In this document: positions 1 through 64,000 of the stretch, one piece after another | Numbering within the stretch: position 1 is the stretch's first letter | Layout: each line of letters begins with the position of its first letter | NCBI GenBank assembly: GCA_009746045.1 | Contig: RPFO01000059.1 | Location: 2,650,068-2,714,067, forward strand | Source: Mesostigma viride | Taxonomy: Eukaryota > Streptophyta > Mesostigmatophyceae > Mesostigmatales > Mesostigmataceae | Direction: 5' to 3' | Length of the DNA: 64,000 nt | Translations under genes and position numbers: made by a program | Notes under the pieces: model-generated | The model's database searches: none | What the model saw: only the letters and a program-made list of their open reading frames with translations | What the model was told of the DNA's origin: nothing

Positions 1-316
1 GAGCCAAGCGCAAAGCAGCCAATAGGTGAGCTCTGAGTGCAGCCATTTGGCTCTGAGGCAACGAGGTGGACTGTGGGATGCCACATCAGGTTTGAGGGTG
101 CAAAAGTTGCGCAACTGTGAACCAATACCAAACAAGCAAACTCAGTGCTCAAGTGGGATGTGGCACATGCAGGCTGTCGTGGGGCGCCAAGGAAAAGACA
201 CGGGAAAGGTTACATATGCAAGTAGGTACTCAGTGGCTCGCACTTATACACTAAACCACTAACCGACTCACACGGTCGCAAACACACCTGCAGCGGCACA
301 CTCTCATCTTGCTCAC
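1..316 (-). other. intron or unresolved 3' continuation of the glycoprotein gene
   Basis: This follows the GTGAGC donor at 311-316 on the minus strand. I see no further phase-compatible exon inside the window, so the next exon probably lies to the left. Nothing else recognisable is present. Confidence 0.4.
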
Positions 317-3300
317 GTACCCAACGACTCGGCTGTTCGGGCTCAATATGATCTTGTCGGGCTGGAAGTTCGTCACTGGCTCGCTGAACTGGACAGCGAA
401 CAGGGTCACCTGATTGTTGGTGATGTAGCCACTCAGGCTAGTCACTGTAGCCGAGGGGGGCGTCCCATCTGCCAGCACCGTTGTGAGATGAGTCCGGACC
501 ACAGGGGCTGTGTGAGTTTAGTTATTCCATGTGAGTTTGCTCCATATCATACCCCACCCCACCCCACCCCACCCCACCCCACCCCACCCCACCCCACCCC
601 ACCCCACCCCACCCCACCCCACCCCACCCCACCCCACCCCACCCCTACCCCTACCCCAGTGAAGCCCCACATACCGTACATGACCACGACTGGGTCCGAG
701 GAGAGGCTCTGCAGCCCATCGGGTGTGCTGCACACACCTTCGGGTAGGGACACCGCCATGGGCCCTTCACCGGTGGGCGATATCTGGTGAGAGGCATGGT
801 GAGGTTGGTGCATCCCCCGCGGCCAAACGAAGACATGAGTCAAGGAGGGGGTAACCAACATCATCATTGGCTAGACGGGATGGGAAAGGGAATGAGCACG
901 GCAAAGGGTACCCTCACCTTGACCATCTCATTTACTTATTTACTTATTTAAAAAAGCAATATCTCGCCAACCGTAGAAAACAGGCCTTGCCTATGTCACA
1001 GCCAATCTAATCATCCCCATCCATATCATCCGGTCGCCGGCAAATGACGTAGGCTGGATCAGCAGAACTGACTACATGGTCGGGTGGCGCACACCTAATG
1101 TCTCCATTGTTGTGGTGAGGGGTTGACAAGGCGACTGGCTATAAGCTGCTGCACCCTGGCTGCTTTTGAGGCGCAGGCCATGGATTCAAGCACGAAGTTT
1201 GCCTGCACATCATCAGGACACTAAGCAGGGCTGGGTGGGTGGGGGACCAAAGACTGGTATTATATGAAGGATCTTTGAAGGAAAGCCCAAGGGGACTGGG
1301 GAAGGGGCAGGCGACTTACATCTACTAGCGCAAGGATGGTGCTGCCCTGGCCGACCAGCGTGATCTTCTTCACCACGCCAGTGCCAAAGGTATCCACCTG
1401 GAGGTCTCCCCCGCACTGCATGTCCGTAATGCCGCACACCGCCCACGTCACGGGGTCACTGGCTGCAAAGAAGGCCGGCTTGGCGGTGTCATTGACATAC
1501 ACTGTGCTCTCCCGCATGGTGTGGTAGTCGGGTAGGATAACAACCCGGCGGACCTCTGCATGACCAGGGTGTGGGTGAGCAGGCAAGGCATGGAACCCGA
1601 GGCGCACACGGCTGTCCGGCTAAGATCTCGGAGCCCACGTCTACATAAGCAAGGGGCTCCTGTTCACTGCCACCAAAAAGGACACCAAAAGGTTTTCTAA
1701 CTTGGTTCCACCCAAATGGGGAATGCATGACTCGTGGGCACTATGCTCACCCTTCGCTCCCTTTGTATGCTTGGTACATGATAGATTGGTACATTGTAGA
1801 TTGGTAGTCTTGGCCTACTGCAGAGCCGCCGCAACAGAGAAAAGCTTACCTGGCAAAGAGGGCTGAAACATCCACCTTGTGTAATGTATTACCAGCCATT
1901 GCGTGACATTATCAACGTGCATTTCTAGGTAGAAGCTGGCATTAGCGTTGCACTAGTAATGTGCATTTCTACATAATAGCTGGCATCAAGAATTGTGATG
2001 CCCTGTGAGCTCTGTAGAAAAAGGTGCCTATCTATAACACCTATATAAAGGTGCACGTCCCAATATTCCTTGTCCTTGTTGGAAGCCACGTGCAGCACAT
2101 ACCCAGAAGTTTATTCGGGTAGCGTAGACTAGTGCTCTAAGCAGCCTGGATGCATGCTTCTCCTTAGGGTGAGTCTACCCCACCAAATGTCTTAGCCGGG
2201 CATGCAGCACCCAGGCATGATACCAAGCATGTTTACTGCTGCCTCATCAGCGGCGTTTAGTATTCAACGCATCAAAATATGGCCAGCCACAGGGAAAACT
2301 TTCATTCCACCTGCCCCTAGCCATAAATGGAGGGGGTGGTGATGTTGAGCTAGAGTCTACCGTAAGACGGTGGAGAAAGGAGTGATGTCAATCCATTGAG
2401 TGACTCTATTCAAGCCTGTGCCTTTGTCAAGCACGCAGGCCCATTCGCTCAACAGACACACTAACGTTACATACCGGCAGCCTCCAGGAAAACGATGCGC
2501 TCCCCCAGCGGCCCCAGGATGTAGCTGTTGCTCCGCTGGGCAATCACGACCACCCCGGTATCGTCCGTGACGGAAGTAGAGGTAATCCGTAGCATGGCAC
2601 CCACCATGAGTGGCATCACCAAAAGGTTGACGTTGACCGCCCCGCCCGGCAGAAGCGCGCCCAGCCGGCAATCTGACTGGCACGTGGACGTGCTGAAGCG
2701 GGTGCACGGTCCATTGGCAGAGTCTACTGAGGTGATCTGATACAGCTGGCAGCCAGAGGGCGCTTCGCCCATCATCCCTGTGGCAATCGTCAGCCTCAAC
2801 AAGACCGCCTCCACCGCGGCGCTGCCTGCGATGCTGCTTCCTGTGGCAGACCCCTGGTGCTGCACCGTGACCCGCAGGGAGGACGGCCGGCCCTCGTAGC
2901 AGAAGCCGTTGCAGTCATCCATCGACACCGATACCGCAAGGGCGGCCAGCGGTGGGGGAGGGGGGGGAGGGGAGGGCACAGGGCCTGGTGGGGGAAAGCG
3001 AGGGGGTCCTGGCGCCGGTGGCAGCAGTGGTGGCGGCAACGACGGTTGCGACGGTGACAAAGGGCTGGCCGGGGATGAGGGAATGAAAGGGGGCGGAGAG
3101 AATGCGGTGACAGGCACAAGAGGTGGCGGAGGGAGTGACGGTGGCCGTGGGTTCACGAAGGGGAGAGGGGGCGGCAAGGGTAGGTAGAGAGAAGGGGGTG
3201 GCGGGCAGGGAGGGGGAGAGAACTGCATTAGTGGTGACGAAGGTGGTGGCGAGAGAGGGGGGGGTGGACGAAGAGGGGGTGGTGGCGAGGGCGGCGGCGA

Positions 3301-6300
3301 CACACGAGGGGGTGGGGAGGAAGGGGGCGACAATGCAGGCGGCGGTGGTGGGGAAAGGACTGTAGGTGGGGGAGGGAGCCGGGGAGGGGAAGGGGGAGAC
3401 TTGGACAGTGGTGGCGGAGAGGGCGGTGGAAAGATTTGAATGGCAGGAAGAGGTGGAGATGGATTTGGTGGAGAGGGTGGTGGCGGTGGTGACGGAGGCT
3501 GTTGTGGTGAGAGCGCCGCTGGTGCTGCTGGTGGTGGTGGTGGTGGCGGTGGTGGTGGATGTGAGGGCGGTGGTGGTGGTGAGGGTGTTGCTGGCGGCAA
3601 AGGAGGTGTTGGGGACGGTGATAGTGGCGGTGAGGGCGGTGGTGGAGGGGAAGGTGGCGGTGGTGGTGAGGGTGGCAGAGAGGGTGAGGGTAGCGGTGGT
3701 GGTGAGGGTGGTGGTGGCGGCGAAGGAGGTGGTGGGGATGGTGGTGGTGGTGGTGGTGGTGGTGGTGGTGGTGGTGGTGGTGGTGGTGGTGGTGGTGGTG
3801 GTGGTGGTGGTGGTGGTGGTGGTGGTGGTGGTGGTGGTGGTGGTGGTGGTGGTGGTGGTGGTGGTGGTGGTGGTGGTGGTGGTGGTGGTGGTGGTGGTGG
3901 TGGTGGTGGTGGTGGTGGTGGTGGTGGTGGTGGTGAGGGCGGTGGCGGAGGGGAGGGTGGAGGCGGTAGTGACGCTGGTAGTGGCGGCGAGGGCGGTGGT
4001 GGAGGTGAGGGTGGAGGGGGTGGTGAGGGTGGCGGTGGAGGTGAGGGTGGTGGTGGTGGTGGTGGTGAGGAAGGTGGCGGGGTTGAGGGTGGTGGTGGTG
4101 GTGGTGCGGGCGGCGGCGGCAATGGAGATGGTGACAGCGGTGGTGGCGGTAGGGGCGGCGTTGGCGGCGAGGGTGGTGGTGGTGGTGGTGAGGGAGGTGG
4201 AGGTCGTGGTGGTGGTGACAGGGGTGGAGGGGTTGAGGGCGGGGGTGGGGATGAGGGTGGTGGCGGTGGCGAGGGTGGGGTGGGTTGCGAGGGTGGTGTA
4301 GGTGGCAAAGGCAGTGTTGGTGGTGGTGGTGGTCGTCGGGGGGATGGTGGAGGAGATGGCGGTGAAGGTGCCGATGGGGAAGGAGATGGCAGTGGCGGCG
4401 GTCTAGGGGGTGGTCGTGGCGGCGAGAGAGGCGGTGGGGGACTTGGCGGTGGTGGGGAAGGAGGAGGAGGTCGAGGTGGTGGTGGTGGGCTTGGTGGTGG
4501 TGATGGTGGTGGTGGTGAGGGCTCCGGCGGTGTTGAAGGTGGTGGTGGAGGTGAGGGCGGCAGTTGAGGTGAGGGCTGTGGTTGAGGTGAGGGCGGCGGT
4601 GGTGGTGAGGGAGCAGGAGGTGGTGGTGAGGATGGTGGTGGTGGTGGTGAGGGGGGCAGGGGTGGAGAGGGTGGTGGTGGTGGTGAGGGCGCCGGCGGTG
4701 GGGAAGGTGGTGGTGGAGGTGAGGGCGGCGGTTGAGGTGAGGGCGGTGGTGGAGGTGAAGGCGGCGGCGGTGGTGAGGGAGCAGGAGGTGGTGGTGAGGA
4801 TGGTGGTGGTGGTGGTGGTGGTGGTGAGGGCGCCGGCGGTGGTGAAGGTGGTGGTGGTGGTGAGGGCGCCGGCGGTTGAGGTGAGGGCGGCGGCGGTAGT
4901 GAGGGAGCAGGAGGTGGTGGTGAGGATGGTGGTGGTGGTGGTGAGGGGGGCAGGGGTGGAGAGGGTGGCGATGGTGGTGAGGGTGGTGGTGGTGGTGAGG
5001 GCGCCGGCGGTGGCGAAGGTGGTGGTGGAGATGAGGGCGGCGGTTGAGGTGAGGGCGGTGGTGGAGGTGAGGGCGGCGGCGGTGGTGAGGGAGCAGGAGA
5101 TGGTGGTGTTGAAGGTGGTGGTGGAGGTGAGGGCGGCAGTTGAGGTGAGGGCTGTGGTTGAGGTGAGGGCGGCGGTGGTGGTGAGGGAGCAGGAGGTGGT
5201 GGTGAGGATGGTGGTGGTGGTGGTGAGGGGGGCAGGGGTGGAGAGGGTGGTGGTGGTGGTGAGGGCGCCGGCGGTGGGGAAGGTGGTGGTGGAGATGAGG
5301 GCGGCGGTTGAGGTGAGGGCGGTGGTGGAGGTGAAGGCGGCGGCGGTGGTGAGGGAGCAGGAGGTGGTGGTGAGGATGGTGGTGGTGGTGGTGGTGGTGG
5401 TGAGGACGCCGGCGGTGGTGAAGGTGGTGGTGGTGGTGAGGGCGCCGGCGGTTGAGGTGAGGGCGGCGGCGGTAGTGAGGGAGCAGGAGGTGGTGGTGAG
5501 GATGGTGGTGGTGGTGGTGAGGGGGGCAGGGGTGGAGAGGGTGGCGATGGTGGTGAGGGTGGTGGTGGTGGTGAGGGCGCCGGCGGTGGCGAAGGTGGTG
5601 GTGGAGATGAGGGCGGCGGTTGAGGTGAGGGCGGTGGTGGAGGTGAGGGCGGCGGCGGTGGTGAGGGAGCAGGAGATGGTGGTGAGGATGGTGGTGGTGG
5701 TGGTGAGGGGGGCAAGGGTGGAGAGGGTGGTGCTGGTGGTGAGGGCGCCGGCGGTGGGGAAGGTGGTGGTGGAGATGAGGGCGGCGGTTGAGGTGAGGGC
5801 GGTGGTGGAGGGGAGGGTGGCGGTGGTGGTGAGGGTGGTGGTGGCAGCGAAGGAGGTGGTGGGGACGGCGGTGGTGGCGGTGAGGGCGGTGGTGGAGGTG
5901 AGGGTGGAGGCGGTGGTGAGGGTGGCAGTGGGGGTGAGGGGGGCAGTGGGGGTGAGGGGGGCAGTGGTGGGGAGGGTGGTGGTGATGGTGAGGGCGGTGG
6001 TGGAGGTGAGGGTGGTGGTGGTGGAGAGGAAGTTTTCGGGGGTGAGGGTGGTGGTGGTGGTGGTGTGGGCGGTGGTGGTGGCGGTGAAGCAGGAGGTGTT
6101 GGTGAGGATGGCGGTGGTGGTGGTGAGGGCGGCAGTGGAGGTGAGGGTGGTGGTGGTGAGGGTCGTGGTGGTGGTGGCGGTAAGGGTGGTGGTGGAGGCG
6201 AGGGTGGCGGCGGCGGTGGTGGTGGTGAAGAAGGCGGAGGTGGAGAGGGTGGTGGTGGTGGTGAGGGTGGTGGCGGTGGAGAGGGAGGTGGTGGTGGTGA

Positions 6301-9030
6301 TGGTGGCGGGTGGGGTGCAGGTGGCGGCAAAGGCGGCGGCGGTGGTGATGGTGGCGGTGGTGGTGATGGCAGCGGTGGAGGCGAGAGTGGCGGGGCAGGT
6401 GCGGGTGGTGGAGGAGGTGACGGTGGTGGCGATGGTGAAGGTGGCAGTGGGGGGAGGGGGGCGCAGGAGGAGGAGGCGGTGACGGTGGTGGTGGTGGTGA
6501 GGGTGGCGGGGATGGAGAGGGTGGTGGTGGTGGTGAGGGCGGCAGTGGAGGTGAGGGTGGGGGTGGTGGTGAGGGTGGTGGTGATGGTGAGGGTGGTAGT
6601 GGGGTGAGGGTGGCGGTAAGGGTGGTGGTGGAGGCGAGGGTGGCGGCGGCGGCGGTGGTGGTGAAGGAGGCGGAGGTGGCGAGGGTGGCGGTGGTGGCGA
6701 GGGTGGCGGTGATGGGCTTGGAGGTGGGGAGGGTGGAGGCGGGGATGACGGTGGGGGGGGTGGAGATGGGGGTGGTGATGGTGGTGAGGGCGGAGGGGAA
6801 GGTGGTGGCCGTGGCGAAGGCGGTGGTCGTGGAGACGGTGGTGGTGGGCGTGGTGATGGGGGCGGGGGTCGTGGTGGGGGTGGGGGTCGTGGTGGGGGCG
6901 GAGGGGAAGGTGGCGGCGGAGGGGAAGGTGGCGGTGGTGATGGGTACGGAGGGGAAGGTGGCGGCGGTGGTGGTCGCGCACTCAAGTGGGCATAGAGGGC
7001 ACCGTATGTGGTTGTGTTTTCGAACGCCAGGAACCCCGCCAAGATGGTATTGCCCCTGTCAATGGAGAAGCCATCAAAAACCAAGTCCCATGTGCACCCA
7101 TAGTGATCAAACGATCCCAGCACAGTGTTCACATCCTGCGTGATGGTCATAATGTCGGCATTCTCCACCGCCGAAATGTTGGGGTTGGTGTTGGTTGTGA
7201 AGTTGAGCGCCAGCGTCACTGTCACTGCCGCCGTGCGCTGCACCACCGGGGTGTTAATGTCCAGCACCATCTCGAGCGGGATGTTGCCGATATTGCTATT
7301 GCTCGTGATGCCATTGTCGTACTGCACAGCCAAGCCGGGAGAGGGCGCGAAGCACAGAAGAAACGTGAGGGGGGGCGTTGCAGGGAACGAGGGGTATGAT
7401 ATCCTGAGGGGGGGGGGGGGGTACAGGGAGTGCAAGAATCCAAACGCGTTGCTCAGGATGGATGGACAATAACAGGCACCCACACGCATGTGCGGTGGCA
7501 CAGTGCAAACTAAAGCCCACTCTTGTGCATTTGCAAACAACATGAACACAGAGTGGTTGGACCCGTGCACGTTGCTTCGAGTGGGTGGACCCGTGTGTGT
7601 CGCTCACAAACCAGCAGAAGAGGGAAGCAACGGAAGCATGCGGCCTTCAGAGACCCGCTGCCATCCGCGTGTACTCCCAGTAGACGTGCCCAGCAGACAA
7701 CAGACCCGGCACTCAAAAGGGGATTGCTGAAACTGCGACAGTGCCCTCCCATGACCGCAGTGCACTTCGGTGGGGGTAACCCGGTGGGGGCCTGCCAGCC
7801 AAAGCTTGCTGCTGTGCTCACCTCAATCTCTACCAGCTTGAGTGGGTCGGCAGCGTGCGTGGTGAAGCCACACTGGGCCACGCAGGGAAGCTCAATGCGG
7901 TTCTGGATGGACGGTTGCGATGCGACGAGGGTCCCCCAGACCACCTTGTGGTCGGTGCGCACCGCGCATGCCGAGCAGGTGACGTTCTGTGTGATCAGGC
8001 GTGCCTCTGCGTAGCCAGACACCACAGGGTATTGGGACACATCAGGGATGGCGCCATTGCACACGTCACACGCATCGCCGACCCCGTCCCCATCCGCGTC
8101 CGCCTGGTCGTGATTGGCCACCTGCAGGCAGTTGTCGCATTCATTACCCGCACCATCACTATCGCTGTCTGTCTGGTTGCTGTTGGGCACAGTCAGGCAG
8201 TTGTCGGACACATCATCCACACCGTCGCCATCCGTGTCGGCCTGCCGCAGGAAGATTTTGCGCATGCAATTATCACAGGCACCACCTGCGCCATCACCAC
8301 CACTGCCGGCTTGGTCAGCTTTGACAGTACCGCCACGGTTGTCAGAAGCGGCACCAATCCCATCTAGATTCTCATCTGTAGCAATGTCGGCTTGGTTGGG
8401 GTTCCACTTAGTGACGCCGGTGTCGCACGCGTCGCCAATGCCATCACCATCAAAATCCTCCTGAATGGGGTTGGCAGCAGCAGGACAATTGTCACAGGCA
8501 TCGCCGACTCCATCCCCATCGCTGTCAGCCGGGCTAGGACTTGAAACCAATGGGCAGTTATCGCAGGCATCACCAAACATGTCGCCGTCGCGGTTAGCCT
8601 GATTCTCGTTTGGAATGCTCACGCAGTTATCGCATACGTTCCCATGCCCATCATCGTCCTGATCGGCCTGGTCCAGGTTCGCCACCTTCGGGCAGTTGTC
8701 ATCAGGGTCCTTCTTGGTATCTCCATCCCAGTCCACACAGGGTGGCAGAGATCCCGTGCGGGCCTGAAACTGCTCCGCCAATTCGTCACAAGCCCGTGCC
8801 GACGTCCTAATAAGAGGGGTGCTCGTGCAGCCTTGCGTGTAGCAGTACGATATGCACAAGGTATGGGCACCTTGTATCTGATACCAGGGCGCGATTGGCT
8901 GAAGGCACGCATCGTCAACCTCTGGTTCTTTATAAACCGTCAACAGCAAACGTGAATTAGATGCATGGGCGGCCGTTAATATTAACAGGAAGACGCAAAA
9001 GGAAAGTACTGCTTTACACCTGCTTTTCAT
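317..9030 (-). CDS. secreted TSP3-repeat / proline-rich rod / Ig-like glycoprotein (5' part, at least 5 exons)
   Basis: Probable extracellular-matrix hydroxyproline-rich glycoprotein. Exons inferred by me: 9030-7822, 7321-2475, 1555-1320, 783-675 and 507-317. All have GT/AG borders (donors GTGAGC, GTATGT, GTAAGT, GTATGT, GTGAGC) and all junctions are in phase. The start at 9030 gives a clean signal peptide ([20 protein letters not shown]...). Residues about 95-330 hold TSP3 calcium-binding repeats of the type [15 protein letters not shown]; the fifth and sixth repeats have lost acidic ligands. Exon 2 codes for a beta-rich module, a rod of about 1,350 residues of S-P(3-5) units, and a Cys-containing module starting SMDDCNGFC. 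Exon 5 ([20 protein letters not shown]) resembles bacterial Ig-like domains. The rod frame slips near 6600 and again near 6460, each fitting one missing base. The gene continues left of the window. A pherophorin relationship is possible, but I do not see the pherophorin domain itself. Confidence 0.8.
549..656. repeat. (CCCCA)n microsatellite in an intron
   Basis: About twenty tandem ACCCC units end in two or three CCCTA-like variants. It lies in the intron between the exons at 675-783 and 317-507. On the transcribed (minus) strand it reads (TGGGG)n, which could form G-quadruplexes. Confidence 0.9.
1556..2474 (-). other. intron of the glycoprotein gene
   Basis: Bounded by donor GTATGT (minus, 2474-2469) and acceptor GCAG (minus, ending 1556). 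Joining the flanking exons completes a GAG codon in phase. I see no gene within it. Confidence 0.65.
3740..3934. repeat. (GGT)65 microsatellite coding for polyproline
   Basis: An uninterrupted run of GGT on the plus strand, about 195 bp. On the coding (minus) strand it reads (ACC/CCA)n and gives about 65 consecutive prolines in the rod. It is in frame with both flanks and is probably length-polymorphic. Confidence 0.95.
4531..5682. repeat. 576-bp tandem duplication inside the proline-rich exon
   Basis: The block starting TGTTGAAGGTGGTGG at 4531 recurs at 5107. The two copies follow the same order of SPP/APSPP variants for about 576 bp, with a few substitutions. 576 is 192 codons, so the rod frame is kept. 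It is a recent in-frame lengthening of the rod. Confidence 0.8.
7322..7821 (-). other. intron 1 of the glycoprotein gene
   Basis: Donor GTGAGC follows codon GAG at 7822, and acceptor TGTGCAG precedes TAC at 7321. Both sides are phase 0, and the intron is 500 bp. Open frames across it are read-through of the exons. Confidence 0.75.
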
Positions 9031-9236
9031 TTTCCCTCGCTCCACACGCCAAATACGATGCGCCGGCGGTAACGATGAGAAAAGCTGTAGCTGGTCTTCC
9101 CAAATCTGCAAAATTAAGCGAGCGAGCTATAAATTATGAAAGGGGGCGAAGGGGCGGGCAGGCTTCGTGCCAAAATAACACGAGGCCCGCTTCTGAAAGA
9201 GAGCGCTGAGGCGATCAGTCGAGTTCTCGGTCGAAC

Positions 9237-9249
9237 CTTATATATATTC
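9237..9249 (-). promoter_or_regulatory. candidate TATA box of the glycoprotein gene
   Basis: On the minus strand the sequence reads GAATATATATAAG, about 210 bp upstream of the chosen ATG at 9030. It is the best TATA-like match in the upstream region. No other promoter element is clear. Confidence 0.4.
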
Positions 9250-9959
9250 TTTTCGTGAATACACCTAAGTAAATCACCATCAACCTTATTATGTGCACAA
9301 AAGGTAAGGCACCAAACATGCACGCATGACGTTGCAGGTTAATTATCATGCCCTGATAATCCCTATGGTCCTGATCACCCTGTGAAAGGGAAAGGGTGGC
9401 CAGCCCACATCGGCTGTGCCACCCACTCTATCCCCATGTCGATGATCAAGCCGCGGCTAGGGTGGGTGGGTACTTAGGATTTGGGAAGCTGGTGGAAAAA
9501 CAGGTGCGCTTTCATGATCCAATGTGACGTAGCTGCCCGAGAAAAAAAGGTGCAGGGGTTGTACAACCGCAGTTAAGAAAAAAAAGGAAGGGGGCGGGGG
9601 CAGAACTAGTTGTATCAATACGATGAAACACAGGACTGCAATATTTCCCAAGCGGAATGAATGCATCGCAGTCGTTCGAGTCACAAGTGCAGCGCGCAGC
9701 AACTCGTGTGGTCAGCACGCGCCGTAGGTAGGCAACGCAGCACGCTGTGATCATGTACCCGCCCCAAAAGCTTTTGGCTCGTACATCAATTTGGAGATGA
9801 CTGTCGATCGAATGTCGTCGAGATGACTGTCGAATGTCGAGCACTGAGCCACTGACCAGCATTCACGTGCGTCTAGAACGTAAGTGATTACACATATATA
9901 GATATCATTCATTGGTTTTGGACTGGGTTATCGACAAGCGATCGCAGGCGTACGATAGC
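9250..9959. other. intergenic DNA
   Basis: Between the glycoprotein promoter and the first retroelement sequence I see only short shadow frames, a few A/T-rich tracts and a GTCGA-rich patch near 9800-9840. No gene or RNA is supported. Confidence 0.5.
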
Positions 9960-9973
9960 ACATAACAGCGATC

Positions 9974-10474
9974 TCAACTACCTATATTACGATCGTGTCC
10001 CGCAACGGAGAACCCTGAACTACCTGACACCGCCGCGTGCGCCGTACCGTACGGCCTGATCGCACCTCCACGCGCGAAAGCCATTGCTGAAATCCTGCGG
10101 AGCCGCGAGTTCGGGCCCGTAACCGAGGGCCTGAACGCAGTCCACACCCGCGTAAGATCGAGTCTTACCAATTCTGAACGGTTGATGAATTCAGCAAGAT
10201 GCGCGAGAAATGGCGGGGGGCATATACGGCTGGGGGGAAGAGTTTGGTACGAAGCAGCTTGTTGTTGTTGCCAGTCTGCTGCAGTCAGTTGTTGTGGTGG
10301 TGGTGGTGGGTGATGGATGTTACGACTCTGCCGACTACCTCCGCCTCTACCTAATCCCCGTCTAATACTACCTACTAAATTAGTGAGGCCACCTCTAGTT
10401 AATCCCTGTGCGAAAGACGAACGTGACGAGCCGGATCTCAATGCATTTACATAAGTACGACTATAATATGCCAT
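9974..10474 (-). CDS. LTR-embedded ORF running into a GyA-like leader (old copy)
   Basis: The frame opens inside the old GyA LTR with MAYYSRTYVNALRSGSSRSS and continues Arg/Gly-rich to the LTR end at 10317. It then extends through about 340 bp of non-LTR sequence. The same LTR-coded start occurs in the other GyA LTRs despite base differences, and in the young copy it also reads from LTR into leader. This suggests a real peptide, or an N-terminal extension of an element protein. Function is not recognised. The left part may instead be ordinary flank. Confidence 0.35.
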   Translation of the reverse strand: MAYYSRTYVNALRSGSSRSSFAQGLTRGGLTNLVGSIRRGLGRGGGSRQSRNIHHPPPPPQQLTAADWQQQQAASYQTLPPSRICPPPFLAHLAEFINRSELVRLDLTRVWTAFRPSVTGPNSRLRRISAMAFARGGAIRPYGTAHAAVSGSSGFSVAGHDRNIGS

Positions 10475-10550
10475 CAGCCATTCAGTAACCGAAACCCCGT
10501 TTATTCCAGGAATAGAGGAAGGAAACACTACTACACTGCCATGACCCTAG
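10317..10550 (-). repeat. old GyA LTR, left fragment
   Basis: Starts TGTTACGACTCTGCCG and is clearly diverged from the young GyA LTR. It is cut at 10550 by the young GyA element, and its continuation resumes at 47730 after the target duplication CCTAG. Confidence 0.8.
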
Positions 10551-11123
10551 TGTTACGCCGCGGATATCTACCTCCACCTCTACCTCTAATGGGCCTGATA
10601 CTACCTAAACTGGTAAGGCCGCCTCTACTCAAACCTCTGGCGAAAGACGAACGTGACGGAGCTGATCTCAATGCATTAACATATGTGTTACTATAATACG
10701 CCATACAACCATTTACCAAAACCCGTTTACTCCAGGAATAGAGGAAGGAAACACAACTACACTGCCGTGACCCAAGCCTAAATGTGTTAATTCATTTAAC
10801 ACACGCCGAGTGCACACACGAGGGGTAGAACGTGCATAAATGGTCACCAACGGTCCAACACGCTCGGGCCGACATGGCCCTCGCCTACAGATGCACGCTG
10901 GTCCACTACATCTACAGATGCACGCTGGTCCACTACATTCTACCAAAGGATCACGACCACTAGTAAAGTACACGGCGCGGCGCCCCAAAGGCACCCAATG
11001 TACCACGGTACTGTTACGAGGACAATAGTGTCCCGGTAGGAGCTACACGTAAACCTAGGGACAACCGAGGCAAAAGACCTAATTTACGTCCGTAACTACA
11101 ACGAATTGTTACGCGACGTAACA
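10551..11123 (-). repeat. GyA copy 1, 3' LTR
   Basis: Begins TGTTACGCCGCGG and ends CGCGACGTAACA on the plus strand, so the ends form the inverted pair TGTTACG/CGTAACA. The last 17 bp are themselves a palindrome (TGTTACG-CGA-CGTAACA). It contains a tandem pair of a segment including AGATGCACGCTGGTCCACTA. Confidence 0.93.
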
Positions 11124-11140
11124 CCTCCCCCCCCACAAAG
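11124..11140 (-). promoter_or_regulatory. polypurine tract of GyA copy 1
   Basis: On the minus strand TTTGTGGGGGGGGAGG lies directly against the start of the 3' LTR (TGTTACGTCGCG). This is the expected place for the plus-strand primer and it fixes the element's orientation. Confidence 0.8.
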
Positions 11141-11492
11141 GTAGGGAGCCCTCTCCCTACGCACAGGGAGGTAACAAAGGAGTAGGAAACCTAATGCACC
11201 CAGCACACACCAACACAATCGGCAGACCATCCAAGATACAAAGCACCAATAGTTCACACGGTCTCCACCACCACGCCGGGAGGTGTAGGGTTAGCCAGCA
11301 CCAAGCCTGGTGGTAGGTTCCCCTAACTGCCTGGAACAAAGTCCTTGCCGGGGGGAACGGCACTGGGCAGGACACACAGAGTAAACACATCAGCACCAAG
11401 GACCAAGAACGACCAGTCAACTGGCCAGCACGTGAGGGCGACTCTATATACCGGAGGGACAACACCCTCAGGTCGGGCCTAAGGCCCTCTAT
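11141..11492 (-). other. GyA 3' untranslated region
   Basis: Lies between the ORF4 stop and the polypurine tract. It contains short inverted repeats (GGGAGCCCTCTCCC; GGGCCTAAGGCCC near 11476). It is nearly identical in copy 2 (54631-54982). No convincing gene. Confidence 0.6.
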
Positions 11493-13817
11493 CTAATGGC
11501 CATCCGTCTGGTAGGTACCACGGGAGGCCAGCAGGACATCCAGGTACGCCTGGTAGTGAGACACATCCTCAGCATTGTCGTGCCTATCTACAGTGAGGAA
11601 AACATCGGCCCACACGCCGTCAGGGAAAAGACCCAGGAAGGCCCAGTAATACCTATGCTGCGTAAGAACGACCTGGCCCCGGGCCCAGTCCAGGAAACCA
11701 CAGGCAAAGAGGCGTAGGAAAGGCTCTACCGCGATCAGGCAGAGAGCCCGCAGGAGCAGGCGATGGTACCGGATCCGAGGGCGCATACCCGTCGGGAAAA
11801 ACAAATCTACCAAGGGCTCCACGTTGGACGGCCACAACCTAATCTGCCGAATCTCACGGGAGCGCCACCGACGGGCACACTGTCGCGACCCGAACGTCTC
11901 GAGGTAGTCGCTAGCCCGAGGAGGAGGATGACCCCGCGAGTCCAAACCCTGGCCCGGGATGGGCGCTGGACGACGGGCATCCCACTCTAGGATGGGCTGA
12001 AGGACCGTGCTGTACGTGGCACCCGGCACCGCAGGAAACTCTACCGTAAGGGCATCTGAGGCCGTAATGCCCAGAGGCGGAGGGTAAGCCCACTGGAACC
12101 CGCCGTAGGTGTCCAAGTCATTGTGGCGCCTAGCCCAGCGATACAGGACGCGCCGCACCAGGATCTCACCCTGGAACACCGGATCAGCTAAAATAACCAT
12201 GTCGAAAGGAGGCCGATCAGTCTCAACTGGTAGGCCACGGTCCCGCGGCGCCCGACACACCTGGGAGAACCCGTAGGACATGGGCGAAATGGCAAGCTCG
12301 GCGGAGGCGCGCGGCAGGTCACACTGGCGGCAGGCGAGCGCAGACATACCATACCCAAAGACAGGCGTGTCGCGCGACTCCGGAGTCGCATGCACCACAG
12401 AAGGGGCCCGATCCCGATCGCCCTCTGACAACTCCCGAAGGGAATCGGCAGCACGGGTGGCGCGCGGGTCAGCGCCACTGGACCGAACAACCGCGGCCAA
12501 AGATCGCGGGGCCGAAGGGACAGGGGCCGACGAAGGGGTAGGAACCGGCACAGACGCAGACGGCGCCGGTACAACAGGGGGCCGCGTCGGACCCGATGCC
12601 GCAGGGGGACGCGACGGACCTGCCTCCGCAACTGGCGCGCCGGTCTCTGGGGGCGGAGCACCACCAGGCCACATGTTGAAAATAGGGCCCGTGGGGACAG
12701 GCAAACCGGCATACGACTGGTTACCGTCCAAGCTCCAGTCAGGCACCGGGATCCTCTGCGGAGGACCGCCCTCCCAAAGCCTGGGAAGACCGCCCGGGTC
12801 GCTGAAGAAACCCCGCGAGGGCGGCGCTGACGTGGTGGGCGGCTCGGACGCGGCGGCGACGGGCGCGGCCGCTGGGACGGTGGACTCGCGCCGAGGCACA
12901 GGTACGTCAGTAGCAGGCGCAGAGGTAACCGAAGGCGTAGGAGCCGCAGCAACAGAGGGAGCCACAGCCGCCGAGGGCTCGCGCGGCCCAGACGGACCCG
13001 TAGACGCCGAGGCGACCGAAGGGGAAGGGGACACAGCTGCGGCAGACACCCCACCTGGCGTGGCTGGAGCGTGCGCCTGGGCCGCCATGAAGGCCCCGAA
13101 GGCCGCCGTCAGGGACTGGATCTGCGCCTGCATCGCAGAAACTGTCGCCGCAAGAGGATCAGGCTCACGACCAGAGCCCGAAGGGGTAGGCTCCACCGAT
13201 GCGCACAGGACCGACCTCGGTGAAGACGGGACAGGGGAAGGCGCCGACACTGAAGAGGAGGACGCCGCAGGGGAGGCCGAATACTCAGGGGAATACTGTG
13301 CCTCTACCGGCGCGTCCGTAGGGGTAGGGTCGCCCAATCCTACGCCCGCGTTCTGGTCTGCTATCTCCATGAACTCTACGGCCCGTAAAAGGTCGCAGGG
13401 GTTCTCATCCATTTCCGCATCACCCTCGGCCGGAAGCCAGGGGAACACATCCCGTAGGCAGGAGCGGCCCACAGGGGTAGAAAGGTAGGAAAACACCCTG
13501 GGGCACTGGAGAATCGCAGCTATCTGTCCCAGGGCTGGACAGCTGGAGCCACATTCTAGCAAACAGTGGCCGGCATCGTCGAACCCGTGCAAAACAAGCT
13601 GATGCGGTTCAGCAGGGGAAGGACCGTACCACGTGACCCCGAAGAGAGCCGCCCTGACTATGCCCGAATGCTGGGCCTGGAGGGCCGGATGCACGACGCC
13701 ACCCGGGAAACTGGACCGTGACACCCAACGGCCCGGAAGGGCCTCGAAGTACAGCTCAGGGTCCGGTAGGGGCAGGGACGGCAGCGGGCTCTCAGCCGGA
13801 GGGGTAGGCTCTGACAT
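11493..13817 (-). CDS. GyA ORF4, unknown protein downstream of pol (copy 1)
   Basis: A 774-residue frame from ATG 13817 (MSEPTPPAESPLPSLPLPDP...); an earlier in-frame start at 13943 would overlap the end of pol. Three parts: an N-terminal Cys-containing region (about 1-190), a long Pro/Ala/Ser-rich middle with a short predicted coiled coil (AMQAQIQSLTAAFGAFMAAQ), and a charged, aromatic C-terminal third rich in Trp, Arg and Tyr. A stretch around LLLRALCLIAVEPFLRLFACG is hydrophobic but broken by Arg and Glu, so it is a poor membrane segment. The position after pol is that of env-like genes, but no signal peptide or glycoprotein features are seen. It is open in both copies while gag/pol are damaged. 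Function unknown. Confidence 0.75.
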   Translation of the reverse strand: MSEPTPPAESPLPSLPLPDPELYFEALPGRWVSRSSFPGGVVHPALQAQHSGIVRAALFGVTWYGPSPAEPHQLVLHGFDDAGHCLLECGSSCPALGQIAAILQCPRVFSYLSTPVGRSCLRDVFPWLPAEGDAEMDENPCDLLRAVEFMEIADQNAGVGLGDPTPTDAPVEAQYSPEYSASPAASSSSVSAPSPVPSSPRSVLCASVEPTPSGSGREPDPLAATVSAMQAQIQSLTAAFGAFMAAQAHAPATPGGVSAAAVSPSPSVASASTGPSGPREPSAAVAPSVAAAPTPSVTSAPATDVPVPRRESTVPAAAPVAAASEPPTTSAPPSRGFFSDPGGLPRLWEGGPPQRIPVPDWSLDGNQSYAGLPVPTGPIFNMWPGGAPPPETGAPVAEAGPSRPPAASGPTRPPVVPAPSASVPVPTPSSAPVPSAPRSLAAVVRSSGADPRATRAADSLRELSEGDRDRAPSVVHATPESRDTPVFGYGMSALACRQCDLPRASAELAISPMSYGFSQVCRAPRDRGLPVETDRPPFDMVILADPVFQGEILVRRVLYRWARRHNDLDTYGGFQWAYPPPLGITASDALTVEFPAVPGATYSTVLQPILEWDARRPAPIPGQGLDSRGHPPPRASDYLETFGSRQCARRWRSREIRQIRLWPSNVEPLVDLFFPTGMRPRIRYHRLLLRALCLIAVEPFLRLFACGFLDWARGQVVLTQHRYYWAFLGLFPDGVWADVFLTVDRHDNAEDVSHYQAYLDVLLASRGTYQTDGH

Positions 13818-13893
13818 GACGGCTGCGGAGGGGAGGGGACAACCAACCACCCGTCGACAGCAGACATAACATAAGAGAGGAGAAGGCCTACAA

Positions 13894-14859
13894 CTAGAGC
13901 TTGTGCAGGGTTTTATATTCCTGCAGCAGGCGACTACACCCATCTAGCTCACTCTCCGTATACCAAACCTTATCTACTTCACTACGAGCATACATCCACT
14001 TCACTTTATACTGACGCTGGGTACCGCGGCCCTTTTTGATATCTCTATGGGCCACGATGCTTTCTACTTCGTCTTCTACTTCCCCAGTGTCAGGGTTATG
14101 CTCTAAAGGGGCAGGCGCTAGCTCTCTACCAGCGAACGTACTAGGGTGGTACAGTTTCAGCTGGCTCCTATGGAAGGTGTTCGAATGTGTCTGCCAAGAG
14201 GTAGGGATATCGACTTTATATAGGAAATTTCCTACTCTAGACAAAACATGGAAGGGTCCTAAGAAGGCGGGCCTAAGTTTGACCTTAAGTTCTGCTTCAA
14301 ACTTATGAGCAAAACGGCCAACACGGGGGCCTTCTACTAATACTAGATCTCCTATTTCTATCTCAGGTGCTCTTCTATCTAAGGAGGCACGCAACCTAGC
14401 AAGGTACTTAGACTGAGCTTTTTGGTACCCTGAGATCGCGTGGTCATGAGCAGTTTTCATTCTATCTAGTAAGGACTGTACACCTTCTACAGTATCTCGG
14501 GACACATCATCCTTGTCCCGTAGAGGACTAGCTAAGAGAGAGGTAGGGGTAAGGGGCTGTCTACCAGTATCTAGGAAGAAGGGCGTATATCCATGCGCAG
14601 CCTGGGGGCAATTGTTGAGGGAGAATTCTACTAAACATAAATAATCCTCCCAATCACTTCCCGAGCCTTTCACATAGTGCCTAAGCGCTTCTTCCACTAC
14701 CCTATTAAGACGCTCTACTAAATGAGAGGAAGAGGAGTGGTAGGCAGTACCGTAGGTAACCTTGGTACCGATGGCAGCGAAAAACTGCTGCCAAAAATCT
14801 GAGGTAAATAACTTATCCTTATCACTAATAAACTGCCTACTCAAACCATGATATCTGTA
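13894..14859 (-). pseudogene. GyA copy 1 pol, C-terminal part (integrase core end and chromodomain)
   Basis: Begins RYHGLSRQFISDKDKLFTSD, holding the second catalytic Asp, followed by the Glu in HLVERLNRVVEE. It then has an integrase C-terminal domain and a chromodomain-like end (VESIVAHRDIKKGRG...YKVKWMYA...). It is cut from the rest of pol at 14859 by GyD; the upstream half resumes at 33063. The target TGTA is duplicated. The chromodomain may guide integration to marked chromatin, as in known chromoviruses. Confidence 0.9.
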
Positions 14860-16000
14860 TGTCACGGACGCGCGCTATGTCATCCGGGCGCCCACTATGC
14901 ACAAGACCGGTGACGTGCGCAAGGAATTTGTCTTCTACGCATTTTCGACAAAGGCTAGTGACCGGGGGGGGACACTAGCACTTGCAGCATAAGAGCGGAC
15001 GAAAGTGTACGTGCACGCGCGCCGGGCCAGGCACAGCTGGGCGCGCAGCACTGACTTGAGCGGACGGCAGCACAAGTGTGCAGCGTCGAGAGGATCATAC
15101 GCGTGTTAGTGGACAGCTGGAGCTGAAGCTGGACTGCTGGACTTCAACAGCGCCGAGGCTATTGACAGGCCAGGTGTCTTTGTGGTGTAGAATAGCGGGT
15201 CAACGTTATGAGGACTGGACAGAAAATGGAAAAGGACAATTTGCGGTGCGGAGCCAGATCGCTGGAATGAATGCGAAATCGCTGGCAGCCCTAAAAAGGG
15301 ATTTCTTCTAGAAAGGAACGATTAGACGCAATGTTTGCTGGGCCACTCACACGCAAGGTGTGAGCGTGCAGATTGTCTGAAGGATATTATGCTTCGACCT
15401 TGCTGGACGTGACTCAATGTCGGACATTCCCAGGGACAGAAATGCCGGAGCCTCTAGGAGATGAGATCGGCAACAGGGTAGCAATTTAGATTTGTCGGGA
15501 TGCCTTCCTGCTTTTGTTGGCATGTGTGGTAGAAAGCCAGGACGGCAACTGGAATGCGGTTTCTATTCGCATGGTTCAGGCAGCAAGATAGTTTTGGCAT
15601 TCCTGGCTGGACTGACAAGTGTGGCGTGTGTCATGCGTGTGGCATGACGAATGGTTTGGTTCATAGTCGAAGAGGACTCTCACGCAGCGTGTAGTCTCTT
15701 CGAGTCTCTCGTTAGTGGCCTTCGTGTTTCTCCCTTTCCTTGGGAGCAAGGCCGGTAGCATGTCATGGAGCGCTGCCTAACTGCGGGCTCGTGAGCATGG
15801 AGTGCATCGATATTGAGACTATCAACGTGTTGTAATTGTATTAACTTTCTCAATAAACTCCGCATGTGCGGCTTCATCATCAGACTGTGCAAAGTATGTG
15901 TTTTGAAAGCATTATTCTATAGCAGGGGAGGCAATAAGGTGGTTATCAGGCACGAGGGACAGTTCCTTGTCCTCGGCTGAGAGCCCTCCTTTCTTTACTC
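14860..16000 (+). repeat. GyD terminal repeat A1
   Basis: 1,141 bp, repeated almost exactly as A2. It contains a 77-residue open frame (15078-15311) that is identical in A2, probably chance. It ends TTTCTTTACTC, after which the element diverges from A2. Confidence 0.9.
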
Positions 16001-16322
16001 GAAGAGACTACCCGGTAGTCTGCTTCCTTCTGTTCGAAGCCAAGACGTTGGCTTTAGTGTTTAGCAACCATCAGCAGTACAGGGAACGGCCTGGCTGACA
16101 GTTTGTAAAGGAAGTGTCTTGAGACAGATTTTAAGAAAATAGAACTAGCCAGAATTTGCTGGCTCTTGTCTTTTTCTGGCAGGCTAGTCGAGTCGTTATC
16201 CTTGACACCTGTTATAAAGCCTTTGGTTGTTGCTTCTTCTCAGCGAAACCTAGGCTTGTTGGTTCTTGTTTTGCCCATCGGTCAGCTGGTGCATGCCACT
16301 GACGCGAGCGCAGACTCGAGCC
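16001..16322 (+). other. GyD 5' untranslated leader
   Basis: Lies between repeat A1 and the preferred gag start. No clear tRNA primer-binding site (TGG...) is seen directly after A1. A short inverted repeat (GACTACCCGGTAGTC) lies at about 16007-16021. Confidence 0.5.
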
Positions 16323-18101
16323 ATGGCAGATGCAAATAGAGCAGATGCCGACACGTCCGCTCCGGGGTCGAATGGCGGGATTCCTCCCGCCGTACCCGCA
16401 GTGGGTGAGAGTCGCGACCAAGAAGCGCCGCTGAGTATGGTGGCGCTGTTCGCGCAGATGCAAGCGCAGATGCAGCAACAGTCGCAACAGTTGCAGCAGC
16501 AATTGGCGCTGCAGATGCGGGAAGTGACCGACAGATTGGTGGCCGTAGAGGGTCGTCATCTGCAGTCCACACCATGGGACGGGCAGGCATCGATGCCGGG
16601 CCCCAGTGGTGTTGCCGCGGAGCCGAGGGAGCGGGACCAGCCGCCAACCTCAGGTAATGCGGCGGGAAGGGCTTCGATGGAACCGGGGGTTTTGGCTGGG
16701 TCGCTAACCCAACACGACTTGCTTGGTGAGGCGGATGGTCAGCCACGGGGCGAGTATACGCTGGCGCCCAGGCGCCTGCCTTTCGATCAAGCGCGAGACG
16801 GATTGCACGAGGAGAACGGGGCAGGGCTGGCGCGCGCGATGGACCCACACAGGGGTGCACCAGGACGCATGCTGCCAGGCGGGGCCTCAATTCCGTTTGG
16901 GCGAGGCGGTGGGGCGCTGACCGGCGGGTCGACTGCACGGTGGTCAAGTGTGCCAATCGGGCGCATTCCGCCCATGGAGGACATAACCACGCCGCTGGCT
17001 TTCCGAGTACGGGAGGCAGCACGACCAAGCACGCTGGCGCAGGGACGCGCAGCTCAGCGACCGCCGGAGGATGCCGATGGGGTGCAGTACCCGCAAAGGG
17101 TGCGCCTCATACCGGAAGGCGCGAAGATGCCCACCCTACCACGGGTGGACATGCGCGAGAAGTTCTCCACAACCGGCAATCTGGCCACGCTGGCGCAGGC
17201 CTACAACGCGTACAAGTCATGGATTGATCTGCAATACATGACTACGCAAGGCGCTGTAATGCATGAGTTTGTGATGAACAACATGCATTTTTTCTTTCAC
17301 GGCCTTACGCTGAGGCGAGTGGCTAGGCTGGTGGAGCAGTGGAGAGAGGTCTCGCTGTACACGCGTCACACGGACGTGTGGTTCGGCTTCGACGGGCGTG
17401 GCCAGCCCGACTATGACAACATCATGTATGGTGTCGACCCTGCCGAGGAACTGTGGGGCCTCCTTCGCCAGGAATACCCGGTGGAGACCATCAAGGCAGA
17501 GCGTGAGTGGCGCAGTTTCAAGATAGCCGAGGGTGAAACCCCGGAGCAATCTTACGAGCGCCTCATGGAGTTCGCCGGCGAAGTGGAGGACTGGTCCGAA
17601 AAGCTGGCGTGTCAGAAATGGCTGCAAGCGCTAGGCTCCAAGGAGATGGAGCTGCCCACGCCGCCCAACGGCCAGCCGTGGCGATTGCGGTCACTGTGCA
17701 TTGAGGTCAGGGCCATGATGCGACGACACGCGCAAGGCCGGATCTCGGTAAGCACGGTGGTGGCCGAGCTGCAGGCCAAGGTCGACGCGCTGACCAAGGC
17801 CAAGTCGGGTGAGTCGTCTGCCACAAGACAAGCGCGCCCGCAAGGCGGCCACGGTGCTAGCAGGAACCAAGGGGGGTCTCGCAACGCCTCATCGCATGAT
17901 GCAACCCAGGGTAACGCCGCTGGCGGCAACAAAGACGCTGCCGCCCCGACGCGAGCTGGGGGGGCACGTCCTCACAGACGGGTACTAGGACGGATGCGCG
18001 CAAATCGGGCTGCTTCCTTTGCGACAAGGATGGGCACCTTAGTCGCGAGTGTCCAAGCCGCTGCACGAAGCCGCATGGGGCAGACACGAAGTGGCACCTG
18101 A
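16323..18101 (+). CDS. GyD Gag
   Basis: Structural protein that should package element RNA. The ATG at 16323 sits in GCCATGG; an earlier in-frame ATG at 16266 adds 19 residues. The N-terminal part has a Gln-rich coiled coil (MQQQSQQLQQQLALQMREV). A retrotransposon-gag-like capsid region lies at about residues 270-500. The CCHC knuckle CFLCDKDGHLSREC is coded at 18011-18052 in the pol frame, not the gag frame. Switching at the G7 run 17958-17964 would join them. The printed stop (TGA at 18099-18101) overlaps the next ATG by one base. It is either a frameshift site or an indel. Confidence 0.8.
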   Translation: MADANRADADTSAPGSNGGIPPAVPAVGESRDQEAPLSMVALFAQMQAQMQQQSQQLQQQLALQMREVTDRLVAVEGRHLQSTPWDGQASMPGPSGVAAEPRERDQPPTSGNAAGRASMEPGVLAGSLTQHDLLGEADGQPRGEYTLAPRRLPFDQARDGLHEENGAGLARAMDPHRGAPGRMLPGGASIPFGRGGGALTGGSTARWSSVPIGRIPPMEDITTPLAFRVREAARPSTLAQGRAAQRPPEDADGVQYPQRVRLIPEGAKMPTLPRVDMREKFSTTGNLATLAQAYNAYKSWIDLQYMTTQGAVMHEFVMNNMHFFFHGLTLRRVARLVEQWREVSLYTRHTDVWFGFDGRGQPDYDNIMYGVDPAEELWGLLRQEYPVETIKAEREWRSFKIAEGETPEQSYERLMEFAGEVEDWSEKLACQKWLQALGSKEMELPTPPNGQPWRLRSLCIEVRAMMRRHAQGRISVSTVVAELQAKVDALTKAKSGESSATRQARPQGGHGASRNQGGSRNASSHDATQGNAAGGNKDAAAPTRAGGARPHRRVLGRMRANRAASFATRMGTLVASVQAAARSRMGQTRSGT

Positions 18102-21100
18102 TGAACAAGTGTCCAGCCGCGGGCATCAAGACGGTCCACTTCGCCGAGATGGCGGGCAAGACCGACTCGATGGAAGCCCAGGTGGCTGCCATCAAGCATG
18201 GTGAGGAGGCGACGGCGCCCCCCAACCAATTCGAGACGGTGTACCGGGAGGACCCATTCTGGGCGCCCATGCCGGGTGACGTCGAGATCAACGCTGCGGA
18301 GGCTACCAAAGGCAAGCAGGCACGCAGCCCGCTTTCTTTTCAGCAGGCACCCATGTTGCCTGCCGGGCAGTTGCCCGCGTCCTTTTCCATGCCGCTGGCT
18401 GGGGTGCAATCTGCTTTTGAGCATGCGAACCCTGCTGGGCTGGAGCAGCGTAGGCGATTGGCGCCTGTGTACCCAATGCCGTTCATTGTGGACGTACCCA
18501 TGTTTTCAGCACGGCAGGTGGTCGACACCTTCGGGCAGAAGGGGGTTGAGTGGCTGGGGTCGGTTGTGTCCGAGATCCAGTTGTTCGCAGATGGGCATGA
18601 TGTGCGCACCTTGCGCAATTCTGAGTCCGTCACCTACGGGCGCCAGCCGGTAGAAGCCGCAGTGCCCGTGGTGCAAGCGGGAGTGGTCAGCACAAGTAGC
18701 CAGCAGCGCACTAGTGCAGTCCCCCAGGTTCCCACGGTGGTTCCATACCCCAATGGTGAGCCGTCCATGGCGTTCCAAGCAGTTGGAGCCTGTGGAGATG
18801 TATGGAGCGACATGGTGACATGTCCGTTGGTTGGCGCAGTCAAGCTTGATAGCGGTGCTCAGCCGCTAGTCATCAGCACGGACTTGGCCACCATGCTGAA
18901 CCTGACCTACGAGAACGGTGGCTTAGTGGAAAGCCCCGTGTCTGTGTCAGGTTGGCAGGGTCCGGCTAGTAAGCCGTACGCTATGACGGCGGTTAAAGTC
19001 AACGTGATTTTCAATCCGTTGCGCGCCTCTAGCATGACCACCGTGTCCGCGTATGCGCTGGTGGTCAACAAGTGTGGATATTCCGCACTACTCGGGGTGG
19101 ATGTCCTTGCTCGCGCCATGGTTCAGGTGGACTATAGGGCGGAGGAGGCATCTTACATCCCTGATTGGGATGGGGCTGGCCTGAAGCGGGCCAGCGTGCC
19201 GGTCTCATGCTTCAGTTCTTCAGCCGGGGCTGCACGCCTCAACCCTTCCGCGGCTGCGGGCGTGGTGGAGGTCAGCATGGTGGAGGTACGGGCGGCGGGC
19301 TCATCGGCGTGGGACAAGCATCGGACGGTGCTGCCCCAGCCAACGGCGAGCATTGCCAAGATGCGCACGCAGTGGTCGCTGGATGCTGTGACGTCCACGC
19401 GGCAGCTGGCTATGCGCAAGCGGGTAACTGAAGCCGTCATCACCATTCCTCAGATGGCCAGCCATGGCCTCACTTTGCTGCAACCGGGTGTCTCGGAGGC
19501 CCAAGGTAATTTTTCTGCTGCAATCTTACCGCAGGCCCCTGATTTTGCCAAGGGTGCGGTAGTGTTGGAACTGTTTGCGGGGATCGGAGGGGGCATTGCA
19601 GGCTTTTTGGCCGCAGGCGGCGTGTGCCGTAAACTCATCGCGGTAGAGCCATCGCACAAGGCGCGTCAGGTGTACTTCAGTCACTGTGGCGTGTTGTCGC
19701 GAGAGTATCCCGCGCAGTTTCCGCCATCAGCATGGCGTGACCCGTTTGGGGAATGTCCTCAAGATATCCGAGCCATCGGTGAGGTGCAGGTGCAGCAGTT
19801 GTTGCGCAGGCATCATGCCATCGACTTGGTAATTGCGGGTTGGGAGTGCCAGGGCCTGAGCCAGGCAGGGCAAGGGCGGGGGCTAGCCGATCCGCGTAGC
19901 GCGCTGTTCTGGGAACTGTTGCGTGTGGTGGGACTGTTGCAGTCGCGTCAGCCCCATCCGCCTGCGTATCTGTTTGAGAACGTTGTGGCGGGTGACAGCC
20001 CACATCAGGCGGTGCGGGAGGACTGGGCTACAATCGTGGCACTCCTGGGGGAGCCCATCGTGTGTGACAACGCAGGGCTGGGTGGGCTCACGCATCGTTT
20101 GCGTGCCTATTGGACCAACGTGGCGTGTGCGACCGATGTGCAGGCGGTCTTGGGGGCCGTAGCAAGGCAGCATCCGAGTGTGTCTGCGGAGGTAGCATTG
20201 CCTTCCCACCTAGTCACGCAGAAGGTGGATAGCGAGGATCGCCCACCGTATGCACGCGTCAACCGGGTCGGGAGCCCCATGTGTGCACTGCCGACCCTGG
20301 TCAGTTACCAAGGGTCGACAGCATACCGTGATCGGGGTAAGGGTCTCGTTTGGGACACTACCACCGGTCTGTTGGTGCAGCCACCCGCAGAATTTCGTGA
20401 GGCCAGCATGGGTTTTCATGTCGGGGCCTCGGCGCTGCCGGGCGTGCTCGAGAGTGAGCGCTGGTCTTTGATAGGCCAGGCTATGTCGGTGTTGCAGGTC
20501 GGGTATGTGCTGCTTGCATCGGTTGCCGTGCGCCAGTCTGGGGGGGCGTCCCCAGCCAATCCGCCTCAGCAGGTTGAGGCGCGCGCAGCCAAACTGAAGC
20601 GCCCTGCAGCGACGGGGACTTCATCAGCATGGGGGTGGCGTCTGCGACAGGTGTGGACTATCATTCTCATGACCGCCCTGCTGACCAGCACCGTGCTGGC
20701 CGGCGAGCCCACGCTGCATCGGGTAATACACCGTGCGGCACGCGAGGCTCCGGCGGTGGGTGTCACACCAGGCGTGGCAGCCTTTTCCTTGTTCCACGAC
20801 GATGCGGCTAGGGCGCCGCATCTTGAGGCACATGCGGTAGCTGTGGGTGATCCCGCGGATACGCACCCCTGGGCTATTGGCGAACACCTTTCTGATGCGC
20901 AGCGCTCAGCCATGCTAAAGTGGCTAGGCACTGCAAGGGGGGCCTTCGCTTTCACAAGTGATGAACTGGGGTGTTTCAATGGTGGGACCATGCGTGTTCC
21001 ATTGGACACTGACACCCCTTTGTTCCGACGCCAGCATCGCCTGAGTCAGGCCGAGTTGGATTTTGTAGCCGAGCAATGCAAGGAGTTAGAGGATGCCGGT

Positions 21101-21502
21101 ATCATCAGGCAATCTTCCTCCAGCTATGCCGCTGCCGTTGTCGTTGCGCCCAAGAAGGACGCTATCACCGGGGCATGGACGGGTATGCGCATGGCCACCG
21201 ATCTGCGGTTGCTGAATGCACACACACCCGTGGACCGTTACCCCATGCCACGTGTGGATGATGTCCTGGATAAGATATCTCCTCATGTGAAGTTTGTGTC
21301 CTCGCTGGACCTGCGTAGCGGCTTTCATCAGATCGCAGTTGCGCCGGAGGATCAGCGGAAGCTTGCATTCTGGGGGGGGGCAATTTGTATGAGTGGGTGC
21401 GCATGCCCTTTGGGCACCGCAACGCTAGTGCTGTTTTCCAACGAGCTATGGACAAAGTGCTTGCAGGTCTTCCTTTCGCCGCTTGTTACATTGATGATGT
21501 AA
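18101..21502 (+). CDS. GyD Pol part 1: protease, cytosine-5 DNA methyltransferase, RT N-terminus
   Basis: Residue numbers count from ATG 18101. Retropepsin active site LDSGAQ at D250, with ALLGVDVL as its flap-end partner. Residues about 487-805 form a C5-methyltransferase: motif I ELFAGIGGG (F492), motif IV GWECQGLS with catalytic Cys583 (Glu replaces the usual Pro), motif VI FENV (E626), motif VIII THRLRAYWTN (R666, R668) and motif X IGQAMSV (G792). The YWTN ending of motif VIII is reminiscent of Dnmt3/DRM-type enzymes. A hydrophobic stretch (VWTIILMTALLTSTVLA) follows. RT begins near residue 940 (MATDLRLLN; SSLDLRSGFHQ). The frame is broken at the G9 run 21372-21380, and RT continues in the next entry. 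Confidence 0.88.
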   Translation: MNKCPAAGIKTVHFAEMAGKTDSMEAQVAAIKHGEEATAPPNQFETVYREDPFWAPMPGDVEINAAEATKGKQARSPLSFQQAPMLPAGQLPASFSMPLAGVQSAFEHANPAGLEQRRRLAPVYPMPFIVDVPMFSARQVVDTFGQKGVEWLGSVVSEIQLFADGHDVRTLRNSESVTYGRQPVEAAVPVVQAGVVSTSSQQRTSAVPQVPTVVPYPNGEPSMAFQAVGACGDVWSDMVTCPLVGAVKLDSGAQPLVISTDLATMLNLTYENGGLVESPVSVSGWQGPASKPYAMTAVKVNVIFNPLRASSMTTVSAYALVVNKCGYSALLGVDVLARAMVQVDYRAEEASYIPDWDGAGLKRASVPVSCFSSSAGAARLNPSAAAGVVEVSMVEVRAAGSSAWDKHRTVLPQPTASIAKMRTQWSLDAVTSTRQLAMRKRVTEAVITIPQMASHGLTLLQPGVSEAQGNFSAAILPQAPDFAKGAVVLELFAGIGGGIAGFLAAGGVCRKLIAVEPSHKARQVYFSHCGVLSREYPAQFPPSAWRDPFGECPQDIRAIGEVQVQQLLRRHHAIDLVIAGWECQGLSQAGQGRGLADPRSALFWELLRVVGLLQSRQPHPPAYLFENVVAGDSPHQAVREDWATIVALLGEPIVCDNAGLGGLTHRLRAYWTNVACATDVQAVLGAVARQHPSVSAEVALPSHLVTQKVDSEDRPPYARVNRVGSPMCALPTLVSYQGSTAYRDRGKGLVWDTTTGLLVQPPAEFREASMGFHVGASALPGVLESERWSLIGQAMSVLQVGYVLLASVAVRQSGGASPANPPQQVEARAAKLKRPAATGTSSAWGWRLRQVWTIILMTALLTSTVLAGEPTLHRVIHRAAREAPAVGVTPGVAAFSLFHDDAARAPHLEAHAVAVGDPADTHPWAIGEHLSDAQRSAMLKWLGTARGAFAFTSDELGCFNGGTMRVPLDTDTPLFRRQHRLSQAELDFVAEQCKELEDAGIIRQSSSSYAAAVVVAPKKDAITGAWTGMRMATDLRLLNAHTPVDRYPMPRVDDVLDKISPHVKFVSSLDLRSGFHQIAVAPEDQRKLAFWGGAICMSGCACPLGTATLVLFSNELWTKCLQVFLSPLVTLMM

Positions 21503-24138
21503 TCGTCTTTAGCGCGACATTTGAGGAGCACCTGGCGCACTTGGAGCAGGTTCGCTTGGCTCTCGAGGAGCATAATATGCGGCTGCACCCTGAGAAGTGC
21601 AAGTTCGCCCAGCGGACCCTCTCATTCCTTGGTCATCAGATTGTGCCGGGTGGCCGGACGCCTGATGCCGCCAAGGTCGAATCCATTGTGCAGGCCGCCG
21701 TACCCACGGATGTCTCAGGGGTGCGGGCGTATTTGGGTTTGGCTGGCTATTACCGAGGTTACATTGAGAACTTCAGCAGCAAGGTGAAGCCCTTGACCGA
21801 GTTACTCAAGAAGGGGTGCGTGTGGGCGTGGGGTCCCGCACAGCAACGCGCCATCGAGACAATCAAGCAGGAGCTCACGTCGGCCCCGATTCTGCGCGCC
21901 CCTGACTATGCTTTGCCGTTTGTGTTATATACCGACTGGTCCAAGGTAGGACTGGGTGCGGTCTTGGCGCAAAAGGATGGTGATGGGCGCGAGCACGTTA
22001 TTGCTTATGCTAGTCGCAGCAACAACCCAGCGGAGAGCCGGTATTCTTCCTATGAGGGGGAGGCACTGGCTGTGGTGTGGGCCATCAAGCACTTTCGCCC
22101 GTATTTAGTTGGGCGCGTGTTTACTCTGGTGACAGACCACCAGCCGCTTCAGTGGCTAATGACCAACACCAACCTGACGGGTAAGCTCGCCCGATGGGCC
22201 ATGATTATCCAGGAGTACCACATGACCATTGTGCATCGGGCCGGCAAGGACCATGTCAACGCCGATGTGCTATCCCGATACGCCATGCCTACCACTGTTG
22301 ACCACACTGGAGCCCGGGCCATGGGTGCCGAGGGCTCGTCGGGTTCTGTGGTCTTTGTGAACGCTGCTGGGTATGCGGCCGACGATGAGGAGGAGGCGTG
22401 GTGGCGCAGTGTCGAGTACTCTGTGGCGGACTTCGGCATCAGCGACGACCCGGTGCGGCCGTCGCCATTCACGCCATCCAAAGCTGTGTGCGCTATGGAA
22501 GAGGGTAGGTCTCTGTCCTTTGACATTGATCCTTCTCTGCAGCAGCTGATCGCTGTGCAGGCTCTCTTAGCGCGTAGCTCTCTTGCTGATTGCTACACCG
22601 CTGATATCTGGCTAGATGGTCGAGTTTTGGAGCAAGTGCAGGGTGCTGTCTTGACTCCTACTCCAGTCGATTGGACTCCTGCTCAGAAGGCGACGGAGTT
22701 GAACAGGGTGCAGCACAGGGCTGCAACCTATGGTTGGGAAGATGGGGTTTTGTACAAGCTGTTGGGCAAGCGTAGGGTGGTCGTCCCACCGCCTGACAAG
22801 CGCGTTGCTATAGTGCAGGCGTACCACGAGCGGTATGGTCACTTGGGTGGCAATCGCACGCTCAGCCTCGTACGGACCAGCTATTGGTGGAATAACATGC
22901 GACACACAGTGGCCCAGGTAGTGGCCAGCTGTGTCCCGTGTGCTCGAACCAAGGCTAACTTTAGCGCAGATCATGGTGCCAAGGAGCTGATGTCGCTTCC
23001 CATCAAGGGCTTGTTTTATCGCTGGCACGTCGATCTGTGCGGGCCGTTTCAGGAGAGCCCTGACGGCAACCTCTATGTCATGGTATGCGTGGAGAGCTTT
23101 AGCAAATGGGTTGAGTTGATCCCCATTGCTGACAAGCATGCCGCTACCACAGCGAAGCATTTTGCAGACATCATCACCAGGTTTGGGGCTCCCGCGGAGG
23201 TAGTCACGGACCAGGGTGGTGAGTTCAGGGGTGAGTTCCAGGAGTTGCTGGATGGATGTCTTATTGATCACCGTCGCACTTCTCGGGAGCATCCTCAGGC
23301 CAATGGTTTGGCTGAGAGATTGGTGCAGACCGTCAAGCAGGCGCTGCGCAAGTGGAGCCTGCAGGTGCCGGAGTCGGCCAGGTGGGATCGCGAGTTGGCA
23401 TGGATTGCCATGGGTTATCGCATGTCTCCCCAGGAGTCTCTCGCTACCTTCTCCCCGTATTTCCTTCTGTTCGGGCGTAATCCTCTTTTGCCTACGGAGG
23501 CACAGGTTGCGCACCCCGAACCCATGGCCTTCGACAACGCTCAGCAATTTTTGGTTGAGGTGCTGGCCAGGGCAGAGACTTTTAAGAAGGTCATGCCCAT
23601 CGCGATGAACAACTTGTTCATTGCTCAGCACAGGGACTCCCTGCGTTACGCTCAGCGCCGGGGGGGCGCATACATGGCTCGCCAGCTGCGGTTTAGGCCA
23701 GGGCAGTATGTTTTCCTGCGCACTCAGCTGAAGCACACTTTGGATGTGGAGGCGGGGCCCACCATTTTGCGCATTGTGGCTATCAAACCATCGGGAGTGG
23801 CAATTTTGGAGGGCGCCGACGGGAGCCGTACGACAGACAACCTCAGCAATCTCAGTCCCTGCTCACTGCCCAATTTGGTCCACGACCTCCAACCGCACAC
23901 ATCTCGCCGAGTCAAGGACGCCCAGTGTCAGGTTTGTCACCGGGTCGATCAGGCGGAGTCCATGTTATTGTGTGATCAGTGTAACTGTGGTTGGCACATG
24001 CAGTGCTTGCAGCCCGTGGTCACCAGCATTCCGGAGGGGGATTGGTTTTGTCCAGTGTGCACCGCTGCGCAGTTTACCTCCCGCAGCTTGACTGCGGTCA
24101 CCGCTGCCCTTGTCTTGGTACGATCGCTGTCTTCGTGA
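21385..24138 (+). CDS. GyD Pol part 2: RT, RNase H, integrase, PHD finger
   Basis: Continues RT after the G-run slip: NLYEWVRMPFG, then catalytic YIDD at 21488. RNase H has YTDWSKVGLGAVLAQ and SSYEGEALAVVWA. Integrase has the HHCC finger (YHERYGHLGG...CVPC) and DDE residues in WHVDLCGPF, VVTDQGGEF and GLAERLVQTVK. The C-terminus (about 23926-24066) is a PHD finger: CQVC...LLCDQCNCGWHMQC...WFCPVC, which fits the C4HC3 spacing. PHD fingers read histone-tail marks, so this one may replace the chromodomain for targeting. It ends just before a GAGGGGGGGAA purine tract. Confidence 0.9.
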   Translation: MYEWVRMPFGHRNASAVFQRAMDKVLAGLPFAACYIDDVIVFSATFEEHLAHLEQVRLALEEHNMRLHPEKCKFAQRTLSFLGHQIVPGGRTPDAAKVESIVQAAVPTDVSGVRAYLGLAGYYRGYIENFSSKVKPLTELLKKGCVWAWGPAQQRAIETIKQELTSAPILRAPDYALPFVLYTDWSKVGLGAVLAQKDGDGREHVIAYASRSNNPAESRYSSYEGEALAVVWAIKHFRPYLVGRVFTLVTDHQPLQWLMTNTNLTGKLARWAMIIQEYHMTIVHRAGKDHVNADVLSRYAMPTTVDHTGARAMGAEGSSGSVVFVNAAGYAADDEEEAWWRSVEYSVADFGISDDPVRPSPFTPSKAVCAMEEGRSLSFDIDPSLQQLIAVQALLARSSLADCYTADIWLDGRVLEQVQGAVLTPTPVDWTPAQKATELNRVQHRAATYGWEDGVLYKLLGKRRVVVPPPDKRVAIVQAYHERYGHLGGNRTLSLVRTSYWWNNMRHTVAQVVASCVPCARTKANFSADHGAKELMSLPIKGLFYRWHVDLCGPFQESPDGNLYVMVCVESFSKWVELIPIADKHAATTAKHFADIITRFGAPAEVVTDQGGEFRGEFQELLDGCLIDHRRTSREHPQANGLAERLVQTVKQALRKWSLQVPESARWDRELAWIAMGYRMSPQESLATFSPYFLLFGRNPLLPTEAQVAHPEPMAFDNAQQFLVEVLARAETFKKVMPIAMNNLFIAQHRDSLRYAQRRGGAYMARQLRFRPGQYVFLRTQLKHTLDVEAGPTILRIVAIKPSGVAILEGADGSRTTDNLSNLSPCSLPNLVHDLQPHTSRRVKDAQCQVCHRVDQAESMLLCDQCNCGWHMQCLQPVVTSIPEGDWFCPVCTAAQFTSRSLTAVTAALVLVRSLSS

Positions 24139-24154
24139 TGGGGCCGGTCGCCAG

Positions 24155-24168
24155 CGAGGGGGGGAATC
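24155..24168 (+). promoter_or_regulatory. polypurine tract of GyD
   Basis: GCGAGGGGGGGAAT lies directly before B1. In LTR elements the plus-strand primer abuts the 3' LTR, so this marks B1 rather than A2 as the functional LTR start. Confidence 0.65.
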
Positions 24169-24307
24169 ATGGGACAGGTCCTCGCCCACCCCACAGGGCA
24201 TGCAGTTAAGGCAGGCACATCAGCTCAGCTCATTTGGGTTTTACCAAATTAAGCTGAGTGGCCAGCCGCCATGGTGGCGCCGGAGATTGTGGCACGCAGA
24301 CGCGACA
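24169..24307 (+). repeat. GyD repeat B1
   Basis: 139 bp, identical by eye to B2 (32924-33062). It holds a hairpin at 24224-24258 (CTCAGCTCATTTGG pairing with CCAAATTAAGCTGAG). It is joined to A2 through GACAGCTGTC, a perfect palindrome. Confidence 0.88.
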
Positions 24308-24309
24308 GC

Positions 24310-25144
24310 TGTCACGGACGCGCGCTATGTCATCCGGGCGCCCACTATGCACAAGACCGGTGACGTGCGCAAGGAATTTGTCTTCTACGCATTTTCGACA
24401 AAGGCTAGTGACCGGGGGGGACACTAGCACTTGCAGCATAAGAGCGGACGAAAGTGTACGTGCACGCGCGCCGGGCCAGGCACAGCTGGGCGCGCAGCAC
24501 TGACTTGAGCGGACGGCAGCACAAGTGTGCAGCGTCGAGAGGATCATACGCGTGTTAGTGGACAGCTGGAGCTGAAGCTGGACTGCTGGACTTCAACAGC
24601 GCCGAGGCTATTGACAGGCCAGGTGTCTTTGTGGTGTAGAATAGCGGGTCAACGTTATGAGGACTGGACAGAAAATGGAAAAGGACAATTTGCGGTGCGG
24701 AGCCAGATCGCTGGAATGAATGCGAAATCGCTGGCAGCCCTAAAAAGGGATTTCTTCTAGAAAGGAACGATTAGACGCAATGTTTGCTGGGCCACTCACA
24801 CGCAAGGTGTGAGCGTGCAGATTGTCTGAAGGATATTATGCTTCGACCTTGCTGGACGTGACTCAATGTCGGACATTCCCAGGGACAGAAATGCCGGAGC
24901 CTCTAGGAGATGAGATCGGCAACAGGGTAGCAATTTAGATTTGTCGGGATGCCTTCCTGCTTTTGTTGGCATGTGTGGTAGAAAGCCAGGACGGCAACTG
25001 GAATGCGGTTTCTATTCGCATGGTTCAGGCAGCAAGATAGTTTTGGCATTCCTGGCTGGACTGACAAGTGTGGCGTGTGTCATGCGTGTGGCATGACGAA
25101 TGGTTTGGTTCATAGCCGAAGAGGACTCTCACGCAGCGTGTAGT
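24310..25144 (+). repeat. GyD repeat A2, left part (interrupted by CoA)
   Basis: Matches A1 from its first base. It is cut at GTAGT (25140-25144) by the CoA element and resumes at 32619. Confidence 0.9.
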
Positions 25145-25772
25145 AGTTAACGAAACTGTGGCTGAACTGTGGTTCAGCCTGCACTGATTAATATCTACAG
25201 AGGAAGTAGTTATATTAATCAATAGGTTTACGTTGCTGGTTATGGCTACCAGCACAGAACGCACAAGGCACGTGAGAATCGTCGCCGAAGGTGCGAGGAC
25301 ACAGGTGCAGGGAAAGTGGTGCTACCAAGTGGCAGCGTCCTGCTCGTTATATACTAATTGTGACGCAGTCACATCCAGATGACTGATAGGACAGATCATC
25401 TCACAATATTGCTGTCCTTCACTCTGGACCAGCAGATCTCGACTCGTTATCCATAAATAGTCACATCAGTGTCCTGTCGCACAAGTCCTGTCACTATTTG
25501 TTACGTCTAATCAATAGCATTGAATAGACCGCAGTGTCGGAGACTAAATGTCCTATCGTACACTGTGACAAGACGTCGTATGCCACGCGTCACTTGAAGA
25601 ACCACCGTAGAATCACTGAATCCAAGTAGAATGTAGTAGAACAGTATCTTGCTCACATCTCGAGCAATACTCATCAGAATGAACCCGTTTCTGGATTGTA
25701 GTAACCGGAAGTAGAATCTCTACAAGCCAAGTAGCTTAGTAGAATAATATTGCTTGCCAGGCAATATTAACT
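25145..25772 (-). repeat. CoA 3' LTR
   Basis: Begins AGTTAACGAAACTG and ends GGCAATATTAACT on the plus strand. Its last bases and the adjoining purine tract are duplicated about 50 bp further right (ATATTAACTCCAGCCC at about 25763 and again at about 25813). Confidence 0.9.
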
Positions 25773-26548
25773 CCAGCCCTTTCTTCTCTTTTAGAGCTTG
25801 GACATAACAGCCATATTAACTCCAGCCCTTTCTTTCTTTTAGAGCTGTTAGGCTTGGCAACACATATATAGAAACAACATGCATAGCACTTGACATCCCT
25901 CCCAGCTCTCTGTAGTCTCTGCTCGGGATTAATCAAGCACCAGATCACAACACATCTCAGCCATGACGAATTACAATGAATTCCCTATCCACTGGAAGTA
26001 GAAAGCCAAGTGTTTGGAGTAGCAGCTTGTGGCTAACCAGAATAATGACCAAAATGGAATCACCACCATAATGGCTCCTGATTGGAACCCCACAAGTTAC
26101 CCACAAGACCTTATCAGGTAGACATTGATAGTTATCAGAACTGGCGCCCACCATGGACTGAGAAATAGCACATCACAAAATATATTAAGCACATGACAAA
26201 CTACCTTCCTCTGTCTGGGACAAAACTAGGGGGACCTGTCGCCACCTCACCAGCAAGGTTGATGGGTCAGCCAATCCGGGAAAATCCGCCTAAGCAGCCC
26301 CAGGGAATCGAACCCTGCCCTATAAAATCCCTTTGGTTGAGACAAACCTCAAACTGAGGACAAACCCCCAACCAACATCATGCTCCATGACTGAGCATTA
26401 CATAGAATACAGTATTATACACATATGTACACAGAGCATTACTGCCCTCAGAGCAACACAGCTCTCAGCATAACAGAGCCCAGCTCTATGTTAGCTCTTC
26501 TCACCCAATCAGTCATCAAGCTCAAAGCTCCAACTGGAATTGCTCAAC
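25773..26548 (-). other. CoA 3' UTR and polypurine tract
   Basis: The purine tract AAAAGAGAAGAAAGGGCTGG (minus) abuts the 3' LTR and confirms orientation. The block at 26220-26330 is shared with CoB, including ACCTGTCGCCACCTCACCAGC and a tRNA T-arm-like CAGGG-TTCGATT-CCCTG. No gene seen. Confidence 0.7.
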
Positions 26549-29500
26549 TCACACAGAGGAGCTCATCAGCTTGTAAAGAAGCTTATATTGCTCAGCAGAC
26601 TTGTGAGGCAACTTGGTCAAGGCATCAGCAGGATTCTCAGAACCTGGAAGATGTTGAATATCCACCAGACCTGCCAACTCCTTCAACAGGAGATAATCCA
26701 GATCTCTGCTTCTGGCCAACTGCTTGTGCACAAACTGGACCATACCCATGTTATCTGAAAGGATCAAGGTTTCCAGCTGAAGAGTATGAGGAGTCACTGA
26801 AGCCATAGCTAGCAACAGCTCCTTGATGTACAAACTAGACTGAATCCCTTCACAAATGGCTCTGCACTCAGAGACATCTGAACTCACAGCAACCCTTCTT
26901 TGAAGACGACTGTACCAGGCCACAAGACTAGGCCTATGTTGCTGAAGCACAAACAAGCCAGCTGACCTGCCTCTGACCTTAGAAACTTGCCTGCTATCCA
27001 TGGAGCTATCAACATAGATATCCAAGGAAAATGGCAAAGACAAATCTATCCCAGCTAAAGTAATACCAGGAGACTTGTTAACATGTGCAATAATCTGGGA
27101 AGGCTCCTCCAGAATTAGCACATCATCAGGGGATCTGCTATGGACCATCATGTCAGGCCCACAAATGCTGCCATACCAGGCCAACTTGCCTTTCAGCTCA
27201 GGTGCAATGGATGACGTCATGACCTCTGGAACAGATTGAAGAATGGTACTCTTGTAGTCATTGCCCGCCTGCAGCTTAATCAGCCACTGACTCCCCTCCT
27301 GAACCAATGTAGCCTGCATTCCACAGAACGTGACAGCCTCTCCAGGCTTCTGCCACAATTCTTTTCCCAAAGGAAATGCATCATTAATGATGGGCACAAA
27401 CTGACTCAACCACTTAGTGGGAGCAATCAAGTGCAAGTCATCACCATGCAGGCTAGCATACACAGGTAAATCATGCCACCTACCCAGCAATAAACATGGG
27501 TCCACAGATGACACCTTCAACCCACAGTGTTTAGTCAAGAAGTCTTCCAAGGTGAGCCTCCAAATGATGGGACTGGACCTGAGACCTTCTAGACCCTTCA
27601 GAATCAGCAGGTAGCTAGACTGGAGCTCTGCCTGCCAGGCTACAGGAACTGGCACATGAAATGGAGTTTCACAATGCCACACCTGCTGAGCCACACTGGG
27701 ATCACCCTTCAGAAATGCTCTCTTGAAATCTAGCAGAACTGAAGACACATCAGCACCCTGGTTCAGCATACCGACATACAGGCACAATAAAATACGCCAT
27801 GTATCATGTAGCATCCCAGGTGTATACAACTCCTCGCCCAGAAGATCCCCAGTACCACGGTATTCATTAAGAACTGGACGCACATGGGGAACAGACACCC
27901 CCTCCACCTCCTTCCGCTTGATGACGAATCTGAGCTTCAACCGTGTACTGTATGGAGGAACTTCATTCACAGGCTGACAGCAGTCAAACTGCAACCACTC
28001 CTCTAGGGCCTTGGCAAATGCTAGCCTCCAGGCCTCAAACATCAGAGGAGAACTCATTTCCTGGACAAGCTGATCATAGCTAAGAGGAGAATGAGCAGCC
28101 AGTGATCTCTTAGTAATACCAATACTGCTAGGATGAAGAGCAGCTGGCATCACAAGACTGGAAGCCACAGGAATCTGATCCTCAGGCCACTGCACATTCC
28201 TGATCGCTTTCACAGAGAAAAAATTAAGATTCAGGGCCCTGAAGTTAGTCAGTGGAATGCTACCCCAACCCTTACGAATAAGGCTATGAGATACAACCAC
28301 AACTCCAGGGGTGCAAAGAAAATTCTGACCCAAAATGATAGGGCCATCGTAATCTTCTAGCACTAGGAAGGAAACATCTACACCCATAAATGGTAAGATG
28401 ATTTCTCCTACCACTTTCATATGAACCCTGCCACTAAAGTCAGACACCCAGGAACAGCTAGACTCGCCAATCTGCCGCTGCCCTGTATGCTGAGACCCCA
28501 TGATTGAGACCTCTGCATTGGTATCTACTTCTAGTGCAGTGCACTCGGACTCCCCCAACTGGCTGAGCTTGGACACCCGAGGCTTTTGCTTGGCTTTTTG
28601 CATAGCCAGCACCACATCTTTCAGGCCCACACCTCTATGCTTAGTGAGGCTAGAGGGGACCACATCTGCCTGCTCTAAATCTGGAAAGTTAACCGGTCCA
28701 GGGGTCTGGCCAGGACTTACCCGGGGATTACTTCCAGCCGGAACGTGATGATCAGGGATGACGTCATGACCAACTGGCAAGGTTGTCACATCAGGAGTTA
28801 CTGCCTCTGCTTCAGCACCCCTTAGACGTACATATGACCACGACAGACGGTGCACATTCTGGGGAGGATCCTCCATCTTCACCCAGCACTTGTGCCCAGC
28901 TAGTTCCACCCTGGTCACTACTCCAGGGTGCCAGCTACCACGCTTGCCTGCAAGCTTGGGCTCTTTCCACACAATTACCCTCTGGCCAACAACAGGTTTC
29001 AGAACACTCCAGCCCTTGTCTTTCTGCCTCAACTTGGCAAACTTGAACATAAGGCTATCTTTCCAGGCTTGCTCAACCTCAGTAGGGAGCTCCCGAAGAT
29101 GCAATGATAATGGAGTCACAGGGACCTCTCCAACATACATGGGTGCCCTGACATTCAATCTGTCCTCAACTGACCTTAACCAGGCCGTCTTGATAATAGC
29201 TGGAACCAATCTTGGAATCTTCTTCTCCGTCAGCAGAATAGTCTTGAGCTCTCTGATTGTCCTCTCCACCACGCCTTGACTGCCATGGGACTCCCTGTGT
29301 ACAACAAATAACTCAGGGAGGTCTTCATGCCCCATGCAGCACTCAAATTCTAAATCACACTGCAGCTGGATCACTGGTTTCATTCTGGATCTGATAGCCT
29401 GGAGCCCAGCCACCAAACATGGCTTAGATTTGTCTTGCAACAGCTCCAGCACCTTGTACTTGGTGTATCTGTCAACACCCACCAACAAAATCAGTTTCCT

Positions 29501-30121
29501 GATTTCTTGGATATCACATTGTACATATCCAGGCTGCAACACAGGTTGTCTGACATGAGACTTCTTAGGCTTGGGAGCAACCAGCCTACAGGAACAAGCC
29601 TCAGCAACCTGCTTTACTGCATTAAACAAAGATGTCCCTCCCAGCCTCCTTGCAAACTGGAGTGCCTGGGCAGCATGACCAAACATATGATGCAATCTCA
29701 ATGCAATGTTTGACACAAGAGACATTTTATTAAATACAGGTGAGGTGCTTGGAACAGCACTCTCTCTTACAACCAAGCTCCCCATTGCATCATTCAGGCC
29801 ATCAGCCTCATCCTCCTCCTCTAAAGGAGCTTCCTGCCCTAAGGCAGGACTTCCACGCTCCAACATTGAAGGAGTACGCAAACTACCTCCAAGAGCCATG
29901 TGGGAACGTTGTTGCCTTGTGGTAACTGCTTTCACCATGGTGACGTGGGAAGACCCAGTCACTACCCCATTGTGTTCTTCCTCCATGGATGCACCCTCAA
30001 CCTGTGCAGGGGGACTCTCAACCTTAAGCGGGAGACTCTCAACCTGTGCAGGGAGCAAATCAACTTCATCCAGAGTAATGGGGGGGTCACTCTTAGCCCC
30101 CTCCCTGGCGGACCCTAGCAA
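26549..30121 (-). CDS. CoA Pol: integrase, protease-like, RT, RNase H
   Basis: About 1,190 residues. There is no ATG near the beginning, so expression likely uses frameshifting from the zinc-knuckle frame (7-nt overlap). Integrase: HHCC-like finger (LHHMFGHAAQ...CSC), catalytic residues in VQCDIQEI, LQCDLEFEC and VVERTIREL. An SH3-like tail follows (VGQRVIVWKEP...GSWHPGVVTRV). Next is a retropepsin-like segment, VDTNAEVSIMG...PIILGQNFL, with DTN in place of DTG. RT: LLDFKRAFLKGD and LHGDDLHLIAP (GDD). RNase H: IYVDSSMDSRQ, SSDVSECRAIC and LSDNMGMVQ. Copia-type RT/RNase H is clear; the protease lies after integrase, which is not the usual Copia order. Confidence 0.88.
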   Translation of the reverse strand: MLGSAREGAKSDPPITLDEVDLLPAQVESLPLKVESPPAQVEGASMEEEHNGVVTGSSHVTMVKAVTTRQQRSHMALGGSLRTPSMLERGSPALGQEAPLEEEDEADGLNDAMGSLVVRESAVPSTSPVFNKMSLVSNIALRLHHMFGHAAQALQFARRLGGTSLFNAVKQVAEACSCRLVAPKPKKSHVRQPVLQPGYVQCDIQEIRKLILLVGVDRYTKYKVLELLQDKSKPCLVAGLQAIRSRMKPVIQLQCDLEFECCMGHEDLPELFVVHRESHGSQGVVERTIRELKTILLTEKKIPRLVPAIIKTAWLRSVEDRLNVRAPMYVGEVPVTPLSLHLRELPTEVEQAWKDSLMFKFAKLRQKDKGWSVLKPVVGQRVIVWKEPKLAGKRGSWHPGVVTRVELAGHKCWVKMEDPPQNVHRLSWSYVRLRGAEAEAVTPDVTTLPVGHDVIPDHHVPAGSNPRVSPGQTPGPVNFPDLEQADVVPSSLTKHRGVGLKDVVLAMQKAKQKPRVSKLSQLGESECTALEVDTNAEVSIMGSQHTGQRQIGESSCSWVSDFSGRVHMKVVGEIILPFMGVDVSFLVLEDYDGPIILGQNFLCTPGVVVVSHSLIRKGWGSIPLTNFRALNLNFFSVKAIRNVQWPEDQIPVASSLVMPAALHPSSIGITKRSLAAHSPLSYDQLVQEMSSPLMFEAWRLAFAKALEEWLQFDCCQPVNEVPPYSTRLKLRFVIKRKEVEGVSVPHVRPVLNEYRGTGDLLGEELYTPGMLHDTWRILLCLYVGMLNQGADVSSVLLDFKRAFLKGDPSVAQQVWHCETPFHVPVPVAWQAELQSSYLLILKGLEGLRSSPIIWRLTLEDFLTKHCGLKVSSVDPCLLLGRWHDLPVYASLHGDDLHLIAPTKWLSQFVPIINDAFPLGKELWQKPGEAVTFCGMQATLVQEGSQWLIKLQAGNDYKSTILQSVPEVMTSSIAPELKGKLAWYGSICGPDMMVHSRSPDDVLILEEPSQIIAHVNKSPGITLAGIDLSLPFSLDIYVDSSMDSRQVSKVRGRSAGLFVLQQHRPSLVAWYSRLQRRVAVSSDVSECRAICEGIQSSLYIKELLLAMASVTPHTLQLETLILSDNMGMVQFVHKQLARSRDLDYLLLKELAGLVDIQHLPGSENPADALTKLPHKSAEQYKLLYKLMSSSV

Positions 30122-30438
30122 GCCCAGGGAAGGCTGAGCCTGTCAGGTTGGGTTGTTATACCCCCTTGGCCCCTTTGCTTACGCCAGCTAGGGCAGTCCT
30201 TACGGATGTGGCCCTGCTGGTGACAGAAATAACATGTGATACGAGGTGTCCCCACCCCAGGTGGTCCCCGCTGGGACCCCACCCTGTTGAAATCAAATCT
30301 GGGACGCTGAGCCGCTGGCTGCTCCTGGGAAGGACCTCCACGACGCTTGAAGCCACTGAAGCCCTTGGCCTGGAAGCCCCCCGCTTGGAAGGCCCTGACC
30401 TTGGTGGACCATAACCGTTGGAGGGCTGCCCCCCCCAT
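30115..30438 (-). CDS. CoA nucleocapsid frame with CCHC zinc knuckle
   Basis: About 107 residues containing CYFCHQQGHIRKDC. It is in a different frame from the capsid part of gag and starts at a G8 run (minus, 30429-30436). It is probably the C-terminal end of Gag joined by slippage or separated by an indel. It stops at TAG, overlapping the start of the pol frame. Confidence 0.7.
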   Translation of the reverse strand: MGGAALQRLWSTKVRAFQAGGFQAKGFSGFKRRGGPSQEQPAAQRPRFDFNRVGSQRGPPGVGTPRITCYFCHQQGHIRKDCPSWRKQRGQGGITTQPDRLSLPWAC

Positions 30439-31214
30439 TGGTTGCCCTTGACCTTGGGAACACTGCCCCCTGCTGCAGCTGCCACATCCACCTTATCCTT
30501 CTCCTTCTGCTTCTCCCTGGCCTTGTCTGCCTCCTTCTTGCCTCCCACATACTTGCCCCTGAAATAATCCTTGATCTTGGCCACCATAGCAGCCCAGGTG
30601 GTGCATGTACGCATGTGCACCTGCAGGTTATCCAAGGTGACCTCATCCAATCCCAGGCTACCTAGGAAATCATCCATGGCAATCTCATCTGACACTACAT
30701 ACCCCTTGCCAGCACAATTGTGCCTGAGCTCCTGAAAATCCTCAAATGCCTGCAGAATCAGACCCTCAGCCTTGAAATCAATGTACTCCTTCTTCCAAAA
30801 GGAGCCATCACTAGCCCTCTTATCATCTAGGAACACCTCAAACTCAGCTATAAAAACATCCCAGGAATCTCCATCCTCAAACTTGTCATTTACATACTTC
30901 TGCACCCTCTTGGGACACTTAAGAAGGTACTGTGACATACACAGCACCTGCAGAGGATTGTTACCATTATACAAGCCCTTATATCCCTTAAGGTGCCTAA
31001 TGGTAATATCCTTATCCTTAACAGTCCAGTGCTCCTTGAGACTGGGAAGCTGGTTAAGAATAGCAAAGCCCTCCTGGGCCTTGGCTCTGCGGGGCTGCTC
31101 TGCTGCTGCTGGACGATTAAAATTCTGATTAAAATTCTGACCCCGCAGCATTTGTTCGCCGCGTATCTCGCCGTCTTCCAAACCCTGCATGGTCGCTGCG
31201 AATGCCGATGACAA
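30437..31214 (-). CDS. CoA Gag capsid region
   Basis: Starts MSSAFAATMQGLEDGEIRGE. The frame stays open to 30156, but the meaningful part ends at the G8 run, where the zinc-knuckle frame takes over. It contains segments shared with CoB gag (VFLDDKRASDGS...KKEYIDFK; VHMRTCTTWAAM; GKYVGGKK). These support a capsid-like Gag even though no standard domain is obvious to me. Confidence 0.75.
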
Positions 31215-31340
31215 CTGTCGATGCCGATGCCGATGCTGAAGAAAGAATACTGCTGGGGAATTAATAAATTAATCCCTTAAGCTCTGGAACCAAGAAAAAA
31301 ATTTTCCTGAATTAATTCTCTGTTAATTATAACAGAAAAT

Positions 31341-31937
31341 TTAATCCAGCCGCATATCGTCGCGCGGAAACTGCAATACGTTATCCAAAATCTGCTGCAC
31401 AATACTCGGATATAAATCAGGAAGCCCCTCGCTGTTTTCACCTGGCTCCTCAGCGTTTGATTGCCGCTGAATCGAAGCAGCGACGTTTATGATACCGTCG
31501 ACTGACGACGCCCACCCGTTGTTGCTAACCGGAACTGCGACAGCCGGAAGAGTCGCCGAAATTCCAGACCACGCTGTCGCCAACGCCAGAACACCCAAGC
31601 CGTAGGTGCGAAGCGCCGAAATTACTTGAGCTTGCTCGTCTGATCCCGAAGCTGCAAGCCTTCGGAAAATATGGGAATTTTCCGACAGGATTTCCAAATC
31701 TTGAGTAAGGTCGTCGACGAACTGATGCAGATCGTTAGAAACTGGCGGCCGGCTGACGAGCGCTTGAGACAGCGAAGGTTGAACAGCACGCGAATGCAGC
31801 GCAGCAGTTGACGCCGTACGTTGAACGTTGAAATTAAAACCTGAAGACGATGGAGCCGACGCACGCTCGGGAGATGGCTCACGATATTCACGCGTGTTTC
31901 CCATATAATGGAAAAACACCGTAAAAATTGCCGACAC
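31341..31937 (-). CDS. CoA ORF-1, small protein upstream of gag
   Basis: 198 residues (or fewer, from the internal MGNTREYREP start) between the 5' LTR and gag. It is Ser/Pro-rich at first, then helical, with DLHQFVDDLTQDLEIL. CoB has an equivalent ORF with FVQFVDDQVEDWERIL at the same place, so it is a conserved accessory frame. I do not recognise the family. Confidence 0.55.
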   Translation of the reverse strand: MSAIFTVFFHYMGNTREYREPSPERASAPSSSGFNFNVQRTASTAALHSRAVQPSLSQALVSRPPVSNDLHQFVDDLTQDLEILSENSHIFRRLAASGSDEQAQVISALRTYGLGVLALATAWSGISATLPAVAVPVSNNGWASSVDGIINVAASIQRQSNAEEPGENSEGLPDLYPSIVQQILDNVLQFPRDDMRLD

Positions 31938-31985
31938 CAGAAATCAATGCCGTAATCAGTAGATTACGAACTCGCTTGTAATTCG

Positions 31986-32613
31986 AGTTAACGAAACTGT
32001 GGCTGAACTGTGGTTCAGCCTGCACTGATTAATATCTACAGAGGAAGTAGTTATATTAATCAATAGGTTTACGTTGCTGGTTATGGCTACCAGCACAGAA
32101 CGCACGAGGCACGTGAGAACCGTCGCCGAAGGTGCGAGGACACAGGTGCAGGGAAAGTGGTGCTACCAAGTGGCAGCGTCCTGCTCGTTATATACTAATT
32201 GTGACGCAGTCACATCCAGATGACTGATAGGACAGATCATCTCACAATATTGCTGTCCTTCACTCTGGACCAGCAGATCTCGACTCGTTATCCATAAATA
32301 GTCACATCAGTGTCCTGTCGCACAAGTCCTGTCACTATTTGTTACGTCTAATCAATAGCATTGAATAGACCGCAGTGTCGGAGACTAAATGTCCTATCGT
32401 ACACTGTGACAAGACGTCGTATGCCACGCGTCACTTGAAGAACCACCGTAGAATCACTGAATCCAAGTAGAATGTAGTAGAACAGTATCTTGCTCACATC
32501 TCGAGCAATACTCATCAGAATGAACCCGTTTCTGGATTGTAGTAACCGGAAGTAGAATCTCTACAAGCCAAGTAGCTTAGTAGAATAATATTGCTTGCCA
32601 GGCAATATTAACT
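31986..32613 (-). repeat. CoA 5' LTR
   Basis: Near-identical to 25145-25772. The element sequence just inside (minus) reads CGAATTACAAGCGAG; it resembles the CoB equivalent but is not a usual TGG-type primer site. Confidence 0.9.
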
Positions 32614-32618
32614 GTAGT

Positions 32619-32923
32619 CTCTTCGAGTCTCTCGTTAGTGGCCTTCGTGTTTCTCCCTTTCCTTGGGAGCAAGGCCGGTAGCATGTCATGGAGCGCTGCC
32701 TAACTGCGGGCTCGTGAGCATGGAGTGCATCGATATTGAGACTATCAACGTGTTGTAATTGTATAAACTTTCTCAATAAACTCCGCATGTGCGGCTTCAT
32801 CATCAGACTGTGCAAAGTATGTGTTTTGAAAGCATTATTCTATAGCAGGGGAGGCAATAAGGTGGTTATCAGGCACGAGGGACAGATCCTTGTCCTCGGC
32901 TGAGAGCCCTCCTTTCTTTACTC
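32619..32923 (+). repeat. GyD repeat A2, right part
   Basis: Resumes the A repeat with CTCTTCGAGTCTC after the GTAGT duplication and ends TTTACTC, where it joins B2 directly. Confidence 0.9.
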
Positions 32924-33062
32924 ATGGGACAGGTCCTCGCCCACCCCACAGGGCATGCAGTTAAGGCAGGCACATCAGCTCAGCTCATTTGGGTTTTACC
33001 AAATTAAGCTGAGTGGCCAGCCGCCATGGTGGCGCCGGAGATTGTGGCACGCAGACGCGACA
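32924..33062 (+). repeat. GyD repeat B2 (right end of element)
   Basis: Second copy of the 139-bp B sequence, ending GACGCGACA next to the TGTA target duplication. Confidence 0.9.
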
Positions 33063-35413
33063 TGTATACATTATTGAGGTATAGGCGTGCGCAATCACGT
33101 GCGGTGAGTTCTAAAGGACACGGCACGAGATGGCACATACGAGTAAAACGATCTATGAACACAAGGATCTGGGCATTGCCCCTCTCATTCTTTCTAAAAG
33201 GTCCTACAAAATCCATCATGATAGAATCCCAAGGCATGATGGGGTCAGGCAAGGTCCTAGGTTCTGCTATCTGTCCTACATTATTGGGTTTCATTTCCTG
33301 GCAAGATTGACAAGTTCTGACATACTCATCTACATCCTTATAAAGGGAAGGCCAGTAATAAGAGCGGGCTACTAGGTCCCGTACCCGTTTACCACCCTGA
33401 TGAGCAGCTAAGTCATGCAACTCAAAGAGCAAGGAGGAGCGACAGATAGGAGGGACATACAGGCGCCATTGAGGGGGAGAATCTGCTATCTGCACATATA
33501 AAAACCCACCTACACATTTACAAGGGTGCTTGCCTAATTGTTGGGGATGTGCAGCAATGGCAGCTAATGCTTCCGGCTCAGTGGCCGTAAATCTACTAAT
33601 AAGGCGTTCAAGATCAGAGGTAGGCATCGCTACAGAAGTATCCAGAACAGGTTTAAAGAGATCTCCTACCGCCTTGCCAAAGAGAAGGGGAGGTCCTAGA
33701 GGGACTACGTTTTCATAAGACTTTCCTGACCTAGTCGCTATATGGCTAAGCGGTATAGAAATTTTATTTTTCCCCTCCCGGCCCCCCCACCGAGGCCACG
33801 GGAAGGGCCTCACACGGGAGAGAGAGTCCTACGTGAGAAAGGAGATCAGGCATGCGAACAGCTGTATGAAAGAGGTAGGCATAGGATTCATCATCAGGTA
33901 GTTCACCATAAGGGGTTACACCCATAGTAGTAGGAACTAGAGTAGTATTGAGAACATCAAGGTCCTCGAAGAAGGAATAGTCTGCACGACGAGAGAGTGC
34001 ATCTGGTACTATGTTATCTACACCCTTGACATACTGAAGTTTAAAAGGGGAAAACTGTGCTAAAAATTCCATCCAGCGCGCTTGCCGAGGGGTAAGGTTG
34101 GGTTGGGAGAGAAGATGGGTAAGGGGACGATGATCCGTTTGGATAACTAACCTATAAGGATCTAGCTCACAGGGTTCATTCAGGCAGACATCAAATTGAG
34201 CCCCTTTAAGAAAGTGCTGCCACGCGTGGCAACAATACACCACCGCTAAGAGTTCCTGCTGGTGTACGGGATAGTTACGCTCCGCAGGGAGCATTGTCCT
34301 AGAGATATACTCAATTGGCTGTAAGCCCTGACCCTGATCCTGGAGAAGGACGCCCCCTATAGCTACTTTACTAGCATCTGTAGCTACCACAAAGGGTTTA
34401 GTAGTATCCGGTAGGATGAGTACAGGAGGGGAAAGGAGTAGGGATTTTAGACACTGAAAAGCCGACTGACATTCACTACTCCAAACAAAGGGGATATCCT
34501 TCTTTAATAAATGATTAATAGGGGCTGCTATGGTTGCGAAACGCGGGATAAAACGCCTATAGTAAGAAGCAATTCCTAGGAAACTACGTACACCTTTAAC
34601 GTCGGTAGGAGTAGGCCATTCCTGAATTGACTTAGTTTTATCCGGGTCGGTAGCGACCCCGGCATCTGACAGAACGTGCCCTAAAAATGGGACACTCCTA
34701 CCCGAACGCACTTTAGCACGGCGCGCCCACAAAGAATTTTCAGCCATTATTTCTAATACTTTCTTTAAATCACGTAGGTGCGTTTCAAAATCGGGAGAGT
34801 AAATAAGAATATCATCTAAGTAAGCTTGAGCACAAGAACGGTCATGCTCAGATAAAGAAACAGAGGAGAAGGAAGGTTCCTTTAAATCAGAGGACACCTG
34901 AGGAAGATGAGAATTTCCCATAACAGGTCTAAGCACTTCATTCATTAACATTTGAAAAGAGGCAGGCGAGTTACAGAGTCCCATAGCCGCTACTCTAAAC
35001 TGGTAATGACCAAAAGGGGTAGCAAAGGCGGTTTTATGGCAATCCTCAGGAGCTATCCGCAACTGCCAAAAACCATCCGCACAATCCAGTACTGTGAAAC
35101 AAGTGGAACCTTTAACCTTATTAAATATATCATCAATACGAGGTAGAGGGTATTTAGACTTCACAGTAATATCATTCAACTTCCTATAATCAGTAACTAG
35201 GCGAAACTTGCCATTTGGCTTAGGAACTAACAGGACACCAGCTGAGTAGGGAGAGTTACTAGGCTCTATCAATCCTGCTTCTAAATATGACACTACAATC
35301 TGTTTTAGTTCCTTTAACTCGGTAGGGCCCATTCTATACATCGGAGAGTTCGTAGGAACTGCACCGTCCTTGATAACTACACGGTGTAAAACAGAACGAG
35401 GAGGAGGATAAGA
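33063..35413 (-). pseudogene. GyA copy 1 pol, middle part (RT, RNase H, integrase N-terminus)
   Basis: RT with AYLDDILIYSPD, RNase H with VVATDASKVAIGGVLLQ, then the integrase HHCC finger (LHDLAAHQGG...CQSCQE) and the first catalytic Asp (MMDFVGPFRKN). RNase H and integrase lie in different frames, with the switch in the C/G tract at 33772-33790. Copy 2 has a different tract length there and also a frame change, so the ancestral frame cannot be settled. The segment is bounded by GyD on the left and CoB on the right. Confidence 0.88.
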
Positions 35414-36119
35414 AGTTAACGTTCCTAGCACACGCAATGTGAAGGATATTTGAAGGATATGGTTGCAATGCAGCAATGTGTGAATATGGTTGGAAACGGA
35501 GCTTTGTTAAAATTGGATAATGTTACAGCGCTCACACACTTGAGGCTTGTACACGCGCTTGCCAAGTCAAGGCACAACACGTGAGGCGGGCTCGCAAGAG
35601 ATCTTCAATTGGCACTAGCCTATTGTTTATATACTTGTGCACTGTGCTTGCTAGTCCTGAGCAGCCTAGAAGGCATGCTCAGTAATAACACCCCCGGTAC
35701 AGTATTCACTACCTGTACAGCGCCCAGTTCCTATACAGTAGGTCTGCCATACAGGCACAGTGACCACAGAGCGCAGTCCACAGTGACTATTGCATCTGCA
35801 CCTAGAAGTCCAGGACTAAGCCTGCGGTACCAACAGACCACAGGTTAAGGTTCCTATTTCCTGCGTACGACGTATTAATCCAATACCGTCGTAGGTACAG
35901 CACCTAATTCCTGTCAGCCCAGGAATTACTGTCGACCCCATATGCGTCGGCAAATATTCACGTCCGACTTAGAAGAACAGCCGGCTCGCGCTCGCGCGCG
36001 ACCGGGAAGTCGGAACGCCATAACTTTCTTGATACTTGTCGGAATGAACTCGTTCCGGTGCCGCTGGAATCGCAGAGATATGCCGAATCAGGATCACGCC
36101 AATGCGCTTGGCGTTAACT
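35414..36119 (-). repeat. CoB 3' LTR
   Basis: Has an extra TTGAAGGATAT near 35450 compared with the 5' LTR. The purine tract AAGAAAAGAAAGGATTGG (minus) abuts it at 36120-36137. Confidence 0.9.
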
Positions 36120-36926
36120 CCAATCCTTTCTTTTCTTGAGCTGTAGCAGCTCACACAAGTCTACATACAAACACACACAATGGGTACTGGACATCCTCCC
36201 CGACTACAAGTCACAACCCACTGGGCATGACAGCCAGCTTGGATTCCTGGACATCCTCCCCGACTACAAGTCACAACCCACTGGGCATGACAGTCAGCTT
36301 GGATTCCTTATTATATGTACATAGCACCCATACTGGTTCAGGAGCACAAACAAATTACAATGAGTCCCTATCCCTTCACGGGAGGCTCGTTGTGTTACCC
36401 ATGTACAAGAGGTTGGCCAACTGTGGCAGCCCATAGGTGTTCAGCTAAGAACTTGAGAAGTATGTACAACCTTCAGGACCTTAGGCGAAACCCCACAGAT
36501 CACCCACAACAGCTCATCAGAAAACATTGCTGACCCCCAGACGGGAGTCGGCGCCGGTCTGCTGCCCCTTATCGAACCAGACACAACATCTACGCGAAGC
36601 ACATGCAAAACACAAGCTCCCATACTCGTTCCAACCGTGGAAAATCAGGGGACCTGTCGCCACCTCACCAGCATGGTGGATGGGTCAGCCAGTCCGTGAA
36701 ACTCCGCCTTAAGACGGCACCAGGGAATCGAACCCCGCCCACAAACCACAGATCTGGGGAAACCTCAGACTGAGATGAAAACCCCAGATAGACATCTCTC
36801 CATCAGAGACAATGTCAGACATTCCCACACCAGAGACATGTCTCACCCCTCAAGGTGTGCTCAGGATTATGTACAATCAAGCTCCCAGCCTGATATCCAG
36901 AGACTTAAGCACCCAGCTCTCAGCTT
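36120..36926 (-). other. CoB 3' UTR
   Basis: Contains a 60-bp tandem pair (36188-36247 and 36248-36307; one difference noticed). It also holds the block shared with CoA (36640-36750: CACCTCACCAGCATGG and TTCGATT flanked by CCCTG on the minus strand). No gene seen. Confidence 0.7.
36188..36307. repeat. 60-bp tandem duplication in CoB 3' UTR
   Basis: Two head-to-tail copies starting TGGACATCCTCCCCGACTAC and ending CTTGGATTCC. Confidence 0.92.
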
Positions 36927-39900
36927 TTAGACAGATAGACCGACTTGACAGTCAGCATTCATGAGCTTCCTCAGTACATTGTACTGGGCTGGGGCCTTGT
37001 GTGGCAGCTTTGTCAATGCATCAGCAGGGTTCTCCTCGCCAGGGATATGCTTCAAGTCAACCAAACTGGCCAACTCCTTCAGCAACAAATAATCCAGGTC
37101 CCGGCTTCTGGCCAGCTGCTTGTGAACAAACTGGACCATACCCATGCTGTCTGTTAGCAACAACGTCTCCATCTGCAAGGTCCAAGGGGTAACTGAAGCC
37201 AGCTCCAGCATTAACTCCTTTATGTACAGGCTGGACTGGATCCCCTCGCATATGGCCCTGCATTCTGCCACATCTGAACTGATACAGACCCTCTTCTGCA
37301 GTCTGCTGTACCAGCTGAACAAACTTGCCCTGCTCTGATAAAAAGCAAACAGAGCAGCAGATCTCCCCCTGACCTTGGTAACCTGGCGAGCATCCATGGA
37401 ACTGTCAACAAAGATCTCCAAGGTGATAGGCTGGGCAAAGTCAATCCCAGACAAAATCAGATCAGGGGTACTCTCCACCAACCGGGCTATGACTCGAGGC
37501 TTCTCATCCTCAAGCACCTCATCAGGCATTCTGCTATGGACCATCAAAGACGGACCACAGATGCTGGCAAACCAGGCCCACATGCCTCTCAACTCAGGTC
37601 CTGCAGCCTGGGTGATCTTCTCTGGCAAGGCCTTCACAATGGTCTGTTTATAATCTCCTCCAGCCTGAAGCCTGATACTCCACTCCCCGTCCCTCCTGAA
37701 CAGGGTAGCCTGCATTCCACAGAACACTACAGGCTTGTTGGGCTCCTGCCACAGCTCCTTGCCCAGTGAAAACTTGCCACTGATGACAGGAATAAACTTC
37801 TTCAGCCAGGTCGTGGGGGCTAGCAAATGCAGATCATCTCCATGCAAACTAGCATACACTGGCAGACCCTCCCATTGGGCCAGCAGCAAACAGGGATCAA
37901 CTGAAGACACTCTCAAGCCACACTCACTGATCAGAGCTTCCTGCAGCGTGAGTCTCCAGATGATTGGGCTCGACCTGAGTCCTTCCAGGCCCTTCAGAAT
38001 AACCAGGAATTGTTGATGCAGCTCCAGCTTCCAGATGGCAGGCACCTCAACACAGTAAGGCTCATCCTGCTTCCACACCCTCCTGGCCACTTCTGGATCA
38101 GATTTTAAAAATGCCCTCTTGAAGTCCAGCAGCACTGATGACATAGCTGCTCCCCTGTTCAGCAACCCCACGTAGAGACATAGCAAAATTCTCCATGTGT
38201 CGTGTAGCATCCCTGGCGTGTATAGCTCCTCTCCTGGCAGACTCCCCGTGCCGTGATACTCATTCAGGACAGGCCTGACATGGGGCACTGATACCTCATC
38301 CACAACCTTCCTCTTCAGCACAAATCTCAAAGCAAGCTTCCTTGATGCTGGGGGACGTCTGTCTGTTGGTGCAGCACACTCAAACTGCAACCACTCCTCC
38401 AATGCCTTGGAGAAGGCGAGCTTCCAAGCCTCAAACAAAGTAGGCGAGCTCATCTCTTGGACCAGCTGGTCATATGTCAAAGGAGAGTGTGCAGCAAGGC
38501 TCCTGTGAGTTATGCCAATACTGCTGGGGTGCAACACAGCTGGAATCACCAAACTGGCCGCTGGGGGCACCTCCCCTTCATCCCATTTTACACCCTTGAC
38601 CGGCTTGGCCCTGCACCTGACTGGAAATGTTGTCCTGAAATTTTCTAGGGGAATCATCCCCCAGCCATCTCTTCTCAGAGCTGTAGCTCTGATAGAAATC
38701 CCAGGATTGCCCAGAAAATTCTGACCCAAAATCACAGGGCCATCATAGTCCTCTAGGACAAGGAAGGTCACATCCACACCCATGACAGGGGCAGTAACCT
38801 CTCCCAACACCCTTAGATGCGTCCTACCACTGAAATCAGACACCCAGGGGCAACTTGGTTCTCCGACCAGCAGTTCTCCTGTATGCTGAGGTCCCATGAC
38901 AGAAACCTGTGCATTGGTATCTATCTCCATGGCAGCTACCTCAGGTTCATCCAACTGGACAAGCTTGGACACCTTAGGCTCCTTCTTGGCTCTTTGCAAA
39001 GCCTGTACAATATCTGATAGACGCACACCCCTAGGCCTGGTGTCGGGCCGTTCCGGAGGTGCAGCCTGTCCGCCTGCTTGCCCAACCACCGTATGTGAAG
39101 GTACCCCAGGGGCCGGGCCAGGGTCACCCTGAGGGCTCGATACAGCTGTAGCACCCTGATCAGGAAGCTCCACGTCACCCCCGCCTTGTACACCAGCGGG
39201 CACCTGGAAGAGGTCTCCTTGATTACCTCCCCGGGGACGGATCTTTGACCAGGACAGACGGTGCACTGCTTGGGAGCCATCAATGGCCACCCAGCACTTA
39301 TGGCCAGCGGCTTCTACTCGGGTCACCACCCCATCATGCCAGCTGCCACGTTTCCCTGGAAAGCTTGGTTCCTTCCACACAACAACCTGTTGTCCAACGT
39401 TAGGTTCTAGGACACTCCAGCCCTTGTCTTTCTGCCTCAGCTTGAGGAACTTGGCCTCTAGCTTCTCCTTCCATGCCTGCTCAGCATCAGCTGGCAGCAT
39501 CCTGGTATGCAGCATAAGAGGATTGATGGCAATGTCACCAAAGAACATGGGAGTCCTCAGGTTCAGCCTGTCCTCCACAGAACGTAGCCATGCAGATGTC
39601 ACAATGGCAGATGACGTCCTTGGAATCCTCTCCACCAGCAGCACAGTCTTGATCTCTTGGATGGCTCTCTCCACCACCCCTTGCTGGCCGTGGCTCTCCC
39701 TGGGTGTAATCAGCAACTCTGGAAACTCTGGCAGGTTCTCACAGCACTCAAACTGAATGTCACACTGCAACAACTCCAACCCAGGGTACCTGCTCCTTGT
39801 CAACTTCAGAGCAGCAATCAATGTAGGCTTCTCCATGTCAGGCAGGATCTCTAGGGTCTTGTACTTGGTATATCTGTCCACTGCCACCAGCAGCTTCAAA

Positions 39901-40517
39901 CCCCTGATTCTCTGAATATCTACCTGCACATGGCCTGGCTGCAAAATAGGAGTCCTGGCATGAGACTGCTTGGGCTTTCTAGCAACTAGCCTGCACTTGC
40001 AAGCTTGAGCAACCTGTTGGCAGATGGAGTACAACTCACTTCCTCCCAGCCGTCTAGCAACTTGCAAAGACTGAGCTGCATGGCCAAACATGGTATGCAA
40101 CCTTGAGGCAATGTCATACAAGAGAGAAAACCTTTTATTGTCATTATTAGCACTCAAGGTATGTACAGATCCCTTATGTACAGGAGGCACCAGGGTCGTG
40201 CCTGTCAGACTGTCTCCAGCCCTATCCTCATCCTGACCATCCTGTGCCAGTCCTGCACGGTCAGAATGCTTCTGAGATCCACCTGGGTCCACATCACCAG
40301 GTCCTACCTCAGGCTCAGCACCGCCATGGCGGGCACGTTGGCGAGTAACCACTGCAGCTACAGCTGGCATACTCTCTGTGGTAACCAAGCTTGCCCCATC
40401 GTGTCCAATAGGCTCTTTCACTAGAGCATGGGGCTGCCCCTCACTGCCGTCACTAGCAGCTACATTACACACCCCTGGGGGCACCCTCCAGGGTTCAGGG
40501 ATGTGTGCAGGCTCAAG
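36927..40517 (-). CDS. CoB Pol: integrase, protease-like, RT, RNase H
   Basis: One open frame of about 1,195 codons directly after an in-frame TGA at 40518-40520. There is no early ATG, so readthrough of the zinc-knuckle frame is plausible. Integrase: LHTMFGHAAQ...CKC finger, with catalytic residues in VQVDIQRI, LQCDIQFEC and VVERAIQEI. SH3-like tail VGQQVVVWKEP. Retropepsin-like IDTNAQVSVMG...PVILGQNFL, again with DTN. RT: LLDFKRAFLKSD and LHGDDLHLLAP. RNase H: IFVDSSMDARQ, SSDVAECRAIC and LTDSMGMVQ. The uninterrupted frame suggests recent activity. Confidence 0.9.
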   Translation of the reverse strand, partial: LEPAHIPEPWRVPPGVCNVAASDGSEGQPHALVKEPIGHDGASLVTTESMPAVAAVVTRQRARHGGAEPEVGPGDVDPGGSQKHSDRAGLAQDGQDEDRAGDSLTGTTLVPPVHKGSVHTLSANNDNKRFSLLYDIASRLHTMFGHAAQSLQVARRLGGSELYSICQQVAQACKCRLVARKPKQSHARTPILQPGHVQVDIQRIRGLKLLVAVDRYTKYKTLEILPDMEKPTLIAALKLTRSRYPGLELLQCDIQFECCENLPEFPELLITPRESHGQQGVVERAIQEIKTVLLVERIPRTSSAIVTSAWLRSVEDRLNLRTPMFFGDIAINPLMLHTRMLPADAEQAWKEKLEAKFLKLRQKDKGWSVLEPNVGQQVVVWKEPSFPGKRGSWHDGVVTRVEAAGHKCWVAIDGSQAVHRLSWSKIRPRGGNQGDLFQVPAGVQGGGDVELPDQGATAVSSPQGDPGPAPGVPSHTVVGQAGGQAAPPERPDTRPRGVRLSDIVQALQRAKKEPKVSKLVQLDEPEVAAMEIDTNAQVSVMGPQHTGELLVGEPSCPWVSDFSGRTHLRVLGEVTAPVMGVDVTFLVLEDYDGPVILGQNFLGNPGISIRATALRRDGWGMIPLENFRTTFPVRCRAKPVKGVKWDEGEVPPAASLVIPAVLHPSSIGITHRSLAAHSPLTYDQLVQEMSSPTLFEAWKLAFSKALEEWLQFECAAPTDRRPPASRKLALRFVLKRKVVDEVSVPHVRPVLNEYHGTGSLPGEELYTPGMLHDTWRILLCLYVGLLNRGAAMSSVLLDFKRAFLKSDPEVARRVWKQDEPYCVEVPAIWKLELHQQFLVILKGLEGLRSSPIIWRLTLQEALISECGLRVSSVDPCLLLAQWEGLPVYASLHGDDLHLLAPTTWLKKFIPVISGKFSLGKELWQEPNKPVVFCGMQATLFRRDGEWSIRLQAGGDYKQTIVKALPEKITQAAGPELRGMWAWFASICGPSLMVHSRMPDEVLEDEKPRVIARLVESTPDLILSGIDFAQPITLEIFVDSSMDARQVTKVRGRSAALFAFYQSRASLFSWYSRLQKRVCISSDVAECRAICEGIQSSLYIKELMLELASVTPWTLQMETLLLTDSMGMVQFVHKQLARSRDLDYLLLKELASLVDLKHIPGEENPADALTKLPHKAPAQYNVLRKLMNADCQVGLSV

Positions 40518-40886
40518 TCAATGATCAGCAGCCTTGCCCTTGCCCTTATCCTGGGATGGACCAGCCTTGTCCTTGCTGCCACCCTGAGCTGGCTTGCTCT
40601 GACCTTCCTGCCTCAGGTACGAGGGACACTCATTCCTGAAGTGACCCTTCCCCTGGCAGAAATAACATTCCACCTGACTGATGTCCCGTGAGGTCCCACT
40701 GCTGGGCCCAGCCTTGGGAGGACCACCCACCCTCTTGAAGTCAAACTGGGACTGTGGATGTCCCGACTTCGGCGGGGTCCCCCGTCCAGCCCTTCTGTCA
40801 CGCCCCCTCCTGGACCTTCCTCGACCCCTTGAAGAGGTCTCAGGCCCTCTCGAGGGCGCTGGGCCCCCGTGGCCCGATCCCCTCAT
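40518..40886 (-). CDS. CoB nucleocapsid frame with CCHC zinc knuckle
   Basis: About 122 residues, Arg/Gly/Pro-rich, containing CYFCQGKGHFRNEC. Its ATG overlaps the gag stop (ATGA). It ends AADH-TGA, followed by CTT in the same frame as pol; a C after UGA favours stop readthrough in eukaryotes. Confidence 0.75.
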   Translation of the reverse strand: MRGSGHGGPAPSRGPETSSRGRGRSRRGRDRRAGRGTPPKSGHPQSQFDFKRVGGPPKAGPSSGTSRDISQVECYFCQGKGHFRNECPSYLRQEGQSKPAQGGSKDKAGPSQDKGKGKAADH

Positions 40887-41731
40887 GGACTTAACCGTGG
40901 GTTCAGTGGCCTCCTCATCACCTGACGAGGGCGCTTACCACCCACGTACTTGCCGCTGAAACACTCATACAACTGGTCCGTCATGGCTGCCCAGCCATGG
41001 ACCTGTCGCATGTGGATGGTCACATTATCCATGGTGACCGGATCCAGCTGCAGCGACTTGAGAAAGTCGCCCATGGCCATCCGATCTGCGACGAAGAAGC
41101 CCTTGGCCATGGCGTCCTCCCTCAGCTTGACGAAGTCTTCAAAGGCGTGGACCACTAGCTGCCCCTTGATGGGCTTGTAGTCCAGGTATTCTTGCTTCAG
41201 GTGGGACCCATCTATGGTCCTCTTGTCACTTAGGAACACCCTGAGTCGCGTCATAAACGCCGCCCAGGTGTCCCCCGCCGCGTGTCGCTCCCGAACAAAC
41301 TTGAACAGCCGCCTCGCCGACTGCCTTATGTAGGCACTAGACGCCAGGATGCGAAGCTTGTCACCGGTGTATATCTCCGTGTACAAGTTCATGTCCTCTA
41401 ACATCCTCTCAGCATCCCGTGGCTGCCAATTGTCCTTGATGGACTGAAACTGGCCTAGCACCGCGTACCCCTCAGCCACGGTCGGTCGCTTAGGAGCCGC
41501 TTGATCTGCGGCTGGCGCGTTCTGACCGCCCTGCGATCCTTGGCTCTGATTATCTGGCACCTCAGCCTGGTCTCCTAGCGCCTGGCCGTCCCCGCGTCCA
41601 TCGCGTCCACCGCGTCCATCGCGTCCATCGCGTCCACCGCGTCCATCGCGTCCATCTCGTCCATCCATCCCAGCGCCGCGCCGCGCGAAGCCCATAAAGC
41701 CCGCTTGTTGGTTGATAGCTCCATCATCCAT
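40883..41731 (-). CDS. CoB Gag capsid region
   Basis: About 282 residues from MDDGAINQQAGFMGFARRGA. The N-terminus carries a DGRDGRGGRDGRDG-type repeat (41590-41660). The middle shares motifs with CoA gag (VFLSDKRTIDGSHLKQEYLDYK; HMRQVHGWAAM; GKYVGGKRP). It ends in ATGA overlap with the zinc-knuckle frame. Confidence 0.8.
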   Translation of the reverse strand: MDDGAINQQAGFMGFARRGAGMDGRDGRDGRGGRDGRDGRGGRDGRGDGQALGDQAEVPDNQSQGSQGGQNAPAADQAAPKRPTVAEGYAVLGQFQSIKDNWQPRDAERMLEDMNLYTEIYTGDKLRILASSAYIRQSARRLFKFVRERHAAGDTWAAFMTRLRVFLSDKRTIDGSHLKQEYLDYKPIKGQLVVHAFEDFVKLREDAMAKGFFVADRMAMGDFLKSLQLDPVTMDNVTIHMRQVHGWAAMTDQLYECFSGKYVGGKRPRQVMRRPLNPRLSP

Positions 41732-42110
41732 GATGGCCTCTGTTCAGATCTGCTACAGCCAGCCAAGTGGCCAAGCAGCAATTAAAGCAATATAAGCTAC
41801 TGAACAAGAAAGGAAAGTGCCAAGTGTTACCACTCAGGCAAGACCACCACGGTTGGCCCCAGGCGCGCCCTGGTTCTCCTTGTCGCTGTCGTCGTCGCTG
41901 TCGCTCACCACAATCAGCTCTGGCACCCTGCTCCCCGCTGCGCCGTCGTCGACCCGCTGTCGGCCCGCGATGACTGAATCGTCACCGTTGGTATAGTAGA
42001 CAGGTGACAACCCGTCGTTGGCACCCCGCGGATTGTATCTTGGCACCTCGTGGTCGCCAAGTGTCTCGTCGCCTAGCCCAGCGACACCCCCTGCTCCCAC
42101 CTCAAGGTCA

Positions 42111-42749
42111 CTATCGTACCCAAGAGGTGCAAACTCCTCCCAACGCGTCACACGAACGCGAAGGGGCGGGGCAGTTCCTGAAAAGGAACCCTTGCTCGCT
42201 CCGGAAACCTGCCGACTCTTGCCGCGCGCTGTCCTCCGGTGATGGCTTCCGCTGTCGCCCCGACCTCTGCAAGCCGCCTGTAGTGCTCCGCTCCGCGTCG
42301 TTCACGCCTAACTGGCCCGCTGCAACACCCTCGTCGCCGATACGCCTGCGAAAGTACGTGGTACCCGCACCCGCTGCTGTCGGTACAAACTCGTGTCGCA
42401 CTGCGCCAGCTGCCTCCGCAACCTCGCCACGTCTTGCCGCCAACTCCGCACGCACTCGCTCAGCTACTGCTGTAATCACCGTCTGGATGCCGACCAAACC
42501 GTGAAGCTCCTGCTCGAGGTCGTCGATGCTCCGGTGCTCCGGAATGACGATGGTTTGTACGTGCCGCAGAATTCGCTCCCAATCTTCGACCTGGTCGTCG
42601 ACGAATTGCACGAAGCTGCGATTAACAGGCGGACGATCTGCAAGCAATAAAGATAGATCCCGAACGACACGACGCAATTCAGGCGAAATCGAACCCCCAG
42701 CAGACTGCCGAAACCGGAAATCCTGCTGCCGTTGTTCTTCCTGCACCAT
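42111..42749 (-). CDS. CoB ORF-1, small protein upstream of gag
   Basis: 212 residues, MVQEEQRQQDFRFRQSAGGS..., with FVQFVDDQVEDWERIL resembling CoA ORF-1. The middle is helical with conserved LHGLVGIQTVITAVAER. Family not recognised. Confidence 0.55.
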   Translation of the reverse strand: MVQEEQRQQDFRFRQSAGGSISPELRRVVRDLSLLLADRPPVNRSFVQFVDDQVEDWERILRHVQTIVIPEHRSIDDLEQELHGLVGIQTVITAVAERVRAELAARRGEVAEAAGAVRHEFVPTAAGAGTTYFRRRIGDEGVAAGQLGVNDAERSTTGGLQRSGRQRKPSPEDSARQESAGFRSEQGFLFRNCPAPSRSCDALGGVCTSWVR

Positions 42750-42840
42750 TCACCACCGGACGAGCTCCTCGTCGTCAACGCTGCACACCGCAACCGGCAA
42801 CGACCCTCCTGGCCGTTCCGCTGAGACTGGTTGTAATTTG

Positions 42841-43536
42841 AGTTAACGTTCCTAGCACACGCAATGTGAAGGATATGGTTGCAATGCAGCAATGTGTGAA
42901 TATGGTTGGAAACGGAGCTTTGTTAAAATTGGATAATGTTACAGCGCTCACACACTTGAGGCTTGTACACGCGCTTGCCAAGTCAAGGCACAACACGTGA
43001 GGCGGGCTCGCAAGAGATCTTCAATTGGCACTAGCCTATTGTTTATATACTTGTGCACTGTGCTTGCTAGTCCTGAGCAGCCTAGAAGGCATGCTCAGTA
43101 ATAACACCCCCGGTACAGTATTCACTACCTGTACAGCGCCCAGTTCCTATACAGTAGGTCTGCCATACAGGCACAGTGACCACAGAGCGCAGTCCACAGT
43201 GACTATTGCATCTGCACCTAGAAGTCCAGGACTAAGCCTGCGGTACCAACAGACCACAGGTTAAGGTTCCTATTTCCTGCGTACGACGTATTAATCCAAT
43301 ACCGTCGTAGGTACAGCACCTAATTCCTGTCAGCCCAGGAATTACTGTCGACCCCATATGCTGTCGGCAAATATTCACGTCCGACTTAGAAGAACAGCCG
43401 GCTCGCGCTCGCGCGCGACCGGGAAGTCGGAACGCCATAACTTTCTTGATACTTGTCGGAATGAACTCGTTCCGGTGCCGCTGGAATCGCAGAGATATGC
43501 CGAATCAGGATCACGCCAATGCGCTTGGCGTTAACT
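42841..43536 (-). repeat. CoB 5' LTR
   Basis: 696 bp, AGTTAACGTTCCTAG...GCTTGGCGTTAACT. A 79-residue frame (43025-43264) is also present in the 3' LTR and is probably chance. Confidence 0.92.
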
Positions 43537-44254
43537 TAAGAAGGAGTCTTTTCTTCAAAAACGTTTGAGGAATCTATCACAGCCATGTATCTTACTATTT
43601 CATTTTCAGTAAATCCCACTCCTATTGTATCCACTGTGTTTATATCTATATCCACACTATTATTAACTTGATAGGTATCTCCTGTACTTCTAACTGAAGG
43701 AACATACATAATAAATATCCATATTCCTTTAGTTCAGAACGCAACTCATCATTGGACATTAATACTTCAGGTATAGGTCTTACAGGAGGATCAACAGGTG
43801 TAGGAGGAGTAATATCTACCAAGGATAAATTTTCCAATCTATAATGACGTTCCGGTACCCAGTAAGAGCTATCTGGAAACCAAATGACCATGGTATCATA
43901 ATTAATAGTAATCTTATTATCCTGGTGCCAATCTAATCCTAGTAATACATCAGCGGTAGTGATAGGGCCTATAGTGGCCGTCAGGTTGACAGTACGTCCT
44001 TGTATGACCAGGGGAAGGGACACCGTACCCGGGGAATGACTGGTGCGACCATCAGCATAATGAACAGTGACAGGTTTGGTGTGAGGGGTAGGGACTAGTC
44101 CTAAACGCCTAACTAGGGCCTCACTCACAAAGGAGCTAGCCGCACCGCTATCTACCAACACAGAGACATTCAAGAGTTCATCAGCATGCAAGAAGGGGTC
44201 TACAACAGTGTGAGGGACGGTTAAACCACCATTCAAGAACATAAGAGGACGCAC
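43537..44254 (-). pseudogene. GyA copy 1 pol N-terminus with retropepsin
   Basis: Protease active site VLVDSGAASSF at 44136-44156, with ADVLLGLDWHQ further on. The frame breaks near 43670 because two extra bases are present relative to copy 2 (TTAACTTGAT against TTAGTGAT). The right side joins gag; the left side is cut by CoB. Confidence 0.85.
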
Positions 44255-44348
44255 ACGTAGTGGTAGGGAAGATTCAGCTCCTACAGAGGTTATAAAAACA
44301 GGCAGGCAAAAATTTTTATCTGGGGTACTATCTAAGGACCTGTCCAGG

Positions 44349-46106
44349 TTACCCCCGGCTGACAGGCCTACTGTTCCCCCTCCCCCCCAAATCCATATGA
44401 ACTAACCCCGAAGAAGACCCTGGCGAAAAAGCCACTGCTGGAGGGTCACGAGGGAGCGAAGAGGGTGCGGGAGCCTGATTATCATAGGGGAACCCTGGGA
44501 GCCCTGCCTGCACAGCATTCAGCCTACTAGGGGTAGCTGAGGGAATGCGTCCTGAAGTGGGACGAATAGGAGCACGCTGAGGGGTACGAGGAGGGCGAGC
44601 GTCGGGATGAGGGGGAGCACCCGAAAGGAACTTGGGGCACTCACGTTTAAGATGACCTACTTCCTTACAATGATAGCATGTGAGTGATATGAGAGACATC
44701 AAGGGCTGAAAGGTCAGTAACACAGATATCTAATTCTTCTACATAGGAGTTCTCCTCCTCAGGGGTAAGGATAATATTATTAATACGGGAACGGGTAGGA
44801 AGAGAAGGGGTGGTGAAGAAATCTGCTACACGCAAGAGATGCTGGCGCACATGCTTGAGGGGCAGATCATTAAAACGGTAGGCAGAGAACTGGCGCTTGA
44901 CTTCACGTAATAAGGGTCTACTGAGGCCTTGGAGGAAGCGAGCACGTACTTCTGCACCCGACAAATCCCTAATTCGTACCATCTGAGCATCAAACTCTTT
45001 CATATACTCCTTAAATGATTTAGTACCCTGCTGCAAGGTACCAAAGGCTAATCTATCCTGCCAATCTGAATCAGGAGGGACTAAATGGTTCTCTAAACGC
45101 TTAAACAATTCTGCTACAGAGTTAGGGTAGGCATGAGAGGCCAAAGACTCACACTGAATGAGGTTAGCAAGCTCAGGAGTAATGCAGGTTGTAAGATAGT
45201 GAGGAACTAATACAGCATCAGAGACGCCATCTATTATGATTCTGCCACGACTCTGTGTTCTGGGTAAGCAACATAATAAAGGTGAAAAACTGTTGAGGGG
45301 TAGACTTGACATCCAGCTTGGGAAGGTTAGCAAAGGGGAAGAGCAGGGGGCTTAGGGGGATTAGAAGAGTCAGTTTTTCCCATAGGGCCACTATCTTCCA
45401 CTGCTACATAAGCGGGATAGAAGGAAGGAAGAGGAAAAGTCTTGGGTAGGGGTCTAGAAGGGGCCACCGTTTCAGGCTGGTGCCCATAAGAGAAGGGGAC
45501 AGTATATTGCTCACGAAGAGAGGAATAGGCAAAATGATCATAATTTCTATCATCTAGGGGCATGGTGCTGAAATCACTGTTAACTTCTAAATCAGCCACA
45601 CGGGTAGGGACCTGGGCTGCCTCATAGGCCGTCTCAGGGTAGGACCAGGAAGCAGGTGGGTAAAAGGGAACTGCACTAGGGCGCCCAGAAGGACCGACAG
45701 GGGCAGAGGCACGACCCGTGTTAAAAGCAGGCATGGAAGGCACAGGGTGGGAAGGAGGCCTAGCAACATTGTTAGTTAGTGAGGACCTGCTGGAGGGTTG
45801 AGCCAAGGTTGCAGGAGGGGCAGGGGCCTGGTTCAGGGTAAGGGAAGGGTCATCACTAAATCTGACCTGCATACGTTGACGTTGTTCATAGGTAGGAGGG
45901 GTAAGTGAGGGACGACGGCGACCACCAGCAACAGGAGAAGGAGGTGAGGTGCGAACATTACCTTGAGGAGTGAGATGGTGCACCGTTTCAAGTGAGTCCC
46001 GTCGGTTACCACGATTGTTGTTATGGTTGTTAGTATTATTATTAGTATTACTCATAGTAGGAGTGTTGGTAGGTATAGGCGACATGTTACCACCCACTGG
46101 ATCCAT
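44349..46106 (-). pseudogene. GyA copy 1 gag, frameshifted
   Basis: Matches the intact copy 2 gag (61459-63213). It has small indels near 45335, near 45225 and a GTGA insertion near 44680, the last just after the zinc knuckle CYHCKEVGHLKREC. The open pieces are 46106-45327, 45333-44665 and 44723-44349. Confidence 0.88.
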
Positions 46107-46230
46107 TTTTATTTAAGTAAATGATCAGAAATCTAACTGAAAGCAACAAGGATAAAGGTCAAGGCCTAATTTAAGGCAAGGAAAGAAAAGAAAAAGCTTT
46201 TAATGACTTAAAAGAAGGAAACAATTTAAA

Positions 46231-46623
46231 TCAATCCTTTTTAACAACAGTAATGGATAGGGAACCGAATTCTAAGGTGAGAGGAGTATCTAAGCTAGAT
46301 GAGGATGCAGCCCGCTTAGGGGGAGACGAGGGAGGGGTAGCAAAATCTAGAGCTTCTACAGGAGGGCGACCGTGAGGAGTAGAACGTACGTGTAGGCCTA
46401 GATCTGATACACTATGGTCTATAAGGAATTGTTGAGCTTCCTCGAAGGTAACAAATTTCTTATACCTAATTACATTATATGTACGATTTTGCACTATCTT
46501 CCTAGCATCTGACCAAGAGAGGAAAATGGCTGACCATTGAGGGGTAATAACTACGTAATACTTAGCTAAGCTATTATCACTAGATGAATGGGAAGGCGCA
46601 GTAAAAACACGACGTTGACTCAT
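46231..46623 (-). CDS. GyA ORF1, RNase H1 N-terminal / viroplasmin-like domain (copy 1)
   Basis: 130 residues. Residues about 21-72 (KYYVVITPQ...IFLSWSDARKIVQN...YKKFVTFEEAQQFL) match the pattern of the small alpha/beta domain found at the N-terminus of eukaryotic RNase H1 and in caulimovirus viroplasmin: YYVV start, I-SW, K-F-T-EEA-FL end. In RNase H1 this domain binds RNA:DNA hybrids. It is a separate gene before gag and is intact in both copies. Its role here could be binding the replication intermediate; that is inference. Confidence 0.75.
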   Translation of the reverse strand: MSQRRVFTAPSHSSSDNSLAKYYVVITPQWSAIFLSWSDARKIVQNRTYNVIRYKKFVTFEEAQQFLIDHSVSDLGLHVRSTPHGRPPVEALDFATPPSSPPKRAASSSSLDTPLTLEFGSLSITVVKKD

Positions 46624-47156
46624 GGTAACTCACCTGGTGGGTCTTGTGACGTCACGCTAGAAGAAGTAGGGGTAGGCGACTTATCTGGACGATCTGGATC
46701 ACCGAAAGCAGAATGAGGGCGGAATTGTCCAGCTCTCGTCCTAAGTCAGCGACCGGATAGTCCAGCGCTCGTCCTAACACAGCGACCCGTATCTCTGCGG
46801 GTGCGGCCGTCTAATAAAGCAGCAGCACAAGGAAAAAGGTGTAGGTACTGCGACGCTAATCGTCTCCGAACAGTAATACTCCCCTATCTATGACAGGAAA
46901 CAACCGTAAGCAGGAAAACAAGGCGAAGGACAGGCTAACTACGAAAGGATTTATCCGCTGCGAGCAGGTCTAGCATCTAGGTAGAGCGTGTCCCGAAACG
47001 GGCAGCACTACTCTCCTAGCTTGAAGGCGACCCGCCCATTACCTATCAAGGAAGTGTCGTCTTCGTATCCCTGGACGCGGAAGGGGTCTTGTAAAGGCGT
47101 ATGTGGCAAGGGATAGTCGTCTCGTTCTCTACCTACTGAAGTTCCTCCGGAACCAT
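46624..47156 (-). other. GyA copy 1 leader and primer-binding region
   Basis: Untranslated leader between the 5' LTR and ORF1. Directly after the LTR end (minus) it reads ATGGTTCCGGAGGAACTTC; the TGG start suggests a tRNA primer site, tRNA not identified. A frame from the LTR runs through its first 150 bp (next entry). Confidence 0.6.
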
Positions 47157-47310
47157 TGTTACGCCGCGGATATCTACCTCCACCTCTACCTCTAATGGGC
47201 CTGATACTACCTAAACTGGTCAGGCCGCCTCTACTCAAACCTCTGGCGAAAGACGAACGTGACGGAGCTGATCTCAATGCATTAACATATGTGTTACTAT
47301 AATACGCCAT
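47008..47310 (-). CDS. LTR-embedded ORF continuing into the leader (GyA copy 1)
   Basis: From ATG 47310: MAYYSNTYVNALRSAPSRSS, then Arg/Gly-rich (RGLSRGGLTSLGS, RGRGGG), crossing the LTR end at 47157 and stopping at 47008. It is about 100 residues. The same LTR-coded segment is open in five LTR copies here, including diverged ones (10474, 10719, about 53750, 54209). It may be a short regulatory frame or a basic peptide; no family recognised. Confidence 0.4.
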   Translation of the reverse strand: MAYYSNTYVNALRSAPSRSSFARGLSRGGLTSLGSIRPIRGRGGGRYPRRNNGSGGTSVGRERDDYPLPHTPLQDPFRVQGYEDDTSLIGNGRVAFKLGE

Positions 47311-47729
47311 ACAACCATTTACCAAAACCCGTTTACTCCAGGAATAGAGGAAGGAAACACAACTACACTGCCGTGACCCAAGCCTAAATGTGTTAATTCA
47401 TTTAACACACGCCGAGTGCACACACGAGGGGTAGAACGTGCATAAATGGTCACCAACGGTCCAACACGCTCGGGCCGACATGGCCCTCGCCTACAGATGC
47501 ACGCTGGTCCACTACATCTACAGATGCACGCTGGTCCACTACATTCTACCAAAGGATCAGGACCACTAGTAAAGTACGCGGCGCGGCGCCCCAAAGGCAC
47601 CCAATGTACCACGGTACTGTTACGAGGACAATAGTGTCCCGGTAGGAGCTACACGTAAACCTAGGGACAACCGAGGCAAAAGACCTAATTTACGTCCGTA
47701 ACTACAACGAATTGTTACGCGACGTAACA
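47157..47729 (-). repeat. GyA copy 1, 5' LTR
   Basis: 573 bp, with about three differences from 10551-11123. Followed by the target duplication CCTAG. Confidence 0.93.
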
Positions 47730-48063
47730 CCTAGCTATATGTGTCAATTCATTAACACACTCACGCCGAGTGCCAACACGAGGGGTAGAACGTGCATAAA
47801 TGATCACCAACCGACGGTCCATCATGCTCGGGCCGACATGGCCCTCGCCTACAATTGCATAGATGCACGCCGGTCCACTACATTCTACCCGAAGGATAAG
47901 GACCACTACTAAAGTACGCGGCGCGACGCCAAATGCATCCAATGCACCACGGTACCGGGACAACAGTGTCCACCGGTAGAAGCTGCACGTAAACCTAGGA
48001 ACGACTGAGGCAAAGGACCTAATTTACGTCCGTAACTGTGACAGATTGTTACGCGACGTAACA
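47730..48063 (-). repeat. old GyA LTR, right fragment
   Basis: Continues the LTR broken at 10550 and ends GCGACGTAACA at 48063. It is diverged from the young LTRs, with scattered substitutions and small indels. Confidence 0.85.
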
Positions 48064-48604
48064 CCTCCCCCCCCCACAAAGGTAGGGAGCCCTCTCCCTA
48101 CGCACAGGGAGGAAACCAAAGGAGTAGGAATAACCTAACGCACCCAACACAAGTCCAGCACAATCGACAGACCATCCAAGGTACAAAGCACAAACATGTT
48201 ATAAACTCGGTTCCACCCCGAGTGGTGTAGGGTTCACCAGCACCAAGCCTGGTGTGAGGTTCCCCTAACTGCCTGGCACGGAGGCCTTGCCGGGACGGAC
48301 GGCACTGGGCAGGACACACAGAGTAAACAATGTTAACACCAAGGACCAAGAACGACCAACCAACTGGCCAGGTCATGAGGGCGACTCTATATACCGGAGG
48401 GACAACACCCTCAGGTCGGGCCTAAGGCCCTCTATCTAGTTGCCATCAGTCTGGTAGGTACCGCCAGAGGCCATCAGAACATCCAGATATGCATGGTAGT
48501 GAGCCACATCATCAGCAGTGTCATGCCTGTCTACCGTGAGGAACACATCGGCCCACACGCCGTCAGGAAAGAGGCCCAGGAAGGCCCAGTAGTACCGGTG
48601 CTGG
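48064..48604 (-). pseudogene. remnant of an old GyA element: polypurine tract, 3' UTR and ORF4 C-terminus
   Basis: Starts with the C-rich (minus: G-rich) tract next to the old LTR. It then has the 3' UTR and, from about 48430, sequence matching the last 55-60 codons of ORF4. It is cut at 48604, where an oppositely oriented GyA LTR begins. Confidence 0.8.
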
Positions 48605-48912
48605 TGTTACGTCGCGTAACAATCTGTCACAGTTACGGACGTAAATTAGGTCCTTTGCCTCAGTCGTTCCTAGGTTTACGTGTACTAAGCTTGTACCGGT
48701 GGGCACTGTTGTCCCGGTACCGTGGTGCATTGGATGCATTTGGCGTCGCGCCGCGTACTTTAGTAGTGGTCCTTATCCTTCGGGTAGAATGTAGTGGACC
48801 AGCGTGCATCTGTGCATTTGTAGGCGAGGGCCATGTCGGCCCGAGCATGCTGGACTGTTGGTGATCATTTATGCACGTTCTACCCCTCGTGTTGGCACTC
48901 GGCATGTGTTAA
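48605..48912 (+). repeat. GyA-type LTR in opposite orientation, interrupted by piggyBac
   Basis: Begins TGTTACGTCGCGTAACA and runs as the reverse complement of 47750-48063. The piggyBac element splits it at TTAA; 52219-52239 (TTAATGAATTGACATATAGC) continues it before another LTR starts. Confidence 0.8.
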
Positions 48913-51900
48913 CCCTTAAATGGTACTCAGTCCGATTTGAAGGACTGAGTTTTTCTCAGTCCTAAAAATCGTACCGAGTTTGTGGCAGAACTAGCTATAA
49001 TTCTAGCAAACTTTTGAATATTCTGTTTGGACCAACTTCGAGATCTAGATTTGTACTTTTACGTACACCCCTGGTTTACTACTTTTGGACACCTGGACAG
49101 GGAGCTATGAACAGAAATATCCAGGGGGGTACCCTGGTCCAAAGGTAACTTTGGGCGCGAAAAAAATGACCAAAACGAGCCAAAACGACGAAGACCGCGA
49201 AAACGACGAGTAACGACGGCAGCCATGGCGTCGCCTCCCGGTGGCGCGCAGTCAGGATTTTTGCTCAGACGTGGAATTAAGCTTTCGGTACCACCGGCTA
49301 TATTCGGTGCTGGCTGGGCATTGGAGAATTTCGGGGGAAATCATGCTACTGTGCGCATTCCTGGGTCTGTTGTGTCGCTGAACCGCGCATGCACTCTCGC
49401 GAAATGTCTTTTCGAGGGTGATCCAAAGAAATACGACTTCACCAAGGCGCAGGTTTATCAGTGGAAGGTCGCCGAGGCTGCAGGCTCGGCAGATGTTGAC
49501 GGTGGTGATGAGAATGATGGCGATGCCGCAGTGCAGGATGATGTTGACGACGGTGGGGTGTCGGGGGGTGCCGACGACGAATCTGACCCCTCCTCAGCTA
49601 GCGATGGCGACAGCGAGGATATTTCGGTTTTCCCGGTCAGGAAGCGTGCCAAGCGCAAGGCTGGCAATTCGGCCAGAGCACCGGCACGCCAGAATCCACC
49701 CAGAAGGCGTCGGCTGCAGCCACTCCGTGCTCCTGATGACGATGACAACTCCGAAGCCAGCGCTGACGAGGACAATGACGCCGAGGTGCCAGACCTGGTC
49801 GAGACCGACGATGAGGACGAGCCTGATGATGGTGCCGCTGGACGTCATGCTCGGCAGGATGGTGGCTGGATTTTCGGAAACGGCAAGCCTGAGGATGGAA
49901 TTCTGCCCGAGATACCTGCGCCTGCGTTTGACAGCAAGGCGACATACAAGAACATTCCCGGCCGTGCGCACAAGTTCAGTCCTCTCGACCTGTTTCTTCT
50001 GTTCTGGGATGTCAAGACTGTGCTCGAGCCCATCGTCGCTGAGACCAACCGGTATGCTGATCAAGAAGCGAGCTGCTGGCAAGCCTGGAGCTCGGGAATG
50101 GACACCTCTCACTATCAACGAGCTCGGCAAGTTTCTGGGCATCATCATCACAATGTCGCTGCTGCGTTTGCCTGCCAGGTCAGACTACTTTTCTGGGCTG
50201 CCCATGGGCGCTGCAGATCCTGCCAACCTGCAGCACATCATGCCTCGGATGAGGTTTGATCAGATTTGCCGCTTTCTCCATTTCAGGAACACTGCAGACC
50301 GCCCTGAGAACCGCCACTCTCGTGAGTGGAGGCTCTTCCAGTTCCTGCAACTGGAGGAGATTCTCAACAAGGCGTACAAGCATTACTTCGTGCCAGGGGA
50401 TCAGGCTGCCATCGACGAGCGCTCCATCTCGACGCGGCACAAGCTGTGCCCCATCCGGTGCTATAACCCGACCAAGCCCTCCCCGTTCCACATCAAGCAG
50501 TATTGCATCTGCGACTGGCCCACTGGCTACCTCTACCACGCACACACCTACGACAAGCTGCCCGAGGACCAGCACACGTTCAAGATCACCAAGATGCTGG
50601 CGGGCATGCTGCCGCACCCGTGCAGGATCGCCACTGACCGCTTCTACACCAGCCGTGACATGCTGGAGGAGCTCCACGACGTGCAGGGCCACCAGGTCGT
50701 GGGCACCATCATGCCCAACAGGCGCGGGCTTCCCTTCACGGAGGTCAAGGACCTGCTGGGGCGCAGGCCGGAACAGGGGGAGTATGCGTGGGCTGTCAAC
50801 GAGGATGGGCTCACCCTGACCGCGTGGCAGGACAGGAAGACGGTGTGGATGGCGTCCAAGGGGGTCCCGCTTACCGAGGTGGAGGTCAGCCGCCACGGGG
50901 GCCGCGACATGCGCATCACGGTGCCTGCCCCAAGCCTGGTGCCGATCTACTGGGGGGTCTACAAGGCGGTGGACCTGCAGGACCAGTTCGGGGCTGAATA
51001 CCCCGTGCAGGATGCGCTTGTGACACGCATCTGGTGGCACCGGGCAGCGACCGCCCACCTGGCCAACTCGGTCACCAATGCATTTATCCTGCACAAGCTC
51101 ATCCGCGCTGGTCGCGCTGACATGTACAGCCATGCTGGCTTCTTGAGCGAGCTGGCCCGACAGCTGGTCAGCAACCAGTGGACAGGCGGCAGGGTGACTC
51201 TCCTCGCCACGCCACCTATCCGCCAGCCTGGGATCAGCGGCCGCCTCACTGGCACCCACCTGGAGCCAGAGCGCATCCCCTTCGTGGAGCAGGCCCAGTG
51301 CGTGGTGTGCACGGTGGAGAAGGTGCGCAAGCGCACCAGCTTCTGGTGCAAAGACTGCGACGCGGCGCTGTGCGTGGGTGCCTGCTGGAACGTGTACCAC
51401 TCGGGGGCGCTGACCGGCCTGGACGGGGGCGACCGCAAGCAGCGCGCCCAGCAGCCGCTCACGAGCCGCAGCGCGGCTGGCAGGGCATGGGCTGAGGCCA
51501 ACGGGCGCACCACGAGGGCGGCAGAGGGTGCTGGCCTGCTGGGCGGGTCCGCGAGGCGCCGTGCTCTGAAGAGCAAGAGGCGCTCCTCGTAGATGGTAGC
51601 CCTAAAGCTGTAGTGGGTCACCTTATAGGGCTAGACCTTTGCTTACCGGCGCCGCGCGCGCGCGTGTTTATGCTGGCACATGTGTGTATGTTTTATGGCA
51701 TAGTGTCTTGTGCCGACACCTGGGCTTGATAATTTTGTGCATTTGTGTGTCTTGCCATATGTTTATGCCATGCACAGGGAATACATATTTTGATTGGTTT
51801 GCTAGCAAATTGTAGCAAAAAAACTCAGTCCTATTTTTAGGACTGAGTCACTTTTGACGTTTTGCTAGCTGGCGTGTGGAGCTTTGTAACATTTCATGAA

Positions 51901-52218
51901 GTCAGTGTTCCTATGCCATTCCTAGGATTATTTCCATCTGCCTTTGAAATTTCAGGGCCAACAACATTGTAAAACAACCACTGATGCATTATATACATGT
52001 CAAATCCCATTTTTCCGTACCCCCCTGGGGTGTGCGCTATTTATAGCACCCAAAAGTAACTGATTTGGGACTAGTGACCTATCCCCCATGAAAATCAACA
52101 TATATGCATGCTTGGTACCAAGGGATAGCCAGAAATTGTTTTTGGGCCATGAGAAGCATAGGTGCAAAGATGTGCAACTCAGTCCGATTTTTAGGACTGA
52201 GTTGCTACCATTTAAGGG
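48913..52218 (+). mobile_element. piggyBac DNA transposon
   Basis: 3,306 bp between TTAA (48909-48912) and TTAA (52219-52222). The terminal inverted repeats are CCCTTAAATGGTA and TACCATTTAAGGG, a perfect 13 bp. Palindromes with arms ACTCAGTCC/GGACTGAGT lie at 48925-48950, 51823-51848 and 52175-52204. It codes for one transposase. Confidence 0.95.
49225..51592 (+). pseudogene. piggyBac transposase, one frame break
   Basis: Starts at ATG 49225 (GCCATGG context). It has an acidic N-terminus (runs of Asp/Glu, residues about 90-200) with a basic RKRAKRKAG stretch. The DDE_Tnp_1_7 core then follows: AIDERSIS, RIATDRFYTS and KAVDLQDQFGAEY carry the Asp residues known in piggyBac. The C-terminus has the family's Cys-rich domain (CVVC...FWCKDCDAALCVGACWNVYH). 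Residues before 50060 are in one frame and those after about 50068 in the next; one extra base near GATCAAGAAGCGA explains it. It is either an inactivating mutation or a sequencing error. Confidence 0.9.
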
Positions 52219-52239
52219 TTAATGAATTGACATATAGCT

Positions 52240-52320
52240 GTTACGTCTCAGATTTCTACCGCCACCTCTACCTCTACCTGGCCTGATGCTACCTAAACTA
52301 GTAAGGCCGCCTCTAGTTAA
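52240..52320 (-). repeat. GyA-type LTR, left fragment before the TTAA element
   Basis: Begins TGTTACGTCTCAGATTTCTACC and matches the left end of GyA LTRs up to CTCTAGTTAA. It continues at 53674. Confidence 0.8.
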
Positions 52321-53673
52321 CCCATGGTCCGCTAGGCCTTTTTTGGCACTTTTTGACCCCTGAAAATGAAAAAAATCATAACTCACAGACTACAACTCCA
52401 AATACCCTCAACCCAGGTGCCAGGAATATCTACACTTCAAGGGCTTTCAGAATATGCAATAACATCTTGAGTCCAGCAAGTAGTTTGGAAGATATTAGCT
52501 GTCAAAGTTGTCTAAAAGACGATCTTTTTCAGGCAAGAAAAAGTGAACCTACCCCTATAATCTAGAGCAGGGTTTCAAACATCATTTTAATGATTGGATA
52601 ATTTCAATTGATAGTCCAGGGGTCCCCAACCAAGGGGGGTGCACTCAGAAATGCATTCTGACCATGGCACCACGCTCATATTGACACATGGGTATGCCGT
52701 CAATACGCGCTTGTAAAAAGGTCTTTATGGCATGCAACACAAATATGCAGTATAACAAGCAACAAAAGACAGCCAAAAGTGCTGGAATACAAACACGTTG
52801 CCTACCTGCACTAACGGAATGATATACTCCAAAGACATGCCACAAACTGGGCACTTTCAGGGCTAATACCACCCTCTACAGCAGGTATGGAAGCTTGCTG
52901 AACGGTGCACTAATAAACTCGTGAAATGTAATGGATGGAAGACGTATTCCGCTGCAAACAACACGCAAAAACGTGGCCGTACCTGGCTCGATCACGACCT
53001 TTCCGGATTCTGCTGGCCGGGACCCTCATATCTCACACATACTAATGCTATACAGGCATAGGCCGCCATATCCGCATCATGCATGCATCTGCCATGATTA
53101 CCAGGTTGATGCTCCGTGCATAGATGGCCTATAAACGCATCCGCAGGCCCAGGAAATGGTGCAGCGGATGTCCCGTAATAAACAGGATGCTCGGGCTGGC
53201 GCAGACTGCCCGGCCATAAGGAGAAAATCGAAATACGATACGCTATGGCCCATCTGGCACTGACGACCAAGAAGGCAGTATTTCCCCACCTGTATTTTCC
53301 CAATCCTGAAAATCTGGCCATGCCTGACTTACGAAAATCACGCATCACCATTCTGAGCAACATTCTGAACCGTTTCTAGCCGCGAGACGCAAAATTTCCT
53401 TGCTAACGGCACGTTGGCAGCCATATCTCGTTACGCGCGCGCGCGAGTGAAAATTTCCCGCCAAAGTCACGTGATAATTTCCTTTCCTGGGCTATATTTT
53501 ACAGGCTATGGCGAATTACCCCCCCAACCCTATACTTTTTCTGAATGCTCACGAGTTCCTGGACACGTTGGACCACTTGCTGCCGTCACATCTGGCGCGG
53601 CGCTCCCGGAAATTCGCGAAATGTGACGGGTACCAAAACTGGGTGCTGTAGCACCCAGTTTACGGACTATGGG
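52321..53673. mobile_element. non-autonomous TTAA-flanked transposon (piggyBac-like MITE)
   Basis: 1,353 bp inserted at TTAA (52317-52320 and 53674-53677) within a GyA LTR. The terminal inverted repeats are CCCATGGTCCG and CGGACTATGGG (10 of 11). A perfect subterminal hairpin AACTGGGTGCT-GT-AGCACCCAGTT lies at 53638-53660. No transposase frame is present. The ends differ from the piggyBac element next to it, so another transposase would be needed. Confidence 0.8.
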
Positions 53674-54040
53674 TTAAACCCCTAGCGAAAGACGAACGAG
53701 ACGATCCAGATCTCAGTGCATTAACGTAAGTATTACTATAATACGCCATAAGCCATTTACACAACCCGTTTACTCCAGGAATAGAGGAAGGAAACACAAC
53801 TACACTGCCGTGACCCAAGCCTATATGTGTTAATTCATTTAACACACGCCGAGTGCACACACGAGGGGTAGAACGTGCATAAATGGTCGCCAACGGTCCA
53901 ACACGCTCGGGCCGACCTGGCCCTCGCCTCCAGATGCACGCTGGTCCACTACATTCTACCAAAGGGTGACCACTAATAAAGTACGCGGCGCGGCGCCCAA
54001 AGGCACCCAATGTACCACAGTACTGTTACGAGGACAATAG
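53674..54040 (-). repeat. GyA-type LTR, middle fragment (target of GyA copy 2)
   Basis: Continues the LTR from 52320 (CCCTAGCGAAAGACG...) and is cut at GAGGACAATAG by the 3' LTR of GyA copy 2. In intact LTRs the next bases would be TGTCCCGGTAGG. Confidence 0.85.
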
Positions 54041-54613
54041 TGTTACGCCGCGGATATCTACCTCCGCCTCTACCTCTAATGGGCCTGATACTACCTAAAC
54101 TGGTCAGGCCTCCTCTACTCAACCCTCTGGCGAAAGACGAACGTGACGGAGCTGATCTCAATGCATTAACGTAAGTGTTACTATAATACGCCATACAACC
54201 ATTTATCAAAACCCGTTTACTCCAGGAATAGAGGAAGGAAACACAACTACACTGCCGTGACCCAAGCCTATATGTGTTAATTCATTTAACACACGCCGAG
54301 TGCACACACAAGGGGTAGAACGCGCATAAATGGTCACCAACGGTCCAACACGCTCGGGCCGACATGGCCCTCGCCTACAGATGCACGCTGGTCCACTACA
54401 TCCACTGATGCACGCTGGTCCACTACATTCTACCACAGGATCAGGACCACTAGTAAAGTACGCGGCGCGGCGCCCAACGGCACCCAATGTACCACAGTAC
54501 TGTTACGAGGACAATAATGTCCCGGTAGGAGCCTAAACGTAAACCTAGGGACAACCGAGGCAAAAGACCTAATTTACGTCCGTAACTACAACGAATTGTT
54601 ACGCGACGTAACA
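54041..54613 (-). repeat. GyA copy 2, 3' LTR
   Basis: 573 bp, same ends as copy 1. The left flank is AATAG, the expected half of a 5-bp target duplication. Confidence 0.93.
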
Positions 54614-54982
54614 CCTCCCCCCCCACAAAGGTAGGGAGCCCTCTCCCTACGCACAGGGAGGAAAACAAGGGGTAGGAAACCTAATGCACCCAGCACACAC
54701 TAACACAGTCAGCAGGCCATCCAAGATACAAGGCACCAATAGTTCACACGGTCTCCACCACCACGCCTGGAGGTGTAGGGTTAGCCAGCACCAAGCCTGG
54801 TGGTAGGTTCCCCTAACTGCCTGGAACAAAGTCCTTGCCGGGGGGAACGGCACTGGGCAGGACACACAGAGTAAACCAATCAGCACCAAGGACCAAGAAC
54901 GACCAGTCAACTGGCCAGAACATGAGGGCGACTCTACATACCGGAGGGACAACACCCTCAGGTCGGGCCTAAGGCCCTCTAT
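54614..54982 (-). other. GyA copy 2 polypurine tract and 3' UTR
   Basis: GGGGGGGGAGG (minus) abuts the LTR, followed by about 350 bp nearly identical to copy 1. No gene seen. Confidence 0.7.
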
Positions 54983-57271
54983 CTAATGGCCATCCGTCTG
55001 GTAGGTACCACGGGAGGCCAGCAGGACATCCAGGTAAGCCTGGTAGTGAGACACATCCTCAGCATTGTCGTGCCTATCTACAGTGAGGAAAACATCGGCC
55101 CACACGCCGTCAGGGAAAAGTCCCAGGAAGGCCCAGTAGTACCTATGCTGTGTAAGAACGACCTGGCCCCGGGCCCAGTCCAGGAAACCGCAGGCAAAGA
55201 GGCGTAGGAAAGGCTCTACCGCGATCAGGCAGAGAGCCCGAAGGAGCAGGCGATGATACCGGATCCGAGGGCGCATACCCGTCGGGAAAAACAGATCTAC
55301 CAGGGGCTCCACGTTGGACGGCCACAACCGGATGTGCCGAATCTCGCGGGAACGCCACCGGCGGGCACACTGTCGCGACCCGAACGTCTCAAGGTAGTCG
55401 CTAGCCCGGGGAGGAGGATGACCCCGAGAGTCCAAACCCTGGCCCGGGATGGGCGCTGGACGACGGGCATCCCACTCTAGGATGGGCTGAAGGACGGTGC
55501 TGTACGTGGCACCCGGCACCGCAGGAAAATCTACCGTAAGAGCATCTGAGGCCATAATGCCCAGAGGCGGAGGGTAGGCCCACTGGAACCCGCCGTAGGT
55601 GTCCAAGTCATTGTGGCGCCGCGCCCAGCGGTACAGGACGCGCCGAACCAGGATCTCACCCTGGAACACCGGATCAGCCAAAATAACCATGTCGAAAGGA
55701 GGCCGATCAGTCTCAACTGGTAGGTTACGGTCCCGCGGCGCCCGACACACCTGGGAGAACCCGTAGGACATGGGCGAAATGGCCAGCTCGGCGGAGGCGC
55801 GCGGCAGGTCACACTGGCGGCAAGCGAGCGCAGACATACCATACCCGAAGACAGGCGTGTCGCGCGACTCCGGAGTCGCATGCACCACAGAAGGGGCCCG
55901 ATCCCGATCGCCCTCTGACAACTCCCGAAGGGAATCGGCAGCGCGGGTGGCGCGCGGGTCAGAGCCACTGGACCGAACAACCGCAGCCAAAGACCGCGGG
56001 GCCGAAGGGGCAGGGGCCGACGAAGGGGTAGGAACCGGCACAGGCGCAGAAGGTGCCGGTACAACAGGGGGCCGCGTCGGACCCGAGGCCGCAGGGGGTC
56101 GCGACGGACCCGCCTCCGCAACTGGCGCGCCGGTCTCTGGGGGTGGAGCACCACCAGGCCACATGTTGAAAATAGGACCCGTGGGGACAGGCAATCCGGC
56201 ATACGACTGGTTACCGTCCAAGCTCCAGTCAGGCACCGGGATCCTCTGCGGAGGACCGCCCTCCCAAAGCCTGGGAAGACCGCCCGGGTCGCTGAAGAAA
56301 CCCCGCGAGGGCGGCGCTGACGTGGTGGGCGGCTCGGACGCGGCGGCGGCGGGCGCTGCCACTGGGACGGCGGACTCGCGCCGAGGCGCAGGTACGTCAG
56401 TAGCAGGCGCAGCGGTAGCCGAAGGCGTAGGAGCTGCAGCACCAGAGGGAACCGTAGACGCCGAGGCGACCGAAGGGGAAGGGGGCACAGCTGCAACAGA
56501 CACCCCACCTGGCGTGGCTGGAGCGTGCGCCTGGGCCGCCATGAAGGCCCCGAAGGCCGCCGTCAGGGACTGGATCTGCGCCTGCATCGCAGAAACTGTC
56601 GCCGCAAGAGGATCAGGCTCACGACCAGAGCCCGAAGGGGTAGGCTCCACCGATGCGCACAGGACCGACCTCGGTGAAGACGGGACAGGGGAAGGCGCCG
56701 ACACTGAAGAGGAGGACGCCGCAGGGGAGGCCGAATACTCAGGGGAATACTGCGCCTCTACCGGCGCGTCCGTAGGGGTAGGGTCGCCAAATCCTACACC
56801 CGCGTTCTGGTCTGCTATCTCCATAAACTCTACGGCCCGTAACAGGTCGCAGGGGTTCTCATCCAGCTCCGCATCACCCTCGGCAGGAAGCCAGGGGAAC
56901 ACATCCCGTAGGCAGGAGCGGCCCACAGGGGTAGAAAGGTAGGAAAACACCCTGGGGCACTGGAGAATCGCAGCTATCTGTCCCAGGGCTGGACAGCTGG
57001 AGCCACATTCTAGCAAACAGTGGCCGGCATCGTCAAATCCGTGCAAAACAAGCTGATGCGGTTCAGCAGGGGAAGGACCGTACCACGTGACCCCGAAGAG
57101 AGCCGCCCTGACTATGCCCGCATGCTGGGCCTGGAGGGCCGGATGCACGACGCCACCCGGGAAACTAGACCGTGACACCCAACGGCCCGGAAGGGCCTCG
57201 AAGTACAGCTCAGGGTCCGGTAGGGGCAGGGACGGCAGCGGGCTCTCAGCCGGAGGGGTAGGCTCTGACAT
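54983..57271 (-). CDS. GyA ORF4, unknown protein downstream of pol (copy 2)
   Basis: 762 residues from MSEPTPPAES. It is nearly identical to copy 1 at both ends. The main difference is a 12-residue net loss plus substitutions in the Ala/Pro/Ser-rich middle (around 56350-56480). The Trp/Arg-rich C-terminal third is almost unchanged. Its start lies 77 bp after the pol stop, or overlaps pol by 50 bp if the upstream start at 57397 is used. No catalytic motif recognised. Confidence 0.78.
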   Translation of the reverse strand: MSEPTPPAESPLPSLPLPDPELYFEALPGRWVSRSSFPGGVVHPALQAQHAGIVRAALFGVTWYGPSPAEPHQLVLHGFDDAGHCLLECGSSCPALGQIAAILQCPRVFSYLSTPVGRSCLRDVFPWLPAEGDAELDENPCDLLRAVEFMEIADQNAGVGFGDPTPTDAPVEAQYSPEYSASPAASSSSVSAPSPVPSSPRSVLCASVEPTPSGSGREPDPLAATVSAMQAQIQSLTAAFGAFMAAQAHAPATPGGVSVAAVPPSPSVASASTVPSGAAAPTPSATAAPATDVPAPRRESAVPVAAPAAAASEPPTTSAPPSRGFFSDPGGLPRLWEGGPPQRIPVPDWSLDGNQSYAGLPVPTGPIFNMWPGGAPPPETGAPVAEAGPSRPPAASGPTRPPVVPAPSAPVPVPTPSSAPAPSAPRSLAAVVRSSGSDPRATRAADSLRELSEGDRDRAPSVVHATPESRDTPVFGYGMSALACRQCDLPRASAELAISPMSYGFSQVCRAPRDRNLPVETDRPPFDMVILADPVFQGEILVRRVLYRWARRHNDLDTYGGFQWAYPPPLGIMASDALTVDFPAVPGATYSTVLQPILEWDARRPAPIPGQGLDSRGHPPPRASDYLETFGSRQCARRWRSREIRHIRLWPSNVEPLVDLFFPTGMRPRIRYHRLLLRALCLIAVEPFLRLFACGFLDWARGQVVLTQHRYYWAFLGLFPDGVWADVFLTVDRHDNAEDVSHYQAYLDVLLASRGTYQTDGH

Positions 57272-57347
57272 GACGGCTGCGGAGGGGAGGGGACAACCAA
57301 CCACCCGTCGACAGCAGACATAACATAAGAGAGGAGAAGGCCTACAA

Positions 57348-58874
57348 CTAGAGCTTGTGCAGGGTTTTATATTCCTGCAGCAGGCGACTACACCCATCTA
57401 GCTCACTCTCCGTATACCAAACCTTATCTACTTCACTACGAGCATACATCCACTTCACTTTATACTGACGCTGGGTACCGCGGCCCTTTTTGATATCTCT
57501 ATGGGCCACGATGCTTTCTACTTCGTCTTCTACTTCCCCAGTGTCAGGGTTATGCTCTAAAGGGGCAGGCGCTAACTCCCTGCCAGCGAACGTACTAGGA
57601 TGGTACAGTTTAAGCTGGCTCCTATGGAAGGTGTTTGAATGCGTTTGCCAGGAGGTAGGGATATCGACTTTATATAAGAAATTTCCTACCCTAGACAACA
57701 CATGGAAGGGTCCTAAGAAGGCGGGCCTAAGTTTGACCTTCAGTTCTGCTTCAAACTTATGAGCAAAACGGCCAACACGGGGGCCTTCTACTAATACTAG
57801 ATCTCCTATTTCTATCTCAGGTGCTCGTCTATCTAAGGAGGCACGCAACCTAGCAAGGTACTTAGCCTGAGCTTTTTGGTACCCTGAGATCGCGTGGTCA
57901 TGAGCAGTTTTCATTCTATCTAGTAAGGACTGTACACCTTCTACAGTATCTCGGGACACATCATCCTTGTCCCGTAGAGGACTAGCTAAGAGAGAGGTAG
58001 GGGTAAGGGGCTGTCTACCAGTATCTAAGAAGAAGGGCGTATATCCATGCGCAGCTTGGGGACAATTGTTGAGGGAGAACTCTACCAAACATAAATAATC
58101 CTCCCAATCACTACCCGAGCCATTAACATAGTGCCTAAGCGCTTCTTCTACTACTCTATTAAGACGCTCTACTAAATGAGAGGAGGAGGAGTGGTAGGCA
58201 GTACCGTAGGTAACCTTGGTACCGATGGCAGCGAAAAACTGCTGCCAAAAATCTGAGGTAAATAATTTATCCTTATCACTAATAAACTGCCTACTCAATC
58301 CATGATATCTATATACATTATTGAGGTATAGGCGTGCGCAATCACGTGCGGTGAGTTCTAAAGGACACGGCACAAGATGGCACATACGAGTAAAACGATC
58401 TATGAACACAAGGATTTGGGCATTGCCCCTATCATTCTTTCTAAAAGGTCCTACAAAATCCATCATGATAGAATCCCAAGGCATGATGGGGTCAGGCAAG
58501 GTCCTAGGTTCTGCTATCTGTCCTACATTATTGGGTTTCATTTCCTGGCAAGATTGACAAGTTCTAACATACTCATCTACATCCTTATAAAGGGAAGGCC
58601 AGTAATAAGAGCGGGCTACTAGGTCCCGTACCCGTTTACCACCCTGATGAGCAGCTAAGTCATGCAACTCAAAGAGCAAGGAGGAGCGACAGATAGGAGG
58701 GACATACAGGCGCCATTGAGGGGGAGAATCTGCTATCTGCACATATAAAAACCCACCTACAAATTTACAAGGGTGCTTGCCTAATTGTTGGGGATGTGCA
58801 GCAATGGCAGCTAATGCTTCCGGCTCAGTGGCCGTAAATCTACTAATAAGGCGTTCAAGATCAGAGGTAGGCAT
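57348..58874 (-). CDS. GyA Pol part 2: integrase and chromodomain (copy 2)
   Basis: About 508 residues from MPTSDLERL, with the frame open further upstream. HHCC finger (LHDLAAHQGGKRVRDL...CQSCQE). Catalytic residues lie in MMDFVGPF, ISDKDKLF and HLVERLNRV. The C-terminal domain VEGPRVGRFAHKFEAELKVK resembles the GPY/F-type tail. A chromodomain-like end follows (VESIVAHRDIKKGRG...YKVKWMY...VWYTESEL). It is the uninterrupted counterpart of the piece split by GyD in copy 1. Confidence 0.9.
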   Translation of the reverse strand: MPTSDLERLISRFTATEPEALAAIAAHPQQLGKHPCKFVGGFLYVQIADSPPQWRLYVPPICRSSLLFELHDLAAHQGGKRVRDLVARSYYWPSLYKDVDEYVRTCQSCQEMKPNNVGQIAEPRTLPDPIMPWDSIMMDFVGPFRKNDRGNAQILVFIDRFTRMCHLVPCPLELTARDCARLYLNNVYRYHGLSRQFISDKDKLFTSDFWQQFFAAIGTKVTYGTAYHSSSSHLVERLNRVVEEALRHYVNGSGSDWEDYLCLVEFSLNNCPQAAHGYTPFFLDTGRQPLTPTSLLASPLRDKDDVSRDTVEGVQSLLDRMKTAHDHAISGYQKAQAKYLARLRASLDRRAPEIEIGDLVLVEGPRVGRFAHKFEAELKVKLRPAFLGPFHVLSRVGNFLYKVDIPTSWQTHSNTFHRSQLKLYHPSTFAGRELAPAPLEHNPDTGEVEDEVESIVAHRDIKKGRGTQRQYKVKWMYARSEVDKVWYTESELDGCSRLLQEYKTLHKL

Positions 58875-58984
58875 CGCTACAGAAGTATCCAGAACAGGTT
58901 TAAAGAGATCTCCTACCGCCTTGCCAAAGAGAAGGGGAGGTCCTAGAGGGACTACGTTTTCATAAGACTTTCCTGACCTAGTCG

Positions 58985-61135
58985 CTATATGGCTAAGCGG
59001 TATAGAAATTTTATTTTTCCCCTCCCCCCCACCGAGGCCACGGGAAGGGCCTCACACGGGAGAGAGAGTCCTACGTGAGAAAGGAGATCAGGCATGCGAA
59101 CAGCTGTATGAAAGAGGTAGGCATAGGATTCATCATCAGGTAGTTCACCATAAGGGGTTACACCCATAGTAGTAGGAACTAGAGTAGTATTGAGAACATC
59201 AAGGTCCTCGAAGAAGGAATAGTCTGCACGACGAGAGAGTGCATCTGGTACTATGTTATCTACACCCTTGACATACTGAAGTTTAAAAGGGGAAAACTGT
59301 GCTAAAAATTCCATCCAGCGCGCTTGCCGAGGGGTAAGGTTGGGTTGGGAGAGAAGATGGGTAAGGGGACGATGATCCGTTTGGATAACTAACCTATAAG
59401 GATCTAGCTCACAGGGTTCATTCAGGCAGACATCAAATTGAGCACCTTTAAGGAAGTGCTGCCACGCGTGGCAACAATACACCACAGCTAAGAGTTCCTG
59501 CTGGTGTACGGGATAGTTACGCTCCGCAGGGAGCATTGTCCTAGAGATATACTCAATTGGCTGTAAGCCCTGACCCTGATCCTGGAGAAGGACACCACCT
59601 ATAGCTACTTTACTAGCATCTGTAGCCACAACAAAGGGTTTAGTAGTATCCGGTAGGATGAGTACAGGAGGGGAAAGGAGTAGGGATTTTAGGCACTGAA
59701 AAGCCGACTGACATTCACTACTCCAAACAAAGGGGATATCCTTCTTTAATAAATGATTAATAGGGGCTGCTATAGTTGCGAAACGCGGGATAAAACGCCT
59801 ATAGTAAGAAGCAATTCCTAGGAAACTACGTACACCTTTAACGTCGGTAGGAGTAGGCCATTCCTGAATTGACTTAGTTTTATCCGGGTCGGTAGCGACC
59901 CCGGCATCTGACAGAACGTGCCCTAAAAATGGGACACTCCTACCCGAACGCACTTTAGCACGGCGCGCCCACAAAGAATTTTCAGCCATTATTTCTAATA
60001 CTTTCTTTAAATCACGTAGGTGCGTTTCAAAATCAGGAGAGTAAATAAGAATATCATCTAAGTAAGCTTGAGCACAAGAACGGTCATGCTCAGATAAAGA
60101 AACAGAGGAGAAGGAAGGATCCTTTAGATCAGAGGACACCTGAGGAAGATGAGAATTTCCCATAACAGGTCTAAGCACTTCATTCATTAACATTTGAAAA
60201 GAGGCAGGCGAGTTACAGAGTCCCATAGCCGCTACTCTAAACTGGTAATGACCAAAAGGGGTAGCAAAGGCGGTTTTATGGCAATCCTCAGGAGCTATCC
60301 GCAACTGCCAAAAACCATCCGCACAATCCAGTACTGTGAAACAAGTGGAACCTTTAACCTTATTAAATATATCATCAATACGAGGTAGAGGGTATTTAGA
60401 CTTCACAGTAATATCATTCAACTTCCTATAATCAGTAACTAGGCGAAACTTGCCATTTGGCTTAGGAACTAACAGGACACCAGCTGAGTAGGGGGAGTTA
60501 CTAGGCTCTATCAATCCTGCTTCTAATAATGACACTAAAATCTGTTTTAGTTCCTTTAACTCGGTAGGGCCCATTCTATACATCGGAGAGTGCGTAGGAA
60601 CTGCACCGTCCTTGATAACTACACGGTGTAAAACAGAACGAGGAGGAGGATAAGAAGGAGTCTTTTCTTCAAAAACCTTTGAGGAATCTATCACAGCCAT
60701 GTATCTTACTATTTCATTTTCAGTAAATCCCACTCCTATTGTATCCACTGTGTTTATATCTATATCCACACTATTATTAGTGATAGGTATCTCCTGTACT
60801 TCTAACTGAAGGAACATACATAATAAATATCCATATTCCTTTAGTTCAGAACGCAACTCATCATTGGACATTAATACTTCAGGTATAGGTCTTACAGGAG
60901 GATCAACAGGTGTAGGAGGAGTAATATCTACCAAGGATAAATTTTCCAATCTATAATGACGTTCAGGTACCCAGTAAGAGCTATCTGGAAACCAAATGAC
61001 CATGGTATCATAATTAATAGTAATCTTATTATCCTGGTGCCAATCTAATCCTAGTAATACATCAGCGGTAGTGATAGGGCCTATAGTGGCCGTCAGGTTG
61101 ACAGTACGTCCTTGTATAACCATGGGAAGGGACAC
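58985..61135 (-). CDS. GyA Pol part 1: protease C-terminus, RT, RNase H (copy 2)
   Basis: About 716 residues. It begins inside protease (ADVLLGLDWHQDNK); the active-site part lies in another frame (next entry). RT: SVLHRVVIKDGAVPT, FRLVTDYRKLND, FTVLDCADGFWQ and AYLDDILIYSPD. RNase H: VVATDASKVAIGG, QQELLAVVYCCHAW and VPDALSRRADY. It ends in a frame change at the C-rich tract near 59020, before the integrase frame. The region that takes CoB in copy 1 is intact here (GGATAAGAAGGAGTC). Confidence 0.9.
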   Translation of the reverse strand: MSLPMVIQGRTVNLTATIGPITTADVLLGLDWHQDNKITINYDTMVIWFPDSSYWVPERHYRLENLSLVDITPPTPVDPPVRPIPEVLMSNDELRSELKEYGYLLCMFLQLEVQEIPITNNSVDIDINTVDTIGVGFTENEIVRYMAVIDSSKVFEEKTPSYPPPRSVLHRVVIKDGAVPTHSPMYRMGPTELKELKQILVSLLEAGLIEPSNSPYSAGVLLVPKPNGKFRLVTDYRKLNDITVKSKYPLPRIDDIFNKVKGSTCFTVLDCADGFWQLRIAPEDCHKTAFATPFGHYQFRVAAMGLCNSPASFQMLMNEVLRPVMGNSHLPQVSSDLKDPSFSSVSLSEHDRSCAQAYLDDILIYSPDFETHLRDLKKVLEIMAENSLWARRAKVRSGRSVPFLGHVLSDAGVATDPDKTKSIQEWPTPTDVKGVRSFLGIASYYRRFIPRFATIAAPINHLLKKDIPFVWSSECQSAFQCLKSLLLSPPVLILPDTTKPFVVATDASKVAIGGVLLQDQGQGLQPIEYISRTMLPAERNYPVHQQELLAVVYCCHAWQHFLKGAQFDVCLNEPCELDPYRLVIQTDHRPLTHLLSQPNLTPRQARWMEFLAQFSPFKLQYVKGVDNIVPDALSRRADYSFFEDLDVLNTTLVPTTMGVTPYGELPDDESYAYLFHTAVRMPDLLSHVGLSLPCEALPVASVGGRGKIKFLYRLAI

Positions 61136-61458
61136 CGTACCCGGGGAATGACTGGTGCGACCATCAGCATAATGAACAGTAACGGGTTTGGTGTGAGGGG
61201 TAGGGACTAGTCCTAAACGCCTAACTAGGGCTCGCTCACAAAGGAGCTAGCCGCACCGCTATCTACCAACACAGAGACATTCAAGAGTTCATCAGCATGC
61301 AGAAAGGGTCTACAACAGTGTGAGGGACGGTTAAACCACCATTCAAGAACATAAGAGGACGCACACGTAGTGGTAGGGAAGATTCAGCTCCTACAGAGGT
61401 TATAAAAACAGGCAGGCAAAAATTTTTATCTGGGGTACTATCTAAGGACCTGTCCAGG
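61136..61458 (-). pseudogene. GyA copy 2 protease N-terminus, frame-broken
   Basis: VDSGAAS is coded at 61246-61266. One base is missing near 61230 (GGGCTCGCTCAC, against GGGCCTCACTCAC in copy 1), so active site and flap lie in different frames. Confidence 0.75.
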
Positions 61459-63213
61459 TTACCCCCGGCTGACAGGCCTACTGTTCCCCCTCCCCCCCAA
61501 ATCCATAGGAACTAACCCCGAAGAAGACCCTGGCGAAAAAGCCACTGCTGGAGGGTCACGAGGGAGCGAAGAGGGTGCGGGAGCCTGATTATCATAGGGG
61601 AACCCTGGGGATCCTGTCTGCACAGCATTCAGCCTACTAGGGGTAGCTGAAGGAATGCGTCCTGAAGTAGGACGAATAGGAGCACGCTGAGGGGTACGAG
61701 GAGGGCGAGCGTCGGGATGAGGGGGAGCACCCGAAAGGAACTTGGGGCACTCACGTTTAAGATGACCTACTTCCTTACAATGATAGCATGTGATATGAGA
61801 GACATCAAGGGCTGAAAGGTCAGTAACACAGATATCTAATTCTTCTACATAGGAGTTCTCCTCCTCAGGGGTAAGGATAATATTATTAATACGGGAACGG
61901 GTAGGAAGAGAAGGGGTGGTGAAGAAATCTGCTACACGCAAGAGATGCTGGCGCACATGCTTGAGGGGCAGATCAGTAAAACGGTAGGCAGAGAACTGGC
62001 GCTTGACTTCACGTAATAAGGGTCTACTGAGGCCTTGGAGGAAGCGAGCACGTACTTCTGCACCCGACAAATCCCTAATTCGTACCATCTGAGCATCAAA
62101 CTCTTTCATATACTCCTTAAATGATTTAGTACCCTGCTGCAAGGTACCAAAGGCTAATCTATCCTGCCAATCTGAATCAGGAGGGACTAAATGGTTCTCT
62201 AAACGCTTAAACAATTCTGCTACAGAGTTAGGGTAGGCATGAGAGGCCAAAGACTCACACTGAATGAGGTTAGCAAGCTCAGGAGTAATACAGGTTGTGA
62301 GATAGTGAGGAACTAATACAGCATCAGAAAGACGCCATCTATTATGATTCTGCCACGACTCCGTGTTCTGGGTAAGCAACATAATAAAGGTGAAAAACTG
62401 TTGAGGGGTAGACTTGACATCCAGCTTGGGAAGGTTAGCAAAGAGGGGAAGAGCAGGGGGCTTAGGGGGATTAGAAGAGTCAGTTTTTCCCATAGGGCCA
62501 CTATCTTCCACTGCTACATAAGCGGGATAGAAGGAAGGAAGAGGAAAAGTCTTGGGTAGGGGTCTAGAAGGGGCCACCGTTTCAGGCTGGTGCCCATAAG
62601 AGAAGGGGACAGTATATTGCTCACGAAGAGAGGAATAGGCAAAATGATCATAATTTCTGTCATCTAAGGGCATGGTGCTGAAATCACTATTAACTTCTAA
62701 ATCAGCCACACGGGTAGGGACCTGGGCTGCCTCATAGGCCGTCTCAGGGTAGGACCAGGAAGCAGGTGGGTAAAAGGGAACTGCACTAGGGCGCCCAGAA
62801 GGACCGACAGGGGCAGAGGCACGACCCGTGTTAAGAGCAGGCATGGAAGGCACAGGGTGGGAAGGAGGCCTAAAAACATTGTTAGTTAGTGAGGACCTGC
62901 TGGAGGGTTGAGCCAAGGTTGCAGGAGGGGCAGGGGCCTGGTTCAGGGTAAGGGAAGGGTCATCACTAAATCTGACTTGCATACGTTGACGTTGTTCATA
63001 GGTAGGAGGGGTAAGTGAGGGACGACGGCGACCATCAGCAAGAGGAGAAGGAGGTGAGGCACGAAGGTTACCTTGAGGAGTGAGATGGTGCACCGTTTCA
63101 AGTGAGTCCCGTCGGTTACCACGATTGTTGTTATGGTTGTTATTATTATTATTATTACTCATAGTAGGAGTATTGGTAGGTATAGGCGACATGTTACCAC
63201 CCACTGGATCCAT
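61459..63213 (-). CDS. GyA Gag (copy 2, intact)
   Basis: 584 residues from MDPVGGNMSPIPTNTPTMSN, with an Asn run after it. The N-terminal half is Pro/Ser-rich and disordered. Residues about 290-440 match retrotransposon gag capsid (ASHAYPNSVAELFKRLENHL; TKSFKEYMKEFDAQMVRIRD; RARFLQGLSRPLLREVKRQF). One CCHC knuckle CYHCKEVGHLKREC lies near residue 490. It should form particles and bind element RNA. Confidence 0.92.
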   Translation of the reverse strand: MDPVGGNMSPIPTNTPTMSNNNNNNNHNNNRGNRRDSLETVHHLTPQGNLRASPPSPLADGRRRPSLTPPTYEQRQRMQVRFSDDPSLTLNQAPAPPATLAQPSSRSSLTNNVFRPPSHPVPSMPALNTGRASAPVGPSGRPSAVPFYPPASWSYPETAYEAAQVPTRVADLEVNSDFSTMPLDDRNYDHFAYSSLREQYTVPFSYGHQPETVAPSRPLPKTFPLPSFYPAYVAVEDSGPMGKTDSSNPPKPPALPLFANLPKLDVKSTPQQFFTFIMLLTQNTESWQNHNRWRLSDAVLVPHYLTTCITPELANLIQCESLASHAYPNSVAELFKRLENHLVPPDSDWQDRLAFGTLQQGTKSFKEYMKEFDAQMVRIRDLSGAEVRARFLQGLSRPLLREVKRQFSAYRFTDLPLKHVRQHLLRVADFFTTPSLPTRSRINNIILTPEEENSYVEELDICVTDLSALDVSHITCYHCKEVGHLKRECPKFLSGAPPHPDARPPRTPQRAPIRPTSGRIPSATPSRLNAVQTGSPGFPYDNQAPAPSSLPRDPPAVAFSPGSSSGLVPMDLGGRGNSRPVSRG

Positions 63214-63337
63214 TTTTGTTTAAGTAAATGATCAAAAATCTAACTGAAAGCAACAAGGATAAAGGACAAGGCCTAATATAAGGCAAGGAAAGAAAAGGAA
63301 AAGATTTTAATGGCTTAAAAGAAGGAAACAATTTAAA

Positions 63338-63730
63338 TCAATCCTTTTTAACAACAGTAATGGATAGGGAACCGAATTCTAAGGTGAGAGGAGTATCTAA
63401 GCTAGATGAGGATGCAGCCCTCTTAGGGGGAGACGAAGGAGGGGTAGCAAAATCTAGAGCTTCTACAGGAGGGCGACCATGAGGAGTAGAACGTACGTGT
63501 AGGCCTAGATCTGATACGCTATGGTCTATAAGGAATTGTTGAGCTTCCTCGAAGGTAACAAATTTCTTATACCTAATTACATTATATGTACGATTTTGCA
63601 CTATCTTCCTAGCATCTGACCAAGAGAGGAAAATGGCTGACCATTGAGGGGTAATAACTACGTAATACTTAGCTAAACTATTATCACTAGATGAATGGGA
63701 AGGCGCAGTAAAAACACGACGTTGACTCAT
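63338..63730 (-). CDS. GyA ORF1, RNase H1 N-terminal / viroplasmin-like domain (copy 2)
   Basis: 130 residues, essentially identical to the copy 1 protein (46231-46623). It has the same KYYVVITPQ...SWSDARKIV...KKFVTFEEAQQFL core and a Ser/Pro-rich tail. Gag starts 124 bp downstream in the same direction. Confidence 0.75.
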   Translation of the reverse strand: MSQRRVFTAPSHSSSDNSLAKYYVVITPQWSAIFLSWSDARKIVQNRTYNVIRYKKFVTFEEAQQFLIDHSVSDLGLHVRSTPHGRPPVEALDFATPPSSPPKRAASSSSLDTPLTLEFGSLSITVVKKD

Positions 63731-64000
63731 GATAACTCACCTGGCGTGTCTTGTGATGTCAAGCTAGACGAGGTAGGGGTAGGCGACTTAGCTGGACGAT
63801 CTGGATCACCGAAAGAAGAAGGAGGGCGGAGTTTCCAGCTCTCGTCCTAAGTCAGCGGCCGGATATCCAGCGCTCGTCCTAACACAGCGCCCCGTAACTC
63901 TGCGGGTGCGGCCGTCTAATAAAGCAGCAGCACAAGGAAAAAGGTGTAGGTACTGCGACGCTAATCGTCTCCGAACAGTAATACTCCCCTATCTAAGACA
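63731..64000 (-). other. GyA copy 2 leader (incomplete)
   Basis: Matches 46624-46896 of copy 1 with small indels; the window ends inside it. No gene. Confidence 0.7.

Follow-up and report, generated by a model that had tools for sequence, protein, structure and literature searches.

What kind of mobile element encodes both a DNA methyltransferase and a PHD finger in its Pol, and what could it do with them? The question is raised by an insertion, which we refer to as GyD, at positions 14860–33062 of a 64,000-nucleotide stretch of the Mesostigma viride genome (contig RPFO01000059.1; the window hereafter), which a preliminary description had read as a Ty3/Gypsy LTR retrotransposon of a probable chlorophyte. 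The host is instead a streptophyte, and EukProt Mesvir1 proteins match a sister family of the element, GyD2. The Pfam domain order bore out a pol with a Gypsy reverse transcriptase (RT), an integral methyltransferase (MTase) and a PHD finger, whilst the description of GyD as an LTR element held only in part: pol is of Gypsy type, but there are no LTRs in the ordinary sense, as the repeats are split in the arrangement A-coding-B-A-B. We consider it fairly probable that GyD is a young Gypsy-type element which primes its own reverse transcription and integrates from a circle, with the MTase methylating the element's own DNA and the PHD finger tethering its integrase.

GyD is a single insertion, itself interrupted in its right-hand repeat by a minus-strand element with a Copia-like gene order (read by eye). 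From Pfam matches and reading, pol runs CCHC, retropepsin, C5-methyltransferase, RT, RNase H, H2C2/DDE integrase and PHD, which includes the protease–RT–RNase H–integrase order, with a DDE integrase, of Ty3/Gypsy elements; the gag and pol open-reading frames gave no Pfam match to a tyrosine recombinase at 0.01. Pol is split over two frames in the window by a break inside RT (overlap 21319–21502), which is specific to this copy and is not found in other GyD copies (Table 1).

Table 1 Features of GyD and of the element nested in it, in window positions.
Feature	Position	Strand	Remarks
Target-site duplication TGTA, left	14856..14859	.	identical 4 bp at 33063-33066
Repeat A copy 1, 1141 bp, starts TGTC	14860..16000	+	99.8% identity to 24310-25144, 99.4% to 32613-32923
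15-nt stretch in A, complementary to putative primer site (putative mRNA start and self-primer)	15691..15705	+	14 nt reached by 0/2000 random A repeats
Putative primer-binding site, A/internal border	15997..16011	+	15-nt complementarity to 15691..15705
Gag-like ORF, stop to stop, 615 aa	16254..18101	+	frame differs from pol frames; no Pfam match at 0.01
Pol frame 1, 1195 aa: CCHC knuckle, protease, MTase, start of RT	17915..21502	+	-1 relative to gag-like ORF
Retropepsin motif KLDSGAQPLVISTD	18842..18883	+	
DNMT3-like C5-methyltransferase domain	19517..20536	+	PF00145; GyD family profile vs DNMT3A 71 bits; structure
Pol frame 2, 939 aa: remaining RT (YIDD), RNase H, H2C2 and DDE integrase, PHD	21319..24138	+	
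C4HC3 PHD finger, integrase C-terminus	23926..24060	+	PF00628, E 4e-9
Putative polypurine tract GAGGGGGGG, immediately 5' of B1	24156..24164	+	GyD2: GA-G-tract at same place
Repeat B copy 1, 141 bp, last letters GACA	24167..24307	+	100% identity to 32922-33062
2-bp spacer GC between B1 and A2	24308..24309	+	B/A junction GACAGCTGTC palindromic
Repeat A copy 2, part 1	24310..25144	+	identity to repeat A copy 1
Nested foreign element, 628-bp LTRs (25145-25772, 31986-32613)	25145..32612	-	not GyD; inside second repeat A
Repeat A copy 2, part 2	32613..32923	+	identity to repeat A copy 1
Repeat B copy 2, right end of element	32922..33062	+	100% identity to B copy 1
Target-site duplication TGTA, right	33063..33066	.	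matches left copy

GyD is a young, high-copy element with ~200 near-identical copies in the genome (439.9 Mb, 2243 contigs). A 45-nt MTase probe (≤2 mismatches) found 196 genomic sites (98 + 98) and an RT probe 199 (101 + 98). The search for further copies with the protease–MTase–RT order, proposed in the preliminary description, found an MTase at the expected distance, ≤1700 nt upstream, in 85 of the first 100 listed RT sites; in seven more it lay 3.2–26.6 kb away, probably in interrupted copies. Copies lacking the MTase, which had been named as grounds for rejecting the capture, were few, with no MTase site within 30 kb upstream at eight of these 100. Conversely, eight of the first 100 listed MTase sites had no RT site, one of them (C1515:103445) falling beyond what the RT list covers and another (C1:8922253) having an insertion at the RT probe; a subfamily without the MTase was considered and rejected, the remaining unpaired sites being read as truncated or interrupted copies. 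With the window MTase as query, all 117 places scored (518 candidates) matched along the full 346 residues with 100% printed identity, many of them in a 2074-aa open frame, and ten copies compared with the window over 3.6–4 kb differed by a few bases or short indels.

The MTase of the sister family GyD2 is 65% identical to that of GyD, the two families showing few amino-acid changes though synonymous sites are saturated. Nineteen of the 20 places fetched for the GyD2 profile class were GyD2-like (64–65% to the window; one partial). At the twentieth (L010) a third MTase type (73%) is joined to a GyD-like left part, a mixed make-up which implies that GyD-related families recombine. The EukProt Mesvir1 protein P0013 matches GyD2 at 99% over its length, and P0019 at 92–93% in residues 1–243 and at 78% in the MTase part, within which its gene model skips a stretch.

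The MTase motifs run in the order I–IV–VI–VIII–IX–X, in keeping with the earlier reading of ordered motifs, and DNMT3 is nearest in both profile and fold. Motif IV departs from the Pro-Cys of DNMT3, having Glu-Cys, whilst the catalytic Cys and the ENV and HRxR residues are all kept in GyD, GyD2 and the third family. Among 101 relatives (related proteins whose match covers motif IV), a pattern search recovered the motif IV Cys in 87 (68 EC, 17 PC, 1 AC and 1 SC), beyond which P0017 and P0018 have SPCQ by eye. In 12 of the 101, the pattern search recovered none of motifs IV, VI and VIII and the domain was retained; these include Chlamydomonas reinhardtii P0079 (where the loss was also read by eye), Pleodorina P0060, Tetrabaena P0027, Astrephomene P0091, Volvox reticuliferus P0069 and Haematococcus P0050. 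An MTase retained in Pol for its structure or for nucleic-acid binding, and not for methylation, would suit these 12 relatives and the CpG content of GyD, which gives no sign of long methylation in copies whose youth limits the weight of this result; we think it unlikely, as the catalytic residues are kept in all three Mesostigma families and the motif IV Cys in so many relatives. DNMT2-type enzymes are a precedent for action on RNA, and with the odd motif IV they lend some weight to an MTase acting on RNA, or in trans on host or rival DNA (RNA stability, competitor silencing), and not on the element's own DNA. The accessible text of PMC5890265 adds to this a discussion of hundreds of DNMT copies affecting the host methylome in Symbiodinium, and of RNA methylation by LINE DNMTs. 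Nearness to DNMT3, a DNA enzyme, argues against such a role, to which we give a small chance.

As to its source, descent from the DNMT1 gene present in the M. viride genome, or from MTase open-reading frames of 313–387 aa in that genome, was rejected, as those tested reached only 14–29 bits against the element MTase profile; one fetched stretch (L076) had no match to this profile. No host DNMT3 gene was identified in the M. viride genome, which leaves room for a host origin of the element MTase.

The nearest solved chains to the GyD PHD finger are the BAZ2B and BAZ2A PHD domains, followed by Lid, CHD4, ATXR5 and WSTF, a group in which readers of unmodified H3K4 are common, and we infer that the GyD PHD binds histone H3 unmodified at K4. 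Chromoviruses similarly carry a histone-reading domain at the integrase C-terminus, a chromodomain in the place held by the PHD in GyD. The pol of GyD has long included both the DNMT3-like MTase and the PHD finger.

The ends of GyD are where it leaves the Gypsy pattern. An ordinary Gypsy element has one identical LTR pair at its very ends, whereas GyD is arranged A-coding-B-GC-A-B, its right end being B and not A. The plan and the 2-bp spacer recur in a GyD copy on contig C1468 and in a GyD2 copy on C2100 (A 1127 bp, B 136 bp). Target-site duplications of 4 bp lie outside A-start and B-end in all three (window TGTA, C1468 TAGT, GyD2 CTTG), and of 12 further left–right pairs, nine of the ten readable ones had such a duplication, five called by script and four by eye where the script's strict word had missed them; of the pairs without a call, L068 was partly masked and unlike, L063 was masked, and the left end of L066 fell outside the stretch. 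Duplications thus flank 12 insertions in all. Of 20 fetched copies, 12 had a readable A/B joint, the same in each; the joint of the window is one base different from it, and that of the C1468 copy has ~90 bp more. Of the eight fetched copies without a readable joint, internal sequence follows A in L054, a B1 is seen in L059, and six have no element end at the expected place.

We had first assumed an ordinary LTR organisation, which was dropped on the split-repeat structure. A standard LTR Gypsy organisation with one more repeat acquired by chance, or an assembly join, would explain a pol order that is that of Gypsy save for the passengers, yet A-coding-B-A-B occurs in two families with duplications placed outside A-start and B-end, and a join is ruled out by the ~200 copies and their MTase–RT spacing; we regard this explanation as highly improbable. 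Ty3/Gypsy LTR retrotransposons create target-site duplications of 4–6 bp, within which the 4 bp of GyD fall. The split direct repeats A-coding-B-A-B are those of DIRS/PAT-like elements, which encode a tyrosine recombinase and are not known to make target-site duplications; GyD differs from them in its 4-bp duplications and its DDE integrase.

Putative signals for priming and joining are found in both families. The putative self-primer and primer site of GyD lie ~300 nt apart. Their 15-nt complementarity recurs in GyD2 in quite different letters, compared with 7 nt when the pairs were swapped between families and a mean of 7.2 and maximum of 13 nt in random A repeats (2 × 2000). A G-rich tract lies immediately 5' of B in both, and the palindrome at the B/A junction is 10 bp in GyD and 16 bp in GyD2. 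In the copying cycle that we propose from these signals, transcription would start inside A1 and the 5' end of the mRNA would pair with the site just 3' of A1, priming reverse transcription; plus-strand synthesis from the G-tract before B would then give a cDNA with B-GC-A at both ends. Joining of the ends would form a circle, which the DDE integrase would open at the palindromic B/GC/A site, with loss of the 2-bp spacer, and insert as A-coding-B-A-B. A circle opened at B/A would account for the TG..CA ends and the palindrome, as well as for the spacer and for where the A/B joint lies. The constancy of that joint fits precise ligation and is also compatible with inheritance.

The passengers may act within this cycle. 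Made as part of Pol, the MTase would methylate CG on new cDNA or on the fresh insertion, and GyD DNA would thereby come to resemble the CG-methylated DNA of the host, whilst the PHD could tether the integrase to nucleosomes with unmodified H3K4. In M. viride 5mC is present, mostly at CG. PMC5890265, in its accessible text, describes de novo CG methylation by retrotransposon DNMTs and proposes cDNA methylation, the SymbioLINE enzyme tested there giving no DNA methylation in yeast. Whether a DNA-methylating mobile element gains from the activity is a testable question in Mesostigma, where ~200 near-identical copies coexist with published bisulfite data (GEO GSE123852; accessible text of PMC6947507).

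With the integrase-plus-PHD region of GyD2 as query we recovered 331 proteins and analysed the best 120. Twelve of these 120 were named Tetrabaena, Haematococcus, Chlamydomonas reinhardtii, Pleodorina, Volvox reticuliferus or Astrephomene, or labelled Chrzof1, which we take to be Chromochloris; they share 46–51% integrase and PHD identity with the query, and ten of the 12 have an MTase match. Klebsormidium was not named among the matches listed, including the best 120 of 331. RT and integrase were both present in 90 of the best 120, with an MTase profile match in 65 of the 90. Across 142 proteins scanned (P0005–P0146), 62 had the order RT–RNase H–MTase–integrase–PHD and four the window order MTase–RT–RNase H–integrase–PHD. 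An RT/integrase tree of 86 rows (FastTree, midpoint root) divided into sides of 26 and 60: the former held the window order (5) and rows with no MTase in the same open-reading frame (21), whilst in 57 of the latter the MTase lay between RNase H and integrase. At least one of the rows without an MTase, P0031, starts with a segment resembling an MTase C-terminus, and two proteins, P0006 and P0010, have a gag–protease–MTase make-up; in rows that seem to lack the MTase it may therefore be encoded in an upstream open-reading frame.

Capture may have happened twice, between protease and RT in one clade and between RNase H and integrase in the other, as the two positions follow the RT/integrase tree and an MTase tree (from a short search, with a distant and partial outgroup) gives the second position a starred branch of its own. 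We find this possible but doubtful: an unusual GWECQ motif and the HRLRxxW context are common to both positions, which is easier with one capture and one relocation. Tentatively, a large green-algal clade may pair a DNMT3-like writer with a PHD reader in one Pol, the writer having moved or been recaptured between two positions and its catalysis lost in several volvocine elements, and, in Mesostigma at least, its members would use a DDE integrase to insert a self-primed, circular cDNA after cutting it at an internal palindrome, midway between the modes of LTR and DIRS elements. The distribution suggests that MTase-bearing Gypsy elements are no peculiarity of Klebsormidium but belong to a broad green-algal clade in streptophytes and chlorophytes, and that the histone reader travels with the writer.

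Several known systems share parts of this design. In Tf1-type self-priming LTR retrotransposons the mRNA 5' end is complementary to the primer site, as it would be in GyD if transcription starts at the putative self-primer; GyD differs in the ~300 nt between the two sites, in its split repeats and in carrying an MTase and a PHD. PHD-tailed Gypsy elements of Chlorophyta (CHLRE_09g398141v5 of Chlamydomonas, QJQ45_013313 of Haematococcus) also join integrase and PHD; they differ from GyD in that, wherever the order can be read, the MTase follows RNase H and precedes the integrase, and the catalytic motifs are absent in six of the ten with an MTase match (best 120 of 331). The main text of a study of Chlamydomonas genomes (PMC8226300) mentions neither a PHD nor a methyltransferase, and we found no earlier description of algal Gypsy elements with both in the open-licence literature as accessible to us. 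The PHD finger, the green-algal clade with two MTase positions, the MTase relics in volvocine relatives and the self-primer/palindrome logic of the ends, none of which we found in that literature, thus look new. Retrotransposon DNMT3s are reported in streptophytes and dinoflagellates in the accessible part of PMC12344493 (2025), the streptophyte elements being called Copia there and Gypsy in that of PMC5890265.

A DNMT3 in the Pol of a charophyte Gypsy element with DIRS-like repeats is already known from Klebsormidium (2018; accessible text of PMC5890265). By description, KnitGypsy-Dnmt3 of Klebsormidium nitens resembles GyD in its streptophyte algal host, Gypsy pol, DNMT3-type domain within the Pol frame, DIRS-type repeat arrangement with Gypsy domain composition (Fig. 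4 legend) and purifying selection; it differs in that the accessible main text mentions no PHD and the accessible text contains no self-primer or circle logic. SymbioDIRS-Dnmt3 of Symbiodinium (same source, accessible text) shares with the GyD group a DNMT3 in Pol, the A-coding-B-A-B plan and two domain orders, but uses a tyrosine recombinase where GyD has a DDE integrase, a combination with split-repeat ends that bears on the links between DIRS-like and LTR-like life cycles.

The stretch L010 of the Mesostigma viride genome (contig C1107, 2828300-2838299) shares 97% identity with GyD, the Gypsy-type retrotransposon of the window, in its left part but just 73% in the methyltransferase (MTase), a pattern of identities that marks it as a recombinant between families. 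C5-methyltransferase ORFs of a type other than that of GyD were also observed at dozens of places in this genome (e.g. L001-L008, L077-L080); these carry the motif GFPCQ in open frames of mostly 304-387 aa, many are equal-scoring and lie on contigs of ~20-45 kb, and they may be part of another mobile element or of an integrated virus.

Two minus-strand LTR elements of the window resemble one another, sharing ~71-77% identity in parts, and the ORF of the first, which is nested in GyD, matched no Pfam models at 0.01 and no PDB sequences at E 1. From ~3270 onward, the window also holds a long array of 9-base periodic repeats within overlapping open frames of both strands.

Minus-strand LTR elements of the window
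Feature	Position	Strand	Remarks
LTR element	25145-32612	minus	1197-aa ORF, looks Copia-like by eye
LTR element	35448-43536	minus	resembles the 25145-32612 element

Among the protein database matches related to GyD pol, 12 possess an MTase-like domain in which a pattern search did not find motifs IV, VI and VIII (P0027, P0050, P0060, P0069, P0075, P0079, P0082, P0091, P0096, P0107, P0122 and P0143), including Chlamydomonas reinhardtii CHLRE_09g398141v5. A further match, P0025, labelled as the dinoflagellate Prorocentrum lima, shares 98.6% identity with GyD pol across 144 aa, for which contamination of the sample is a likelier explanation than transfer.
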